A stretch of DNA of 64,000 nt from Leptospiraceae bacterium (GCA_015075105.1 JABTUZ010000001.1:1189001-1253000), one strand, 5' to 3'. Numbered from the stretch's first letter, positions 1 to 64,000 are shown. Notes: generated by a model not told the origin, from the letters alone. Made by a program: numbers and translations.

Positions 1-38
1 TTGAAAGCGATAATTAATAGAATAATCAAAATTCTCAT
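1..38 (-). CDS. Small lipoprotein, N-terminal fragment (runs off the left edge)
   Basis: Only the first dozen codons are present, starting with an ATG at base 38 that overlaps the stop of the SGNH-like gene by four bases (ATGA). The peptide begins MRILIILLIIAFN, which matches the start of the small lipoprotein at 18832-19077 (MKNLIILLIIAFN). It is therefore the third gene of cassette C12, in the same order as in cassette C7. Confidence 0.6.
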   Translation of the reverse strand, partial: MRILIILLIIAF

Positions 39-1768
39 AAATGACACGCTCCGAAGAAAAAGCAAGCGGCAAGCAAAAGTAACGTATTATCATCAACAGC
101 TGGTCTTGGGGGTGGCTCATAAGTGGGTGCTGGTGGTGGCACTTCTGCCGGTCTCTCATTATTGGGAGCATTTGGGTTTTGTACGACAATTGGCGGAGGC
201 GGTTTGGGGGTATTGTCAATACATTTTCCATTTACCCATTCATGGTATGTTTTAGTCATACATTCTTCATAAGGACCGGGATCGTTTGGTTCTATAAAGC
301 AATCATCTTTATAGGAAAATGGTGTCTGCTTGATATTTGCTTTTTCATGCTTTAAAATTACATCAAGTGTAGCTCCATAAGCCTGATAGCCTAAATGATT
401 TGGGTGGATCGAGTCATTGCTGGCTCGAGATTGAATTAGGTGGTAAAGAAAATTTTCAGTGTCATTCGCATCAAATTCCATGTTCCAGAAATTTCTATTA
501 CCAACATACCAGTATCCTTTAGAAAGTGCATCGTAGTCAACAAAGGTGTGATATAAAGTATGCATTCCAGCACCTCGATTGCTTGCGATAGATGCCATAA
601 CAAGATTTAATTCTATGAGCCTTTGACTGACCCATGAATTGTCTCCACGCATTTTATCACAAAATCCTTTGCCTGTTAGTTGTAATGTACTAAGGCAATC
701 TAGAAGCGTCGTTAAACTTACATTTTGTCCCCTTAACGCTTTTTGTAAATAATCGTTCAACAGGGAAGCTGTTGCAGAGATAGTTCTTCCACCAGGAATA
801 TCCTGATAATTTGCTTTAACGATAGTTGTACCATCGGGAAGTTTTTCAAACCAGTCTTCGTACCTATTAAAGAGATTCAAACGTGATAAAGTGGAAACAA
901 GCGATTCTCCTGACCCAGGATAATAGGAAGGAAGAGGCATGTAACCTATTAAAGTTTTTCTTGTACCTGATTGTCTTTCTATATACGTCATAATTCTATC
1001 CAACTGATTGGCAACATGGTTGTGACGAAAAGGAATCAAAACAGGAAATGTTTCCAATAAGGTTTTATAGAGACCAACATTAAAATCATTTCCACCTATC
1101 ATCACGAAAACATTTCTATTTTGGAATTGTACATAACCTGAATATCTACCTGGATTTGGCGGAGGATTGCACGAAAACCGACCAAGAGGGTTATTTTCAC
1201 ATGGAAGTTGTTCAGGAAAAGGTGCCCATAACTGGGTACTTTGTGAAGCACATGTATCCAGCCATTCGGAAAGATCTTGGGAGGTTGCCATACCAACCCC
1301 ACCGTTCACAATGCCCCATCCGGGTGCGTAATCCTTATTCCATGTATATTTTTGATCAGGTGTCGTGCCTAGTTGTGTTATTGAATCTCCTAGCAATATA
1401 TTGTTGTAAAAATTAGGAGATTTTTTTAATAAACTGGAATCTCCTGTAAGAGGAATGTTTGTTCCGTTATCTGAAAATTGTGTATATTCTGGAATTTGAA
1501 TATTGTTTGGTTCATTAGGGTTTGATCCTTTTAGAGAACAGCCACATCTCTTGGAAAATCTGTCTTTTACAACTTCTTTTGAGTATAATACTGAAAGAAT
1601 ACCTCTTCCAAGTTCGTTCTTAAAATCCTTTTCCTTCTTGTTGTACAAAGAATTATTTATCTCATCAAGTAGAGTCGTCAGGGGCATCGGAGAGAACGGG
1701 AAAAGTGGATCAGAATGTAAGTGACTGTTTGACAACAAAATTATTAATAGAATTTTTAAATATTTCAT
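35..1768 (-). CDS. Secreted SGNH/GDSL-like hydrolase, copy 1
   Basis: The 577-residue protein has a signal peptide (residues 1 to about 19). It shows the SGNH pattern: LLGDSITQLG carries the block I GDS serine near residue 126, MIGGNDF resembles block III, and DSIHPNHLGY gives the block V Asp-x-x-His pair. This points to an esterase or lipase-type fold outside the cytoplasm; the substrate is unknown. The C-terminus is proline-rich and ends in a short hydrophobic run with cysteines. A nearly identical paralogue lies at 19074-20801. The gene overlaps its upstream lipoprotein partner (1765-2454) by four bases, so the two are probably translated together. It sits in cassette C12, read from the - strand like most cassettes. 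Confidence 0.75.
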   Translation of the reverse strand: MKYLKILLIILLSNSHLHSDPLFPFSPMPLTTLLDEINNSLYNKKEKDFKNELGRGILSVLYSKEVVKDRFSKRCGCSLKGSNPNEPNNIQIPEYTQFSDNGTNIPLTGDSSLLKKSPNFYNNILLGDSITQLGTTPDQKYTWNKDYAPGWGIVNGGVGMATSQDLSEWLDTCASQSTQLWAPFPEQLPCENNPLGRFSCNPPPNPGRYSGYVQFQNRNVFVMIGGNDFNVGLYKTLLETFPVLIPFRHNHVANQLDRIMTYIERQSGTRKTLIGYMPLPSYYPGSGESLVSTLSRLNLFNRYEDWFEKLPDGTTIVKANYQDIPGGRTISATASLLNDYLQKALRGQNVSLTTLLDCLSTLQLTGKGFCDKMRGDNSWVSQRLIELNLVMASIASNRGAGMHTLYHTFVDYDALSKGYWYVGNRNFWNMEFDANDTENFLYHLIQSRASNDSIHPNHLGYQAYGATLDVILKHEKANIKQTPFSYKDDCFIEPNDPGPYEECMTKTYHEWVNGKCIDNTPKPPPPIVVQNPNAPNNERPAEVPPPAPTYEPPPRPAVDDNTLLLLAACFFFGACHL

Positions 1769-2454
1769 AGACCTCTCCTTTTTATTTCATCAATAATATT
1801 TTTCCGTAATTCCCAAAGTTCTACAATACAGTTTCCAAGAAACGCTTCATCAACTGTCTTACTATCAAATTCCACTTTATAGTACATATCAAGCATATTA
1901 AATAGCTGAAAGTTAAGCATTCTTCGATAGATTATCAATAACTCATCATTTGCTTTTGGAACATCAGCCTTTATCTCATCTATATAGGAGGATTGTATTT
2001 GGTTTAACGTCCACCCTTCTTGGTAGTTTGGAGGTTTTCCAATAATTTTGACTGTTTCTGAAAACTCCTTTGAATGGATATACTCTTGCATATTTTTCAA
2101 ATTTACCATTTGCACTTTTCTCATTTCTGGCTCAAAATCTCCAAATGCAACAGATGTCAAAGTATCAAGTGTCACTTCTTTATCTTCGACTTCAGACAAA
2201 ACATATGGACTACTAACCGCTTTATTTTCATCAAAATTTAAATCGGAGTTTAAAAACTGATTTTGAGTCCCAATGAAGAAAAGAAATAGATGAAGAGGTT
2301 TCAGAGACTGATCTTCATTGAGACCTAAAATTTTATGTATATCAATTTTAAATTTATTTGCCTTAAATGATTCTGGCTCTAAGACTATCGGTTTATCTAT
2401 ACCGATACAGTTTAAGAAAACCAAGAATATTAGTTTTGTAAAATGTTTTTCCAT
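1765..2454 (-). CDS. Putative lipoprotein partner of the SGNH protein, copy 1
   Basis: A 229-residue protein of no family that I recognise. The N-terminus is a short signal sequence ending in LNC, a plausible lipobox, followed by an acidic, soluble region. A strong ribosome binding site (AGGAGG) precedes the ATG. It is the first gene of cassette C12: its start is about 40 bp from the R box of the adjoining attC, so it would be first in line for transcription through the site. The paralogue in cassette C7 (20798-21488) is alike but has lost the reading frame of its signal peptide. Conserved pairing with the SGNH gene in both copies suggests a joint function at the outer surface, which is inference. 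Confidence 0.6.
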   Translation of the reverse strand: MEKHFTKLIFLVFLNCIGIDKPIVLEPESFKANKFKIDIHKILGLNEDQSLKPLHLFLFFIGTQNQFLNSDLNFDENKAVSSPYVLSEVEDKEVTLDTLTSVAFGDFEPEMRKVQMVNLKNMQEYIHSKEFSETVKIIGKPPNYQEGWTLNQIQSSYIDEIKADVPKANDELLIIYRRMLNFQLFNMLDMYYKVEFDSKTVDEAFLGNCIVELWELRKNIIDEIKRRGL

Positions 2455-2491
2455 ATTTTTCCTCCTGAGAATTAAATCTTAAAAAAATGCC

Positions 2492-2772
2492 CGCTAACGT
2501 TCAAGAGTAGCCGACGTTGGAAAAATGGGAAGAAAATGCCCCAAGCATTGTTCTTTCCATTTTTTCAATGTCTCCGTGCCTTCTACAAAAAGCAAGTCCT
2601 GTGACTGAATGCAAGAAAAATTTGGATCAGTTCCCAAATTTTTCTGGAATGAAGGCACTGGAGTTGCGTAAGTCTGACAAAAATACTAAAAATTTTCACT
2701 TAAACAACCAGTCGGCTCGGAGCAAGAAGCCACATCTTCTCGTGGCTTCGCAGTGGCTACTCTTTGTTAGAG
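2492..2772. repeat. attC-like site between C11 and C12 (281 bp)
   Basis: Outer boxes read CGCTAAC and GTTAGAG on the + strand. Inner arms AAGAGTAGCC and GGCTACTCTT are complementary. The interior is long and shares blocks with the site at 31175-31472 (for example GAAGAAAATGCCCCAAGCAT). At 281 bp it is about twice the length of usual attC sites. Confidence 0.8.
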
Positions 2773-2781
2773 GGCGTGAAA

Positions 2782-4076
2782 TTAGTAGACAGTGATACAA
2801 AATCTAGAACCTTTTACATGCGTTACTTTTTCATTTCTCGAACAATAGTCTGAATTTGTATGAATTTTGATATTCCTTTTCGCGTTTGCAGTAAAGTCAA
2901 TTTTTGAACCTAGTTTTTCAAGAATGATTAAAAAAGAAAGACCTAACCCACCTGCCTTTTCGCCATCTATATACAAATTCGTAATTCCAAACTTTTTTGT
3001 ATATTCCGATATTATCAAACTACTATTAAAAATTTCACTATATGGATAATCGTTCCAATCGATAAATAAATATTTTTTTAAAGAGAAAAAAAAGTTATAG
3101 CTAACTAGAATCAAAAAGACTATACTCAGAAATTCTTTTCTTTTTTTAGGAAGTTTTTCTATAGAATATCCGACAAGAACAAGGAAAAAAATATACAGAT
3201 ATGCAAAATAATAAAATTCATTGTTCGACAGAATAACTGAAAATATTATGGAAAAAGAAAAAATTGCAAATGAAACAATTAATATTTTTAAATGGCTAAA
3301 ATCTTTTTTTAAAAAATTTATTCCCGCAATAACAAAAAAGACTGATATAATAAGAAGAAACAAAGGAAGGTAAAATTTATAAAAAGCGAAACTATATTAG
3401 AAGATACTGTCAAGTTTCTATACTCTTCTTTTTGGAAAACAACTGTAAAAATTTTTAAAAAATTTCCACCTTTATTTTTTAAGACTTCAAAAACAGGTAA
3501 TGACCATAATATTAAAACGATTAAAGAATATTTCATAAATTTATCCCTTATTTCAAATACCCAATTCTTGAAATTGATTAGAACTATAAATGCAAATGGG
3601 ATTACAGAAATAATATTTACCTGAATTAAAATATTCAACAAAACGAAAAGATGAACATATTTTTCTTCTACAAGAAATACCACACATAAAAAAAAGCCAA
3701 CAGCAACTATTCCATGTGCCCATGGAGTTTTGATTAAAAAAATAAAATAGCTCGATGAAAGCATAAAAAGGAATGGAATATCTAAGTTGATTTTAAGAGT
3801 TTTGCTCAGACGATTTTTAGAATAAAATAACAGAGATAACTTAAATAAAGTATCAACTAAAAAAAATAAAAATATATTCCCAAAGCTTAATAAATATACA
3901 ATTTGAAAATATATTCGTAATGCCGGTCCAGGATGGCTAAAGCCCCAAACACTTGGATGTCCAATAAATTCTAATTTTAGATTTAAAATTTTAGAAGCAC
4001 TTGAGTATAGTTCTGCCTGATCAGACCCAAAATGAAGATCATAATCACTCTTAGGAAAAACTAAAATGAATACCAA
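2782..4076 (-). pseudogene. Polytopic membrane protein, split by a frameshift
   Basis: Two overlapping frames encode one hydrophobic protein: residues 1-252 from 4076 to 3318 and a further 193 residues from 3363 to 2782. The first frame runs out at SFLLLRE while the second opens with the continuation FLLIISVFFVIAG, so a single-base indel near 3320-3363 has probably broken one gene of about 430 residues. Many membrane helices are visible, and the layout (an early Asp-rich loop, then helices, then a soluble tail) resembles GT-C type glycosyltransferases, but no diagnostic motif is clear. It is the only gene of cassette C11. A sequencing error at a homopolymer is the alternative to a true pseudogene. 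Confidence 0.6.
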
Positions 4077-4140
4077 AAAAATAAATATGTAATAGAAGAT
4101 TTTAAGTAAATTTTTCTTTAACGCTAGAATATTTCATGCC

Positions 4141-4274
4141 CTCTAACGGTTCACGGCTTGGCGTTTGTGGCGGCAATCAGGGAACATCAGCCCAAATTTA
4201 GTACAAAAGTTTAATAGTAGCACTAAGCTCAAATTATGCACGTCAGCCGCCATAACGCCAAACCGATGTTGGCA
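4141..4274. repeat. attC-like site between C10 and C11 (134 bp)
   Basis: Outer boxes are CTCTAAC and GTTGGCA. Inner arms CGGCTTGGCG and CGCCAAACCG are complementary. The arms resemble those of the sites at 33907 and 36224 (GCAGCTTGGCG type). Confidence 0.8.
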
Positions 4275-4389
4275 GCTGTGGTTTTTTCCGTCCGTTCGTA
4301 TTTGTCTGTCAGGTTTGGTGTGTCGGCAGATTTAATTTTTTGCGAAGCGTGGAAAGATTTTTTTGTTTTTTCTGTCGTGCGTTGGAAAA

Positions 4390-4452
4390 AGCAAGCTCTT
4401 TTGCAAACTTTGGCTTGTGTGTCGCCTTGTGCGGTTTGCAAATGTGCTTGCT
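4390..4452. other. Structured hairpin element, left copy
   Basis: Arms AGCAAGC/GCTTGCT and TTGCAAAC/GTTTGCAA fold into an interrupted hairpin preceded by GCGTTGGAAAAA (4379-4390). A direct copy at 13900-13964 has different stem bases that still pair, so structure is conserved over sequence. The function is unknown. The two copies flank the metal-efflux genes of cassette C10. Confidence 0.6.
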
Positions 4453-4467
4453 TTTAGCGTTGGTTTG

Positions 4468-6501
4468 TCAAAATTTCATTCGTTGTATTCGTACTGCGTT
4501 TAAGATTGCCAATAATGCTACACCTACATCGGCAAAAACGGCTTCCCACATTGTTGCCAAGCCACCTGCACCAAGTATTAAAACAATTCCTTTTACTACA
4601 AATGCCAATGTGATATTTTGCCAAACAATTTTCTTTGTCTGTTTACCGATATTGATTGCCATAGGTATTTTACTCGGCTTGTCGTCTTGTATTACTACGT
4701 CTGCTGTTTCAATGGTGGCATCGCTACCTAAACCGCCCATTGCAATACCGACATCACTTAACGCTACAACAGGTGCATCATTTACACCGTCTCCGACAAA
4801 GGCAACGGTTTCATTTTTGGCTTTGATTTCTTTTACCTTGCTTACTTTGTCTTCGGGCAACAAGTCGCCAAAAGCGTTTGCAATTCCTAATTGTTCGGCA
4901 ACAAATTTCACAACCGAACTTTTGTCGCCACTCAACATTGTCGGTTTTACGTTGAGCATTTTCAGCTTGTCAATGGTATTTTGTGAGTCTTGTTTTATGC
5001 TGTCGGCAACTGTAAGATAACCTACAAATTTGTTGTCGTAAGCAACGGCAATTATGGTGTAAACAATTTTACTTACATCAACATCGTGCTGAATGTTAAA
5101 CTTGTTCATCAATTTGAAATTTCCTACTAATAATTGTTTTCCGTTTACTTCGGCTTTCAGTCCGTGTCCTGCAATTTCTTCGGTGTTTTCTAATTTGATT
5201 TCATTATTTGTTTTGCCAACATATTCGTGAATGGCAGTTGCTACGGGGTGCGTACTCAATCGTTCCAAAGCGTCCACCATTTGTAGCATTTCTGTTTGAT
5301 TAAATGCTTTGTCAAAAACTACTTCCTGCACTTTGAAAACGCCCTCTGTCATTGTTCCTGTTTTATCCATTACTACGTTTTGGATATTGGCAAGTACATC
5401 TAAAAAGTTACTTCCTTTAAACAAAATACCGTTTTTACTTGCTGCACCAATGCCACCGAAATAACCCAACGGAATGGAAATAACCAACGCACAAGGGCAA
5501 GAAATTACCAAGAAAACCAAAGCCCTGTACAACCAATCTGTAAACTGATAATCTGCCACAAAAAAGTAAGGAAGCAAACAAATGGCAACGGCTAACAACA
5601 CTACTATTGGTGTGTAGATTTTTGCAAACTTGCGGATAAACAATTCCGTAGGTGCTTTTTGTGAAGTGGCATTTTGTACCAATTCTAAAATTTTACTCAA
5701 CTTACTATCGGTATATGCTGTGGTAACTTCTATCTGTGCAACGGTGTTTAGGTTTATCATTCCTGCCAAAACTGTTTCGCCTTTGGCTTTGGTATCGGGT
5801 TTGCTTTCGCCTGTTAAAGCTGCGGTGTTAAATGATGCTGTTTCGGATAACAAAACTCCGTCTAATCCCAATTTTTCGCCCGATTTTAATTGTATGATTT
5901 CGCCAATGTTTACGCTTTCTGCCTTTACGGTTTGGGGTTGGTTGTTTCGCAAAACGGTTACTTCATCGGGTCTTTGGTCAAGCAAAGATTTGATATTTGC
6001 TTTTGCTCTTTTTACCGCCAATGTCTGAAACACTTCGCCAACAGCATAAAACAACATTACGGCTACGCCCTCCGGATATTCGCCAATGGCAAACGCTCCG
6101 ATTGTGGCAATGCTCATCAACAGAAATTCGGAAAATATCTCGCCTTTGGCAATGCTTTCAACGGCTTCTTTGATTACAGGAAACCCAACAGGAATATAAG
6201 CCACCACATACCAAACAATCCTTACCAAACCTGTAAACCATTCTGGTTTTAGGAAATTGTCTAAATAAACGGCAACAAGCAATAGCACCAATGAAATAAT
6301 GCTTGGCAAAAACACTTTGAAAAGGTTGCTATCACTGTGGCTGTGGTCGTGTCCGTCATCATCGCTATGGTCGTGTTGATGCTTTTCTTTTATCAACTCT
6401 TTTGCACCTGCATTGGTGTAAATTTTTTCTTCCTGTGTGCAACAAAGCTGCTTACCTTGTACATTGTAAATATGCTTGTGATTTTTATCTGTATTTATCA
6501 T
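4468..6501 (-). CDS. P1B-type cation ATPase, Zn/Cd/Pb class
   Basis: The 677-residue transporter has the P1B hallmarks: the membrane motif SCPCAL near residue 345, the phosphorylation motif DKTGT shortly after, and GDGVNDAP near residue 585. The CPC motif and the sequence around it fit the zinc/cadmium/lead subgroup, exporting the ion from the cytoplasm. The N-terminus has no classical CxxC domain but a His/Asp-rich stretch (HQHDHSDDDGHDHSHSD), a probable metal-binding tail, plus CC near residue 20. It is the last gene of the efflux set 13846-4468 in cassette C10. Base composition is richer in GC than the surrounding cassettes, and the set resembles those of Bacteroidetes, suggesting recent transfer. 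Confidence 0.9.
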   Translation of the reverse strand: MINTDKNHKHIYNVQGKQLCCTQEEKIYTNAGAKELIKEKHQHDHSDDDGHDHSHSDSNLFKVFLPSIISLVLLLVAVYLDNFLKPEWFTGLVRIVWYVVAYIPVGFPVIKEAVESIAKGEIFSEFLLMSIATIGAFAIGEYPEGVAVMLFYAVGEVFQTLAVKRAKANIKSLLDQRPDEVTVLRNNQPQTVKAESVNIGEIIQLKSGEKLGLDGVLLSETASFNTAALTGESKPDTKAKGETVLAGMINLNTVAQIEVTTAYTDSKLSKILELVQNATSQKAPTELFIRKFAKIYTPIVVLLAVAICLLPYFFVADYQFTDWLYRALVFLVISCPCALVISIPLGYFGGIGAASKNGILFKGSNFLDVLANIQNVVMDKTGTMTEGVFKVQEVVFDKAFNQTEMLQMVDALERLSTHPVATAIHEYVGKTNNEIKLENTEEIAGHGLKAEVNGKQLLVGNFKLMNKFNIQHDVDVSKIVYTIIAVAYDNKFVGYLTVADSIKQDSQNTIDKLKMLNVKPTMLSGDKSSVVKFVAEQLGIANAFGDLLPEDKVSKVKEIKAKNETVAFVGDGVNDAPVVALSDVGIAMGGLGSDATIETADVVIQDDKPSKIPMAINIGKQTKKIVWQNITLAFVVKGIVLILGAGGLATMWEAVFADVGVALLAILNAVRIQRMKF

Positions 6502-6513
6502 TGCTTTTAATTT

Positions 6514-9002
6514 TTAATGATTGTGTCCTCCTGTGATAGATAATTTGGCATTGACAAAAAATGCTCCTTTGATTACAATTTGAGCATTGGCAGGAATGTC
6601 CTGTACAAAAGTTATTGCGGTGTAGCCCATATTGGAAACGCCTTTTACAACTTCTATTTTTTCAAAATTGATGTTGCCGTTTTCTTCATTGCTGTGTTTA
6701 CGGTCTTCACTTTCGTGGTTGTGTTCTTCGCTTTCTTCTTCGTGGTGTTCTTCCGCTTTTTTATCAGTAACAACAAAAATGTAGTCTTTCCCGTCTGCGT
6801 TTACAATGGCTTCATTGGGTACGGCAGGTGTTAGGGCATTGCTCAAACTCACAATTCCTGTAATGTTCATTCCGTCAATCAAACCTATTTTGTTTCCTGT
6901 AACGGTGCAATGCACGGCAATGGTTTTGCTCTCGTTTTCAAATGATGAACCAATGCTAAACACTTTTGCATCGTATTCATTAGTAGGATTATTGGTTAAG
7001 GTAAAATGAATGGTTTGCCCGATTTTCAAAAGCGGTAAATCTTTTTCAAACACTTGTAAATCCAAATGCAATGAACTGTTATCTACGATTTCGGCAACAG
7101 GCGAAGAAACATCTACATAACTGCCAATCTTTGCAAACAAATTGCTTATTGTTCCATTCAACGGACTTGTAACTACCAATGCAGATTTCAAGTTGCTGTT
7201 TGATACCGAATTTGGATTGATGCCCATTAGCTGTATTTGCTGTTGCAATGATGCTTTTCGGGTGCGAAGCGTATTGAGTTCTGCCGTTGCGTTTTGCAGA
7301 TTTTTCAAAGCTCCTGCGTTTCCTGCATTGAGTTCATTTTGGCGTTGTACTTCCTGTTCTGCAAAAGTGATTTTACTGCCAATAGTCAAATATTGAAGTG
7401 CCCCCCTAAAACTGTAAAGAAAAAATCATATTTTTGTTTATTTTTTAAATTGCAGAGAGATAGTCCTCCTAAAGCTGAATGAGGTCTGATTGAATTATAC
7501 GATCAATAAATTGAAAATACTTTTTGGTTGCTTCAATTTTATCAGCATAACGCGGGGATATTTATCTCTTGATACTGATAGTTTTATTAAAAGATTCTGC
7601 GTGTGCATTTTCATATGCATTACCAAGACACATTGAAATTTGTATTTTGGAATTGTTCAGAAGTTCTCTATATTCATGCGAACAATATCTTCTATCAGAA
7701 TCAGTATGATGAATGTAACCTTCGAGACTTCCTCTGTTCATGAGAGCCGACTCAAATGCAGACCTGACAAGTTCACTATTAAGTTTATCAGAAACAGCTC
7801 GTCCGATGACCTCTGTTTTCCATATCCATTAGTGATGCCAGATAATGATTTTCCCTGAACATCAAAAAGTAACATCACCAACTATTACTCGTGCATGATT
7901 AATTGACTTGTCCTTAAGAAGATTTGGATATTTTTTCAGGTTATGTTTTGAATCCGTGGTCGCATGATGATAAGCCCTCTTCGGACTGCATTTTAAAGGT
8001 TTTCATGCATGATCCTGTAAACTCTCCTTATGATTGATTTTTCATATCATTTCTCAGAAAATAAGTGAGCAGACCTGTAACCTGATTGAGGCATTAAATC
8101 CAGATATGCTTCAATCTTTTCTATTAGTTGCTTATCCTCCTGTTTTTCTTTTAATCTTTGCATCCGATTGGTAATAAAGGAAGAGATACTGATCTCCAAG
8201 CTTTACGGCTTTACAATTCAAATTCTGGTGCAGGATACTTCCTGATAATTTCTCTTTTGCTTCCAGTCTTGCAGATATTTTGGGCTTTTTTAAAATGTGA
8301 TTATCTAACGCAAGGTTGGCAAGTGCTTCAATTCTGCGACTCGTTTCCTTAAAGCAAATTCGGTTTGATTATTTTGTTCAAACTTTCCTGTATCTATCTC
8401 ATTTCTCAATTTCGGATTGTTTGAGGATTTACCTTTCCCTTTGAGCTTGCGCGAAACGGAACTCTGCCGGACAAAATTTCCATTACCTATTTTTTCCTTA
8501 AATTCTTTGCCATAGTTATTTCTTCTTATCATATTATCAAGTCTCCTTTATCCCCTTTTTTTGTATTCCAGTTTTAGGGGGCAAGACCATATTCTTCCTG
8601 CAACTGTATAAACTGCGGATTGGCAATCGTAGCAATTACCTGTCCTTTCTTTACATAATCGCCAATTTGCACATTCAGCGTTTTGATAACTCCACCATAC
8701 AAAGAAGTGGCATTTGCTTTGTTGTTGTTTGGAACTTTAAGCATACCATTTGCCTTTATAGTGGCTGTGAGTTCCTTGTTTTCTACTTTGCCCAACGTGA
8801 TGCCAACGGCTTTTATCTGCTCTTGTGTAAGCGTGGCAATGGTTGGCGTTTCTTCTTCGTGGTTGTGTCCGTCAGAAGTACCTGTTTCTTTTGTATTTTC
8901 GTCATTATGCGAATGATTGTCTTTGCTACCGCAACTGCTTATCACAAGCAAAGTGCATAGTGCCAAAGGAAAAACGATTGAATTTTTTATATTGAATTTC
9001 AT
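6514..9002 (-). pseudogene. Periplasmic adaptor (HlyD/CusB type) interrupted by an IS
   Basis: The N-terminal part (9002 to about 8594) is a lipoprotein with lipobox SSCGS, a His-rich segment and the start of a biotinyl-lipoyl-like domain. The C-terminal part (7389-6514) holds the rest of the hairpin and beta-barrel domains and a second His/Glu-rich stretch before GGHNH. The two rejoin in frame across the insertion: the left half ends QLQEEY and the right half continues LTIGSKITF. The IS at 7395-8588 with a 5-bp target duplication separates them. In the intact state the protein would link the inner-membrane RND pump encoded just upstream (9009-13376) to its outer-membrane channel. The tripartite pump is therefore probably inactive here. 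Confidence 0.85.
7395..8588 (-). mobile_element. IS3-family insertion sequence, degenerate transposase
   Basis: The ends are imperfect inverted repeats sharing CCCCCTAAAACTG (left GAAGTGCCCCCCTAAAACTG, right end complement GGTCTTGCCCCCTAAAACTG). The 5-bp sequence ATATT is repeated at 7390-7394 and 8589-8593, as expected for target duplication. The length of 1194 bp fits the IS3 family. On the - strand an orfA-like start (MIRRNNYGKEFKEK, from 8532) and an orfB region with a typical YHHATTDSKHNLKKYPN segment (about 7900-8000) are visible. Both are broken by stops and shifts, so the element is probably dead. Confidence 0.8.
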
Positions 9003-9008
9003 ACCGAA

Positions 9009-12000
9009 TTATTGATTGATTATTGAATAAATATTGATGACCGATTGATTGACCTGCTGAATACTTTTTAGGTAATTCAACTGAATGTCTGTTGCCGTTT
9101 GCAAAGCATACAAATACTCCACATAGCTTATATCGCCTGTGCGATAACCTAATTGAGCCGATGAAACAATATCGTTTGCATTAGGCAAGGCTTGTTGCTG
9201 ATAGTAATTGAACTCCTGCAAATCCTGCTGATACTGCTGTATGGCATTTTGAAACTGTGTTTCCAACAAAATTTGCTGTTGCTTGGTGTTGGCTTCAATG
9301 GCTTGTTTTTGATAGTCCAAAGATTTTATCCTTGCTTTTGTAGCTCCGAAAGTCAAAGGAATAGAAACACCAACGCTTACATAACTGAACCGATTGCCCG
9401 AATTAAAATACTGCTCCTGTCCGTTTATAGTTTGAAAACCTATTAAAGACTGATTAGTGTAACCAATCGTAAAATCGGGCAAACCCTGTGCTTTCTCTAC
9501 CTTTTTTGTTTGTTCTGCAATGATTATATCTTGATACAACGCCTTAATTGTCGGGTGGTTTGCAATGGCTGTGCTGTCTAACAAAGTGCTTACCTGCAAA
9601 GGCTTAAAATCTGTATCATTGGCAACTTCAAACGGTTCTTTTGTATTCATCAATGCCTGTAAATTTTGATAAGCATTATTGAGATAAACTCCATTTTGTT
9701 TCAGCAATAAATTGATTTCGCCTTGCTTGGCTTGTGCTGTACTGATTTCTACTTTTTTGGTGTCGCCTGTTTTGTAACGCAGTTCTGCCACTTTGATAAA
9801 ATCATTGTACAAACTATCCAAATACAACAACTGCTTTTGATTATTCTGCAAATACTGAATTTGATAGAAATAAGTACGCACTTGATTTTTTAACTCCAAT
9901 ACGGTTATTTCACTTTGTAATTCTTTGCCTTTTACTTCGGCATTTATCAGTTGTTTTTTAGCACCGAACAAAGTCGGAAACGGTATCGTTTGTGCTACTT
10001 GAAAAGATTGGTCAAACTTTATACTGTTGTATTGTCCCAACTGTGCATTAAAATCTAATTTCGGCAGTTCGCCTGCCGTTCTTTTAAGGCTTTGTGCCGA
10101 TTTGATTTCCCAATCTTTTGCTTTGATGTTGCCATTGTTCTGCACCGCAATATTTATGGCTTCATCTACACTAATGATTTTCTTGGTTTGGGCATTGGCA
10201 TTGTAACCTAATCCCGAAATCAAAAATACCAGTATGGTTGTAACTGATTTCATTTTTCCTTTTCTCTTAATGTTGATTTTTGAATTGAAAATGATGTAAA
10301 GCAAGGGCAATACAAACAGCGTAAGGAAAGTAGCCGTAATCAATCCGCCAATTACAACGGTTGCCAATGGTTTTTGTACTTCTGCTCCTGCACCTGTGCT
10401 TAATGCCATAGGCAAAAAGCCCAAACTTGCTACGGTTGCCGTCATTAGTACAGGTCGCAACCTTTCTTTTGTGCCGTCATATACCCGCTTCAGAATATCT
10501 TTTACTCCGTCTTTCTCTAATTGGTTGAAAGTTCCAATCAATACTATACCGTTCAGCACCGCCACTCCAAACAATGCAATGAAGCCAATTCCTGCGCTAA
10601 TACTGAAAGGCATTCCACGTAGCATTAATGCAAATACACCACCTATGGCACTCATTGGGATTGCCGTAAAAATCAGGCTTGCCTGTTTGACCGAACGGAA
10701 CGTAAAGTATAGCAATGAAAAAATAAGGAATAGCGAAATTGGTACAGCTATCATCAGGCGTTTGCTCGCTTTCTGCAAATTCTCAAACTGTCCGCCATAA
10801 GTAAAGTAATAGCCTGTGGGCAGTTTTATTTGTTCACTTAATTTCTGCTGAATATCTTCAACCACGCTTTGTACATCTCTGCCCGATACGTTGAAGCCGA
10901 TAACAATTCTTCTTTTGCTTGCTTCCCGGCTGATTTGTGCTGGTCCCAACTTGTAGCTGATATTAGCTACTTGTGATAATGGTATCTGATTGCCTGTGTT
11001 GGTAGGTATCATCAAATTACTTACATCATCTATGTCAGTTCTGTATGTGCTGTCTAATCGTACCACTAAATCAAAACGCCTTTCATTTTCAAACACCTGT
11101 CCTGTGGTCTTACCTGCGAAAGCCGTACTTACCACATTGTTTACATCTTCTACATTGATGCCGTAATTGGCAAGGCGTGTTCTGTCGTATTCCACATTGA
11201 TTTGTGGCAATCCGCTTACCCGTTCTACTTGTGGCGAAGTTGCTCCATTTACGCTTTGAATGACTTTGCTCACTTTGTTGGCATAAATGGAAAGGCTATC
11301 CAAATTTTCCCCGAAAATCTTAACCGCTACATCTTGCCTGATACCAGTCATCAATTCGTTGAAACGCATTTGTATTGGTTGGTTTTTTTCAAAGAATACG
11401 CCCGGAATTACTTCCAATGCTTCATTTATTTCATCGCCTAATTCTGTATAGCTCTTTTTTGTTTTCCATTCATCCTGCGGTTTCAAAATGACCATTAAGT
11501 CTGTGGCTTCGGGTGGCATTGGGTCTGTCGGCACTTCTGCTGCACCTGTTTTGCCAACCACCATTTTTACTTCATCAAACTGTTTGATAATCCTTGATGC
11601 CTGCATTGAAGTTTCAATACTTTGGCTCAACGAACTGCCTTGTGGCAATATGCAATGAAACGCAAAATCGCCCTCTTGTAATTGTGGTATAAATTCGCCA
11701 CCTAAATTTTTAAAGAGCAAAAGGGAAAAGGCAAAGAGTAGAGCGGTCGAAGCAACAATCCAATATTTTATTTTTACGGCTTTCTGCAAAAGCGGTTGGT
11801 AAATGCTTTGCAGGTAGTTCATCATCTTGTCTGAAATGGTTTCTTTGTGTGAAACTTTTTTTGACAAAAACAAAGCACACATCATTGGTATATAAGTAAG
11901 CGACAAAATCAATGCTCCCAAAATGGCAAATCCTACTGTTTTAGCCATTGGTGTAAACATTTTGCCCTCAACGCCTACCAATGTGAGAATAGGAATGTAC

Positions 12001-13376
12001 ACGATTAAAATAATGATTTCTCCAAACGCTGCACTGTTCCTGATTTTGGAAGCGGAAAGAAATACTTCATCGTCCATTTCCGATTGTGTCAATCGGTTCA
12101 TTGATTTTCGCAAACCCAAATGGTGTACAGTGGCTTCTACTATGATAACCGCACCGTCCACAATCAGCCCGAAGTCAATTGCTCCCAAGCTCATCAGGTT
12201 GGCACTTACTCCGAAAATATTCATCATTCCCAATGCAAACAGCATTGATAACGGAATGGCAGAAGCTACAATTAACCCTGCTCTTAGGTTTCCAAGAAAC
12301 AGTACCAAAACAAAAATTACAATCAACGCTCCCTCAATCAAATTCTTTTCTACGGTGCTGATTGCCCTGCCTACCAAATCGGTTCGGTCTAAGTAGGGTT
12401 CTATAACAACATCATCAGGCAAAGACTGCTGAATGACTGGCAATTTTTCTTTGATGCGTTTTACAACTTCGTTACTGTTCTCGCCTTTAAGCATCATTAC
12501 CACACCGCCAACGGCATCAACTTCGCCGTTGTAGGTTAATGCTCCATAACGGACTGCATTGCCAAAACGAACATCCGCAACGTCTTTTATAAAAATGGGA
12601 ATACTGCCGTTTGTGTTTTTTACAGCTATGTTTTTTACATCTTCCAATGATGTAACCAAACCAATACCTCGAATAAAGTAAGCATTTGGTTTCTTATCAA
12701 TGTATGCACCGCCTGTATTTTGGTTGTTCTTTTCAAGAGCATTGAAAATATCGGTAACACTTACACCCATTGCCTTTAAGCGGTTGGGATTTACGGCTAC
12801 TTCATATTGTTTCAGTTCGCCACCAAAACTGTTTACTTCGGCTATGCCTTTTGTTCCGTTTAGCTGTCGGGCAACAATCCAATCCTGCATTGTGCGCAAG
12901 TCTTTGGCATTGTATTTACTTTCGCTTCCCTTTTTGGGGTGTATGATATATTGGTACACTTCGCCTAAGCCTGTACTGACAGGTGCTAATTCGGGTGTAC
13001 CAATGCCTTTAGGTATCTTTTCTTCCGCTTCTTTCAACTTTTCATTGACAAGCTGCCGTGCAAAATAGATGTTGATGTCCTCGTGAAAAACAACGGTAAT
13101 AACCGAAAGCCCGAACCTTGAAATGCTTCGGGTTTCTTCCAAATCAGGAAGATTGGCAATGCTCTGTTCAATGGGGAATGTAACCAACTGTTCCACTTCC
13201 TGCCCTGCTAACGTGGGGCAAAGTGTAATTATTTGTACCTGATTGTTGGTAATATCCGGTACGGCATCAATGGGTAAGCGGGTAACGCTCCAGCTTCCCC
13301 AAATGATAAGTAACAAGGTCATAACACCAATGACCAACTTGTTCTTTATGCTAAATTTTATGATACTGTCTAACAC
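9009..13376 (-). CDS. Heavy-metal RND pump fused to a TolC-like outer membrane protein
   Basis: The 1455-residue protein is a natural fusion. Residues 1 to about 1040 are a CzcA-type RND transporter with two sets of membrane helices and large periplasmic loops; the acidic helix motif DFGLIVDGAVIIVEA lies near residue 400. A fresh signal-like sequence (MKSVTTILVFLISGLGYNA) follows, then a TolC-type coiled-coil region to the C-terminus. Such fusions are known from Bacteroidetes and would combine proton-driven pump and outer-membrane channel. The adaptor gene lies 6 bp downstream but is IS-disrupted. The neighbouring ATPase suggests zinc or cadmium as substrate, by inference from context. Confidence 0.85.
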   Translation of the reverse strand: MLDSIIKFSIKNKLVIGVMTLLLIIWGSWSVTRLPIDAVPDITNNQVQIITLCPTLAGQEVEQLVTFPIEQSIANLPDLEETRSISRFGLSVITVVFHEDINIYFARQLVNEKLKEAEEKIPKGIGTPELAPVSTGLGEVYQYIIHPKKGSESKYNAKDLRTMQDWIVARQLNGTKGIAEVNSFGGELKQYEVAVNPNRLKAMGVSVTDIFNALEKNNQNTGGAYIDKKPNAYFIRGIGLVTSLEDVKNIAVKNTNGSIPIFIKDVADVRFGNAVRYGALTYNGEVDAVGGVVMMLKGENSNEVVKRIKEKLPVIQQSLPDDVVIEPYLDRTDLVGRAISTVEKNLIEGALIVIFVLVLFLGNLRAGLIVASAIPLSMLFALGMMNIFGVSANLMSLGAIDFGLIVDGAVIIVEATVHHLGLRKSMNRLTQSEMDDEVFLSASKIRNSAAFGEIIILIVYIPILTLVGVEGKMFTPMAKTVGFAILGALILSLTYIPMMCALFLSKKVSHKETISDKMMNYLQSIYQPLLQKAVKIKYWIVASTALLFAFSLLLFKNLGGEFIPQLQEGDFAFHCILPQGSSLSQSIETSMQASRIIKQFDEVKMVVGKTGAAEVPTDPMPPEATDLMVILKPQDEWKTKKSYTELGDEINEALEVIPGVFFEKNQPIQMRFNELMTGIRQDVAVKIFGENLDSLSIYANKVSKVIQSVNGATSPQVERVSGLPQINVEYDRTRLANYGINVEDVNNVVSTAFAGKTTGQVFENERRFDLVVRLDSTYRTDIDDVSNLMIPTNTGNQIPLSQVANISYKLGPAQISREASKRRIVIGFNVSGRDVQSVVEDIQQKLSEQIKLPTGYYFTYGGQFENLQKASKRLMIAVPISLFLIFSLLYFTFRSVKQASLIFTAIPMSAIGGVFALMLRGMPFSISAGIGFIALFGVAVLNGIVLIGTFNQLEKDGVKDILKRVYDGTKERLRPVLMTATVASLGFLPMALSTGAGAEVQKPLATVVIGGLITATFLTLFVLPLLYIIFNSKINIKRKGKMKSVTTILVFLISGLGYNANAQTKKIISVDEAINIAVQNNGNIKAKDWEIKSAQSLKRTAGELPKLDFNAQLGQYNSIKFDQSFQVAQTIPFPTLFGAKKQLINAEVKGKELQSEITVLELKNQVRTYFYQIQYLQNNQKQLLYLDSLYNDFIKVAELRYKTGDTKKVEISTAQAKQGEINLLLKQNGVYLNNAYQNLQALMNTKEPFEVANDTDFKPLQVSTLLDSTAIANHPTIKALYQDIIIAEQTKKVEKAQGLPDFTIGYTNQSLIGFQTINGQEQYFNSGNRFSYVSVGVSIPLTFGATKARIKSLDYQKQAIEANTKQQQILLETQFQNAIQQYQQDLQEFNYYQQQALPNANDIVSSAQLGYRTGDISYVEYLYALQTATDIQLNYLKSIQQVNQSVINIYSIINQ

Positions 13377-13519
13377 AATTCATTTGATTAATGATTAATA
13401 CGAATGGATTTGAACTCTTTCTGTATGGCACAGAAAGAACAGTTAATGCACAAAATGACGATACACAGCGATTAACGCATAGCGTTATGCTTGCACCAAT
13501 AGTACATTAGCCGATAGTA

Positions 13520-13846
13520 TTAGGCATTAATCTTTGGCGGTTGCCAAATGTTTCCGTAGAAATTGGAAACTAATACAAAATCACGTCTTGGGAATGTGAT
13601 TTTTGAACTTACAGGGGTTTTCTTTATACAAAGTTTATAAACTCCGAGATTTGTACTTGCCGTTGTACCACAACAAGTACAAGTACAAAACGGACTGCAA
13701 GTATCGTTATGGTCGCTCTTGTGGCTGTGAGCATCTGCACGTTCTGCAACTTCGGTTTTACTTCTGCAATCATTAGACGCATCACTACAAGGCATTACTG
13801 ATAATGCCAAAATGTAAATGCTGAATATGTATGCAAAAAACTTCAT
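13520..13846 (-). CDS. Small secreted Cys/His-rich protein (DUF6660-like)
   Basis: A 108-residue protein with an N-terminal signal sequence and a cysteine- and histidine-rich middle (HSHKSDHND, then CSPFCTCTCCG). The composition suggests periplasmic metal binding. Small proteins of this type commonly precede CzcA-type genes in Bacteroidetes, and here it stands first in the efflux set of cassette C10, 143 bp ahead of the pump gene. The family name is from memory of typical neighbours and is tentative. Confidence 0.6.
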   Translation of the reverse strand: MKFFAYIFSIYILALSVMPCSDASNDCRSKTEVAERADAHSHKSDHNDTCSPFCTCTCCGTTASTNLGVYKLCIKKTPVSSKITFPRRDFVLVSNFYGNIWQPPKINA

Positions 13847-13899
13847 TTGGTGGCAAAGTTAGTAAAATTCTGAAACGCTGTATTCAAAGCGTTGGAAAA

Positions 13900-13964
13900 A
13901 AGTGGCTCTTTTGGTTTTGCGAAGCGTTGGCGTTGTGTGTCGGGCAAAACCAAATGTGCCACTT
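13900..13964. other. Structured hairpin element, right copy
   Basis: Direct counterpart of 4390-4452. It shares GCGTTGGAAAAA in front, TCTTTTG and AAATGTG, but stems are AAGTGGC/GCCACTT and TTGGTTTTGC/GCAAAACCAA. The compensatory changes keep the fold. Role unknown. Confidence 0.6.
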
Positions 13965-14083
13965 GTGCGGTGGCAGAAAAACAAAAAAATGTGTGTTGGG
14001 CAAAATTAAATCTTTGTCTTGTGTCATTGTCTGCTCGTTTTTTCTGTCCGTTTGGTCTTGGTAGTGTCGTCCGTTACCATTGC

Positions 14084-14225
14084 TGCCAACGTTCAAGAGT
14101 AGCTGACGTTTCAAAGCTGGCGTGAACTTTGCTTTTGTTTGCAAAGTTCATGACAGATTTGAAATGTGGTGAAACCAAGCCACCGAATCTTCTCTCGGTG
14201 GCGCGTGACTCACTCTTTGTTGTCC
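14084..14225. repeat. attC-like site between C9 and C10 (142 bp)
   Basis: Outer boxes are TGCCAAC and GTTGTCC. The inner arm AAGAGTAGCTGAC is imperfectly complementary to GTGACTCACTCTT. The left part (GTTCAAGAGTAGC) is shared with the site at 2492. Confidence 0.75.
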
Positions 14226-14316
14226 GATCGTTTTAGCCTCCGTATAACGATAACTCCTATTGACGCTGGTTTACTATGAATAGCCTCGACACGATGTCGA
14301 GTGTATTAGTAAATAT
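14226..14316. other. Left end module of cassette C9 with palindrome
   Basis: This end is an imperfect inverted copy of 17230-17317 (shared blocks TTTTAGCCTC, ATTGACGCT and CCTCGACA). It contains the palindrome TCGACACGATGTCGA. A related module bounds cassette C3 at 31473-31550 and 33820-33906. Confidence 0.7.
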
Positions 14317-15273
14317 TTATATACAACTGGAATAAGGTAAAGATTTTATGTATTCTTCCATAAAACTCCAATTAGGATTTCCTTTTTTATCAACAGGTAA
14401 TTTGATGATTGTCTTTTTCATTCGAGTAGTTCCAAATTTTCTTCCATATGCATATCTGTATTTTTCCTTTTCAATTAACACCGAGAGGAATAAACCAATA
14501 AATTTATTAAAGACAAATTTCGGTTTAAAAATTCTTATATCGTCTGGTGATGCACAGAAGTCTAGTGGTTGATAAAAAGTAGAACCGACAGAACCGTTTC
14601 TCGCAACGGTTAAGCAATTATTTTCATTTGTTGCTTCATTACTAATAAAAGATGCTATACCATTATTTGATTGTGTTGAAGAAATATATGGTACATTACC
14701 AACTTCAATGCTATCGGTTAAATTTTCATCTTTACTCGAATAAATATCAAAAATATATGATAATTCAAATTCCTTCCAATCTTCAATATTTAACTTAATA
14801 TTTTTTTTGTTTAAAGGTTCTTTTTTAAAGGGTATAGATGCCGCATATTTTTTTATAAATTTTGGTATCTCTTTTAAGTCAGGAACTAGTAAATTATCAA
14901 AAGTAGAATTTGCTTCTCTTGAGTGAGAATGATATCTAAATCTATTATTTTCTATAGCAACACAATAAAATAATTTTTCTTCAATACTCATTTCTATTTT
15001 TGCTCTTAATACTTTTATGTTTTGAGCTGTATAAAAATGTTCAGGTTGAACAAAAGAAGATAATAGATAACTTCCACCCATAGTTACGGTAATAAGACCT
15101 GGTTCAAAAGGATCAATCTCATTAAACCGTTCTACCTTCGCCATAAACCCATTGTTCTGAGAACTACGACTAATAAAATTTATTCCTTCTTCTTGATTTA
15201 TTGAAACATCCATTTTAGAAAAATCAAACTGATTACCATATTTTATATCAAAGAGCTCGCTTATAACTATCAT
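14317..15273 (-). CDS. Specificity subunit of a BcgI-like restriction-modification system
   Basis: The 318-residue protein has two similar halves, each starting with a target-recognition-like segment (IISELFDIKYGNQFD near residue 3 and FELSYIFDIYSS near residue 168). That is the layout of HsdS/BcgI-B subunits, which choose the DNA sequence to be cut and methylated. It directly follows the methylase-nuclease subunit, with stop and start sharing one base (15273). At 318 residues it is shorter than classical HsdS, as expected for a type IIB/IIG partner. Only gene pair of cassette C9. Confidence 0.8.
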   Translation of the reverse strand: MIVISELFDIKYGNQFDFSKMDVSINQEEGINFISRSSQNNGFMAKVERFNEIDPFEPGLITVTMGGSYLLSSFVQPEHFYTAQNIKVLRAKIEMSIEEKLFYCVAIENNRFRYHSHSREANSTFDNLLVPDLKEIPKFIKKYAASIPFKKEPLNKKNIKLNIEDWKEFELSYIFDIYSSKDENLTDSIEVGNVPYISSTQSNNGIASFISNEATNENNCLTVARNGSVGSTFYQPLDFCASPDDIRIFKPKFVFNKFIGLFLSVLIEKEKYRYAYGRKFGTTRMKKTIIKLPVDKKGNPNWSFMEEYIKSLPYSSCI

Positions 15274-17114
15274 TAAGTGCCTACTTTATTTAAAAATTTA
15301 AAAGCAATAAACTCATTTACTTTACTCTCGAAATCTTTCTCTGATATTACAGAGTAGTCTGTCTCCATATAGGCTTCTGCACACCATTCATTTTCAGCAA
15401 TAACCTCTTGCTTGATAGATAATCCTGGTATTTCATCGAAACTATTATATGCAGATAGCCATTTTTCTTTAATAGAGTTCCACTTATTTCTAGCATCTAT
15501 TCGTCCTCTATGTTTTCGTTTTTCAAAACCATCATTTTTAAAATATCCAAACCATGTTTTTTTACCTTCATTTTTTTCATTTGCTTTAAATATCATTATT
15601 GCTGTAACGACTCCGACAGGATAGAACAAGTCGTCAGGCATAGATAATACTGCTATTAATCTGTGCTTTTCTAATATACGTCTTTTAGTAGCTATTAGTT
15701 CTTTCTCATTTTTTATGGCACAACTCATTTGAACAATTGCTACAACAACACCATTTTGAGAAGATACTACATTTAATGCATGTTCAATAAAACGCATCTG
15801 ACCATCAGTACCTACATCATAAGGAGGGTTTAAAAATGCGACATCAGGCTTATGATTTTTTATAATTATATTTTCAAATGCAAAGCAATCTCCATTATAA
15901 ATATTTGATTTTCCATCTCCTCTCATCATCATATTTGAACAAGCATAAGTAAACATAGACGGTCTTAATTCGACTCCTATAAGCTGATTAGCTTTAATCT
16001 CAGCCTTTTTTGTGCTATTATTTCCAGCTAGGCTTAACATTCTTTTCATTCCAGCGATTAAAAAACCACCTGTTCCACAAACTGGATCATAGATTATACT
16101 ATTTTTATTTATCTTTGCTAGGTCACAAAAAAAATCCGTGATGTGAAAAGGAGTAAGTACTAGTCCTTGGCTCTGCTCACTTCCTGCATATCGTATAAAC
16201 TCAGTATAAAAACGACCAAGTACATCAAATCCAGATTGTTCCATATCTATTAATGGAAATACATTATCATGAAGGTAGGATATAATTTCCTTATTTACTT
16301 CTATGGATTTTTCTCTTTCTTTTCTATTCTTATGTTTTATTTCATCAGAATTGAAAATTGGTTCATTTAATATTGTACTGTATTCACCAATCATCGAATC
16401 TTTGCTTTTTACTGAATTTGATGATAAGACATTTTCTATAGCATTCAGCATGGCTTTTACTAAATTCTTAGATGTCGTATGCTCTTTATAACCACTTTTA
16501 AATGGATTATCTAACAATGAAAGTAGTATGGCACTTACCATAGTACATCTTTTGATTTCAGTCACGGAATAAGACTGATATAACTCATTAAGATAAATGG
16601 CTTTTTGAACGATATCAACGTTTTTTAAATTTTCAGAAAACTGTTCGTTCTTAAACAGTTTAAGATAATCATTTACTGAAAGAAGATTTTTATCTTCTTT
16701 GCTTTCAGAATAGGATTTAGCACCCTTTTTAAATATAAAATGAGAAACTATTAGTTCACTCTTAGTCTCTCCACTTACTGCGATAGCAATTACATCAAAA
16801 TTCTTGGATAAATTTTTAGCGTAATGCAAAACTCCGTCAACAGCAAAGTCTTTAGGGTTGTCAAGCTTTTTGCTCTTATGAGATGATGTCATTGCTTTAC
16901 ATTCAATGACAATGAGATAATCCATATTACCAGCGGGAAAAGTAATTACAAATTCAGGTCTTCCTATCCCAGAACCAGATTTAGATGACTGTTGTAATAA
17001 TTCATTTACCCTACGGTTAGAGGATTTCTGCTCTTCAAGTTTAATTACACTAAAAAGTGGGTCTCTTTTGAAGTGTTCCCTAACAATATCTTCCGTTTTT
17101 TTTTCATTTGCCAT
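15273..17114 (-). CDS. Fused nuclease and N6-adenine methylase (BcgI A-type subunit)
   Basis: The 613-residue protein carries an N-terminal PD-(D/E)xK-like nuclease (GRPEF near residue 50, then YLIVIECKA near residue 70). A type I-like N6-adenine methylase follows, with the SAM motif DPVCGTGGF near residue 345 and the catalytic NPPYDVG near residue 430. Nuclease and methylase in one chain next to a separate specificity gene is the arrangement of BcgI-like type IIB enzymes, which restrict foreign DNA and protect the host by adenine methylation. No separate motor subunit is present, which argues against a classical type I system. Cassette C9, transcribed away from the integrase. Confidence 0.8.
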   Translation of the reverse strand: MANEKKTEDIVREHFKRDPLFSVIKLEEQKSSNRRVNELLQQSSKSGSGIGRPEFVITFPAGNMDYLIVIECKAMTSSHKSKKLDNPKDFAVDGVLHYAKNLSKNFDVIAIAVSGETKSELIVSHFIFKKGAKSYSESKEDKNLLSVNDYLKLFKNEQFSENLKNVDIVQKAIYLNELYQSYSVTEIKRCTMVSAILLSLLDNPFKSGYKEHTTSKNLVKAMLNAIENVLSSNSVKSKDSMIGEYSTILNEPIFNSDEIKHKNRKEREKSIEVNKEIISYLHDNVFPLIDMEQSGFDVLGRFYTEFIRYAGSEQSQGLVLTPFHITDFFCDLAKINKNSIIYDPVCGTGGFLIAGMKRMLSLAGNNSTKKAEIKANQLIGVELRPSMFTYACSNMMMRGDGKSNIYNGDCFAFENIIIKNHKPDVAFLNPPYDVGTDGQMRFIEHALNVVSSQNGVVVAIVQMSCAIKNEKELIATKRRILEKHRLIAVLSMPDDLFYPVGVVTAIMIFKANEKNEGKKTWFGYFKNDGFEKRKHRGRIDARNKWNSIKEKWLSAYNSFDEIPGLSIKQEVIAENEWCAEAYMETDYSVISEKDFESKVNEFIAFKFLNKVGT

Positions 17115-17229
17115 AGTAAAATTGTCGGAAATCCTTTGAAGTTTAGGAGTTTATTCTCAATTAGACATAATATTTTTATACATCTTGAATTTCCACAAAA
17201 AAGAATCTCCTATTTGAAAAAAATAGAGT

Positions 17230-17317
17230 CTTTCCGAGACACGATGTCGAGGAAACCTACACAAATAAAGTCCCAAGCGTCAATCCTCTTTCGGTTCAAG
17301 GCTGAGGCTAAAATGTC
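17230..17317. other. Right end module of cassette C9 with palindrome
   Basis: Contains CGAGACACGATGTCGAGG and runs to the R box at 17318. Read on the - strand it matches the left end module of C9 and the right end module of C3 (GTAGGTT, CGTGTCTCGGAAAGA). Confidence 0.7.
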
Positions 17318-17449
17318 GGACAACGGTTCTGGTATTTATGAAGGGCGGGATTAGATGTACAAAAGTTAAGCTTTGCACTACCGCTTAATAGAATTACTGT
17401 CGCTGAAATTATGACGTTCAGCCCGCCTTTAATAAATACCATGTTAGCG
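17318..17449. repeat. attC-like site between C8 and C9 (132 bp)
   Basis: Outer boxes are GGACAAC and GTTAGCG. Inner arms TGGTATTTAT...GGGCGGG and CCCGCC...AATAAATACCA are complementary. Confidence 0.8.
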
Positions 17450-17475
17450 GTTCGTTGTTGTTTTCGTGTATTTTT

Positions 17476-17892
17476 TTATTCGTGATAACCCTTTTTTACT
17501 TGTCGTTTTGAAATCCACCAATAATTTCCACAAGGGTCAATTATACCCGATTGTCTGTCTTCGTATGGCATATCTGCTGGTTCAAATTCAATTTTCGCTC
17601 CATTGTCAACGGCTCTTTGATGAACAGCTTCTACATCGTCAACGAAAAGATAAAGTGCTGTTCTCATTCCTTCAAATTGTTCTCTGGCTTGACTAATCAT
17701 AAAGCAAGTGTCGCCTATTTGCAGAATACAGTTTGCTATATCTCCATTGGTTGGGTTTACAGAACGGTTAATTTCTTTCGCAAAAAAGGCATTTTTCAGA
17801 AAGTCAATTAAGAGTTGTGGTTTGTCAACAAAAAGATATGGAGTAACTGTATGAAAGTTGTCAGGTTTGTATGTATTAAGTATGTCGTTCAT
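17476..17892 (-). CDS. VOC superfamily (glyoxalase/PhnB-like) protein
   Basis: The 138-residue protein has the beta-alpha-beta-beta-beta repeat pattern of the vicinal oxygen chelate fold, with TVTPYLFVDKPQLLIDFL at the start and the typical end DRQSGIIDPCGNYWWIS. Such proteins bind a divalent metal and serve as lyases, dioxygenases or drug-binding resistance proteins. The exact role cannot be told from sequence. It is the sole gene of the small cassette C8, which has classical integron cassette size (534 bp). Confidence 0.8.
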   Translation of the reverse strand: MNDILNTYKPDNFHTVTPYLFVDKPQLLIDFLKNAFFAKEINRSVNPTNGDIANCILQIGDTCFMISQAREQFEGMRTALYLFVDDVEAVHQRAVDNGAKIEFEPADMPYEDRQSGIIDPCGNYWWISKRQVKKGYHE

Positions 17893-17969
17893 TTTTTACA
17901 TTTTTAGGTTTAGAATTTACTTATCTTTTTTATTCAGTCATTTTTAGGGGTGCGTTTTTCTACAATGAC

Positions 17970-18112
17970 CGCTAACGTTCAAGCGTGTGAGAAGTTTTTC
18001 GAGGGCATGGTTCTTGCTTCTTCTCTGCAAGAACCATGACCGAAGAAAAATTTGGCGAAGCCCGAAACCAGCCCTTCAGTTCGGGCTGGTTGAAGCTCAC
18101 ACGCTATTATAG
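17970..18112. repeat. attC-like site between C7 and C8, crossover base altered
   Basis: The left box CGCTAAC and inner arms AAGCGTGTGAG/CTCACACGCT are intact. The right box reads ATTATAG rather than GTTRRRY, so the conserved G of the core is A. Flanking GGGC and T-run still match the other end of C7. Confidence 0.75.
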
Positions 18113-18121
18113 GGCGTTTTT

Positions 18122-18822
18122 TTAACTATTTTCAATAATTTTTTTTAATAATTCTATCTTATCTTTATTTAAATTCCTAAAAGCAAGACCGATACCATTG
18201 TTATCTATTCTTACAACTCCAGTAGAGAAATTATAAGATTTCTCTTCAAAATATATTTCCACTTCAATTTCTTCTGTTAGCTGGAAGGGGCATTCAGGAA
18301 AAAAGACAAAAATTCCACTTAGACTTGCATCTGCTGTTACGTAATCGATTCCTTTTATTTTTACTCATAATTCAAGGGGGTTCTCTTTTCTCCTCGCCAA
18401 CCTCTTGGATACATTTTTAAATAAGGAGCGGATATATCTTTTTTGCAGAAGTAGATAACTAATGATAACCAGACTATTGTCCTGAATAATATTCCTGAAT
18501 TTTGAATACTAGGAAGAACAACTAACGAGTAAATATTCTGGAAAATTAGGATACTTGAATAAGTTAAAAATAAATACCATCCTCTTTTCTTACCTAAGAA
18601 TAGCATTATAGCAATCAGGATAGGAGCAAACAACATAATATTAGTAAATACTGAAAGTTTTGATGGTATTTTATGAAAGTCTTTAAAAGGTATATTGTTA
18701 CTCAAGCCCATGTAAGAGATATTGATTAGTGGCAATACAAATAAAAACAAAGACAAAATCATTATACTGGTTGGTATCTTTATTCTTTTTCGTCTCTCAG
18801 TTAAAAAATTAAATATTTTCAT
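18122..18822 (-). pseudogene. Membrane protein with C-terminal PilZ domain, frameshifted
   Basis: The first frame (18822-18361) encodes 153 residues with about four membrane helices, ending GWRGEKRTPLNYE. The next frame continues without a start codon as VKIKGIDYVTADASLSG and ends at 18122. Together they give a PilZ-like domain with the R-xxx-R type start, the (T)ADASLSG motif and VVRIDNNGIGLAF. PilZ domains bind cyclic di-GMP, so the intact protein would be a membrane receptor. Restoring one G in GAGTA (18362-18366) would join the two frames. It is the last gene of the cassette C7 operon. Confidence 0.75.
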
Positions 18823-18831
18823 ATATTTTCC

Positions 18832-19077
18832 CTAGAATGAAGTGTTTACACATGGGCCAGAGACAGTGTTTTGAGAACCTCCGCAATTACTGTCTTTTTG
18901 CCTATCAGTAAGACTATTAGGTTGTGAGTTTATACAATTCATATAAAAAAGAATTAAAATCAAGCAACTATTAGTTTTTTCTTTTTCTTTCTCCTTCTTC
19001 TCTTTTTCTTGAAAAGGAGGAAGATTGCTGCAACCAAGGTTGAAAGCTATAATTAATAGAATAATTAAATTTTTCAT
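18832..19077 (-). CDS. Small lysine/glutamate-rich lipoprotein
   Basis: The start MKNLIILLIIAFNLGCSN contains a lipobox (NLGC), so the 81-residue product is probably a lipoprotein. The middle is a KEK repeat-like stretch, and the C-terminal half has several cysteines. The ATG overlaps the stop of the SGNH-like gene by four bases. I chose this ATG over an upstream in-frame one because of the signal sequence and the overlap. Function unknown. Third gene of cassette C7. Confidence 0.6.
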   Translation of the reverse strand: MKNLIILLIIAFNLGCSNLPPFQEKEKKEKEKEKTNSCLILILFYMNCINSQPNSLTDRQKDSNCGGSQNTVSGPCVNTSF

Positions 19078-20801
19078 AAACGACACGCTCCAAAGAAAAA
19101 ACAAGCGGCAAGCAGAAGTAAAGTATTATCATCAACAGCTGGTCTTGGAGGTGGCTCATAAGTAGGTGCAGGTGGTGGCACTTCCGCCGGTCTCTCATTA
19201 TTGGGAGCATTTGGGTTTTGCACGACAACTGGCGGAGGTGGTTTAGGGGTATTATCAATACATTTCCCATTTACCCATTCATGGTATGTTTTAGTCATAC
19301 ATTCTTCATAAGGACCAGGGTCATTGGGTTCTATAAAACAACCATCCTTATAGGCAAAAGGAGTTTGCTTGATATTTGCTTTTTCATGCTTTAAAATTCT
19401 ATCAAGTGTAGCTCCATAAGCTTGATAGCCTAAATGATTGGGATGGATCGAGTCATTACTGGCTCTTGCTTGAATTAATTGATAAAAATAATCCTCAGTA
19501 CTACTTGCATCAAATTCCATGTTCCAAAAATTTCTATTTCCAACATACCAGTAGCCTTTAGAAAGTGCATCATAGTCTACAAATGTATAGTATAAAGTAT
19601 GCATCCCTGCACCGCGACTATTTGCAATAGATGCCATAACAAGATTCAATTCAATAAGTCTTTGACTAACCCAAGAATTGTCGCCACGCATTTTATCGCA
19701 AAATCCAGTTCCATTTAATTGCATTGTACTAAAGCAATCAAGAATTGTAGTCAAAGTTACATTCTGACCCCTTAACGCTTTTTGCAGATAATCGTTTAAT
19801 AAAGAAGCAGTCGCTGCTATCGTTCTTCCGCCAGGAATATCCAGATAATTCGCCTTAACAATTGTTGTTCCATCGGGAAGTTTTTCAAACCAATCTTCAT
19901 ATCTATTGAAAAGGTTAAGTCGTCCTAAAGTAGAAACAAGAGATTCCCCTGATCCGGGATAATAGGAAGGCAAAGGCATATAACCAATTAATGTTTTTCT
20001 TGTTCCTGACTGTCTTTCTATATATGTCATAATCCTATCCAATTGATTTGCGACATGGTTATGACGAAAAGGAACTAAGACGGGAAATGTTTCGAGTAAG
20101 GTTTTATATAAACCAGCATTAAAATCATTTCCGCCTATCATCACAAAAACATTTCTATTTTGGAATTGGACATAGCCTGAATATTTATCTGCGTTTGGAG
20201 GAGGATTGCAAGAAAATCGACCACGAGGGTTATTTTCACATGAAAGCTGATCGGGTGCAGGTGTCCATAATTGGGTATTTTGTGAGGCACAGGTATCCAA
20301 CCATTCTGAAAGGTCTTGTGAAGTTGCCATTCCAACTCCGCCATTTACGATTCCCCACCCAGGTGCGTAGTCCTTATTCCATGTATATGAAGCACCACCA
20401 ACAGATGATATTACTGTTCCCAATGCAGTTATTGAATCACCCAATAATATATTATTGTAAAAATTTGGGGATTTTTTTAATAGACTGGAATCTCCCGTGA
20501 GAGGAACATTTGTCCCATCATCTGAAAATTGTGCATATTCAGGAAGTTGTACATTGTTTGGATCATTAGGATTTGAACCTTTTAAAGAACAGCCACATCT
20601 TTGAGAAAATTTATCTCTTACAACTCCCTTTGAGTATAATACTGCAATAATGCCTCTTCCAAGTTCATTCTTAAAATCCTTTTCCTTCTTATTATACAAA
20701 GCATTATTTATCTCGTCAAGTAAAGGCAATGGAGAAAGTGAATCAGAATGTAAGTGACTGTTTGACAACAAGATTATTAGTAGAATATTTAAATATTTCA
20801 T
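19074..20801 (-). CDS. Secreted SGNH/GDSL-like hydrolase, copy 2
   Basis: The 575-residue protein matches the copy at 35-1768 almost throughout, including the signal peptide, LLGDSITALG, MIGGNDF and DSIHPNHLGY. Differences cluster near the N-terminus (a deletion after residue 20) and around residues 133-140, where an insertion (VISSVGGAS) follows the GDS motif. It overlaps its lipoprotein partner at 20798-20801. It belongs to cassette C7, an operon in the order lipoprotein, SGNH, small lipoprotein, membrane-PilZ. Its presence in two cassettes of one array points to duplication within the integron or repeated capture. Confidence 0.75.
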   Translation of the reverse strand: MKYLNILLIILLSNSHLHSDSLSPLPLLDEINNALYNKKEKDFKNELGRGIIAVLYSKGVVRDKFSQRCGCSLKGSNPNDPNNVQLPEYAQFSDDGTNVPLTGDSSLLKKSPNFYNNILLGDSITALGTVISSVGGASYTWNKDYAPGWGIVNGGVGMATSQDLSEWLDTCASQNTQLWTPAPDQLSCENNPRGRFSCNPPPNADKYSGYVQFQNRNVFVMIGGNDFNAGLYKTLLETFPVLVPFRHNHVANQLDRIMTYIERQSGTRKTLIGYMPLPSYYPGSGESLVSTLGRLNLFNRYEDWFEKLPDGTTIVKANYLDIPGGRTIAATASLLNDYLQKALRGQNVTLTTILDCFSTMQLNGTGFCDKMRGDNSWVSQRLIELNLVMASIANSRGAGMHTLYYTFVDYDALSKGYWYVGNRNFWNMEFDASSTEDYFYQLIQARASNDSIHPNHLGYQAYGATLDRILKHEKANIKQTPFAYKDGCFIEPNDPGPYEECMTKTYHEWVNGKCIDNTPKPPPPVVVQNPNAPNNERPAEVPPPAPTYEPPPRPAVDDNTLLLLAACFFFGACRL

Positions 20802-21488
20802 AGACCTCTCCTTTTTATTTCATCAATAATATTTTTCCGTAATTCCCAAAGTTCTACAATACAGTTTCCAAGAAATGCTTCATCAACTGTATTACTATCA
20901 AATTCTACTTTATAGTACATATCGAGCATATTAAATAGCTGAAAGTTAACCATTCTTCTATAGATTATCAATAACTCATCATTGGCTTTTGGAACATCAA
21001 CCTTTATCTCATCTATATAGGACGATTGTATTTGGTTTAACGTCCATCCTTCTTGATAGTTTGGAGGCTTTCCAATAATTTTTACTGTTTCAGAAAACTC
21101 TTTCGATTGGATATAGTCTTGCATATTTTTCAAATTTGCCATTTGCACCTTTCTCATTTCTGGTTCAAAATCTCCAAATGCAACTGAGGTCAAAGTATCA
21201 AGTGTCACTTCTTCATCTTCGACATTAGACAAAATATATGGACTACTGACCGTTTTGCTTTCATCAAAATATAGATCAGAGTTCACAGGCTGATTTTGAC
21301 TTCCGATATAGAACAGAAATAGATGCATGGGTTTTAGTGACTGACCTCCATCAAGACCCAGGATCTTATGTATATCAATTTTAAATTTATTGGCCTTCAA
21401 TGATTCTGGAAAGGAAGACTATCGGTTTATCTATACCGATACAGTTTAAGAAAACCAAGAATATTAGTTTTGTAAAAAGTTTTTCCAT
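20798..21488 (-). pseudogene. Lipoprotein partner of the SGNH protein, copy 2, signal peptide out of frame
   Basis: The body (from 21400) matches copy 1 (1765-2454), but the signal peptide encoded from the ATG at 21488 is in another frame. Where copy 1 reads CTTAGAGCCAGAATC, copy 2 reads CTTCCTTTCCAGAATC (about 21405-21425), one base longer. Unless an internal start (M at 21400) is used, the protein would not be exported. Upstream sequence, ribosome binding site and the attC boundary are the same as in copy 1. Confidence 0.7.
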
Positions 21489-21525
21489 ATTTTTCCTCCT
21501 GAGAATTAAATCTTAAAAAAATGCC

Positions 21526-21633
21526 CGCTAACGTTCCGCGGATATATGACGTTTTGCCGTAGCGTACTCGCGAAGGCAAAATGTGGCGAAGCCCAAGCCG
21601 GTACTCCGGCGCAGCATATATGCGCTGTTAGAC
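21526..21633. repeat. attC-like site between C6 and C7 (108 bp)
   Basis: Outer boxes are CGCTAAC and GTTAGAC. Inner arms CGCGGATATATG and CATATATGCGC are complementary. Confidence 0.8.
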
Positions 21634-21662
21634 GATGAACCGCGCCTTTCTCACAATGAGCC

Positions 21663-21681
21663 ATTTCTTAATCCCGCCCCC
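21663..21681. repeat. Left copy of a 19-bp perfect inverted repeat bounding the C6 operon
   Basis: ATTTCTTAATCCCGCCCCC here is the exact reverse complement of 27617-27635. The two copies stand outside the three-gene restriction operon and inside the C6 attC boundaries. Confidence 0.85.
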
Positions 21682-21718
21682 CTCTTCCGCCGGAGCACAG
21701 GACGTGCGGAGGCGGTCT

Positions 21719-24241
21719 TCATTTGAAATATTTTTTAATTTCAGTTTCCTCTTGTCCTTGTTCTACAAGATAAAATTCAACATTATCATTTACCTGACCA
21801 AAAGGAAGTTCCATTTGCTCGTAATGCTGTATCTTCTTTATTCTCTTTTGTTCAGTCATGATGTCCAGAACCTTCTTTTTATAGGTAGTATCTGCGTTAC
21901 CCAATAAATGCTCACCCTTGCTTTCGAGTATATAAACAAGTTCAAGTTTACCATCATCATTCTTCTTTGCGGCAACAAAGTCTGGTCTGATTTTATGTTC
22001 GTGCCAGCCTTGAATTGAATACCAGTTTTTAGATACTTTATTCCTGTACCACCATAATATTTTTTCCTGCTTATCCAGTAAATCTCCAACTTTTTGCTCT
22101 AGTGAATTCATTGAAGTTAAGTCAACATCTTCAAAAAGGTAGTATTTATATGGATTTGGAATTCGACTGACCACAATCGTATCCACATCGGGAACTTTGA
22201 AGCCTAAACTTGTATCATTGGATACTGCGAGAACGATCTTCTTGTCTTGAATATATTGTAAAAAAAGAGATTCTTCTGATTTTAATTTAAAATCAAGCAA
22301 ATGATTATATAAAATTGCAGATGTATAACCGAAATTCTCTTCTAATGCTTCTTTTCCGATTAATTTTGTTAATTCCACAATATGTGATACTGCCAATTTT
22401 CTGGCGTAAAACGGATTTTCTGCGAGTTCTGTGTAACGGCGTGTAAGATAATCTATATTGATTTCTTTTGTTTCGTTAACTCCGGTTATTTCATATTTTG
22501 ATTGCACTTTGCTTTGAGAATCAAGAGTTACGACAATTGATCGCCGTTCTTTTGTCTCTTCACTAAATGATGATTGAAGACTTTTAACGAAATCGGAAGT
22601 AATAGAAAACAAATCGTAATTGATGAAAGGCTTTATATCAAGCTCATATGAGAACCGGCGTTTATTCTGACCTTTGTTTATCATTACCCAAACAGGAAGA
22701 TAAAATGAGCTTTCAAAACTCTTTTTATAATCCTTACGAATTTTAACCTGTTTTGTCTGATTGATAGAATTATTGTTATCGACTTTTATTCCAGTGACAA
22801 GGTCTTCCAGACCTTCATTCTTGAATCCGGTATCTACTTTTTCAAGGATGGAACGGGTGTCTCCTTTTGAATAGTAAACATAACTTTCATCAAGTTCAGA
22901 AATACCTGTTTTACGTGCGTAAGGTTGACGAAGAATTCTTCCAACAAGCTGGGTAATTCCAGTGTCCGAATTTACATTTGGAATAATCCCAAGCATATAG
23001 GCGAAAGAACAATCCCACCCTTCACGAAGGGCTTCCTTTGTAATTATATAGCGGACATTACAATCTTGCGCAAACAGATTAACGTCTTCAATGTCATTTT
23101 GTGAGCTTGATTTTATCGCTATTTCATCTGGGTTGATTTCTAATTCCTGTAAGTATTCCTTAACATCCATACTGTGAACAAAGCCCTTGCCTCTCTGTTC
23201 TTTACCGGTTCTTTCGACTTGAATCAATGCAATCGGGCGAATATAGACACCGGAAGTTTGTTTGTATTTGATTGTTTTCGCTTCGAGAGTTTCTCTATGA
23301 GCTTTAATCTCTTTAAGCATTGTTTTCCAGTCATCTTCCTTTTTCCCGGATGGTGGTATTATATGCATATCGAGTTTTATCATTTCTTCATCTTTAAGCT
23401 CGACACCTGTTATAGAGACAAGAATATTCATTTCTGTTTTCGGCGTGGCGGTCAGTCCTAGTACCATTTCCGGATTTAAGCCATCAATGGTTTTTCTCGC
23501 CATTTCAGAAAAAACTTTATGCATCTCATCAATGATAATAAACGGCTTCGATAAACGAATAGCATTACCAAGGCTGGTATTAATAATGGGGCCTATTTCT
23601 GAAAGCAAATCAAGATTAGGGCATTTATTTTTCAGTTCGGCATGAAGGTCAAAACGATTATCAGGCGGGAAAAAACTTTCAAAACCACCTGAATCCTGAA
23701 ATACCTTTAATGCTTCCTTTCCATTCTGTCGGCTGATTGACTGAATCATAACAAAAAGTATTACGAGGTTTTCTTCAATATCGTGAGTCGCAAGTCTTTG
23801 TCCCTTTTCAAGAATGAGTGTTTTATTACTGCTTGCCTGATCAAGTAATTGACGTAATGGGTTGGCCTTATCCCGTAATTTTGCGACTGTTTGTGAATAG
23901 ATCGTTTCGCTGGGAACAATCCACAAAACAAGTCCTGTCCGTTTACGGGCAAAAATATTTTGATATTCCCGAATTGATTCTACTGCAAGAAGCGTTTTGC
24001 CTCCGCCTGTCGGAACTTTTATAACAAAGCGGGGGTAATATTCACCAAAACCATTTGTAGGCCGGTCTCTGTAATCTTTTGCGGTATTTTGAAAAGCGGT
24101 TTGTACCCAGTTCAAGGTATGCCGCATTTCAGGAGGTAATGCTTTTTTTGCAGTATCAAAGGCATCCTTAGTTTCCCTTGCTTTTGAATAAAAGGCTTTT
24201 AGCTCAGATACAACTTTAATCTGGTATTTTTTCAGAAACAC
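21719..24241 (-). CDS. Type III restriction enzyme, Res subunit
   Basis: The 840-residue protein is a DEAD-like helicase with a C-terminal nuclease. Motif I is VPTGGGKT near residue 75, motif II is DEMH near residue 240, motif III is GLTATP near residue 263 and motif VI is LVGRILRQP near residue 435. Near the end RPDFVAAKK followed by VYILESKG fits a PD-(D/E)xK nuclease. In type III systems Res translocates or slides on DNA and cuts when two unmodified sites are found, always in complex with Mod. Mod lies 2 bp upstream. Part of cassette C6. Confidence 0.9.
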   Translation of the reverse strand: MFLKKYQIKVVSELKAFYSKARETKDAFDTAKKALPPEMRHTLNWVQTAFQNTAKDYRDRPTNGFGEYYPRFVIKVPTGGGKTLLAVESIREYQNIFARKRTGLVLWIVPSETIYSQTVAKLRDKANPLRQLLDQASSNKTLILEKGQRLATHDIEENLVILFVMIQSISRQNGKEALKVFQDSGGFESFFPPDNRFDLHAELKNKCPNLDLLSEIGPIINTSLGNAIRLSKPFIIIDEMHKVFSEMARKTIDGLNPEMVLGLTATPKTEMNILVSITGVELKDEEMIKLDMHIIPPSGKKEDDWKTMLKEIKAHRETLEAKTIKYKQTSGVYIRPIALIQVERTGKEQRGKGFVHSMDVKEYLQELEINPDEIAIKSSSQNDIEDVNLFAQDCNVRYIITKEALREGWDCSFAYMLGIIPNVNSDTGITQLVGRILRQPYARKTGISELDESYVYYSKGDTRSILEKVDTGFKNEGLEDLVTGIKVDNNNSINQTKQVKIRKDYKKSFESSFYLPVWVMINKGQNKRRFSYELDIKPFINYDLFSITSDFVKSLQSSFSEETKERRSIVVTLDSQSKVQSKYEITGVNETKEINIDYLTRRYTELAENPFYARKLAVSHIVELTKLIGKEALEENFGYTSAILYNHLLDFKLKSEESLFLQYIQDKKIVLAVSNDTSLGFKVPDVDTIVVSRIPNPYKYYLFEDVDLTSMNSLEQKVGDLLDKQEKILWWYRNKVSKNWYSIQGWHEHKIRPDFVAAKKNDDGKLELVYILESKGEHLLGNADTTYKKKVLDIMTEQKRIKKIQHYEQMELPFGQVNDNVEFYLVEQGQEETEIKKYFK

Positions 24242-24243
24242 GG

Positions 24244-25839
24244 CTAAGCCTCCGATCTCTGAAAGAGATTATAAGGAATACCAACATACTCAATGCTGTT
24301 CTCTTTCATATAGTCTTCTTCTAAGAAACAAGCGGGAGCATAAACAATGATTCTTTTTTTGGGATGATTTGCTATTATTTTTTCAGCAACAACGAGGTTT
24401 AACGCCATCCGGGTCAGCTCATCAAAATTCTGTTTGTAGATGAGATAAATTAAACTATTACTGTGTTCTCCAACAAAATAATTCTTCTCATCAATACTTT
24501 TTTTGTCTTTCAGGCTTTCACCAGTGCATAAGTAATATACATAATCGGCAAATTGCATGTAAGTTGGAAGATTTCCGGAAAGCATTGTTTCTGCATCTAT
24601 TGGTATACCGACTTTAAGATATTTAAAACCGGTATCATAGCCATATTTATCAATTGCCCGTTTTATCCGTTCGCGAGTTATATCTTTACAGATATTTTTG
24701 GTTGGATCTGATTCAGTTGCTTCTGGCATTTGAATGAGAATACATTTCCGGTTGCCTTCGTCTTCTTTATTCAAATCCATTACAGCGTGCATTGTCGTGC
24801 CGGAACCTGCAAATGAATCGAGGATTAAGCAACCATTATCACAACTTAAGGTAATAATTTTCTTTATTAATTCTATTGGCTTAGGAGTATCAAAAGGTGA
24901 TTTACCATCGAATAGTTCTTTTAATAACTCACTTGCTGTGCGTGTTGTACCAGAGTCTTTAGCAAACCAAATAGTTTCTGGAACTCTACCTTTTTGATCT
25001 TTAAGATAGATTTTAAATATTAAACGGGTTTCATCTTTATTAAATATAACTTGTTTTCGTTTCATTTTTTCTTGCATTGTTTCTTTAGAAAAACGCCAAC
25101 CATTCTCTGGCGGATTAATCGTTTTCCCTGAGGGAGTACTAATATCATAAATCAAATTTGGACGATATAAAGCATTTCTAATATCACCATTTCTCCAGAG
25201 ACCATTAGGGTCGTTATCTGGATTTGAGTAATGTGTATTATCTTCATCAGTCCTATCTAGTAGGTTAAGGGTAAAATTATTATACTTCTGATAACAGATA
25301 ATATAATTGTGATGAACAGAAAATTTTCCTTCGTACCCTTTACCTTGAACGCTGTGTTGCCAAATGATAGTACCTAAGTAATTTTCATCACCAAATATTT
25401 CATCCATTATTTGTTTTAAAAAATGTTGTTCATTGTCATCAATAGTAATAAATATTGCGCCATCATCTGATAGCAATTCTCTTAACAATTTTAATCTTGG
25501 GACAATCATGCATAGCCATTTATCGTGCCGAGTTAAATCATCTTTACCGACTTCTTTACCCAGCCAATCTTTTAACATTGGATTATTTACATTATCATTG
25601 TATATCCATTGTTCATTACCGGTATTGTACGGGGGGTCGATAAATATACATTTTACTTTGCCTGCGTATTGAGGAAGCAGTGATTTTAAAGCCAGCAGGT
25701 TGTCGCCTTCGATAATGAGATTGCCATTACTTTTCTCTTCATGAAAATTAAGCTTATCTACTTCATCTAGGGTATGGTAAGGAATTGAAAGATGATGATT
25801 CCAAATTATATTCTTGCCTTTAAATTGTAATGTCGGCAT
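24244..25839 (-). CDS. Type III modification methylase, Mod subunit
   Basis: The 531-residue protein has the beta-class N6-adenine methylase motifs DPPYNTG near residue 88 and DSFAGSGTT near residue 343. It would recognise the DNA target and methylate adenine, protecting host DNA and directing Res. It is shorter than many Mod proteins, which often reach about 600-650 residues. It lies between the Res gene and the OLD-like gene with only 2-3 bp gaps, so all three are one transcription unit in cassette C6. Confidence 0.88.
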   Translation of the reverse strand: MPTLQFKGKNIIWNHHLSIPYHTLDEVDKLNFHEEKSNGNLIIEGDNLLALKSLLPQYAGKVKCIFIDPPYNTGNEQWIYNDNVNNPMLKDWLGKEVGKDDLTRHDKWLCMIVPRLKLLRELLSDDGAIFITIDDNEQHFLKQIMDEIFGDENYLGTIIWQHSVQGKGYEGKFSVHHNYIICYQKYNNFTLNLLDRTDEDNTHYSNPDNDPNGLWRNGDIRNALYRPNLIYDISTPSGKTINPPENGWRFSKETMQEKMKRKQVIFNKDETRLIFKIYLKDQKGRVPETIWFAKDSGTTRTASELLKELFDGKSPFDTPKPIELIKKIITLSCDNGCLILDSFAGSGTTMHAVMDLNKEDEGNRKCILIQMPEATESDPTKNICKDITRERIKRAIDKYGYDTGFKYLKVGIPIDAETMLSGNLPTYMQFADYVYYLCTGESLKDKKSIDEKNYFVGEHSNSLIYLIYKQNFDELTRMALNLVVAEKIIANHPKKRIIVYAPACFLEEDYMKENSIEYVGIPYNLFQRSEA

Positions 25840-25842
25840 GGG

Positions 25843-27564
25843 TTACTCCTGTATTAAAGATTCAAATTTAGTTTTAAGCTCAGACAGCTTACTTTCGGTG
25901 ATTTTACCTTCATTTAATGCCAATAGAACGTTGACGGGTTTCTGGTCATTTCTATTTGGCAATGTAACTCCCAGGTAATTCTCTAAATCAACATCAAAAG
26001 AGTCAATTTTAATAGTAAATGGTGTTATTTTTTGTGTAATATAGTCATTCACTATCTGCTGATAAGCTTTGTCTGCATCTCCATCATACAAAACCGAATG
26101 ACGAATTCCAAGACTTCCAAGAAGGTTCATGAATTTATGAATATTGAACTTTCCAAGTGAATCAAAAATGTAAATTTGCCGCTTTTTCAGATCAATCCAC
26201 TTTGTATCCAGGAGATAGTCAAAAAGAGCCTTTTCGGTCGCACCCTCGCATAAAATTACATGCTTTGAGAAAAACAAATTTGATCGTTCGGAATCAAGCC
26301 ATAGAGAATAACGAAAGGCCTCCTCTTTAAGTTTTCTATCCATATCCGGTGTTGAATGACCAAGATTATGATCTTTTATTGCTTTTTTAATTTCTGGTGA
26401 TGTTTTATCATCAATCAACAAAGCTGAAAAATGGGAATACAAACCGGTATTATCTGCTACCAGTTCATCAATTTGCATCTTTGTTAATTGACGGTTTTCA
26501 GATACACCTGCTTTTTTAGCAATTTTAATTATGGATGGCAAGTCAGAAATGTTTTTACTTACAAACGTAGTTGAATGCGTAGTTATAAGTACCTGACTAT
26601 CTATTGAAATCTCTTTCAAACTTAAATTGAGTAATTCCTGCTGTGTTGGGTGCAGAAATGCTTCTGGTTCTTCAAAAAGAATCAGATTAAAGTCAGGTGA
26701 AAACTCTTTTTTCTTCGGTTCCTTTTTATCAACATATTTTGAAGCAAGTCTGATTAAAGTGTAGATAATGTGCCGTTGAAGACCTTGTCCTAAGTTATCA
26801 ATATCTACTTGATTATGACCAAGATTACTGTCAGTGATATAATGATTCAGAAGATTTTTTACAATATCTTCCGGCTTCAATGAACCTATTTTAAATCCGA
26901 ATGATATTTCCCAATTTGAAATTTGATTATTGATATCATTTACCAAGCCATTGAGTGAAAAATCATCTGTGGTTGATTCCTGCTTAAATTCATCATTGAA
27001 TGACTCCAAAGCTTTTCCAAGCTCAGAGTAAGCGGTGCTGGTTAATACAGCCTTTTTAAATACAAAATTTGTTATTTCTCGTAATGGAGAAGGGCCTGAC
27101 AATTTCATATTATCAGATGTTTTGCTCATTTCAGGTATATAGATTACTGTCCCCAATTTCGCTGAGGATACATTTTTCCAGCCATAAAAACTGGTGCTGG
27201 ATAAAGTATTATTTTCATAACCATAAATATTTCCAATCAAGTCTTTGTTTTCTGTTAAAAAAAACCTTCTAACCTTAAAGGAGTTTGGAGTGATCTTATA
27301 CTCGTCCTTTAAAGTAGTTGCTTCATCGTCAGTTAATGAATATTCAATATCGATCCATGATTCATTATCGTCCGTGGTAAATTTTGGAAAATCTCTTTCC
27401 TTTGAAAATTTCAATCCGCTTTCTTCATAAAAAAGTCTTAAAGCAGTAATGACATTTGTTTTTCCGGCATTATTCTCACCTACAAGAAGAGAAAATGAAT
27501 TTAATATTATAGTCGCATCTTTAATCGATCTGATATTGTGAATTATTACTTTTTCGATTTTCAT
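25843..27564 (-). CDS. OLD-family ATPase with TOPRIM nuclease domain
   Basis: The 573-residue protein starts with an ABC/SMC-type ATPase (Walker A LLVGENNAGKTN near residue 26). Walker B-like LILFEEPEAFLHP lies near residue 295 and TTHSTTF about 35 residues on. The C-terminal TOPRIM region has VILCEGATEKALFD near residue 433 and LYDGDAD near residue 490. OLD nucleases cut DNA and include phage-defence proteins such as GajA. No UvrD-like GajB partner is present. Instead it is the first gene of an operon with type III Mod and Res. Whether it assists restriction or defends independently is open. Confidence 0.8.
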   Translation of the reverse strand: MKIEKVIIHNIRSIKDATIILNSFSLLVGENNAGKTNVITALRLFYEESGLKFSKERDFPKFTTDDNESWIDIEYSLTDDEATTLKDEYKITPNSFKVRRFFLTENKDLIGNIYGYENNTLSSTSFYGWKNVSSAKLGTVIYIPEMSKTSDNMKLSGPSPLREITNFVFKKAVLTSTAYSELGKALESFNDEFKQESTTDDFSLNGLVNDINNQISNWEISFGFKIGSLKPEDIVKNLLNHYITDSNLGHNQVDIDNLGQGLQRHIIYTLIRLASKYVDKKEPKKKEFSPDFNLILFEEPEAFLHPTQQELLNLSLKEISIDSQVLITTHSTTFVSKNISDLPSIIKIAKKAGVSENRQLTKMQIDELVADNTGLYSHFSALLIDDKTSPEIKKAIKDHNLGHSTPDMDRKLKEEAFRYSLWLDSERSNLFFSKHVILCEGATEKALFDYLLDTKWIDLKKRQIYIFDSLGKFNIHKFMNLLGSLGIRHSVLYDGDADKAYQQIVNDYITQKITPFTIKIDSFDVDLENYLGVTLPNRNDQKPVNVLLALNEGKITESKLSELKTKFESLIQE

Positions 27565-27591
27565 TTTCTGAACTCCTTTTTCTTCTCTTTA

Positions 27592-27635
27592 GCCCGCCAC
27601 GGACGGCGGGCGTCTTGGGGGCGGGATTAAGAAAT
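27592..27635. repeat. Right inverted repeat of C6 plus GC-rich hairpin
   Basis: GCCCGCC/GGCGGGC (27592-27612) forms a hairpin. It is followed by GGGGGCGGGATTAAGAAAT (27617-27635), the partner of 21663-21681. A similar GC hairpin occurs near the right ends of C5 (28189-28206) and C4 (about 31123-31143). Confidence 0.75.
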
Positions 27636-27688
27636 AATTTTATCAACCATATTATATTTTTTCAACCAAAAGTCTGGCGCGGTTTTTC

Positions 27689-27787
27689 ATCTAACGTTTG
27701 CTTATGTGACGTCGCGGCAGCCTTTTGCCGCGATGTGGCGTAGCCCGAACGAGCGACAGCGAGTGGAGCACATAAGCGGTGTTGTGC
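27689..27787. repeat. attC-like site between C5 and C6 (99 bp)
   Basis: Outer boxes are ATCTAAC and GTTGTGC. Inner arms TTTGCTTATGTG and CACATAAGCGG are complementary. About nine tenths identical by eye to the next site at 28227. Confidence 0.85.
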
Positions 27788-28226
27788 GACGTAGCAACAC
27801 TACTATACATTCAGAAACTTTGAAGCATGGACGCTGAAAAGTTTGCAACAAATTTCTGACACGATGCCTTTTAGTTCAAATGTGTCGCCTTTGTCTTTTT
27901 GTTTTTTAAATCTTTTACTTCTTTTACGCCTTTACGCCTTTTAAACATTTCAAATTCTTCATGTCTTTTACGCTTTTAATTCTTTAAAATCTTTTACGCC
28001 TTTTAAATACTTCAAGCTCTTCATGCCTTTTACGCTTTTAAAACTTTTCAATACAATTCCTGAATTTATAAATATTACCTGGATTCAAAAAAGTAAATCA
28101 CATTTTTTAAATTTCATTCACACAAATCAAGTTGCTATACATTACAAATATATTTCTATTTCTTTAATTCTTTTGCTTTTGCCTTTTAATCGCCACGGAT
28201 GGCGATACTAATTTTGTTGCTATGTC
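27788..28226. other. Cassette C5 body, no convincing gene, degenerate repeats
   Basis: No open frame with a start and ribosome binding site stands out on either strand. Around 27910-28045 a degenerate repeat built on CTTTTACGCCTTTTAAA and TTCATGCCTTTTACGC recurs in four or five versions. Read on the - strand it would give Lys-rich peptides but every frame is interrupted. The ends carry TAGCAACA complementary to each other and a hairpin ATCGCC...GGCGAT at 28189-28206. It could be a dead gene, a non-coding RNA or a purely structural cassette. Confidence 0.6.
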
Positions 28227-28327
28227 GCACAACGTTTTGCTTATGCGAAGTCGCGGCAGCCTTATAGCCGCGATTTGGCGTAGCCCGAACGACCGCCAGG
28301 GAGTGAAGCGCATAAGCTTTGTTGTGC
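28227..28327. repeat. attC-like site between C4 and C5 (101 bp)
   Basis: Outer boxes are GCACAAC and GTTGTGC, perfectly complementary. Inner arms TTTGCTTATGCG and CGCATAAGCTTT are complementary. Shares GCGGCAGCCTT and TGGCGTAGCCCGAACGA with the site at 27689. Confidence 0.85.
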
Positions 28328-28360
28328 GAAGGTGATGCGCCCTTAATCAAAAAGTCAGTA

Positions 28361-28384
28361 AAATACATGGATGTATTTTACTAT
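28361..28384. other. Short palindrome near the left end of C4
   Basis: GTAAAATACATGGATGTATTTTAC folds into a hairpin with a 2-4 base loop. It lies about 40 bp inside the C4 boundary, comparable in place to palindromes at other cassette ends. Confidence 0.6.
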
Positions 28385-28462
28385 TCAACAAAATAATCCT
28401 GCTTTAAGTATTCACCACGACTATCATGCATTAAACTCAAACTGGATAATAATATAAAAAAC

Positions 28463-28491
28463 TTGACATTGTATTTATTAATTTTTAACCT
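28463..28491 (+). promoter_or_regulatory. Candidate promoter for the erm leader
   Basis: A perfect -35 TTGACA (28463-28468) is followed at 17 bp by TAACCT, a weak -10. It lies about 90 bp before the leader peptide. A second AT-rich -10 candidate (TATACT) occurs near 28550. Confidence 0.4.
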
Positions 28492-28583
28492 TTGATAAAG
28501 TATTATTTGTTTGATTAAAAAATCTACTTTTTTTTAGCATTAAACATAATCTATACTTAAATAAAATGAGGAGGTATTATTTA

Positions 28584-28607
28584 ATGGCATCTATTCGCAG
28601 GAGATAG
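28584..28607 (+). promoter_or_regulatory. erm leader peptide MASIRRR
   Basis: A seven-codon ORF follows a strong ribosome binding site (GAGGAGG, 28568-28574, 9-base spacing). The encoded MASIRRR contains Arg-X-Arg, the known motif at which macrolide-bound ribosomes stall. Its last codons overlap one arm of a hairpin (AGGAG...CTCCT, up to about 28650). This fits a translational attenuator controlling the erm gene at 30275. Confidence 0.7.
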
Positions 28608-28776
28608 AAAGGGCAATAAAATTGCAAACTCCTATCTAACAATGGGTAACTTATGCTATTTATTTGCTCTCATTTTTGCGAATGATGTGTACATTATTGT
28701 GAATTAATGTTTTATCTTATTTAGTATTCATTTTTTTATATAGCTGCACAGGCAAAGTTTACCCCTAATTGGGATG

Positions 28777-28817
28777 CCTGCATTTTTATTGCCATTTCGT
28801 TTTTTGAGCAATATAAA
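28777..28817 (+). promoter_or_regulatory. Left part of the erm attenuator stem, cut by the IS
   Basis: CCTGCATTTTTATTGC (28777-28792) pairs at 15 of 16 positions with GCAATATAAATGCAGG, the second arm. That arm begins at 28808 and resumes after the IS at 30250-30264, where it includes the first part of the erm ribosome binding site AGGAGG. An upstream GCACAGGCA (about 28745) could pair alternatively with the left arm. The IS insertion point lies within the second arm. Confidence 0.7.
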
Positions 28818-30249
28818 GAAATTGTCCCGCTGTTAGTGGAAATTCTTTAGCGGTATAAATCTCATACTTTTAACCAGCCTTGCTGTCAATTTTTAATTTT
28901 TGATCTTCAAGTATTTTTTCCATGTTCTTTACAAGATAGCTTATCCCTACGAACCCTTTAACACGGTGCATGCGCTCTTCACTCTGCAGTATTGCCGAAG
29001 CAAGCCATCTCTTCTTCATGTCACCCTTGCCCCATTTTTTAACCCTGTGAGCAAATCGTTCAAGAGAGCTATTAAGGCTTTCTATCGGGTTAGTAGAGTA
29101 TACTGTCTTATAAAGATAGGGGGAAACTCCAAGTTTTAAAACTGTCAGAGTTTCCTCCATGCCTTCGCGGACACTACGTCCCATGTCAGGATTAATATTG
29201 TCAGCCCATTTCGCAAATGAATTTAACAGGGCAAGGGCTTTCTCATAGTCTTGTTCTGCATATGCCGCATTAAGTCTGCGTTCAACTTCAACTTTCATTT
29301 TTTCCGGTGCATGATCTATGATGTTGCGTTTCTTATGCTCCCGGCATCGCTGAATAAAACAATTATCGAAGCGTTTTGTTATGGCTGAATAAATGGCCTT
29401 CGCTCCGTCAATCACAAACAGCACAGGCCGTTCCTTTTGCAATCCCCGGTTTTCCATGTCATCAAACATGGAATTGATAATACCGGCATTCTCTGTTCCT
29501 CCCTGGCGCATCGAAAGGGCCTTTTTTACGCCATTTTCATTGACTCCCAACGCAATAATCATCATGTCCCCACCAATTTCATATCCATCAATGAAAATTA
29601 TAGGATAGTACCCGTCAATTGGACGCTCATCAAACTCTTTGAGAGCCCGGGCGCTTGCCTTGACAAAGTGACGGCTTACGCTTGATTTTTCTATCCCATA
29701 TGAATCCTGAATTGCTTCAGCGACTGCTCTGTAGTTGCGGGTAGATACACCATGCAGCATTTTCGCCATTACACTGGCCTCAATTATGCTATTTCTCTGA
29801 AAATTATTATACATTTCAAGGGGCTCCTCTTTCTTCGAGCCTCCCCGTTTTACGATCCTCGGCTTTTCCAGTTGTATCTTTTGTCCGTTTACAATAACAT
29901 AACCAGTCTTCTGTTTGCCATGACGATAACAGGCGTGGGATGTCGAGCGCTCATAAGGTTTGCCGCATTTGCTCTCTATTTCGGCATCTATCATTGCCTT
30001 GATCGCCAGCAGGGCTATACCGTTTACAAATTCATTGACTCCCTGTTCGTAAAGCTCCTTCAATTCTTTTCTCGGAGCAATGAAGTCATAGAGAGATAAA
30101 ATCTCATTGAATTCTTTTTGTCTTGACTCTTTAACATTTGTCTTTTTTACTTTTTTTGAGTTCATAGTGGTTACTCCTTTGATTGTTATTTATCCAAGTA
30201 CTAATCTTGGGTAACCGCTATGAATTTCAACTAAAACAGGGACATGCTC
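28818..30249 (-). mobile_element. IS256-family insertion sequence in the erm leader
   Basis: The 1432-bp element has imperfect inverted ends sharing TGTCCC and GAAATTC. The 9-bp sequence CAATATAAA is repeated at 28809-28817 and 30250-30258, the size of target duplication expected for this family. It carries one transposase gene on the - strand and appears intact. It separates the erm gene from its promoter and leader. Confidence 0.9.
28870..30165 (-). CDS. IS256-family (mutator-type) transposase
   Basis: The 431-residue protein has the mutator-family layout. The N-terminal region contains YERSTSHACYRHGKQKTGY. Catalytic Asp residues lie in IIFIDGYEIGG near residue 192 and VLFVIDGAKAIYSA near residue 252, with a later acidic residue in STNPIESLNSSLERF near residue 375, giving the DDE triad. 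Length and ends are complete, so the element may be mobile. Transcription runs opposite to the erm gene it has displaced from its leader. Confidence 0.9.
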   Translation of the reverse strand: MNSKKVKKTNVKESRQKEFNEILSLYDFIAPRKELKELYEQGVNEFVNGIALLAIKAMIDAEIESKCGKPYERSTSHACYRHGKQKTGYVIVNGQKIQLEKPRIVKRGGSKKEEPLEMYNNFQRNSIIEASVMAKMLHGVSTRNYRAVAEAIQDSYGIEKSSVSRHFVKASARALKEFDERPIDGYYPIIFIDGYEIGGDMMIIALGVNENGVKKALSMRQGGTENAGIINSMFDDMENRGLQKERPVLFVIDGAKAIYSAITKRFDNCFIQRCREHKKRNIIDHAPEKMKVEVERRLNAAYAEQDYEKALALLNSFAKWADNINPDMGRSVREGMEETLTVLKLGVSPYLYKTVYSTNPIESLNSSLERFAHRVKKWGKGDMKKRWLASAILQSEERMHRVKGFVGISYLVKNMEKILEDQKLKIDSKAG

Positions 30250-30261
30250 CAATATAAATGC

Positions 30262-30267
30262 AGGAGG
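30262..30267 (+). promoter_or_regulatory. erm: Ribosome binding site of erm, deciding a TTG start
   Basis: AGGAGG stands 7 bases before TTG at 30275. No ATG exists at a suitable distance. Before the IS inserted, this site was part of a 16-bp stem and would have been hidden. Confidence 0.75.
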
Positions 30268-30274
30268 AAATACA

Positions 30275-31069
30275 TTGCCTAATTGTAAACATAACAATAA
30301 AAACAAGTACATCTTTTCTCAAAATTTTTTAACAAATAGACGTTTAATAGAGAAAATTGTTTCTCTAAGCACTATAACAAAATGTGATACCGTTCTTGAG
30401 ATAGGAACAGGAAAAGGACATCTAACAGGTGTGCTATCTCAAAAATGTAATTTTCTTTTTTCAATCGAAATAGACGAAGTACTTTATCATAAGTCTATGA
30501 TTAAATTGAAAAAATATAATAATATTAAACTTATTAATGAGGATTTCTTAAATTACTCATTGCCTCGTAAAATCAGTTATAAAGTTTTTGCCAACATCCC
30601 TTTTTCTATAACAACTCAGCTAATTGATAAATTAACAAAAGCTCCTAATCCACCTGACGAAATGTGGCTCATTGTAGAAAAGGGAGCGGCAAAGAGATTT
30701 ATGGGGATAAAAAAAGAAACTATTAAATCATTACTTCTAAAACCGAATTGGGAAATTGATATAATATTTCATTTTAGAAGGGATGATTTCCATCCGAAAC
30801 CCTCTAAAGATTCCGTACTGCTTCACTTTTATAGAAAACATATCCCTGATATTGCAGAATCAGAGTTTGGAGCATATAAAAAATTTATAGAACAATCTTT
30901 TAAATATGGTTTTTTTAAGAAAAAGAGTTTACTGACAAAGAAACAAATAGCTACTGTATTAAAATTAGCAGAATTACCATCCATTTCTAAAGATGGCGTA
31001 ATTCTTTACATACAGTGGCTGTGTTTGTTTCGATGTTATATAAATTTTATAGAAAAACAAAAAATGTAA
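30275..31069 (+). CDS. erm: 23S rRNA adenine-N6 dimethyltransferase, Erm family
   Basis: The 264-residue protein starts with the typical FSQNFLTNRRLIEKIV. SAM motif I is LEIGTGKGHLT near residue 42, a NEDFLNY segment follows, and the catalytic motif is FANIPFSITTQLID near residue 107. Near residue 170 RRDDFHPKPSKDSVLL matches the substrate region. Erm enzymes dimethylate A2058 (E. coli numbering) of 23S rRNA and give macrolide-lincosamide-streptogramin B resistance. NIPF rather than NLPY and the leader peptide upstream favour Erm over the housekeeping KsgA. It is reversed in cassette C4, so it relies on its own promoter, which an IS now separates from it. Confidence 0.85.
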   Translation: MPNCKHNNKNKYIFSQNFLTNRRLIEKIVSLSTITKCDTVLEIGTGKGHLTGVLSQKCNFLFSIEIDEVLYHKSMIKLKKYNNIKLINEDFLNYSLPRKISYKVFANIPFSITTQLIDKLTKAPNPPDEMWLIVEKGAAKRFMGIKKETIKSLLLKPNWEIDIIFHFRRDDFHPKPSKDSVLLHFYRKHIPDIAESEFGAYKKFIEQSFKYGFFKKKSLLTKKQIATVLKLAELPSISKDGVILYIQWLCLFRCYINFIEKQKM

Positions 31070-31174
31070 TCAGCTAATGGTATTCTACCTTTTTACTAAC
31101 ATAGATACTTGATGGCTTATAAACGGCGGGCAGGACGCCCGCAGTAAAATTAATAACTAGGGCGCATCACTTTC
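31070..31174. other. Right end of cassette C4 with GC-rich hairpin
   Basis: GCGGGC/GCCCGC (about 31125-31142) forms a hairpin that may terminate erm transcription. Bases 31159-31181 are the reverse complement, with one mismatch in 23, of the left end of C4 at 28321-28343. Confidence 0.65.
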
Positions 31175-31472
31175 GCACAACGTTAAGAGTATCCGACGTT
31201 GAGAAAATGGGAAGAAAATGCCCCAAGCATTTTTCTTTCCATTTTCTCAATGTCTCCGAGCCAACAACTACTAGCAAGTCCTGTGACTGAACGGATGGCA
31301 CGCAAACTTGCTCTTTTCTGCAAGTTTCGTGACAGGAGTGAAGGCGCTGGACTTGCGTAAGTTCAACAAAAATACTAAAAAGTTTGGCTAATACAACTTT
31401 GCCGGCTTGGAGCAAGGAGGTGAACAGCTTCCGACATAGTTCACCTCCGCAGTGGATACTCGTAGTTAGTTG
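31175..31472. repeat. attC-like site between C3 and C4 (298 bp)
   Basis: Outer boxes are GCACAAC and GTTAGTT. Inner arms AAGAGTATCC and GGATACTC are complementary. The interior shares long blocks with the site at 2492-2772, so both belong to one long attC subfamily. Confidence 0.8.
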
Positions 31473-31735
31473 CTGTTTTAGACTTGTGTATTACTAAAAA
31501 GTCTGACTAATGCCTTCTACGAGAACCAGCCGAGACACGATGTCGAGCGTAATACTTACTCCATTCCACAATACGATTCTTTTATATGTTGGGTTTGCGA
31601 AGTTGCTTGTCAAATCCTATTCTGTAGCAATTTTGCAAATCCAACGTTGGACGCGTAATAATTAAGATTTCCTCAGTTTTTTATCTTTTTTTACTCTAAT
31701 TATTTTTTTTAAAAAATAGCTGCTTTTTTTATACT
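31473..31735. other. Left end of C3: palindrome and a decayed attC remnant
   Basis: The end module contains CGAGACACGATGTCGAG (about 31533-31549). At 31588-31652 GTTGGGTTTGCG and the later GCAAATCCAAC, followed by the core GTTGGAC, look like an attC whose left R box is lost. This suggests that C3 arose by fusion of two cassettes. Confidence 0.6.
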
Positions 31736-32812
31736 ATGCCTTATACTGACCTATTGAGGATATTTAAAACTATGAAATTCAAACTTGGTGAACTATTTTG
31801 TGGAGCTGGTGGTATTGGATTAGGTGCTATTAATGCTAAGTTATCTCATAATGGCAAACAATATTCTATTGAACATGAATGGGCTTCTGATTATGATAAA
31901 GACGCTTGTGAAACCTATAGAGCTAATATCTGTCCTGAAAATCCAAAGTCTGTTATATGCACAGATGTTAGAGATTTAGACATAAAGAAACTTTCCAAGA
32001 TTGACGCTTTGGCTTTTGGATTTCCTTGTAATGATTTTTCCGTAGTTGGGGAGCAAAAAGGTATGGATGGAGTTTATGGGGCTTTATATTCCTATGGAGT
32101 AAAAGTTCTTAAACAATTTCAACCGACTTGGTTTTTAGCTGAGAATGTAGGCGGGCTTCGCAATTCAAATGAAGGTAAAGCATTTGAAGAAATAATAAAA
32201 GAACTTACAAAAGTTGGTTATAATGTAACTTCTCATCTTTATAAATTTGAAGAGTATGAAGTTCCTCAAGCAAGACATAGAATTATTATCGTAGGATTTA
32301 GGAATGATACGAAGTTAAAATTTAAAATTCCAGTTCTTTCTAATCCTAAAATAATTACAGCACGACAAGCTATTACAATTCCTCCGATTCCAAAAGATGC
32401 GGCTAATCAAGAGTTTACGAAACAATCTGTTCAAGTAGTAGAGCGACTCCAATATATCAAAGCTGGAGAAAATGCATTTAATGCAACATTACCGGAACAT
32501 TTGACACTAAATGTAAAAGGTGTAAAAATGAGTCAAATCTATAAGCGGTTACATCCAGATAAACCTTCTTATACAATAACTGGTAGCGGAGGCGGAGGAA
32601 CTCATGTTTATCATTGGAAGGAAAATAGAGCTTTGACAAATAGAGAGCGCGCTAGATTGCAAACCTTTCCAGATAACTTTATATTTAAAGGTTCTAAAGA
32701 ATCTGTCCGAAAACAATTAGGTATGGCAGTTCCGCCTAAAGGAGTTCAAATAATTTTTGAATCAATTCTTAAAACGATTGCAGGGGTAGAATACAATCAT
32801 CTTGAATCTTAA
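31736..32812 (+). CDS. DNA cytosine-C5 methylase
   Basis: The 358-residue frame contains the C5-methylase motifs in order: LFCGAGGIGLG (motif I), FGFPCNDFS (motif IV with the catalytic Cys), ENVGGL (motif VI) and QARHRIIIVG (motif VIII), with RLQTFPDNF near the end. A start at the internal Met before KFKLGELF (31772) would fit the family better than the annotated one. It protects host DNA from the nuclease encoded 17 bp downstream. Unlike most cassette genes it reads towards the integrase, so it must have its own promoter. Confidence 0.88.
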   Translation: MPYTDLLRIFKTMKFKLGELFCGAGGIGLGAINAKLSHNGKQYSIEHEWASDYDKDACETYRANICPENPKSVICTDVRDLDIKKLSKIDALAFGFPCNDFSVVGEQKGMDGVYGALYSYGVKVLKQFQPTWFLAENVGGLRNSNEGKAFEEIIKELTKVGYNVTSHLYKFEEYEVPQARHRIIIVGFRNDTKLKFKIPVLSNPKIITARQAITIPPIPKDAANQEFTKQSVQVVERLQYIKAGENAFNATLPEHLTLNVKGVKMSQIYKRLHPDKPSYTITGSGGGGTHVYHWKENRALTNRERARLQTFPDNFIFKGSKESVRKQLGMAVPPKGVQIIFESILKTIAGVEYNHLES

Positions 32813-32829
32813 CAAAAATTATTACTATT

Positions 32830-33807
32830 ATGAGTTTAATCACTACAGGACTTTTTGATAAAGTTTTAATTGAACCTCTAAATCAGAATGCAAATAAATT
32901 GTATGTGGTTTCTGGTTATGCTACTGCAATGATGGCAATGCGTCATTTTGAATTTGCTAAAAAAATTAAGAAACAATTTTCTTTAGAACTAATAGTTGGG
33001 ATGTCTCCAAATGATGGGATTGAAAAGAAAAATCATCTTGCCTTTATTGATTTACAGTCTGAGAAATACAATGTAGACTTTCGATGCAACTATACAATTA
33101 ATCGTCCTCCTATCCATTCAAAAGTTTACGCATGGTATAATAACGATAAGCCTTTAATGGGGTTTGTTGGTTCTGCTAATTATACTCAGAACGCTTTCAG
33201 TAATTCTATGAGAGAAGTTTTAACATTAGAAAATCCTGAATTATGTATGCAATATTATAATAGTCTAATAGGTGAAACAGTAAATTGTAATTCTGAAAAT
33301 ATTGAAGAGCATATAGATATTTTTGAAAAGAAAATTGCAGGGAAGAAAACAGTAGAAGATATTATTGGAGAGGTTGAAACCTCTTTAACCTCAAATTATT
33401 TAAACCTAGATAAAGTTACTTTAACTCTATTAGATAGTAGAACAGGAGAAGTTCCTACTCGCTCTGGTTTAAATTGGGGTCAAAGAGAAAAAAGAAATCC
33501 GAATCAGGCTTACATAAATATTCCTGCTGATATAGGCAGGTCAGGTTTTTTCCCTGATAGATATGAAACATTTTCAATTACAACTGATGACGGCAAAGAG
33601 TTAATATGCGTTCGTGCTCAGGATGGAGGTAAGGGATTACATTCAACCTTAAATAATTCTTTACTTGGAGAATATTTCAGATATCGTATGGGTTTAAAAA
33701 ACGGGCAATTTATAACCAAAGAAGATTTACTTAGATATGGACGAACGGATGTAACAATTTACAAAGTTGATTCTGAAAATTATATTATGGATTTTTCTGT
33801 CAGATAA
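32830..33807 (+). CDS. PLD-superfamily restriction endonuclease (NgoFVII-like)
   Basis: The 325-residue protein has the phospholipase D-type catalytic motif IHSKVYAWY followed by GFVGSANYTQNAF near residues 95-125, and the lead VSGYATAMMAMRHF. Together with an adjacent C5 methylase this fits the NgoFVII family of type II restriction enzymes. These cut DNA without a metal ion, using the His-Lys pair. The C-terminal half probably binds DNA. The recognition sequence cannot be deduced here. Confidence 0.8.
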   Translation: MSLITTGLFDKVLIEPLNQNANKLYVVSGYATAMMAMRHFEFAKKIKKQFSLELIVGMSPNDGIEKKNHLAFIDLQSEKYNVDFRCNYTINRPPIHSKVYAWYNNDKPLMGFVGSANYTQNAFSNSMREVLTLENPELCMQYYNSLIGETVNCNSENIEEHIDIFEKKIAGKKTVEDIIGEVETSLTSNYLNLDKVTLTLLDSRTGEVPTRSGLNWGQREKRNPNQAYINIPADIGRSGFFPDRYETFSITTDDGKELICVRAQDGGKGLHSTLNNSLLGEYFRYRMGLKNGQFITKEDLLRYGRTDVTIYKVDSENYIMDFSVR

Positions 33808-33819
33808 TTTTACTTTGCA

Positions 33820-33906
33820 TCTTTCCGAGACACGACGTCGAAGGAACCTACGACAGTAAAGCTCAGGCATTAGTCCCTAGAAAAATATGGTCAAGTCTAA
33901 AATGGC
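33820..33906. other. Right end module of cassette C3 with palindrome
   Basis: Contains CGAGACACGACGTCGA. Read on the - strand it matches the right end module of C9 (TTTTAG, GTAGGTT, CGTGTCTCGGAAAGA) and in part the left end of C3. Confidence 0.7.
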
Positions 33907-34038
33907 AACTAACGTTTTGCAGCTTGGCGAAGTGGCGGATTTAGAAGCACTTACTTTCAATTTAGCACTAATGTTTATTTGAAAACCAAATGTTCAATTT
34001 AGCACTGAACCCGCCATTTTGCCAAACTGCTGTTAGCC
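33907..34038. repeat. attC-like site between C2 and C3 (132 bp)
   Basis: Outer boxes are AACTAAC and GTTAGCC. Inner arms GCAGCTTGGCGAAGTGGCGG and CCGCCATTTTGCCAAACTGC are complementary apart from a small central mismatch. Confidence 0.85.
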
Positions 34039-34058
34039 GTTCGGTGTTTTGTTTTTCG

Positions 34059-35144
34059 CTATTTTCCACTTTTTCGTCTGTTGTCGTCTTTGCATAACAT
34101 TTGGCAATTTTCTTCTATTGTTTTTCCGCCTTCGTGCCAAGGTGTAATGTGGTCGCCTTCCATTCCAGAAATGTCATAATTCTTTTTACAAATCGGACAA
34201 ACTCCTTTTTGTTTTTCGTACATTTTTTGTTTTACGCTGTCTGAAAAAGTTCTAATTCCTAAATATCTTTCGTCTCTTGTCAAAATGTAAGCGTAAATTC
34301 CACTCTTTTTTTCAACTTCATCGTCTGCGATTAATCTTGCTGTTTCTTCTTCAATGGCTTTTGTATCGTAAATTACATCTTTGTATTTATTGTACAGAAA
34401 ACCCCATTGAATACCTTTCATAAACTTTTTACGCTTATTGGTAAAAGTTGCGTTTACCCAAGTTATGACAGATTGAAAATACATCCACAACGCAGTTGCG
34501 TTTGGGTCGTGTTGGTGAGTTGCCATATAATTTTCAATTTTGTCTTCTGAAATCCAATAAATGGCAGTTTCTAAAAATTCTTGTCTTATTGGTGAACCGT
34601 TTAAATAATCTCCACCAATATTATAAGCAACACAACCGCTTTTACTGAAATAACGTTTAGCGTCAGAAACCCAACTACCTGTATAAACTGCGTTTCGCAG
34701 TTCTTGTTCAGTTAGTTTTTCTCCTGCAATATTTATGGTTTTAAACCATTCTAATTTTTCGCTTTCAGTTCCGCTACAAACATAAACCATCAATTTGTAG
34801 TTTAAAATTTGTTCTTTTTCGTCTGCTTTTAAGTTGTGAAAATATCTGTTTTGAAAAGCAAATTCTCCGTCCACATATTGGCAAATTGAAATTGTTCTTT
34901 GTTGTCCGTCAATGACTTCAAAAGTTCCGTCTTCACGAACTGCCCAATACATAACATTTAGAGGGAAATTTTTGGTAATTGTATTTATTACAGCATCTCT
35001 TTGTTTGTCTTTGTAAATAAATTCACGTTGGTAAGGTGGACGAATGTCCAACTTGCCACCAAAACCAACAACTCCGTTTTCATTGTTGTCTTGAAAGCCG
35101 TCAGATAATTCTTGTATCGTTATTTCTTTAAGTTCTATGTTCAT
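34059..35144 (-). CDS. DUF262 and HNH nuclease protein, probable restriction partner
   Basis: The 361-residue protein has an N-terminal DUF262 (ParB-like) domain with FEVIDGQQRTISI near residue 75. The C-terminal HNH nuclease has CPICKKN near residue 312, then EGDHITPWHEGG and ENCQMLCKDDNR. DUF262 proteins occur in nucleotide-dependent nucleases such as GmrS/GmrD. Here the gene overlaps the adenine methylase gene by four bases (35141-35144), so it is most simply the nuclease of that restriction-modification pair. It bears no resemblance to EcoRI itself. Cassette C2. Confidence 0.75.
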   Translation of the reverse strand: MNIELKEITIQELSDGFQDNNENGVVGFGGKLDIRPPYQREFIYKDKQRDAVINTITKNFPLNVMYWAVREDGTFEVIDGQQRTISICQYVDGEFAFQNRYFHNLKADEKEQILNYKLMVYVCSGTESEKLEWFKTINIAGEKLTEQELRNAVYTGSWVSDAKRYFSKSGCVAYNIGGDYLNGSPIRQEFLETAIYWISEDKIENYMATHQHDPNATALWMYFQSVITWVNATFTNKRKKFMKGIQWGFLYNKYKDVIYDTKAIEEETARLIADDEVEKKSGIYAYILTRDERYLGIRTFSDSVKQKMYEKQKGVCPICKKNYDISGMEGDHITPWHEGGKTIEENCQMLCKDDNRRKSGK

Positions 35145-36130
35145 AATCTTTTGTTCTTTATCAAAATTCTTGCATAAATTTTTGAACCATTTACATAAGG
35201 ATAACCAAAATTAAAATCGTCTATTTTTGTTGTAGCCATTTGTCCTATTATTTCAAACTGGTCTGGATTAAATTTGTCTAAAAAGGTTATTGGAACTCCC
35301 ATTGTTCCTTTATAATCCATTGGTATCTCTTTTGTTTTATCAACATTTATTGCATCATAATTGTCATAACGCGGATATTCTTCTGGTGTATAGTTTTTAT
35401 ATAGAATTATATCTTCGTGTCTTTTAGCTGTATCTAAATTTGTTAACCACAAACAATTATTTGTTGCTACAATTCTATTACCATCTTCATCAACACGAGC
35501 TTCTGTTCCATACAATTCATAATGTTTTGGAACTATAAAACCTGAAATTCCACGTCCCATATTTACACCTAGCCACGCTTTATTTTCTTTGATTAGTTTG
35601 AAAATTTCTTTGTAAGAAATAGCATTAATGTTTCCAATGATTAAGAATTTTTTGTCGTACTCAATTAGTTGTGCAACATATTCACGAAATAATGAAAATG
35701 GCGGATTTGTTACAACAATATCTGCTTCTGTCAAAAGTTCAATACATTCTTTGCTTCTAAAATCGCCATCGCCTTTGAGTTCTTTGATACCAATTTCATT
35801 TACATCAGGAACGTTGTTTCCGTTTTTGTCGCCTGTATATTCTAAATAAATTGCTTGTTCAGATTTGTTTTCGCTAAACAAGTCCATTTCTTGATTTTTG
35901 TAACAAGTAGCAATTAATTTTTTAAGTCCAAATCTTTCAAAGTTGTATGAAAAAAAGTGAAAGAAATTACTAACTCTCGGGTCGTCACAGTTACATAATA
36001 CGACTTTACCTTTAAAGTGATTTTTATAATGCTTCAATTCTCGTTCAATGTCAGAAAGTTGAGTATAAAACTCGTCTTTCTTGCTCGTTTTTGCCGAAGT
36101 CAACATTGAATGTTCTACTTTTCTTGCCAT
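35141..36130 (-). CDS. Adenine-specific DNA methylase, EcoRI-methylase family
   Basis: The 329-residue protein begins SAKTSKKDEFYTQLSDIERE, typical of this family. The catalytic motif is VVTNPPFSLFREY near residue 138, and a SAM-binding region with LCNCDDPRVSNF lies near residue 46. It would methylate adenine in the target site and protect against the partner encoded downstream. The start ATG lies about 90 bp from the C2 boundary, in position for read-through from Pc. Start and order of the two genes look intact. Confidence 0.85.
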   Translation of the reverse strand: MARKVEHSMLTSAKTSKKDEFYTQLSDIERELKHYKNHFKGKVVLCNCDDPRVSNFFHFFSYNFERFGLKKLIATCYKNQEMDLFSENKSEQAIYLEYTGDKNGNNVPDVNEIGIKELKGDGDFRSKECIELLTEADIVVTNPPFSLFREYVAQLIEYDKKFLIIGNINAISYKEIFKLIKENKAWLGVNMGRGISGFIVPKHYELYGTEARVDEDGNRIVATNNCLWLTNLDTAKRHEDIILYKNYTPEEYPRYDNYDAINVDKTKEIPMDYKGTMGVPITFLDKFNPDQFEIIGQMATTKIDDFNFGYPYVNGSKIYARILIKNKRL

Positions 36131-36223
36131 TTATTTAGTCAATTTGTTAAGGTCGTAAAGTTACAATTTTAATTTCTGTTATTTGTCGATTTGTCTGTCG
36201 GTTTTGCGGTTCGCTACACTGAC

Positions 36224-36420
36224 GGCTAACGGTTTGCAGCTTGGCGCAGGTGCGGTAATAGAAATCCAAAAGTTCAGTTATGTACCACAGCAAGCCGAAG
36301 CAGCTTTTTTTTGCTAATTTAAAACTTTTGAGCAAACAAAAAGCTGCGTAGGCGATGATAGTAGCTCAAAAGTTGAGTTTATATTCTTCAGCCGCACTTG
36401 CGCCAAACTGCCTGTTATGT
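36224..36420. repeat. attC-like site between C1 and C2 (197 bp)
   Basis: Outer boxes are GGCTAAC and GTTATGT. Inner arms GCAGCTTGGCGCAGGTGCGG and CCGCACTTGCGCCAAACTGC are complementary. The right box GTTATGTGC is identical to the attI-like core read on the - strand at 37122-37114. Confidence 0.88.
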
Positions 36421-36439
36421 GCATACCCTTCACCTCCTG

Positions 36440-37066
36440 TCAATTTTGGTGTCGTTTAAAACTGCAAAACAGAAAATTTTGTCTCGTATCAAATGGCGTT
36501 ATGTGGTCTTCTGTTATGCAACCTAATTTGTCAAAACCGTTTTGAAGTTCTGCTGTTAATTTTTCTTCGCTGTACTGTTTAATTTGAAGTCCGCTACATT
36601 TTTCTGGTCCGTTGTCTGAAAAAGTTCCGATTGTCAAAAAGCCCGAAACAGAATTTCTGGCTGTGTCCAAATACTTTGCAATTTGTTCACCTGTTGTTAG
36701 AAAATGAAATGTTGCCCTGTCGTGCCAAACATCAAACGTTGTGTCTGGCTGAAATTCTGTGATGTCGCTTACAATCCAATTTACTTTTTCCGCCTTGTCG
36801 TTCAAACGTTTTTTTGCTTTGGCAAGAGCTTGTGCTGAAATGTCAAGCACGGTAATATTTTCAAAACCATCGGCAAGCAAATAATCTACAAGTTTGCTGT
36901 CGCCACCGCCGATATCTATAATTTTTGCGGTCTTTGTCAAACCGAAAGAATGGATAAAGTCCAAAGAAGTTTTTGGAACATCCTGTGTCCAACTTACTTG
37001 GTTTGGATTTTTAGTTTTGTAAACGGTGTCCCAATGTTTTTGTGTAGGATTGTCCATTAAGCGCAA
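36440..37066 (-). CDS. Class I SAM-dependent methyltransferase
   Basis: The 208-residue protein has the Rossmann SAM motif IIDIGGGDSKLVDYLL near residue 50, the acidic ribose-binding residue in VLDIS and WIVSDITEF. The N-terminus HWDTVYKTKNPNQVSW is seen in methyltransferases of the tellurite/thiopurine resistance type, but the substrate cannot be fixed. It is the first cassette after attI, hence the most strongly expressed by Pc and probably the last to be integrated. The start may be the second Met (37057), which fits the family better. Confidence 0.8.
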   Translation of the reverse strand: MRLMDNPTQKHWDTVYKTKNPNQVSWTQDVPKTSLDFIHSFGLTKTAKIIDIGGGDSKLVDYLLADGFENITVLDISAQALAKAKKRLNDKAEKVNWIVSDITEFQPDTTFDVWHDRATFHFLTTGEQIAKYLDTARNSVSGFLTIGTFSDNGPEKCSGLQIKQYSEEKLTAELQNGFDKLGCITEDHITPFDTRQNFLFCSFKRHQN

Positions 37067-37113
37067 AGTCGGTAAAATATTTTCAATGTCGTGCAGAATT
37101 TTGATTTAGGGTT

Positions 37114-37122
37114 GCACATAAC
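37114..37122 (-). other. attI-like core site
   Basis: GTTATGTGC on the - strand matches the integron core GTTRRRY. It is the right boundary of cassette C1 and pairs with GTTATGTGC at 36414-36422 at the other end of that cassette. It lies between Pc and the first cassette, on the 5' side of the integrase gene, which is the standard place for attI. Confidence 0.75.
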
Positions 37123-37137
37123 TCTTTTCAGGTGAAC

Positions 37138-37165
37138 ATTATACAATATGAATAAAAATTGTCAA
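37138..37165 (-). promoter_or_regulatory. Pc-like cassette promoter
   Basis: On the - strand TTGACA (37165-37160) and TATAAT (37143-37138) are separated by 16 bp, both perfect matches to the consensus. The direction is towards the array. Transcription would start about 10 bp before the attI core. Confidence 0.8.
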
Positions 37166-37238
37166 TGATATTATTAAAATTATTATTACTTTCATTTTGA
37201 TATTACGAAAAAAATACTCACATTAAGTAACTAAAAAC

Positions 37239-37274
37239 TTGACAATACGATATTATTAGTATAAGTTATATAAT
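37239..37274 (+). promoter_or_regulatory. Candidate promoter of the integrase gene
   Basis: TTGACA (37239-37244) is followed by AT-rich -10 candidates (TATAAG at 37260, TATAAT at 37269). If the downstream one is used, translation must begin later than 37273, for instance at the ATG at 37309. Confidence 0.45.
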
Positions 37275-38427
37275 GATTAAAAATGAGTATAATATTCAGG
37301 TTAATACTATGAATGAAAGTGTTGCTTTGCAAAGCTCGAATGAGGTTTTACCGGCTTTTGTATTGGAAATTAGGAATTTTGCTAACTGTGAAGTGAAATA
37401 TATTTCTAATGAAAAAATTCGACAATTTTTGCTGAGAAATGGCAGGATTGACTACCAAGAATTTGCTGCTTTGAAGATACATTTTTTGAAAACCATGAAT
37501 TATTCGAGACGAGTTTTTATGGATATTGAAAAAGAGGGGTTAATTTTACCTACCCATGAGCGAAGGAAAGAAATAGATACTTCATTAGTAAAAATCCCTC
37601 GGCAAAAAGAATTTATCGAAACTTTGAAATTAAAAAAATACTCAACGAAGACTTTGAAAAATTATTTGAACATTCTCGCAATCTGCCATCGATACTGTTT
37701 AGAAAATTATGAGAAAAGTATCGAAACTCTCGAAACAAGCGATATTCGAATTTATTTTTTATACATCATAGATGAGCGTAAGATTTCGACATCATATGTG
37801 AATAATCTGCGTTCAGCTATGATTATTTATTTTAATAAGGTTTTGAATAAAAATGTAACTTTTGATTTTATTCATAAAATACGAAGACCAAAGAGCTTAC
37901 CGGAGATTTTAACAAAGAATGAAATTCAAAAGATTATCCACAGTATCAATAATGTCAAGCATCGCTTGATGGTCAGTCTTCTATATTCTTCAGGTCTCCG
38001 TATTTCTGAGGTGCTTAAGTTAAAGGTAAAAGATGTTGACCTTGAGTCATTGACTATCACTGTTCGAGGTGGTAAGGGTAATAAAGATCGCCTTACGATT
38101 TTTTCCGAGTCATTACAAAATGAGCTTTCTGCAATTGTACAAAAACAAAACAAGAATGATTATCTTTTTCCTTCTGGGTGGGATTCCCATAAACCACTTA
38201 CTGCACGCTCGTTGCAGGCAGTTTTTAAAAGAGCATTAAAAAAATCGGGCATAAAGAAAGAAGCAAGTTGCCATAGTCTTAGGCATTCTTTTGCAACGCA
38301 TTTGCTTGAAAATGGAACAGACGTTTGTCATATTCAAAAGTTACTCGGGCATCGTAATCTTAACACTACAATGCTTTATACCAGAGTCAGTCGTCCAAGT
38401 CTCTTAGGAATCAAAAGCCCATTATGA
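37273..38427 (+). CDS. Integron-type tyrosine recombinase without the usual IntI insertion
   Basis: The 384-residue protein has the catalytic set of tyrosine recombinases: Arg in SSGLRISEVLKL, Lys in GGKGNKDR, HSLRHSFATHLLE, LLGHRNLNTT and the nucleophile in MLYTRV. The C-terminus GIKSPL resembles the end of IntI proteins (G-x-x-SPL). Between the beta-hairpin Lys and the HxxR box only about 40 residues stand, so the extra segment characteristic of IntI is absent, as in XerC/D. About 100 residues precede the usual core-binding domain and match nothing I know. The position next to Pc and attI, divergent from the array, makes it the likely cassette integrase. The start may be 37309. Confidence 0.8.
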   Translation: MIKNEYNIQVNTMNESVALQSSNEVLPAFVLEIRNFANCEVKYISNEKIRQFLLRNGRIDYQEFAALKIHFLKTMNYSRRVFMDIEKEGLILPTHERRKEIDTSLVKIPRQKEFIETLKLKKYSTKTLKNYLNILAICHRYCLENYEKSIETLETSDIRIYFLYIIDERKISTSYVNNLRSAMIIYFNKVLNKNVTFDFIHKIRRPKSLPEILTKNEIQKIIHSINNVKHRLMVSLLYSSGLRISEVLKLKVKDVDLESLTITVRGGKGNKDRLTIFSESLQNELSAIVQKQNKNDYLFPSGWDSHKPLTARSLQAVFKRALKKSGIKKEASCHSLRHSFATHLLENGTDVCHIQKLLGHRNLNTTMLYTRVSRPSLLGIKSPL

Positions 38428-38478
38428 CTAAGCTATAAGGCATAATTTTGGTAAGGAATTTTTACTAAAAAAGAAATG

Positions 38479-38504
38479 ACCCGCACTTAGAAAAAAATGC
38501 GGGT
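38479..38504. terminator. Probable terminator between integrase and DUF4234 gene
   Basis: ACCCGCA (38479-38485) and TGCGGGT (38498-38504) form a stem with an A-rich loop. It lies between convergent genes and could serve both. Confidence 0.6.
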
Positions 38505-38511
38505 ATAAAAG

Positions 38512-38853
38512 TTAAGAATAGAGTTTATTGATTTTATCTTGAATTAAATAAACTGCTGCTAATGGAAAAATGATACCTAGTATAAGAAAAATGGTTCCTT
38601 CGTCTGTAGCCGGAAGACCTTTTTTTTCATAGAGTCTTTTCATTTTTTCCCCTTGTTTATAAAACCAAATTATCCCATAAATTCCACAAGTAACTATACT
38701 TAAAACCACATCCATACTGGGATTGATCGTTTCATCATTCAGATTTGCCTTTTGTTCATCAGAAATCTTGTACATCCAAATATAGTAGTAAATACCGCAA
38801 GTTACGACCATTAGAATGATTGTAACTATAGGGTTTCTTTGTTCTCCAACCAT
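38512..38853 (-). CDS. DUF4234-like small membrane protein
   Basis: The 113-residue protein contains a tandem duplication of a membrane unit: ILMVVTCGIYYYIWMYK near residue 12 and VLSIVTCGIYGIIWFYK near residue 50, then a last hydrophobic helix. This TCGIYxxxW pattern is typical of DUF4234. Function unknown. First gene of the conserved chromosome flanking the integrase side. Confidence 0.75.
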   Translation of the reverse strand: MVGEQRNPIVTIILMVVTCGIYYYIWMYKISDEQKANLNDETINPSMDVVLSIVTCGIYGIIWFYKQGEKMKRLYEKKGLPATDEGTIFLILGIIFPLAAVYLIQDKINKLYS

Positions 38854-38947
38854 GGTTTACCTTCTTTTAAAGTTTTTGATTGGATTATTATAATAGAGCG
38901 TTTTTTTTTGGCAATTATTTTTTTAACAAAAGAAATTTATTTACAAC

Positions 38948-40747
38948 CTATTTTGCTCTTTTTCTCATTGTAGGGTCTAAAATTTTTTTTCTAAGTCTGA
39001 GATTGGTAGGAGTTACTTCTAATAACTCGTCTTCATCTAAAAACTCAATATTTTGCTCTAAAGAAAGCCTTCTTGGGGGAGTCAGACGAATTGCTTCATC
39101 AGAGCCAGATGCTCTCACATTTGTAAGTTTCTTCTCTCTAACCGGGTTTACCTCCAAATCGTTGTCTTTCGCATTTTCTCCTATGATCATTCCTGGATAA
39201 ACTGCTGTGTTTGGGTCAATAAACAAAGCTCCCCTTTCTTGGATTTTCCAGAGTGCATAAGCCGTTGACTCTCCAGAATCCATGGAAACAAGTGCTCCAT
39301 TTTTTCTTCCAGGAATTTCTCCTTTATACGATCCGTATTTTAAAAACCTACTCGACAAGACTCCTTCTCCCTTGGTTTCTGAAACAAAAAATCCTCTAAA
39401 ACCTATGAGTCCCCTGGTGGGGATGACATATTCCACCCTTGTAATCCCGGAAGGATGAGCCTCCATGTGGACCAAATCCCCTCTTCTTCTATTCAATTCA
39501 GAAATAATGCTACCCGTAAAACTATCGGGCATATCCATTACAAGAGTTTCCATCGGCTCTAACTTTTCTCCATTTTCTCCTGTTTTAAATATTACCTCAG
39601 GTCTAGAAACTTGCAATTCAAACCCTTCTCTTCTCATAGTTTCAATTAAAATAGATAGATGCAATTCTCCCCTACCTAAAATCTTAAACCTGTCTTTATC
39701 TTCTGTCTCTTCCATTCTCATAGCTACATTTGTTTGTAACTCTCTTTCTAATCTTTCTCTAATATTTCGGGTAGTAACAAATTTACCGGACTTCCCTACA
39801 AATGGGGAATTGTTTACCAAAAAATACATAGAAACTGTAGGCTCATCTATTGTTATAGCCGGAAGACCGATAGGGTTTGTAGTTTCTGCAATTGTATCGC
39901 CGATAAAAATATCTGGAATCCCTGCAAGTGCAACAATATCCCCGGCAGAGGCAGACTCAATCTCGTTACGCTTCAACCCCTCAAATCCATACAGCTTGGA
40001 GATTTTGTAATTTGTTACCTTGCCATTGATTCTAACGAGTGCTACTTCTTGATTTTTCTTAATTGTTCCATGATAAATTTTACCGATTGAAATTCTGCCA
40101 ACATATTCACTGTAATCCAAACTTACCGACTGAAATTGAAGTGGTTTCGACTCATCTGCCTTCACAGCAGGAACATAAGATAAAATTGTATCCAATAGAG
40201 GGCTAATGTCTTTACCCGGTATGTCTTTTAGATCGTGAACTGCCCAGCCTTGCTTTGCTGACGCATAAATAATCGGAAAATCCATCTGCTCATCCGTTGC
40301 TCCAAGGTCATGGAACAAATCAAACACCATGTCAACTACCTTATTCGGGCGGCAACCGTCCCTATCTACCTTATTCACTACTAAAATCGGTTTATGCCCG
40401 ATTTGCAGTGCTTTCCCAAGAACAAATCTTGTCTGGGGCATAGGCCCTTCAAAAGCGTCAACTATCAATAGTGAAGAGTCGGCCATGATCAAAACCCTCT
40501 CTACCTCACCACCAAAATCGGCGTGACCCGGCGTATCGATCACATTGATCTTAGTATTTTTGTATTGTACTGCTGTGTTTTTTGCTACAATCGTTATCCC
40601 TCTTTCTTGTTCTAACTCGTTTGAATCCATCACCCTTTCTTTTGTTTCTTTGGATGTAAGTGATCCGGTTGATTTTAAAATAACGTCGAGTAAAGTAGTT
40701 TTTCCGTGATCCACGTGTGCAATAATTGCTATGTTTCGAATTTCCAT
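38948..40747 (-). CDS. typA: Ribosome-associated GTPase TypA/BipA
   Basis: The 599-residue translational GTPase has G1 [12 protein letters not shown] near residue 10, switch region ERGITI, G3 [11 protein letters not shown] near residue 73 and G4 NKVD near residue 127. The domain III/V-like and C-terminal parts end in [12 protein letters not shown], as in TypA. It binds 70S ribosomes and is needed under stress and cold. Length is normal. It is divergent from rplU with about 106 bp between the starts. Confidence 0.95.
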
Positions 40748-40853
40748 GAGACCATAAATTTTTTGTGCCTTTTTCTGTCACTGTCATTTTCATTGACAAA
40801 CTTTAGGATTTTGAAATTATGGCAAAATAATATAAATTCTTGGAATAAAAAAC

Positions 40854-41165
40854 ATGTACGCAGTAATTTCACTCGGAAATAAACAATACAAAATTCAAAA
40901 CAATGATATTTTTCTAACAGAGAAAACAGAAAATTCTGTAGGCTCTCAATTTGAAGCAAAAGTGCTACTACTTGCAGATAAAAATAAAATTCACATTGGC
41001 TCGCCTTCTGTAAAAGATGCAAAAGTTTCTTTAAAAGTTTTAGAGGACCTCAGAGGGCCTAAAATTCACGGATTCAAATACAAAAAAAGAAAAAACTACC
41101 ACAGGCAATGGGGTCACAGACAAGACCTTCAAAAAATGCAAGTAGTAAAAATTGAAAGTGTTTGA
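40854..41165 (+). CDS. rplU: Ribosomal protein L21
   Basis: The 103-residue protein begins MYAVISLGNKQYKI and ends with the conserved GFKYKKRKNYHRQWGHRQ region, full length for L21 of the large subunit. It opens the operon rplU-prp-rpmA-hemW. Its stop overlaps the TTG start of prp by four bases. Confidence 0.97.
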   Translation: MYAVISLGNKQYKIQNNDIFLTEKTENSVGSQFEAKVLLLADKNKIHIGSPSVKDAKVSLKVLEDLRGPKIHGFKYKKRKNYHRQWGHRQDLQKMQVVKIESV

Positions 41166-41506
41166 TTGAGATTTGGTTTAAAAAACAAGGAAATAATTAT
41201 AGTAAAATAAAAATTAGTGGTCATTCTGTAACAAGAAATGATTTTTTAAAAAGCGAAAAGATTGAAGAAAAAATCGGTCTGAATGTAATTTGTGCTGCAG
41301 TATCTATCCTTACTCAAAGCCTGTATATTTACTGTAAGGAAAAAGGGGCAGTCAAATCAGAGAAAATATCAAACGGACTCTTAGAATTTGAATTGAATAA
41401 AATCAATTCAAATACAAATACTGTTTTTGAAATGGTAGAAATGGGCTTATTGAATCTAAAAATTCAATATCCGAAAGAAATTTTAATAGAATACTTAGAG
41501 GAATAA
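41162..41506 (+). CDS. prp: Ribosomal-processing cysteine protease Prp
   Basis: The 114-residue protein has the GHS motif (ISGHSV near residue 19) and the catalytic Cys in NVICAAVS near residue 43, the hallmarks of Prp/YsxB. Prp removes an N-terminal extension from L27 in some bacteria, and its gene normally sits between rplU and rpmA as here. The L27 encoded next door starts directly with [13 protein letters not shown] and shows no extension, so the substrate in this organism is uncertain. TTG start, translationally coupled to rplU. Confidence 0.88.
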
Positions 41507-41510
41507 ACAA

Positions 41511-41774
41511 ATGGCACATAAAAAAGGTGGCGGTTCATCAAAAAACGGTAGAGATTCCCACGCACAGCGACTTGGGGTAAAGAGATTTGGTGGGGAGCTG
41601 GTACTTGCAGGAAATATTTTAGTAAGACAAAGAGGCACTAAATTCAAACCAGGGAAAAATGTAGGCGTTGGAAAAGACCACACTCTTTTTGCTTTGACAA
41701 ATGGAATCGTAAAATTTGAATATGTGGAAAAAACGAAAAAACAAATTTCTGTTTATCCGCAAAAAACTGCATAG
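41511..41774 (+). CDS. rpmA: Ribosomal protein L27
   Basis: The 87-residue protein begins [15 protein letters not shown] and continues with [11 protein letters not shown] and [14 protein letters not shown], complete for L27. The N-terminal tail reaches the peptidyl transferase centre. It stands 4 bp after prp. Confidence 0.97.
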
Positions 41775-41776
41775 AA

Positions 41777-42922
41777 ATTATTCAGAAAAGGGAAAATTAT
41801 TTAGGACTCTATATTCATTTTCCCTACTGCATTCAAAAATGCTCCTATTGTGATTTTTTTTCCGTAGAGTTAAATAGCCAAGCACCACAAAACCTAAAAC
41901 TCATTTTTGATTTATATAAAAATGAATTACTAACACGAATCCAACTCGAGCCAGAACTTACTAATCTAAAACTCGATTCTATTTTTTTCGGAGGTGGAAC
42001 TCCATCTATAGCCGACCCTAAAGACTACGAAGACTTTATTCTATTTGTAAAAAAAAATCTTCAATTAGAACTTAGCTCTGAAATTACAATCGAATGCAAC
42101 CCAGAAAATATAAATTCAAACTACTTGAATGAATTGCACAACGCCGGAATAAATAGGCTAAGTGTAGGGATTCAGAGCTTTGAAGAAAAAAATTTAACCA
42201 CACTCGAAAGAATATTCCATAAAAAAAATTACGATAGCCTTTTAAATAATCTTCAGAATTCCAAGTTTTCTAATATTAGTTGTGATCTAATCTATGGAAT
42301 ACCCGGTCAAACCAAAGAAACTTTTTATGAAGATTTAAGAAAACTCTTAAACTCAAAAATTCAACACTTAAGTTTATATTCTTTGACAGCAGAAAAAAAT
42401 ACTCCCTATTTTAGAAAAATCCGAACAAAAAATGCGTTACCACCAAACGAAATTCTTCAGTCTGAAATACTAGAAGAGATTTCTCCATTTTTAAAAAGTT
42501 TTGGTTTTTACCACTACGAAGTATCCAATTTTGCAAAGGAAGGTTTTTATTCAAAACATAACCTAAAATACTGGACAATGGAATACTATCTAGGACTCGG
42601 GGCTGGAGCACACGGATTTACACCAAGGGGACGTTATGCGAATTCTAAAAATTTGCAAAAATATTTCGACAAAGAATTAAATCTGCAATTTGACTCTCCT
42701 TCCATAAAGGATGAACTCGCCTTGACCCTATTTAGGATATTTTTACCGATACAACTGAATTCTTTTTTGCATATTTACGAGGAGAAAAAAGAGGAAGTAG
42801 AAAAACTCATTCAAGACTGGTCTAAAAAAGGAATTTGCACTTTTCATAACGGTGTATTCCAATGGAACAATACATCAATCTTGCACTTAGATAACCTAAT
42901 TTTTGAGTTAGCCAATCTATGA
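41777..42922 (+). CDS. hemW: HemW-like radical SAM protein (heme chaperone)
   Basis: The radical SAM cluster motif CIQKCSYC lies near residue 20 and requires a start well upstream of the first ATG (42125). No ATG, GTG or TTG is in frame between the preceding stop and the motif; ATT at 41777 or 41780 is the best available start, which is unusual. FFGGGTPS, the ECNPE motif and RLSVGIQSF follow, as in HemW/HemN-like proteins. About 381 residues is normal. The final six bases overlap the convergent carboxylase gene. HemW binds heme and probably delivers it to respiratory proteins. A sequencing error at the start is an alternative. Confidence 0.8.
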   Translation: MIQKRENYLGLYIHFPYCIQKCSYCDFFSVELNSQAPQNLKLIFDLYKNELLTRIQLEPELTNLKLDSIFFGGGTPSIADPKDYEDFILFVKKNLQLELSSEITIECNPENINSNYLNELHNAGINRLSVGIQSFEEKNLTTLERIFHKKNYDSLLNNLQNSKFSNISCDLIYGIPGQTKETFYEDLRKLLNSKIQHLSLYSLTAEKNTPYFRKIRTKNALPPNEILQSEILEEISPFLKSFGFYHYEVSNFAKEGFYSKHNLKYWTMEYYLGLGAGAHGFTPRGRYANSKNLQKYFDKELNLQFDSPSIKDELALTLFRIFLPIQLNSFLHIYEEKKEEVEKLIQDWSKKGICTFHNGVFQWNNTSILHLDNLIFELANL

Positions 42923-44947
42923 TTTAGACACAAATTGCACAAGTAGAGTGTCTTGCATTACAAGCTCTCCCTCTTTGCAAAATATTTCCTCGACCTCACA
43001 TTCTTTTTGTGCCTTGATCGCATTTTCCATTTTCATTGCTTCTAAGATTAAAATAATTTCTCCTGCATGAAAAATTTTTCCTTTTACTGCGTTTAACTTC
43101 AGAATTTTTCCGGGCATGGGACTGTGAATTTTATTTCCCATTTCAGAAGATGTTTCAGAGTTTCTTTCTTGAAAACTACCTCTTAGGGTGAGTCGATTGT
43201 AATGAATACAAATTGTATTTCCTTTTCTAAAAAAATACAGAGTCGTGTTATCTGAAAATTCGATTCTTTCTTCGTCTATCCGCTTAGTCAATGGAAAATC
43301 TACTTGAAATCTCTCTGTAGATGTTTTCACTTCGCATTGAATTTTTTCCGAGATCAGCCTCAATTGGACTTCATAATTTTCTCCAAGTATAGAAAACCGG
43401 TCGGTTTCCAATGATTCTAATAATTGATAATTAGAAGGGAGAGGATTTTTTTTTCCACCACCATTCCAAAATTGAAAGCTATTCATATTTTCCCAAATCG
43501 TAGCTGAATTTTTTCTTAAATTGCTGATGATTGCAAATAGACCGACGTACTTTGCCATAAGCTCAGCTTTCAACTTTGAATTAGATTTGAAATTATTGTC
43601 TAAAAAGTGGGTCGTTATGTTATTTTTTTGGTATTCTGGATGGCTCATTATTTCCAATAAATAAGGAATATTCGTAACCGGACCAAATAAAATAAATTTT
43701 CCAAGAGCGTCTTGCATTTTCTGAATAGCTTTTTCTCTAGAATCTCCGTGAACAATTAGTTTTGCGATCATCGGGTCGTAAAACATACTAACCTCAGAGC
43801 CTTCCTCTACTCCATTGTCCAAACGAATTCCATCGCCTTCAGGAAATACAACCTTTTCTATTTTTCCTATCGACGGTAAAAAATTATTCTGCGGATCTTC
43901 AGCATAGATTCTAACTTCTATAGCGTGCCCTTTCTGTTTTGGCGATTTTTCTTTGTCCATAGAAAAATACAACGGGTGTCCCTCTGCGATCCGAATCTGT
44001 AATTCCACTAAGTCTAGCCCGGTTACCATTTCTGTGACCGGGTGCTCCACTTGAAGTCTTGTATTCATTTCAAGAAAATAAAATTCTCCACCCTCACCCA
44101 AAATAAACTCAACAGTACCCGCTCCAAGGTATCCAATTGACTTGGCAGCTCTCACTGCTACATCTCCCATTTTTTTTCTTAAACTCTCACTTAATTTTTC
44201 TGCTGGAGATTCCTCTACTACCTTCTGGTGTCTTCTTTGAATAGAGCACTCTCTTTCAAATATATGCTCTACGTTTCCGTGTTTATCCCCAAATACTTGA
44301 AACTCAATATGACGAGGGGATTTCACATAACGCTCTAAAAGTACTTTGTCGTTTTTAAAAAAATTCAATGCTTCTCTTTTTGCAGATGTAAGGGACTCAA
44401 AAAATTCGTTTTCATTTTCTACTCTTCTCATCCCTTTTCCGCCACCACCTGCGCTTGCTTTAATCATCACAGGGAAACCGATTTCTTTTGCTTTTAGGAG
44501 TAAGTGTTCGGAGTCTTGGTTTTCTCCGTTGTAGCCCGGAACAACCGGAACGTTGGCTTTTTCCATCTCGATCCGAGATCCTATTTTGTCTCCCATTACC
44601 TGAATCGCATGGATTGTAGGTCCGATAAATTCTATATTTTCTTTTATTAGGGAATTTGCAAAATCAGGGTTTTCAGATAGGAAACCATAACCCGGATGAA
44701 CTGCATCTGCTTTTGTAGATTTACACGCATCAATTATTTTGGGTATATTTAAGTAGGACTCTCTTGCCTCTGACTCTCCGATATACACGGATTCGTCTGC
44801 CAATTTTACAAAAGGTGAATCTCTATCTGCATCCGAATATACTGCCACAGATAAAATTCCCATTTTTTTACAAGTTTGGATTACTCTTGCAGCAATCTCT
44901 CCACGGTTGGCAATTAGTATCTTTTTAATTTTTTTTTCGCTCATCAA
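42917..44947 (-). CDS. Biotin-dependent acyl-CoA carboxylase alpha subunit
   Basis: The 676-residue protein has an N-terminal biotin carboxylase domain: ILIANRGEIAARV near residue 10, MIKASAGGGGKGMRRV near residue 160 and EMNTRLQVEHPVTE near residue 290. A middle linker follows, and a C-terminal biotin carrier domain with the lysine in EAMKMENA near residue 643. The one-chain layout is that of methylcrotonyl-, geranyl- or propionyl-CoA carboxylase alpha subunits. Its beta partner is not in the window, so the substrate stays open. Confidence 0.9.
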   Translation of the reverse strand: MMSEKKIKKILIANRGEIAARVIQTCKKMGILSVAVYSDADRDSPFVKLADESVYIGESEARESYLNIPKIIDACKSTKADAVHPGYGFLSENPDFANSLIKENIEFIGPTIHAIQVMGDKIGSRIEMEKANVPVVPGYNGENQDSEHLLLKAKEIGFPVMIKASAGGGGKGMRRVENENEFFESLTSAKREALNFFKNDKVLLERYVKSPRHIEFQVFGDKHGNVEHIFERECSIQRRHQKVVEESPAEKLSESLRKKMGDVAVRAAKSIGYLGAGTVEFILGEGGEFYFLEMNTRLQVEHPVTEMVTGLDLVELQIRIAEGHPLYFSMDKEKSPKQKGHAIEVRIYAEDPQNNFLPSIGKIEKVVFPEGDGIRLDNGVEEGSEVSMFYDPMIAKLIVHGDSREKAIQKMQDALGKFILFGPVTNIPYLLEIMSHPEYQKNNITTHFLDNNFKSNSKLKAELMAKYVGLFAIISNLRKNSATIWENMNSFQFWNGGGKKNPLPSNYQLLESLETDRFSILGENYEVQLRLISEKIQCEVKTSTERFQVDFPLTKRIDEERIEFSDNTTLYFFRKGNTICIHYNRLTLRGSFQERNSETSSEMGNKIHSPMPGKILKLNAVKGKIFHAGEIILILEAMKMENAIKAQKECEVEEIFCKEGELVMQDTLLVQFVSKS

Positions 44948-45247
44948 CTTTTATACAATCCTCTTACTCATAAATAGAGAATGTTTCTTTGAGCTTATAT
45001 GTCAACCATACATAGAAAAATTGTCCTGTCTATAAGCCGGATTCTGTTCCAGCCTTTGCATGCAAGGGCTGGAGATAGCCATTTATCTTGTCAATTTGAG
45101 TCTCCTCAAAGATCTTTTCTCTCTACCCGCAGTCTGGGGGAATTGCCTCGTAACGACTGCTTACTTGAGATTTCACCAAGAAGGGTTTACCCTGCCAAGT
45201 TTTTTACAAAACTCGCGGTGGGCTCTTACCCCACCATTTCACCCTTA

Positions 45248-45289
45248 CCCCTCACCACTTTTTCCCCAAGGGGAAAAAGTGATGAGGGG
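45248..45289. repeat. Palindrome 1 inside rnpB
   Basis: CCCCTCACCACTTTTTCCCC pairs with GGGGAAAAAGTGATGAGGGG across an AA turn, with one G-T/A-C position. Almost the same sequence as 45316-45357. Confidence 0.9.
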
Positions 45290-45315
45290 CGGTATATTTT
45301 CTGTGGCACTAATCC

Positions 45316-45357
45316 CCCCTCACCACTTTTTCCCCTTGGGGAAAAAGTGGTGAGGGG
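45316..45357. repeat. Palindrome 2 inside rnpB
   Basis: CCCCTCACCACTTTTTCCCC and its perfect complement GGGGAAAAAGTGGTGAGGGG face each other with a TT turn. It probably extends a peripheral helix of the RNA. Confidence 0.9.
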
Positions 45358-45643
45358 CCGGGTGTTACCCGGTTCTCTAATTCCAGGTGTCCGGACTTTC
45401 CTCACTTTTTTAGCTAAGCTAAAATACGCGCGGCTATCCGACAGGACAATTTATTACTTAGACTACTACAAATGAATTGCAAGTATTTTTCATTCTTTTT
45501 TTTTCTAACCAATTTTTACTTTAAATATTTTTTTTAAAATATCGATTAGTTCCCCCTTATATCCTTGACATCTTGGTCGGTTTAGATTCTTAATTTTACT
45601 ATTCGATTAAAGAAAAATTTGAGAGATTGTGTGTTAGTTAAAA

Positions 45644-47425
45644 ATGCCGTTAAATTTTAATATTAAAAAATATTTACTCTGGATTTTAGTATTTTTACTA
45701 TTTGCTTTTTTTACTCAAAAAATAATCAAAAATTTTGACGGGCCTGTTTTTGGGTATGGGGATACAAATAACTGGGAACACACCGGGTATTTTTTATACA
45801 AATATTTAAGTTTCACTCCACTTCCTCAGATTCAGTTTATAAACGATGGCACACTTTTTCCTTTTGGCTCTAACCATGTTTTTCAGTCTTGGAGTTTTGA
45901 AAAAGATTTTTTCTGGATGAGTTTTTATCATTTTTTTGGAAATGGCCCTTGGCTAAAATTCTATACTCTATTCACATTTATTATTACTTTTTTTGGCTCT
46001 TATTTTATTTTAAAAAAATTTTTTAACGACACCCAAAGCATCATCACTTCTATTCTACTTACTTTTTTTAATTTTTATTCTATTTTAAAATACCCTTACC
46101 ACTTAGTTTTTTCCAATACGCATTGGTTAATTCTATCTATTTTATTGGATTTTTTACTAATCCGGAATTATGTCATTCTAAAAAAAATTCACTTCCACTT
46201 GGTTTTACTTAGGGCACTGACCCTTAGTCTTGGCTTGGGTCAAGAACTCGGGTATGTAGTCGGACTTAACCTTACTTCTTTTCTAATTACTTACTTTTTC
46301 TTATTCATTTATCTTTTTTTGGATAATAAAATTTCTTTATTATTGGAATTAAAAAAAAAAATTCTTGAGAATAGAATCTTTTCGATTTTCACTATCTCTA
46401 TTTTTTTCATTGTTTTTGTATTTTATTTTTCTTTAATTTTAGAAGTAAGAAAAAATATTTATTCTTTTCCCTCAAAAGAAATCCCAGAAGGTGTTTGGTG
46501 GTCTAATCCTCTAAGAATATTTTTACCTTTTTTTCCAAATATTATTCGCTCAAACGATTTTCTTGAATCTTTTTTTAAAGATACCCCGGACGGGCTTGGG
46601 ACTGGAAGTGTGGGCTTTACTCTTCTTTGTCTTGGAATACTTGGCTTATACCACACAAAAAATAAAATCAAAATATTTCTTCCACTACTCGTAATGCTTT
46701 TTTTATTTTTTTTATACCACCCTAAATTTTTTCCAATTTTAAAAATTTTTCCTTGGTTTCAATATATGAGAGTTTCAGGAAGAGCCACTTTAGTCCTGCC
46801 TGCAATTTTTGCAATATTCACTCTCGGAATTGATTGGACAAAATTCAAATCGATCCAATTTCAAATTTTAGTAATAATTTTTACCATAATTTCACTTATA
46901 GAGTTGAATCATGCGTATAAACTCAGAATCAGTATAGACTCTAAAATCCCAAAAGAATTCTACGCTTATATGGAAATAATCAAAAATTCCAAAGGGGAAG
47001 GAGTTTTAGACTGGCCATTTTGTATCTATGGTGCAAACTTGGATACAGGGCTATGCCCGTTTTACCCTCAAACAATTGGTTCGTATTCATTCACCAAATT
47101 TCACGAAAAAAAAGTAATCGGACAATACTACGGTAGAGTTCACCCTTCTCAGGTAGCTCCATTTAACAAACTTGGGTTAAAAGAATTATTTCTTTACGAT
47201 AAAAATTCTAATCCACTTTTCCCTTCTCAATCAAGATGCTTTAACGAAAATGAATGGAAAAAGTTTGAAGAATTTTACTACAAGTACGACTTTTCAGGGA
47301 TTAATCTATACACGGATACAATCGGTGAAAAATGTAAACTAGAGTTTTACAAAAAATTTGGAAACCCTATTGCAAGAGTAAAAATCCCCTATTCTGGGAA
47401 TCTGGAATTTATTCCCAAAAAATAA
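45644..47425 (+). CDS. Polytopic membrane protein, possibly a GT-C glycosyltransferase
   Basis: A 593-residue protein with about ten or more membrane helices spread over the first 400 residues and a soluble C-terminal part with several cysteines. An early loop carries GYGDTNNWEHTG, where acidic residues may be catalytic as in GT-C enzymes of surface polysaccharide assembly. I do not recognise a specific family. The gene stands alone between rnpB and the antiporter gene. Confidence 0.55.
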   Translation: MPLNFNIKKYLLWILVFLLFAFFTQKIIKNFDGPVFGYGDTNNWEHTGYFLYKYLSFTPLPQIQFINDGTLFPFGSNHVFQSWSFEKDFFWMSFYHFFGNGPWLKFYTLFTFIITFFGSYFILKKFFNDTQSIITSILLTFFNFYSILKYPYHLVFSNTHWLILSILLDFLLIRNYVILKKIHFHLVLLRALTLSLGLGQELGYVVGLNLTSFLITYFFLFIYLFLDNKISLLLELKKKILENRIFSIFTISIFFIVFVFYFSLILEVRKNIYSFPSKEIPEGVWWSNPLRIFLPFFPNIIRSNDFLESFFKDTPDGLGTGSVGFTLLCLGILGLYHTKNKIKIFLPLLVMLFLFFLYHPKFFPILKIFPWFQYMRVSGRATLVLPAIFAIFTLGIDWTKFKSIQFQILVIIFTIISLIELNHAYKLRISIDSKIPKEFYAYMEIIKNSKGEGVLDWPFCIYGANLDTGLCPFYPQTIGSYSFTKFHEKKVIGQYYGRVHPSQVAPFNKLGLKELFLYDKNSNPLFPSQSRCFNENEWKKFEEFYYKYDFSGINLYTDTIGEKCKLEFYKKFGNPIARVKIPYSGNLEFIPKK

Positions 47426-47447
47426 AACCTAATACACTTATCTATAT

Positions 47448-49115
47448 TTATTTTTCTTCTAAGATTAATTCAAACAAAAGCTCTCCCGCAATTCGCCCTG
47501 GAACGATTACCTTAGATGCACCTTTTTTTAATAATTTTTTTTCTGTTGCCTCGTCGTCTGCACAAAGTATAATCCTCGCTTTTGGATTAATTTTTTTTAG
47601 GTTTTCTAATAAATGCTCGTTTGTGACACCTTTTAAAAAAGTATCAGAAATCGAACAAACTATACACTTTGCTTCACTGAGTCCGGAGTGCACAAGACTT
47701 TCGACCGAAGCAATATCTCCATAAGCCCAACGATAACCCATTTTTTCCAATTTTTCTCTGTGGATTGGGTTATAGTCAACAATTACAATTCTTTTAGTAA
47801 GTGAAGGAGAAAGATCATAAGCGTATTCTGTAAATTCCATTGCAATCCTAAAATACCCTAAAACAAAAATATCTCTACCATCTCCGTGCTTGTGTTTTTT
47901 GTCCTCTTCAATATTTAATTCTTCGATTTCTTTTTTGTATTTTTTACTGAATAGGCTTAATATTTTTAAGGCTAAGCCATGGTTGTATTGAATGAAATAA
48001 GTAGATAGAATTGCAGAAAAAATCGTAGAAGTTAAAATCAAATCAGACAACTCGGAAGATACATGTTGAAGTGAAATTCCTATTGCAACGATAACAAGTG
48101 AAAATTCACTCACTTGGGAAAGATTAAACGAAGCAATTAGACCGTTTCTTGCACCCTTTTTTGTTACGATAGAAGGAAATGTGATTGTGACAATTCTAAA
48201 CAAAATCAAGAAAATTAAAATAACAACTGAAAGCAGTAAAATTTCAACAGAAGGAGATCGCACCTTTAGCCCTAAGGTAACAAAAAATAAGGTGACAAAA
48301 AAATCTCTTACGCCTATTACCTTGGAGATCACATCTGCACCGAATGGAAAAGCTGCGATCGTAACACCTGCAATTAGTGCCCCCATCTCTCGAGATAGGG
48401 ACAAAAGATCGGCTACCCCGCATATAGCAAAACACCAAGCAATTGAAATAACAAGCACAAGTTCCGGTCTATTGGCAATTGCATGAAAAATTCTTGTTAG
48501 TACAAATTTACTAAAAAGAAAAGAAACAAAAAACAATCCTGAGATTGCAAGAAAAGACATACCGATTTTAGAAGCCTCCGGGTTATTTAAATTAGCTTGT
48601 AACCCGATAAAAAGTATAGCCCAAATATCTTGTAAAACGAGTATCCCAAGCGTCAACTGACCGGAAACAGTAGAAAGTTCAATTTTATCTTGAAGTAATT
48701 TTACTACAATCAACGTAGAGCTTAAAGAAATAGCTACAGAAAGATAGAGTATATTGAATTTTTCTCCAATCCAAGGAACAGGTAGAAATCCAAATATAAA
48801 ATAGGCTAAAGCAAGAGTGATGTAAAACTGGCAAACACCGATGATGAGCATGGAAACTCCCATCTTGGCAAGGTCTTTTATTTTAATTTCCAAACCTATG
48901 ATAAATAATAAAAAAATTAAACCAATCTCTGAAATCAGCTCAATTGAGGCACCATCCGTAATTAAAGCAAAGCCCATTTCTTTGCCCAAAATAACTCCGG
49001 CAAGAATATAGCCTAAGATCAACGGTTGTTTCAGTAGTCTGGCAATTAAAGCCATCCCTCCGGCGGTAACGATACTTAGGCCTATGTTTGATAAAAGCGA
49101 ACTTTGGTGCTCCAT
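47448..49115 (-). CDS. Kef-type cation:proton antiporter with RCK domain
   Basis: The 555-residue protein starts with a twelve-helix CPA2-type exchanger (GYILAGVILGKEMGF near residue 33, QDIWAI near residue 160, SQVSEFSLVIVAIG near residue 325). A cytoplasmic nucleotide-binding RCK/TrkA-N domain lies from about residue 410 (IFVLGYFRIA, then IVDYNP and YGDIAS). It resembles YbaL/KefB potassium efflux systems gated by ligands. It is divergent from the efflux operon at 49248. Confidence 0.88.
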   Translation of the reverse strand: MEHQSSLLSNIGLSIVTAGGMALIARLLKQPLILGYILAGVILGKEMGFALITDGASIELISEIGLIFLLFIIGLEIKIKDLAKMGVSMLIIGVCQFYITLALAYFIFGFLPVPWIGEKFNILYLSVAISLSSTLIVVKLLQDKIELSTVSGQLTLGILVLQDIWAILFIGLQANLNNPEASKIGMSFLAISGLFFVSFLFSKFVLTRIFHAIANRPELVLVISIAWCFAICGVADLLSLSREMGALIAGVTIAAFPFGADVISKVIGVRDFFVTLFFVTLGLKVRSPSVEILLLSVVILIFLILFRIVTITFPSIVTKKGARNGLIASFNLSQVSEFSLVIVAIGISLQHVSSELSDLILTSTIFSAILSTYFIQYNHGLALKILSLFSKKYKKEIEELNIEEDKKHKHGDGRDIFVLGYFRIAMEFTEYAYDLSPSLTKRIVIVDYNPIHREKLEKMGYRWAYGDIASVESLVHSGLSEAKCIVCSISDTFLKGVTNEHLLENLKKINPKARIILCADDEATEKKLLKKGASKVIVPGRIAGELLFELILEEK

Positions 49116-49170
49116 TTTCTTCCCCTGCTAAATCCTATCTTTACTGAAATTATTTTTTTAAAAAATTGAT

Positions 49171-49197
49171 TTGACAAATTTTTCTGAAATATATAAT
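49171..49197 (+). promoter_or_regulatory. Candidate promoter of the metal efflux operon
   Basis: TTGACA (49171-49176) and TATAAT (49192-49197) are separated by 15 bp, slightly short. It precedes the gene at 49248 by about 50 bp. Confidence 0.5.
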
Positions 49198-49247
49198 TTT
49201 TATTTTATCTGTATATATTTTCGGAAAAATATCAGTCTAACACTCAA

Positions 49248-49613
49248 ATGAAAAGAAAATTTTTTATTTTTCTACTCATAATCGGGATTTTATTTTCCAT
49301 CGACTGTAAGGAGTTGATGCGTAATAACGCTTCATGCCCTTTGACTCAAATTACTAAATTAGAACTCCCTCCCTGCCATGGGGTAAAGGAAAACTCCAAA
49401 AAAGATAAGTGCAACTGCAAAGCAGTCGAAAAAGCAATTCTGGATAAACCTGACTTCACATACTTTTCACCAATTTTTTCTACCTCAACTTTATTAGAAC
49501 AATCTTTTTTCCGGTTCAAGAAACCTACCTCTATACAAGATTTACAATTTTCTTATTTAAAAATACCCTCCCCGTTAATTTCAAACATTACTACAATTCA
49601 TCTTCAAATCTGA
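49248..49613 (+). CDS. Small exported Cys-containing protein ahead of the efflux operon
   Basis: The 121-residue protein has a signal sequence with a possible lipobox (FSIDCKE). A cysteine-bearing segment with CPLTQITKLELPPCHG and CNCK follows, which could hold a metal ion. It lies about 75 bp before the TolC-like gene and is probably co-transcribed. Comparable small secreted proteins lead CzcA-type operons, for example 13520-13846 here. Function otherwise unknown. Confidence 0.6.
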   Translation: MKRKFFIFLLIIGILFSIDCKELMRNNASCPLTQITKLELPPCHGVKENSKKDKCNCKAVEKAILDKPDFTYFSPIFSTSTLLEQSFFRFKKPTSIQDLQFSYLKIPSPLISNITTIHLQI

Positions 49614-49687
49614 AAATTTTCCAAAACAAAACTATTAGTTAATTCAAATCTGTAATCAATCTGATTCATTCATTTTGGAGAAATTTT

Positions 49688-51058
49688 ATGAAATATTTAT
49701 ACATCGTAGTCTGTACCTTTACCTTTATAGCAATTGAATCTATAGCCGCTGACAGCTTAGAAGATATATCAAAAACAATATTAAAAAAACACCCGGAAAT
49801 ACTCTCTTTAGAAAGTGAGCTGATTTCCCGAAAATCGGACAGCGTTCACAAGTCAACCTACCCTGACCCGAAAATAGGAATCGCTTACAGAAGCTATCCC
49901 TATTCCAAAGATGGTAGATTTGAAAACTCAAGTACAAGAAACACATCTATGGCTGGTATAGAATATTCCTTTTCTCAAGAAATTCCATTTCCCGGTAAAA
50001 TTTCTTCAGAGCGAACTCTTGGAAATTTAACAGCAATTGAATTTGAGCACTATACAAAAATGCAAAAGAATAGATTTCTAAAAGATTTTTATATTCTACT
50101 ATTGAAACTGCACATAACTGAAAATAAAATCAAGTGGAACTCTTCAATTTTAAACACATTGGTCTCGATAGAAAAAGTTGCTAAGGCAAATTACTCTGCT
50201 GGAAAAATTCCGTATATTGATGTAGTAAAGAATAAGATCAACATCACAATTACAAAAGACAAAGAAATCGAATTAAACCAAACGAAAAATTCTATTGTTG
50301 CCTCTTTAAAATATTATACAGACCCTATTGGAGAAAAAACAGATCGTATTACTCAAATCAATTTTCTAAATTTTCTGAAAGAAAAAAAGAATAAAATTGA
50401 GTTAGAAAATTTACAATCGGTAAAAAAATTTCTGAAAAAAAATCCTGTACTCTTATTTTCTGAAGCTTCAATACAAAAATCCAAAGCCGAAGAGAAAGTT
50501 ACCCAATTCTCCCATCTTCCGGAAACAGAAGTATTTTTTGCTTATATGAAACGTAAAGATCAAAAATTTGCCGTTGACCAAGGACCTTTAGAGTATAGAA
50601 TAATGGATCAAACCGAATACAGAGGAGATTTAATGTCTTTTGGACTAACGATGAGAGTTCCTGTTTGGTCTCTTCTAACACGCTCGGCTCTAAACGAAAG
50701 AGAAGAAGAGAAAGTTAAGATGAGTGTTTCAGAAACAAAAAAAAGAGAAATCGAATTGGAAACAAATTTTACAAATTTCATAAGCCAATACCAAGGAGCT
50801 GACAAACAACTAAAACTCCACGATGAAATACTAATCCCACAATTGCAACAGGCTCAAATTGCACAGAACACTTCTTTGGGAAAAATTTCTGATATATCCG
50901 GGTCTTTGCAACTAAAAATGGATTTGTACAATAGTCATCTTACAAGGGAAGACTTGTTAGAAAAAAAATACACTTCTTTAATTTCAATTTTTGAGCTAAC
51001 CGATTACTTGCTACCTGAAAATAGTCCCACCCACAATCACAATGGAGAACATCAATGA
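49688..51058 (+). CDS. TolC-family outer membrane efflux channel
   Basis: The 456-residue protein has a signal peptide and two long alpha-helical coiled-coil regions with the TolC pattern (SQEIPFPGK near residue 97 and LTMRVPVWSL near residue 317). It would form the outer-membrane duct of the tripartite pump encoded by the next two genes. Its stop overlaps the adaptor start by four bases (ATGA). The C-terminus ends in a His-rich HNHNGEHQ-like tail. Confidence 0.85.
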   Translation: MKYLYIVVCTFTFIAIESIAADSLEDISKTILKKHPEILSLESELISRKSDSVHKSTYPDPKIGIAYRSYPYSKDGRFENSSTRNTSMAGIEYSFSQEIPFPGKISSERTLGNLTAIEFEHYTKMQKNRFLKDFYILLLKLHITENKIKWNSSILNTLVSIEKVAKANYSAGKIPYIDVVKNKINITITKDKEIELNQTKNSIVASLKYYTDPIGEKTDRITQINFLNFLKEKKNKIELENLQSVKKFLKKNPVLLFSEASIQKSKAEEKVTQFSHLPETEVFFAYMKRKDQKFAVDQGPLEYRIMDQTEYRGDLMSFGLTMRVPVWSLLTRSALNEREEEKVKMSVSETKKREIELETNFTNFISQYQGADKQLKLHDEILIPQLQQAQIAQNTSLGKISDISGSLQLKMDLYNSHLTREDLLEKKYTSLISIFELTDYLLPENSPTHNHNGEHQ

Positions 51059-52092
51059 AACCACTAAGAGTTATTTTTTTAATTATCCTGATTATCACTA
51101 CCTTCAATCTATGCTCCAAATCTCATTCTCATACCCAAGAGATATGGTATTGCCCAATGCACCCGGATTATACGAGTGATCACTCGGGGAAATGTCCGAT
51201 ATGCAACATGAACCTCGTTCTAAAAAAAGATTCCGTAAGCACCACGCATTCAAACGAAAGTTCTAAGGATACGACCCATGAACCGAATTCTCTCTACCTG
51301 TCTGAAGATAAAGAAGCTCTGATTGGAATTAAAACTTCTAAGATAGAATTTAGAAATTTGGTAAAAAGAGTTTCTTTTTCAGGAAACGTAGCTTATGACC
51401 CGGAGCTATACTCTGCAATTTTAGAATTTCGAGAAGCTGTAAGGAATTCAAAAATTAGTGAAGAGGACTCTGTGTCGTCTAACGCACTTATTCAATCTGC
51501 AAAGATTCGCTTAAAACAGCTTGGACTTTCGGATTCCACAATTCAAGAGTGGACAAAAGAAAATAAAAACATAACACAACTCATTGCCGGAGGAAAAAAT
51601 GGAAAGTCCTTAATCTATTCCCAAGTCTATGAATCCGATATATCTCTCATAAGATTGGGACAAAAAGTAGAAGTGAAGTCAAGTTCATTTCCAAAAGAGA
51701 TATTCACGGGAGAAGTACGAGGAATCGACTCAATTGTAAACACAAAAAATCGAACTCTAAGAGTGAGAAGTGAGGTAAATGACCCTAAGAACTTATTAAA
51801 GCCCCAAATGTTTACGGAAATAGTCATATTAGTAAATTTAGGAAAATTACTATCAGCTCCAAAATCAGCTATTTTAGATACAGGCAAAAAACAAGTAGCC
51901 TATCTTAAAATCAGTGAATCAAAATTTTTACCGAAAATTGTTAGAACGGGGCAAGAAACTGAAGAATTTTATGAAATCTTAAACGGTCTCAAAGAAATGG
52001 ATGAAGTAGTCGTAGGAGGAAATTTTTTACTCGATTCTGAAGCAAAGTTGAAGTTAGGCGAAACCTCCAACCATGAACAACTCCACAAGTAG
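51055..52092 (+). CDS. Heavy-metal efflux adaptor (CusB-like) with metal-binding N-terminus
   Basis: The 345-residue lipoprotein has a lipobox near FNLCSKS. A heavy-metal-binding domain follows (WYCPMHPDYTSDHSGKCPIC near residue 30), then lipoyl/hairpin and beta-barrel domains typical of CusB/CzcB. It connects the RND pump to the TolC channel and may hand periplasmic metal to the pump. It lies between overlapping channel gene and pump gene (6 bp gap). Confidence 0.87.
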   Translation: MKPLRVIFLIILIITTFNLCSKSHSHTQEIWYCPMHPDYTSDHSGKCPICNMNLVLKKDSVSTTHSNESSKDTTHEPNSLYLSEDKEALIGIKTSKIEFRNLVKRVSFSGNVAYDPELYSAILEFREAVRNSKISEEDSVSSNALIQSAKIRLKQLGLSDSTIQEWTKENKNITQLIAGGKNGKSLIYSQVYESDISLIRLGQKVEVKSSSFPKEIFTGEVRGIDSIVNTKNRTLRVRSEVNDPKNLLKPQMFTEIVILVNLGKLLSAPKSAILDTGKKQVAYLKISESKFLPKIVRTGQETEEFYEILNGLKEMDEVVVGGNFLLDSEAKLKLGETSNHEQLHK

Positions 52093-52098
52093 GGTACA

Positions 52099-55000
52099 AT
52101 GATTAAAAGAATTATAACATTTTCAGCAGAAAATAAAGTACTAACAATAGCGATCACTCTGGTCTTGCTTGCAATTTCTTACTATTCTCTAAAATCAATT
52201 CCTTTGGATGCGATCCCCGATCTTTCCGATACACAAGTAATTGTGTATTCAAAATGGGATAGAAGCCCTGATATAATAGAAGACCAAGTTACCTACCCGA
52301 TTATCACTTCCCTGCTTGGCGCACCAAGGGTAAAGTCGATTAGAGGATTTTCGGATTTTGGGTTTTCTTATGTATATGTAATATTTCAAGACAACACGGA
52401 TATTTACTGGGCAAGATCCAGAGTATTAGAATACTTGTCAAAAATTCAAAGCTCTTTACCGGCCGGTGTAAAAACAGAAATCGGTCCGGACGCTACAGGT
52501 GTCGGCTGGGTATTTCAGTATGCGCTAATCGACAAGACCGGAAGTTATGACCTCTCTGAACTAAGGAGTTATCAAGATTTTAAATTACGATACCAACTAA
52601 CGTCCATACCGGGAGTTTCTGAGGTAGCGGGAATCGGAGGATTCAAAAAACAATACCAAATCACTGTAAACCCTTCTTTAATGCTATCCATGAATATTCC
52701 CATGTCAACCATAATACAAAAAGTCAGAGACAATAACAAAGAAATTGGCGCAAGGATATTAGAATTTAGTGGTGCAGAATATATGGTTCGAGGAAGAGGC
52801 TACGCTAAATCAATTGAAGACTTTGAGAAAATAGGAATCGGCTCTGATGAAAACGGGACACCTATTCTTTTAAAGAATTTAGCAAAGGTCGCAATCGGAC
52901 CTGATATGAGAAGAGGAATCTCTGATTTTAACGGAGAGGGAGATGCGGTAGGCGGAATCGTTATCATGCGCCATGGTGAAAATGCTTTAAACGTAATTGA
53001 AAAAGTAAAATGGAAAATAGAAGAAATAAAAAAAACTCTCCCAAAAGGAATGGAGATTGTCACAATCTACGATAGATCCGAGTTAATAGAGCACTCCATT
53101 TCCAACTTAAAGTTCAAGCTATTGGAGGAGATCATCATAGTTTCCATAGTAATTTTAATATTTCTTTGGCACTTCCCATCCGCAATAATTCCAATCTTAA
53201 CAATTCCAATATCGGTTCTATTGTCCTTTATCCCTTTGTATCTATTTGGTGTAGGCTCGAACATAATGTCTCTTGCAGGAATTGCGATCTCAATAGGAGT
53301 ACTTGTTGACGGTGCAATTGTAGAAGTAGAAAACGCATATAAAAAATTAGAAGAATGGAACTCAAACGGAAGAAAAGGCGATTACCATAAGATTCGATTA
53401 GATGCACTTCTCGAAGTAGGCCCATCTGTATTTTTTTCTCTACTTGTGATTTCGGTTGCATTCATCCCGATTTTTACATTGGTAGATCAGGAGGGAAGGT
53501 TGTTTAAACCCCTAGCCTATTCTAAAAATTTTGCTATGGCGATTGCTGCACTACTTGCAATTACTTTAGACCCTGCGTTAAGAATGCTGTTTACTCGAAT
53601 GGAGCCTTTTACATTCCATAACAATTTTCTTTCTAAAGTGACAACATCTATTTTTGTAGGTAACTATTACCCTGAACATCGTCACCCTATCAGTAAAATT
53701 TTATTTCGCTTTTATTTACCTCTTTGTAAATTTACTCTAAACTATCCAAAACAAATTATCGGTCTGTCGGTTGTCATAGTTTTACTGACAATACCCTTAT
53801 ATTTTAAACTCGGTAGCGAATTTATGCCCCCACTGTACGAAGAGTCTTTACTATATATGCCTACAACCCTACCGGGCATCTCTGTTAGCGAGGCTGAAAA
53901 GTTAATGCAATCTATGGATAAAAAAATTAAATCCTTTCCAGAGGTAATTTCAGTTTTCGGAAAATCAGGAAGAGCAGACACTTCCACAGATCCAGCCCCG
54001 TTTTCCATGATGGAAACAGTGATACTGTTAAAACCAGAAAAAGATTGGAGGGAAATCAAAAAAGAAAGATTCTATAAAGGCTGGAATGAAAACCTGCAAA
54101 AATTTTTCAGACTATTTATTCCAGATAAAGTAAAACTCACAAAAGACGAGTTGGTAGAAATGCTCGACAAAGAATTGCAATACCCGGGTACTTCCAATGC
54201 GTGGACAATGCCGATCAAAGCAAGAATTGATATGCTTTCAACTGGAGTCAGAACTCCCATAGGAATAAAAATTCACGGTTCTTCTTTATACACCATAGAA
54301 AGTATCGGAGTTTCTATTGAGAAAATTTTAAAAGACTTTCCAAAAACCAGAAGTGTTTTTGCAGAAAGAAGTGTAGGAGGTTATTTTTTAGATATCAAAT
54401 TAGATAGAGAAAAGTTAGCTCGTTATAATTTAAGTGTAAACGAAACCCAAGAAATTATTCTAAGTTCTGTAGGTGGAGAAGAAATCACAGAAACAATCGA
54501 AGGAAGAGAAAGGTATTCTGTAAACATACGTTATCCTAGAGACCTTAGAGACTCTCTCTCCGAGATAAAAAGAATTCTTGTTCCCATTTCCACAGGAGGA
54601 CACATCCCAATCGGTGAAATCGCAGAAATAGAATTTAAGACAGGACCCGCAATGATTCGAGATGAAAACGGATTTTTAACGGGCTATGTTTATGTAGATA
54701 CGAAAGACAGTGATATTGGCGGCTATGTAGAGAAAATCAAAACCAAAATATCTGAAGAAATTCAACTACCGGATGGGTACACAATCACATGGAGTGGACA
54801 ATACGAAAATATGATTCGAGTCAGAGAAAGGTTAAAAATAATTTTACCTGTCACGATAGCACTTATATTTTTACTGATATACTTAAACACAAAGTCCGCC
54901 AAAGAAACTGTACTGGTTTTACTTGCAGTTCCATTTTCGCTCATCGGCGCAGTTTGCCTTTTGTATTTTCTAAACTACCAAATTTCTGTAGCAGTATGGG

Positions 55001-55353
55001 TTGGGATGATTGCCCTACTTGGTTTGGATGCTGAAACCGGTGTGTTCATGCTTTTGTATTTAGACCTATCCTACAACCAAGCTAAAAAAGACAAAAAATT
55101 AAATTCCGTTCAAGAGTTAAAAGAGGCGATTCTACACGGTGCCGTAGGAAGGGTTAGACCCAAAATTATGACTGTGCTCGCAGGATTTATGGGGTTACTT
55201 CCAATCATGTGGTCAACAGGAGCCGGCTCAGATATAATGAAAAGAATTGCAGCACCAATGGTTGGTGGACTTTTTACTAGTTTTTTATTGGAACTGCTTG
55301 TTTATCCCCCAATTTATTTGTTATGGAAAAAAAATGAATTAAAAGAAAAATGA
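52099..55353 (+). CDS. Heavy-metal RND efflux pump (CusA/CzcA family)
   Basis: The 1084-residue transporter has full RND length, with signature DAIPDLSDTQVIVYSKW near residue 37 and SIGVLVDGAIVEVENAYKK near residue 400. Close to the C-terminus VRPKIMTVLAGFMGLLPIMW is typical. It exports metal ions from periplasm or cytoplasm by proton antiport. Residues around the helix 4 motif resemble the Cu/Ag (CusA) branch more than zinc pumps, though this is uncertain. This chromosomal system is a second, intact metal pump next to the damaged cassette-borne one. Confidence 0.9.
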   Translation: MIKRIITFSAENKVLTIAITLVLLAISYYSLKSIPLDAIPDLSDTQVIVYSKWDRSPDIIEDQVTYPIITSLLGAPRVKSIRGFSDFGFSYVYVIFQDNTDIYWARSRVLEYLSKIQSSLPAGVKTEIGPDATGVGWVFQYALIDKTGSYDLSELRSYQDFKLRYQLTSIPGVSEVAGIGGFKKQYQITVNPSLMLSMNIPMSTIIQKVRDNNKEIGARILEFSGAEYMVRGRGYAKSIEDFEKIGIGSDENGTPILLKNLAKVAIGPDMRRGISDFNGEGDAVGGIVIMRHGENALNVIEKVKWKIEEIKKTLPKGMEIVTIYDRSELIEHSISNLKFKLLEEIIIVSIVILIFLWHFPSAIIPILTIPISVLLSFIPLYLFGVGSNIMSLAGIAISIGVLVDGAIVEVENAYKKLEEWNSNGRKGDYHKIRLDALLEVGPSVFFSLLVISVAFIPIFTLVDQEGRLFKPLAYSKNFAMAIAALLAITLDPALRMLFTRMEPFTFHNNFLSKVTTSIFVGNYYPEHRHPISKILFRFYLPLCKFTLNYPKQIIGLSVVIVLLTIPLYFKLGSEFMPPLYEESLLYMPTTLPGISVSEAEKLMQSMDKKIKSFPEVISVFGKSGRADTSTDPAPFSMMETVILLKPEKDWREIKKERFYKGWNENLQKFFRLFIPDKVKLTKDELVEMLDKELQYPGTSNAWTMPIKARIDMLSTGVRTPIGIKIHGSSLYTIESIGVSIEKILKDFPKTRSVFAERSVGGYFLDIKLDREKLARYNLSVNETQEIILSSVGGEEITETIEGRERYSVNIRYPRDLRDSLSEIKRILVPISTGGHIPIGEIAEIEFKTGPAMIRDENGFLTGYVYVDTKDSDIGGYVEKIKTKISEEIQLPDGYTITWSGQYENMIRVRERLKIILPVTIALIFLLIYLNTKSAKETVLVLLAVPFSLIGAVCLLYFLNYQISVAVWVGMIALLGLDAETGVFMLLYLDLSYNQAKKDKKLNSVQELKEAILHGAVGRVRPKIMTVLAGFMGLLPIMWSTGAGSDIMKRIAAPMVGGLFTSFLLELLVYPPIYLLWKKNELKEK

Positions 55354-55366
55354 CCAATAGAAAAAA

Positions 55367-56776
55367 TTGAAAACAGAATTTCACTACTCTTTAAACTCTG
55401 TACGGAAAATCTTAACTCCAAATTCATTCCCAGATTGGAGTGAAGATTTTACCTTTGAAAATATAGTTACATCTTCTATGGAAGCTGATGAAAAATCTCT
55501 ATTTGTTCCACTTCAAGGAGTTAGAGACGGTCACGATTTCATTCAAGATGCATTGAATAAAGGCACCAAGTTTTTTTTATGCAAAAAAAATCACCCTGTT
55601 TTAAAAAAATTCAAATCCTCTGATAAGTCTAAAGCAATCTTAGTTGACGACACACTCAATAGCCTTGGTAAGTTGGCAAATTTTCATAGAAAAAGATTTA
55701 CACCACTGTTGATTGCAATCACAGGCTCAAGCGGAAAGACCACAACGAAGGAGTTACTTGGGCACTTCTTGTCAAAAATCGGAAGTGAAAATCTTGTAAT
55801 TACAGAAAAAAATTATAATAACGAAATTGGACTACCCTTCACATTGTTTAGAATAAATGAAAAAACAAAAATTGCAGTTTGTGAATTAGGAATGAATCAT
55901 CTAAAAGAAATAGAAAGACTTTCTGATATTGCAGAGCCTGATATTTCTGTTATCACAAGCATAGGCTCTGCCCATATCGAGCACCTTGGCTCCTTAAAAA
56001 ATATTGCAGAAGCAAAATCAGAAATACTGAACGGGATGAAAAAGGACGGGATTGTATTTGTCCATTCTAATCTACCTTTTCAAAAAACCATTCAACAAAA
56101 AGCAAAATTAAAAAATGTATTTATAAAAACAATTCAACCTAAAAATAAAAAAATCTTAACCATAGTTCAAAAAAAAGAAACAGGATTTTTATTAAAAGTT
56201 TTTTCAAAAAAGGTTGAGTGGAATATCTTAGGTGAGAAAAGTATAGAAAACTTAAATCTTGTTTTAAACGTATTAAACGAAATCCATTTTCCGAAAAAAG
56301 AAATACTTTCACAAATCCAAAGTTTTAAAAATCCAGAAAAAAGATTTATAATCGAAAAAAATATATATACCGTGATCAACGACACATACAACGCAAACCC
56401 TGAATCCATGATTAGCTCATTAGATTCGAGCATTCAATTGTCTGGAAAAAAAAACCTGTACGCAGTGCTTGGAGATATGAAAGAGCTTGGAAAATTTTCT
56501 AAAATTTATCACACAAAAATAGGGAGAGTATTCAAAGATAATAAAATCAAAGGTTTAATTACTTTTGGGAAAGACTCAAAATATATTTCTCAAGAATTTA
56601 TCAAATACAATAAGAATCAACTTTGCAAACACTTCGATGATAGCACAGATTCTATCAATGCAATTTTATCTTATATCCAAGACCACATTCCCAAAAAATC
56701 TATCCTGTTAGTAAAAGGCTCAAGATCTATGAAAATGGAGAGAATTACAGAAGCACTTTCCAACCTAAATTTTTAA
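55367..56776 (+). CDS. murF: UDP-N-acetylmuramoyl-tripeptide:D-Ala-D-Ala ligase
   Basis: The 469-residue Mur ligase has the ATP-binding motif ITGSSGKTTTKELL near residue 122, YNNEIGLPFTLF near residue 150 and NDTYNANPESM near residue 345, which is specific to MurF. It adds D-Ala-D-Ala to complete the peptidoglycan pentapeptide precursor in the cytoplasm. The start is TTG at 55367, 13 bp after the pump gene. Confidence 0.93.
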   Translation: MKTEFHYSLNSVRKILTPNSFPDWSEDFTFENIVTSSMEADEKSLFVPLQGVRDGHDFIQDALNKGTKFFLCKKNHPVLKKFKSSDKSKAILVDDTLNSLGKLANFHRKRFTPLLIAITGSSGKTTTKELLGHFLSKIGSENLVITEKNYNNEIGLPFTLFRINEKTKIAVCELGMNHLKEIERLSDIAEPDISVITSIGSAHIEHLGSLKNIAEAKSEILNGMKKDGIVFVHSNLPFQKTIQQKAKLKNVFIKTIQPKNKKILTIVQKKETGFLLKVFSKKVEWNILGEKSIENLNLVLNVLNEIHFPKKEILSQIQSFKNPEKRFIIEKNIYTVINDTYNANPESMISSLDSSIQLSGKKNLYAVLGDMKELGKFSKIYHTKIGRVFKDNKIKGLITFGKDSKYISQEFIKYNKNQLCKHFDDSTDSINAILSYIQDHIPKKSILLVKGSRSMKMERITEALSNLNF

Positions 56777-56813
56777 TTGCAATCCAAGTGGTTTTTTTTG
56801 AACTATCATTAGA

Positions 56814-57305
56814 ATGAATCTTTCTTCTCCAAAAGTTTCTGTGATCATGGGCTCAGTTTCCGATTGGGAAACAATGAAAGAAGCCTGTGGAATTTTAACC
56901 GAATTTGAAATCTCTTACGAAAAAAAAATTGTTTCTGCTCACAGATCCCCTGATCTTCTTTTCTCTTTCGCAAAAGAAGCAAAAAATAGAGGAATCAAAG
57001 TAATCATTGCAGGGGCTGGAGGCGCAGCTCATCTACCGGGAATGGTTGCATCACTCACTACCTTGCCTGTACTTGGAGTTCCAATTCAATCCAAAGCGCT
57101 GAACGGCTTAGACAGCCTATATTCTATTGTGCAAATGCCGAAAGGAATTCCTGTAGCCTCGCTTGCAGTCGGTGGAGCTGCCAATGCCGGAATTTTGGCA
57201 GTAAGGATTCTCGGGGTAAATGATGATAAAATTACAGAGAAACTCACTCAGTTTGCAATTCGTTTAAAAGAAGACGCACTCTCCAAAGAATCTGATTTAC
57301 AATGA
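56814..57305 (+). CDS. purE: N5-carboxyaminoimidazole ribonucleotide mutase
   Basis: The 163-residue protein begins with [12 protein letters not shown] and has SAHRSPD near residue 42 and [11 protein letters not shown] near residue 68, all class I PurE motifs. It moves the carboxyl group of N5-CAIR to give CAIR in purine synthesis, using the product of PurK. Stop and start of purK overlap by four bases. Confidence 0.95.
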
Positions 57306-58414
57306 AATCCATTTTGCCTCCTGCGACAATCGGGATCTTAGGAAGTGGACAACTAGGAAGGATGTTTACTTCCAAAGCAAAAGAATTAGGATACACGGTG
57401 TATTCCTATTCACCTGAAAAAAATTCTCCGGCACACAAAGCGGGTGCTATAGGATTTGTAGGAGAATACGAAGACGAGGTTTTACTGAATTCTTTTTTAC
57501 GAGAAGTAGATGCTTTGACATTTGAGTTTGAAAATATTCCAATCAAAGCCCTTCTCCAAATTGAGTTATTAGAAAATCGCAAAACTATCTCTCCCTCTCC
57601 TAAATCTATTGCAATCTCACAAAATAGACTAATCGAAAAAAATTTCTTTCAAAAAGTTGGTCTTCCCACCGTGAAGTTTTTAAAAATTACAGCGAAAAAC
57701 GATATTCAAAAAATCAAACACGAAGTAGGATTTCCTTGTATTTTAAAAACTATCCGATTTGGTTACGATGGGAAGGGTCAAAAAAAAGTAAAAAATGAAA
57801 AAGACGCGTTAGAATTTTTTCATAATAAAAAAGAAGATTTGATAGCCGAAGAATATTTTCCATTTGATAAAGAAATATCTGTTGTCGCTGCAAGATTTTC
57901 AAACGGAAAAATTTACACCTACGAGCCTTCAGAGAATATTCACAAGAATCATATTTTAGATTTAAGCATAAACCCTGCACTAATACAAAAAGATATTTCC
58001 ATGAAAGCAAAAATTTTGACTAAAACTCTTCTAAAAGAATTGAACTACGTTGGAGTACTTGCTTTGGAATTTTTTCTAAAAGGTAGAAATTTAGTTTGCA
58101 ACGAGTTTGCACCCAGACCTCACAATTCTGGTCATTTTTCAATGGATGCATCCAACCTTTCCCAATTTGATTTGCAACTGAGGTCTTTGTGTAACTTGTA
58201 TCTTGATGAGGACTTAAAAAGTAAACCCTGTGTAATGAAAAATATTATGGGTGAAAATTACACAAAAGAGTTAAAGAAAATTCCGAGACTATTAAAATCT
58301 ACCGACTTCCATTTGCATTTATACCAAAAGGAAGAGCCTCGCTTAGGCAGAAAAATGGGGCACTGGAATTATACCGGAAAATTTTCAAAAAATGTTACCC
58401 AAATTTTTAAATAG
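57302..58414 (+). CDS. purK: N5-carboxyaminoimidazole ribonucleotide synthase
   Basis: The 370-residue ATP-grasp enzyme begins [12 protein letters not shown] and has [17 protein letters not shown] near residue 140 and [12 protein letters not shown] near residue 265, as in PurK. It makes N5-CAIR from AIR, bicarbonate and ATP for PurE. Its 3' end overlaps the convergent gene 58407-58838 by eight bases. Confidence 0.95.
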
Positions 58415-58838
58415 TTATCCATCGAACAAAAGTTCCATAAAAAAATAAATCTACTTCAGTTTCAAATTTTATATATAAAAAAAATCCGATCCAATAAAGT
58501 AAAGTCACACTAATCAAAATATGGATTAGAGTTCTACTCAAAGTTTCAGAGGCAGAATAAAATATTCTGACAAGACTCACTGGCCACAAAATTAGTAAAA
58601 AATAAAAAGTGACTTTTCCAAAACCATACAACCATGATACAATTTCTATAGTATAATTTTTTTCTAATCGGTCATAAGCCTTAACCAAGTCAGGATAAAA
58701 CTGAAATCCATAAAATACAAAAATAAACAAGAAAGTAATTTTGTAGTAGTAATCAATTTCTTTGCGAAAAGATAAAAGAAATATCCCGATTGCCCAAATT
58801 AGAAATAGAGGAAATACAATTTTTTCTATTAATTCCAT
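58407..58838 (-). CDS. Hypothetical membrane protein
   Basis: A 143-residue protein with four predicted membrane helices (residues about 8-25, 32-50, 70-95 and 105-130). No known family is apparent. It ends the - strand run 60237-58407 after bactofilin and pdxA, spaced by 1 bp from pdxA, so probably co-transcribed. Confidence 0.6.
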   Translation of the reverse strand: MELIEKIVFPLFLIWAIGIFLLSFRKEIDYYYKITFLFIFVFYGFQFYPDLVKAYDRLEKNYTIEIVSWLYGFGKVTFYFLLILWPVSLVRIFYSASETLSRTLIHILISVTLLYWIGFFLYIKFETEVDLFFYGTFVRWITI

Positions 58839-58839
58839 A

Positions 58840-59793
58840 TCAATTCTTTGCAGTAAAATTCAAACACTCCCAAAAACTTGTCGGGTCTGCATTTCCTTTT
58901 CCTGCAATATCGAAAGCAGTTCCGTGGTCTGGAGATACTCGTAAGAAATCCAGTCCTAAGGTCACATTGATTCCTTTTTTCCCTTCAATCGATTTAAAAG
59001 GAATAAGACCTTGGTCGTGGTAACAAGCCAAGATCAAATCATATTTACTTCGTATATCGCTCTGGAATAAAGAGTCAGCAGGCATAGGCTCAGAAATATT
59101 CATTCTATTTGTCCTGAATTTTTCAACAATTTTTAATAACACTTCTTTTTCTTCGGTACCGATTTTTCCATCCTCTCCTGCATGAGGGTTTAGCCCGCAA
59201 AGTGCAATTTTGGGATTTTGAAAAATTGTGGAATTTTTGATAGAATTGATCAACGACAGAACGTCTATTTTTTTTAATTCAAGACTTACTTTTCGTAATG
59301 GAATATGAGTAGTCAAAACAATTACCTTCATAGTGGGACCATACATCAACATAGTAGTTGGTTTTTTATAAAGCATGGAAAGCTCTTCAGTGTGACCCCT
59401 GAAATTTCTTACTCCACTTTTTATCACCCATTCTTTACTTAAAGGGAGAGTTATTAAATTTCCACCTATTTGTTTTTGAATTTGAACCGCCAAATGAAAC
59501 GAATAAAAGGATACCTTCCCCGATTCAATTGAAGGCTTTCCTAAGTGTATATTTTTTCCTTCCGTTTTGTTTAAACAATCTTTGGTAATCTGGTATAGCC
59601 CGCTTGGAATAGGTTTCGATAGATTTTCCAAATTGATTTCTTTGAAAAATGGAAGTTGAAGATTACACTCTGACCTCGTTAGGATAATTTTTTTTGTTTT
59701 AGCCAGATTCATCAATCTGGCTTTTGACTTTACTAAAATATCATACCCTATTCCAGCCGGATCGCCTTCGGAGATGATGATTATTGAAGACAA
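58840..59793 (-). CDS. pdxA: 4-hydroxythreonine-4-phosphate dehydrogenase
   Basis: The 317-residue protein begins with IIISEGDPAGIGYDIL, the GDPAGIG signature of PdxA. It continues with the metal-binding His (RGHTEELSMLY near residue 130), CGLNPHAGEDG near residue 200 and ACYHDQGLIPFK near residue 257. It oxidises 4-phosphohydroxy-L-threonine in pyridoxal phosphate synthesis. Full length. Confidence 0.93.
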   Translation of the reverse strand: MSSIIIISEGDPAGIGYDILVKSKARLMNLAKTKKIILTRSECNLQLPFFKEINLENLSKPIPSGLYQITKDCLNKTEGKNIHLGKPSIESGKVSFYSFHLAVQIQKQIGGNLITLPLSKEWVIKSGVRNFRGHTEELSMLYKKPTTMLMYGPTMKVIVLTTHIPLRKVSLELKKIDVLSLINSIKNSTIFQNPKIALCGLNPHAGEDGKIGTEEKEVLLKIVEKFRTNRMNISEPMPADSLFQSDIRSKYDLILACYHDQGLIPFKSIEGKKGINVTLGLDFLRVSPDHGTAFDIAGKGNADPTSFWECLNFTAKN

Positions 59794-59796
59794 ATT

Positions 59797-60237
59797 TTAT
59801 TCTTTTTGAGATGACTTCCCGAATAATTTTTCAACTGAAAGAGAATCTTTGGAATAATCTAATTCAATAAAATCTTTGGCAGAGTGCTTGAGATCGTTTG
59901 AAATCATACACCTACCTTCAAGGATCACACCATTCTGAATAATAAGTTCAGGAGTTTTAATATCACCTAGAATTTTTGAAGTAGGTAGCAACATCACTCT
60001 ATTTCTTGCAGTTACATTCCCGATGATAATTCCTTCCACAATAACGCTTGCTGCAGTAATATTTGTTTTTACTTTTCCGGAAACTCCAACATAGAGTTGC
60101 TCTGCTTGAAGAGATTTTCCTTCAAATTTTCCATCAATTTTTAAAGAGCCATTGATGAAGAATTTTCCACTGAAATAAGAATTTTCACCAATAGTTGAAT
60201 TGGTTATTTCTGATGATCCACTTTTTACTAATGCCAT
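59797..60237 (-). CDS. Bactofilin
   Basis: The 146-residue protein has the bactofilin beta-helix core from about residue 18 (NSYFSGKFFINGSLKIDGKF) to residue 115 (ISNDLKHSAKD), with flexible ends. Bactofilins polymerise without nucleotide and shape cells or scaffold cell-wall enzymes; in spirochaetes a role in helical shape is known for Leptospira. It precedes pdxA by 3 bp. Confidence 0.88.
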   Translation of the reverse strand: MALVKSGSSEITNSTIGENSYFSGKFFINGSLKIDGKFEGKSLQAEQLYVGVSGKVKTNITAASVIVEGIIIGNVTARNRVMLLPTSKILGDIKTPELIIQNGVILEGRCMISNDLKHSAKDFIELDYSKDSLSVEKLFGKSSQKE

Positions 60238-60306
60238 TTGAACGTCCGTTAATTTTTAGTCTATAATGCTTATATTTTTTTAGTCAAATCTAATGAAAAG
60301 AACTTT

Positions 60307-61104
60307 TCATTTCGTTTTGATATTTGGTACATTTATAGTCTCGGTTGCTTCCTTTGTAAATAATAAAAATTCTTTCATAGCCTCGGAAACTTCCTTTCCT
60401 TCTAAAAGTGTCGCCCTTTCAAATCTGGGGTTAAACCGAATCTTATCTCCAATATTCATAATTACCCCCCCACCTTCCTGCATGTCTTTATCCAATTTCT
60501 CTAAAAATTCCCTGAATTTCTTGAAAACTTCATACGCTTCTGCAATAAAAATTCTGGATTGTTTATTCTTCATTCTACCGAGCTGCTCTCTAAATTCCTG
60601 CTTTTCGGCTTGTGCGTATTCTTCGATAGTTTCAGTGAGAACTTTTAGATTCCTTCTTATATTCTCCATGTGCTTCACTACTGCGTCTCTTTCTGTTGCG
60701 TGAGAATAATCTAACTTAATATGGGTGTCATTCAAAATGGGAAGGTATTCAATGTCCATTGCATTGATTAGAGTACCGATAAAATTGATTTCAGTGTCAT
60801 TGGAGCTTGGAGAAATTTTCATCACCGGAAAACTATCAAGTATCCCCTTCCCTTTTGGAGTATTCGACTTAACAGAGTCTGTGATATTTTTAGCAGAAGT
60901 AGAAGATTGTGTAGCTCCGAGATGGACTTCATCCGGCATACCCTCAGGGGAGATTTGCTGCATTCTTTCACGGTATTTTTTTATATCGCTCGTGATCCTT
61001 CTTCTTTGCTCTTCATTCCCGGATACTTTTAAAATGCTTTCTAATTGAGTTACAGCTTTTTGTAACTTCTGAAGTTCTAATAATTGCTCTTGAGATAGTG
61101 GCAT
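60307..61104 (-). CDS. Hypothetical coiled-coil protein
   Basis: A 265-residue soluble protein with an N-terminal coiled coil (LLELQKLQKAVTQLESIL, residues 6-23, continuing to about 50) and a second helical region around residues 135-215. The C-terminal part has VIMNIGDKIRFNPRFERATL. I know no named family. The product looks cytoplasmic, and the gene is a single unit 70 bp from bactofilin. Confidence 0.6.
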   Translation of the reverse strand: MPLSQEQLLELQKLQKAVTQLESILKVSGNEEQRRRITSDIKKYRERMQQISPEGMPDEVHLGATQSSTSAKNITDSVKSNTPKGKGILDSFPVMKISPSSNDTEINFIGTLINAMDIEYLPILNDTHIKLDYSHATERDAVVKHMENIRRNLKVLTETIEEYAQAEKQEFREQLGRMKNKQSRIFIAEAYEVFKKFREFLEKLDKDMQEGGGVIMNIGDKIRFNPRFERATLLEGKEVSEAMKEFLLFTKEATETINVPNIKTK

Positions 61105-61322
61105 ATATTCAACTTAGCTCATTTTAACTTTGAATTATTATCTGTAAACTATAATTATGAATTATTGTTAAATTTTTACGACTCTCTCGCAAAAATCCTA
61201 TCCTAAAAGACCCTTCCTCTACGAAAGGGTCATCTATGAATCTTCAATACCCTGAATTTCCTTGAAATTTCACTACCAATTTATACAAACTCTACGAATG
61301 AAAAAATGGCAGAGTTTCAACA
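61105..61322. other. Intergenic region, nothing recognised
   Basis: The stretch has a short imperfect inverted repeat AAGACCCTTCC/CGAAAGGGTC (about 61207-61228), which may end transcription. I see no further gene. Confidence 0.4.
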
Positions 61323-61871
61323 TTATTTTTTAGGAGCAGGTGGAAGTAGAACTGAATCTATTACATGGATCCAACCGTTTGAAGCAGGAATACTCGCAAC
61401 GATATTTGCACCATTGATTGTAACTTTTCCATTTTTTACTTTCATCACAACGTGGTCTCCATTTGCCATTTCTATATCTTCCCCATCTGTGAAGGAATCA
61501 ATAGGACGGCCGGGCAGACATACATGGTATTCCAATACATGCACAAGATCGTGCTTTTTGGACGGCTTTAGCAAATCTTCAACCGTTCCCTTAGGTAATT
61601 TCTCGAATGCAGAATTGACTGGAGCAAATACTGTCAAAGGTCCCGGGTTTGCAACTGAGTCCACAAGATCAGCTGCCTTTACCGCTGCAACAAGAGTGCT
61701 ATGGTCTTTTGACCCTACTGCAATTTGAAGCGCATTTTTCTGGGAGACTCCATCGTCAAGTCCAGACATTCCGGTTCCGGAATCCTGACCTGAATCCTTT
61801 TTACAATTGACTACACCCGAAAAAGAAATTAGCCCCACTACGACCATTAAAACTATAAAAAACTTTCTCAT
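61323..61871 (-). CDS. Fasciclin-domain lipoprotein
   Basis: The 182-residue protein has a lipobox (GVVNCKK near residue 20) and one FAS1 domain. It begins with ALQIAVGSKDHSTLVAAVKAA and contains LTVFAPVNSAFEKLP near residue 80, HVLEYHVCLPG near residue 110 and a closing IHVIDSVLLPP. FAS1 domains mediate adhesion or matrix binding. Several are known as lipoproteins in leptospires. Single gene with its own promoter region. Confidence 0.85.
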   Translation of the reverse strand: MRKFFIVLMVVVGLISFSGVVNCKKDSGQDSGTGMSGLDDGVSQKNALQIAVGSKDHSTLVAAVKAADLVDSVANPGPLTVFAPVNSAFEKLPKGTVEDLLKPSKKHDLVHVLEYHVCLPGRPIDSFTDGEDIEMANGDHVVMKVKNGKVTINGANIVASIPASNGWIHVIDSVLLPPAPKK

Positions 61872-62060
61872 AAATCAACACCTTTATTTTTATTAGGATT
61901 TTTTAAGTCCTGTTGTTTATTTCCACTTTCTCAACTAAATATGGTCAATGTTTTTTTGACAATATTTGAAGCTATTTCTATTGATAAACATCATACTCTT
62001 CATTTGATTCAAATCAATTACAATGTTTGTATATTGTTTTATAATGCTCACTTTTGCTAT

Positions 62061-64000
62061 TCATTGTTTAGACCCTAAAATCTTTTTTAGATATTGTCCG
62101 GTAAAAGAACGATTCACTTTAGATATTTCTTTCGGAGTCCCTACCGCAATAACTTCTCCCCCTCCATCTCCTCCTTCAGGTCCCATATCAATAATATAGT
62201 CTGCGTTCTTTATTATATCTAAGTTGTGCTCTATTACTATCATTGAGTTTCCCTTATCAACTAAGGTTTGCAGAACTACCAATAGTTTTCTTACGTCTTC
62301 AAAATGAAGACCAGTTGTTGGCTCATCTAAAATATATAGAGTTTTACCAGTCGGCCTTTTCGACAACTCTGTAGATAGTTTGATCCTTTGAGCTTCCCCA
62401 CCCGAAAAAGTGGTAGCCGATTGACCGAGTTTTATATAATCCAACCCGACTTCTTTTAGTGTTTCTAACTTTCTTTTTACAGATGGAATATTTTGAAAAA
62501 ACTCCAATGCGTCTTCAACTGTCATCTCCAATACATCAAAAATATTTCTTCCTTTAAACTTTACTTCTAAGGTTTCTTTGCTGTATCTTTTTCCGTTGCA
62601 CACTTCGCAAGTAACATACACATCAGGTAAAAAGTGCATCTCGATTTTTATAATTCCGTCTCCTTCGCACGCCTCACATCTTCCGCCACTTACGTTAAAA
62701 CTAAATCTGCCGGGGCCATAGCCTCTAAGTTTTGCTTCTTCCAAATTTGCATACAGTTCTCTAATGGGTGTGAATAGTCCCGTGTAAGTCGCAGGGTTAG
62801 ACCTGGGAGTTCTGCCAATTGGAGACTGGTCAATATTTATTACTTTGTCTAAATTCTCGATACCCTTGATTGATTTGTGTTTTCCTGAAACTGTTTTAGA
62901 CTTCATTATCCTGTTAGCTAAATATTTATAAAGAATTTCATTTACTAAGGTTGACTTCCCTGATCCAGATACACCAGTCACTACTACAAGTAGCCCAAGT
63001 GGAATTTCTAAATCTATGTTTTTTAAATTATTTTCAGTAGCTCCTACAACTTGGATAGATTTTGAATTTCCTTTTCTTGGGCTTGAATTTATAGGAATAG
63101 TTTTTTCACCACTCAAATATTTTCCTGTAATGGACTTTTTATTTTTTTTAATTTCCTCAGGACTACCCTTAGCTACAATTTCTCCTCCATGAATCCCAGC
63201 CCCTGGGCCCATATCCAAAATGAAATCAGACTCCTCCATAGTTTCTTCGTCGTGCTCTACTACAATTACCGTATTCCCTAAGTCTCTAAGCTCTTTTAGT
63301 GTATTTAGTAGTTTTGTGTTATCTCTTTGATGAAGCCCGATAGAAGGCTCATCTAAAATGTATAAAACTCCCATTAACTTAGAACCGATTTGGGTAGCGA
63401 GTCGAATCCTCTGTGCCTCGCCTCCAGATAGCGTACCTGCACTTCTATCTAAGGTTAGATATCCAACACCTACATCTTTTAAAAAGGTAAGCCTTTGGTT
63501 TATTTCTTTTAAAATTGGTTTTGCTATAGTTTCATCCGAACCTTTAATTCCGAGTGACTTAGTAAAATCCAAAGCCTTTTCTACTGAAAAAGATACAAAT
63601 TTATCTATAGTCGTATTTTGTATTGAGACTGAAAGACTCATCGGATTCAGTCTTTTCCCGTTACAAGATGGGCATGGATGGTTAGTCATATAACTCTCCA
63701 TCCATTGACGCATAGAGTCTGACTTAGTTTCTTTATACCTCCTTTGTAAGTTAGGGATCACTCCTTCAAACTCACGAGAAAATTCAAAATGGGAATCTTC
63801 TTTTCTAAAATCATAATCAATTTTAACAGAAGAATCACCGTGTAGAATGGACTTCTGAATTTTTTTGGGTAATTTTTCCCAAGGAGTGTTGTAATCAAAT
63901 TTTAGAGTTTTTGCTAAAGCATGAATAGTTGCAACATACCAATAACCCCCGCTTTTTCCCCATACTTCAAAACAACCATCCATTAGAGAAAGAACTGGAT
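62061..64000 (-). CDS. uvrA: UvrA, excinuclease ABC subunit A, C-terminal part
   Basis: The frame stays open to the window edge; the first Met at 63983 is internal, since about 300 residues of the family are missing. Visible are [15 protein letters not shown] with [13 protein letters not shown] (ATPase 1), [15 protein letters not shown] (second Walker A), the zinc motif [11 protein letters not shown] and [11 protein letters not shown], and [15 protein letters not shown] with [12 protein letters not shown] (ATPase 2). UvrA finds bulky DNA lesions in nucleotide excision repair and loads UvrB. Confidence 0.95.

What the first reader, a model, noticed from the sequence alone, without database searches (positions are those of the whole stretch)
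21627..27695. OLD-like nuclease in one operon with type III Mod and Res
The ATPase-TOPRIM gene precedes mod by 3 bp and mod precedes res by 2 bp, so the three are tightly coupled. OLD proteins are best known alone or with a UvrD-like partner (Gabija). A type III system with a built-in OLD nuclease may be a composite defence system in which the second nuclease acts as backup when restriction is evaded.
Basis: partly seen in the sequence, partly recalled or inferred. Interest (0 to 1): 0.65.

Follow-up and report, generated by a model that had tools for sequence, protein, structure and literature searches.

The report
Integron cassette with layered phage defence
In a spirochaete chromosome, a DNA-cutting "OLD" protein and a complete type III restriction-modification system form one three-gene unit packaged as a single mobile integron-like cassette, and related bacteria carry similar but independently assembled pairings, so bacteria seem to mix and match this second layer of phage defence.

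Summary
In detail: on the minus strand a class-1-like OLD (ABC ATPase + TOPRIM, 573 aa), a type III Mod (531 aa) and a type III Res (840 aa) lie 3 and 2 bp apart. The pairing is not unique. The window's OLD subfamily occurs in 4 of 393 sampled Spirochaetota genomes, and in 3 it sits beside type III mod/res. Other OLD families or whole Gabija pairs occur inside type III operons of other spirochaetes and Bacteroidia. Partners are interchangeable: OLD 60% identical with unrelated Res; GajA 81% and GajB 87% identical with unrelated Res; Mod/Res about 50% identical with a different OLD. That favours an add-on second layer over a Mod-Res subunit. Two further OLD + type III operons (L099, L230) are also attC-bounded cassettes, one together with CBASS. 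Whether the OLD backs up failed restriction, degrades cut DNA, or merely travels along is untested. OLD effectors in BREX and R-M operons are already described, so this is a new variant of a known kind.

The parts
25843..27564 (-). OLD-family nuclease (ABC ATPase + TOPRIM), class-1-like, 573 aa
24244..25839 (-). type III R-M methyltransferase/specificity subunit Mod, 531 aa
21719..24241 (-). type III R-M helicase-nuclease subunit Res, 840 aa
21532..27694 (-). complete gene cassette carrying OLD-mod-res (6163 bp), from the TT after the cut point of the upstream attC to the G of its own attC
21526..21636 (-). attC-like site of the cassette (GTCTAAC...GTTAGCG); single-strand fold z = -4.85
27689..27795 (-). 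attC-like site of the preceding cassette (GCACAAC...GTTAGAT); weak fold z = -1.5
28227..28329 (-). attC-like site (GCACAAC...GTTGTGC); fold z = -5.24
27695..28232 (-). ORF-less cassette (538 bp)
28233..31180 (-). cassette with rRNA-dimethyltransferase-like gene (30275-31069 +) and mutator-family transposase (28870-30165 -); its start 31181/31182 is the recombination junction with L002
31181..33912 (-). cassette with C5-MTase and NgoFVII-type nuclease (31736-33807, plus strand)
33913..36229 (-). cassette with EcoRI-type MTase and GmrSD_N/HNH protein
17976..21531 (-). cassette with GDSL-like protein and unknown ORFs; its attC folds with z = -8.7
17324..17975 (-). cassette with glyoxalase-family gene
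14090..17323 (-). cassette with N6-MTase (type IIG-like) and HsdS-like protein
37273..38427 (+). tyrosine recombinase at the head of the array, transcribed away from it; IntI/XerA-like but without the IntI-specific insert

Best explanation
The locus is a two-layer defence unit on one mobile cassette. Layer 1 is an ordinary type III R-M system: Mod recognises and methylates an asymmetric site, and Mod-Res cuts unmodified incoming DNA. Layer 2 is a class-1-like OLD nuclease, translated from the same message, that attacks invading or host DNA when layer 1 has acted incompletely or has been blocked. It is a generic add-on, not a dedicated Mod-Res subunit. The three genes move together as one attC-bounded cassette of a chromosomal integron-like array stocked with R-M systems. 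Shown computationally: the genes, their spacing, intact motifs, recurrence, exchange of partners, and cassette structure. Inferred: co-transcription, DNA cleavage, the trigger, phage defence, and mobility by the recombinase at the array's head.
For: Spacing and domains. Same OLD subfamily beside type III genes in 3 of 4 Spirochaetota genomes that have it: window; G209 (OLD 60% id, 17 bp before mod, then res; mod broken by IS elements); G009 (res-OLD-mod, read across two contig ends that share an exact 141-bp overlap). The four OLDs form a clade, SH-aLRT 98. Partner exchange: window and G209 OLD 60% id, but no Res match at E<=1e-5; window and G011 Mod 53% and Res 50% id, but OLDs align at only 27% over 245 aa and sit at opposite ends of the operon; G340 and G308 GajA 81% and GajB 87% id, with no Res match; G209 and G308 Mod 57% (N-terminal part) and Res 60% id, with OLD 5' in one and Gabija 3' in the other. 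Whole Gabija between mod and res in G172; PtuAB-like pair there in G007. Cassette structure: in eight consecutive cassettes the 5' end matches the cassette's own attC arm at 45 of 48 core positions, against 24.6 by permutation (P 5e-5); 99.6% identity to the L002 contig begins within 1 nt of a G|TT cut point.
Against: No expression, cleavage or phage data. Relatives at about 40% identity on plasmids stand alone, so this OLD type can exist without Mod-Res. The OLD in G009 is frameshifted and the mod in G209 is interrupted, so two of the three loci may be inactive. G084, the fourth subfamily member, has no mod in the 187 bp available downstream. attC6, on the 5' side of the cassette, does not fold significantly. 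Genes other than OLD are also embedded in type III operons (Schlafen-AlbA, Fic, HipA_C, KilA-N, DUF1016/YhcG), so OLD is one of many add-ons.
Confidence: 0.6

Rival explanations
1. Independent co-mobilised defence: the OLD and the R-M system each work alone, with their own triggers, and are in one operon only because a shared cassette and promoter pay off; there is no functional crosstalk.
For: Stand-alone relatives on plasmids and viral contigs. Free exchange of partners and positions. In L230 a CBASS pair shares the cassette with a type III system and an OLD, which looks like stacking.
Against: Among 49 OLD-TOPRIM genes of Spirochaetota, those near type III genes lie inside the operon, not merely within about 5 kb (seen in 40 fetched neighbourhoods), which implies selection for co-expression.
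Confidence: 0.3
2. The OLD is a dedicated third subunit or cofactor of the Mod-Res complex.
For: Gaps of 2-3 bp. A third gene 5' of mod (an SF2-helicase-like ATPase) is known in other type III systems (PMC8259958).
Against: The same OLD type goes with unrelated Mod-Res and the same Mod-Res type with other OLDs; closely related mod-res pairs lack OLD (G027, G036, G043, G285). In the published three-gene type III system the extra ATPase was not needed for methylation and was not found in the purified enzyme (PMC8259958).
Confidence: 0.07
3. Chance neighbours in a defence island, with no selection for linkage.
For: The array is full of R-M genes.
Against: Recurs in several families of two phyla with short gaps; the trio is bounded as one cassette.
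Confidence: 0.03
4. The repeats are not attC sites: the array is built of palindromic repeats or transposon remnants and the recombinase is an unrelated Xer-like protein.
For: The recombinase scores below the integron-integrase cut-off (205 against 265 bits) and lacks the IntI-specific insert; a generic attC scan found few sites above shuffled sequence.
Against: The 5'-end/own-attC rule holds across the eight cassettes; five of seven sites tested have fold z below -2.8; the L002 junction falls at a predicted cut point; the same layout with a similar recombinase is found in G511; attC cores of L230 and L099 are 91% identical.
Confidence: 0.12

Closest known systems
Type III R-M with an extra ATPase gene 5' of mod (BspHIV, Eco86II; PMC8259958)
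   Same: A third gene directly 5' of a type III mod-res pair, recurring in many genomes
   Different: There the extra gene has SF2-helicase motifs and no nuclease motif; here it is an OLD ABC-ATPase/TOPRIM nuclease
OLD-ABC backup effectors in BREX and BREX-related operons (PMC12839542, which cites earlier work on ABC-ATPase-anchored R-M-like systems)
   Same: OLD-TOPRIM, OLD-HNH and other effectors embedded in modification-based operons and proposed as backup effectors
   Different: Here the carrier is type III R-M and the unit is one attC-bounded cassette; the cited earlier work was not held here and may list type III cases
Gabija (GajA-GajB)
   Same: OLD nuclease; whole Gabija pairs occur inside type III and type I operons found here (L080, L095, L115, L150, L159)
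   Different: The window's OLD has no UvrD helicase partner and is class-1-like
Class 1 OLD (P2 Old, Thermus scotoductus OLD, PDB 6P74)
   Same: ABC + TOPRIM architecture, size, conserved catalytic residues; P2 Old is a detectable relative at 24% identity
   Different: Class 1 OLDs are described as single genes not near other defence genes (PMC10568477); this one is in an R-M operon
R-M guardian systems PrrC/EcoprrI and PARIS (PMC12707154)
   Same: Second effector tied to an R-M locus, or sensing anti-restriction
   Different: PrrC and AriB cut tRNA; trigger and target of this OLD are unknown
Chromosomal integrons as banks of antiphage cassettes (Darracq et al. 2025, as summarised in PMC12409362)
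   Same: Defence genes as cassettes in a chromosomal array
   Different: There defence cassettes are small and systems of more than two genes are reported absent; here three to six genes in 6.2-9.2 kb, and a recombinase without the IntI-specific domain

Membership tests
Type III R-M system | beta-class Mod with N6/N4 MTase domain, DPPY and FxG motifs | tested here: met
Type III R-M system | Res with SF2 helicase motifs and a C-terminal PD-(D/E)XK motif, gene adjacent to mod | tested here: met
   ResIII; PADLOC REase_III; motifs read in the translation
Type III R-M system | one-strand methylation and ATP-dependent cleavage | not testable with these tools
   needs SMRT sequencing and an enzyme assay
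Class 1 OLD nuclease | single polypeptide with ABC ATPase and TOPRIM, catalytic residues present | tested here: met
Class 1 OLD nuclease | stand-alone gene without a partner | tested here: not met
   3 bp from mod; relatives in G209 and G009 also linked
Gabija | UvrD-like GajB next to the OLD gene | tested here: not met
   neighbours are mod and an ORF-less cassette
PARIS | AriA and AriB on separate genes | tested here: not met
   single 573-aa protein with its own TOPRIM
Murray-type three-gene type III system | SF2-helicase-like ATPase gene 5' of mod | tested here: not met
   the 5' gene is OLD
Integron | array of attC sites delimiting cassettes | tested here: met
   by sequence rules; no trained attC model was available
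Integron | IntI with the IntI-specific additional domain | tested here: not met
   profile positions 181-237 unmatched, 205 against 265 bits, insert absent in the alignment
Integron | attI site and recombination activity | not testable with these tools
   needs a recombination assay

The most novel reading that the evidence does not exclude
Spirochaetota and Bacteroidota share a variant integron platform, headed by a tyrosine recombinase without the IntI-specific domain. It assembles and exchanges large multi-gene defence cassettes (6-9 kb) that stack independent immune layers, such as type III R-M + OLD, or CBASS + type III R-M + OLD, in one expression unit.
Probability: 0.4. Interest if true: 0.82.

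Novelty: new variant of a known kind. Interest (0 to 1): 0.65.

Why it matters
It gives a natural two-by-two set (two Mod-Res types, each found with an OLD and with Gabija) for testing whether a second nuclease guards an R-M system or only adds to it. It places class-1-like OLDs, for which phage defence has been shown only for P2 Old, in a defence operon with a testable partner. If the attC reading is right, it is a counter-example to the statement that defence systems of more than two genes are absent from integrons, and it suggests how layered defences spread between phyla.

Tried and rejected
Gabija, PARIS or retron membership of the window's OLD: no UvrD, no split TOPRIM; neighbours are mod and an ORF-less cassette. 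The second type III locus of the own genome (L085) carries no OLD. A related-loci scan of genome contigs with the single OLD found only L002. Rfam gave only RNase P. The strict RYYYAAC/GTTRRRY attC scan found one site and the loose scan was noisy; the cassette end-matching rule was what worked, and its first run had an off-by-one error. The attC sites used were picked by eye, so the permutation test checks the pairing of ends, not the discovery of the sites. Cassette signatures were looked for around the other OLD/type III loci and accepted only for window, L002/L230 and L099; remaining hits were mostly AT-rich, and L131 remains uncertain. The G296 MAG was checked for a 2.5-kb window region to test contamination by the window's species: no match, which is only weak evidence. 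In the OLD tree, joins between long branches (L075, L080, L002 OLD2) were not used. The earlier ABC-ATPase classification paper tried by DOI was not held.

Full report
Observation. On the minus strand the window holds OLD (25843-27564), mod (24244-25839) and res (21719-24241), 3 and 2 bp apart. Pfam and PADLOC identify an ABC ATPase with OLD-type TOPRIM, a type III methyltransferase and a type III restriction subunit. The OLD active-site residues are invariant among six relatives. The closest solved structures by sequence are Thermus scotoductus OLD, GajA and PtuA.

Is the linkage specific? In 296 Spirochaetota genomes there are 49 genes with the OLD-like TOPRIM. I read 40 neighbourhoods in a script and others in earlier regions. 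Five are in-operon neighbours of type III genes: window, G209, G009, G011 and G172. In the fetched neighbourhoods no other OLD had type III genes within about 5 kb. About a dozen are Gabija; a large group of Treponema-like 512-aa OLDs has neither. So at family level OLD usually occurs without Mod-Res. The window's own subfamily, however, was found in only 4 of 393 Spirochaetota genomes. In three of these it is beside type III genes. In G209 it is 60% identical and lies 17 bp before mod; mod is interrupted by IS66 and other insertion sequences, and its C-terminal piece and res follow. In G009 the order is res-OLD-mod, read across two contig ends that share an exact 141-bp overlap, and the OLD is frameshifted. 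The fourth, G084, sits at a contig end with no mod in the 187 bp available. These four form one clade (SH-aLRT 98) whose sister plasmid genes stand alone.

Partner exchange. All-against-all comparison gives a reciprocal picture. The window and G209 OLDs are 60% identical, but their Mods match only over the 174-residue catalytic core (39%) and their Res proteins show no match at E<=1e-5. The window and G011 share Mod (53%) and Res (50%), but the G011 OLD is of another subfamily and lies after res. G340 and G308 (Bacteroidia) share GajA (81%) and GajB (87%) directly after res, yet their Mods are 36% identical over 392 residues and their Res proteins do not match. G308's Mod and Res are 57% and 60% identical to those of G209, which has the OLD instead. 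G172 has a complete Gabija pair between mod and res, and G007 a PtuA/PtuB-like pair at the same place. Other embedded genes include Schlafen-AlbA, Fic, HipA_C, KilA-N and DUF1016/YhcG. Gabija also sits in two type I R-M operons and an OLD overlaps an MmeI-type gene by 4 bp. R-M operons therefore serve as carriers of exchangeable second-layer modules, and the OLD is unlikely to be a subunit fitted to one Mod-Res.

Reading the intergenic DNA shows attC-like sites at the boundaries of gene groups along 14-36.4 kb of the minus strand. In an integron cassette the first bases after G|TT should complement the start of the cassette's own attC. For eight consecutive cassettes 45 of 48 core positions match, against 24.6 under permutation (P 5e-5). 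The sites were chosen by eye, so this tests the pairing of ends rather than the discovery of the sites. Five of seven sites fold with z below -2.8; attC6 and attC9 are weaker. The trio is the cassette 27694-21532 (6163 bp). Neighbouring cassettes carry an EcoRI-type MTase with a GmrSD/HNH protein, a C5-MTase with an NgoFVII-type nuclease, an rRNA-dimethyltransferase-like gene with a transposase, a glyoxalase gene, and an N6-MTase with an S subunit. At the head is a tyrosine recombinase, 37273-38427, the best integron-integrase match of this genome, but below the curated cut-off and without the IntI-specific insert. By the strict definition (PMC9668308) this is not a proven integron.

Independent support for the cassette reading. 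A contig binned as a Flavobacterium MAG (L002) matches the window at 99.6% over 7444 bp, and the match begins within 1 nt of a predicted G|TT point. The neighbouring cassette on that contig (L230: 107-9284) holds a CBASS cyclase and 4TM effector, a different type III res-mod and another OLD. In G511 a third, unrelated OLD + mod + res set is a cassette (L099: 5594-13747) in an array next to a recombinase that also lacks the IntI insert. The attC cores of L230 and L099 are 91% identical. The MAG origin is unverified: a 2.5-kb window region had no match in the MAG, which weakly argues against contamination by the window's species.

Mechanism. Most likely the type III system is the first line and the OLD is a co-expressed second effector. 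From the literature on the families (PMC10568477): P2 Old and T. scotoductus OLD are 5'-3' exonucleases on linear DNA, so an OLD could destroy DNA opened by Res; GajA responds to nucleotide state; PARIS and PrrC respond to anti-restriction (PMC12707154). The computations cannot choose between digesting Res-cut DNA, sensing blocked restriction, or independent action. Exchangeability favours a generic trigger (inference).

Known and new. OLD effectors in BREX-type operons, described as backup effectors, are published (PMC12839542), as is a third, helicase-like gene 5' of mod in type III systems (PMC8259958), and chromosomal integrons as banks of antiphage cassettes (summarised in PMC12409362). 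I found no held paper that describes OLD + type III cassettes, reciprocal swapping, or multi-gene defence cassettes of 6-9 kb headed by such a recombinase; earlier ABC-ATPase surveys that may mention OLD with R-M were not available to me. I therefore rate it a new variant of a known kind.

Noticed in passing
window 37273-38427; L099 2568-3383 (G511); G296:C72:16625-17434: Tyrosine recombinases related to IntI but lacking the IntI-specific insert; in the first two loci they sit at the head of attC-like arrays. Possibly a variant integron platform in Spirochaetota and Bacteroidota.
   Followed up: partly
L230 107-9284: One attC-bounded 9.2-kb cassette carries a CBASS cyclase and 4TM effector, type III res-mod and an OLD.
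   Followed up: partly
L080 2813-10681; L095; L115: Complete Gabija pairs inside type III R-M operons: between mod and res (L080) or directly after res (L095, L115).
   Followed up: yes
L150 2172-13855; L159 1899-10999: Gabija pairs inside type I R-M operons (hsdM..hsdS-gajA-gajB..hsdR and hsdR-hsdM-hsdS-gajA-gajB).
   Followed up: partly
L086 3717-10912: PtuA/PtuB (Septu-like) pair between type III mod and res.
   Followed up: partly
L144 4455-8902: An MmeI-type R-M gene overlaps a downstream OLD gene by 4 bp.
   Followed up: no
L138 4004-11190 (Chryseobacterium oryzae plasmid): HTH gene, AAA_13 (PrrC/RloC-like ATPase) 866 aa, mod and res in one operon flanked by IS91 elements.
   Followed up: no
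L071, L110, L114, L116, L105, L111, L098: Schlafen-AlbA, Fic, HipA_C, KilA-N and DUF1016/YhcG genes embedded between type III mod and res.
   Followed up: no
window 9009-13376: A 1455-aa protein combines an AcrB-type RND pump with an outer-membrane efflux (OEP) domain in one chain.
   Followed up: no
window 2498-4146: Possible further cassette with matching ends (15/16), so the array may continue below 14 kb.
   Followed up: no
L131 (G498) 180-5696: A type III res-mod contig with attC-like ends (12/16 match), possibly another R-M cassette without OLD.
   Followed up: no
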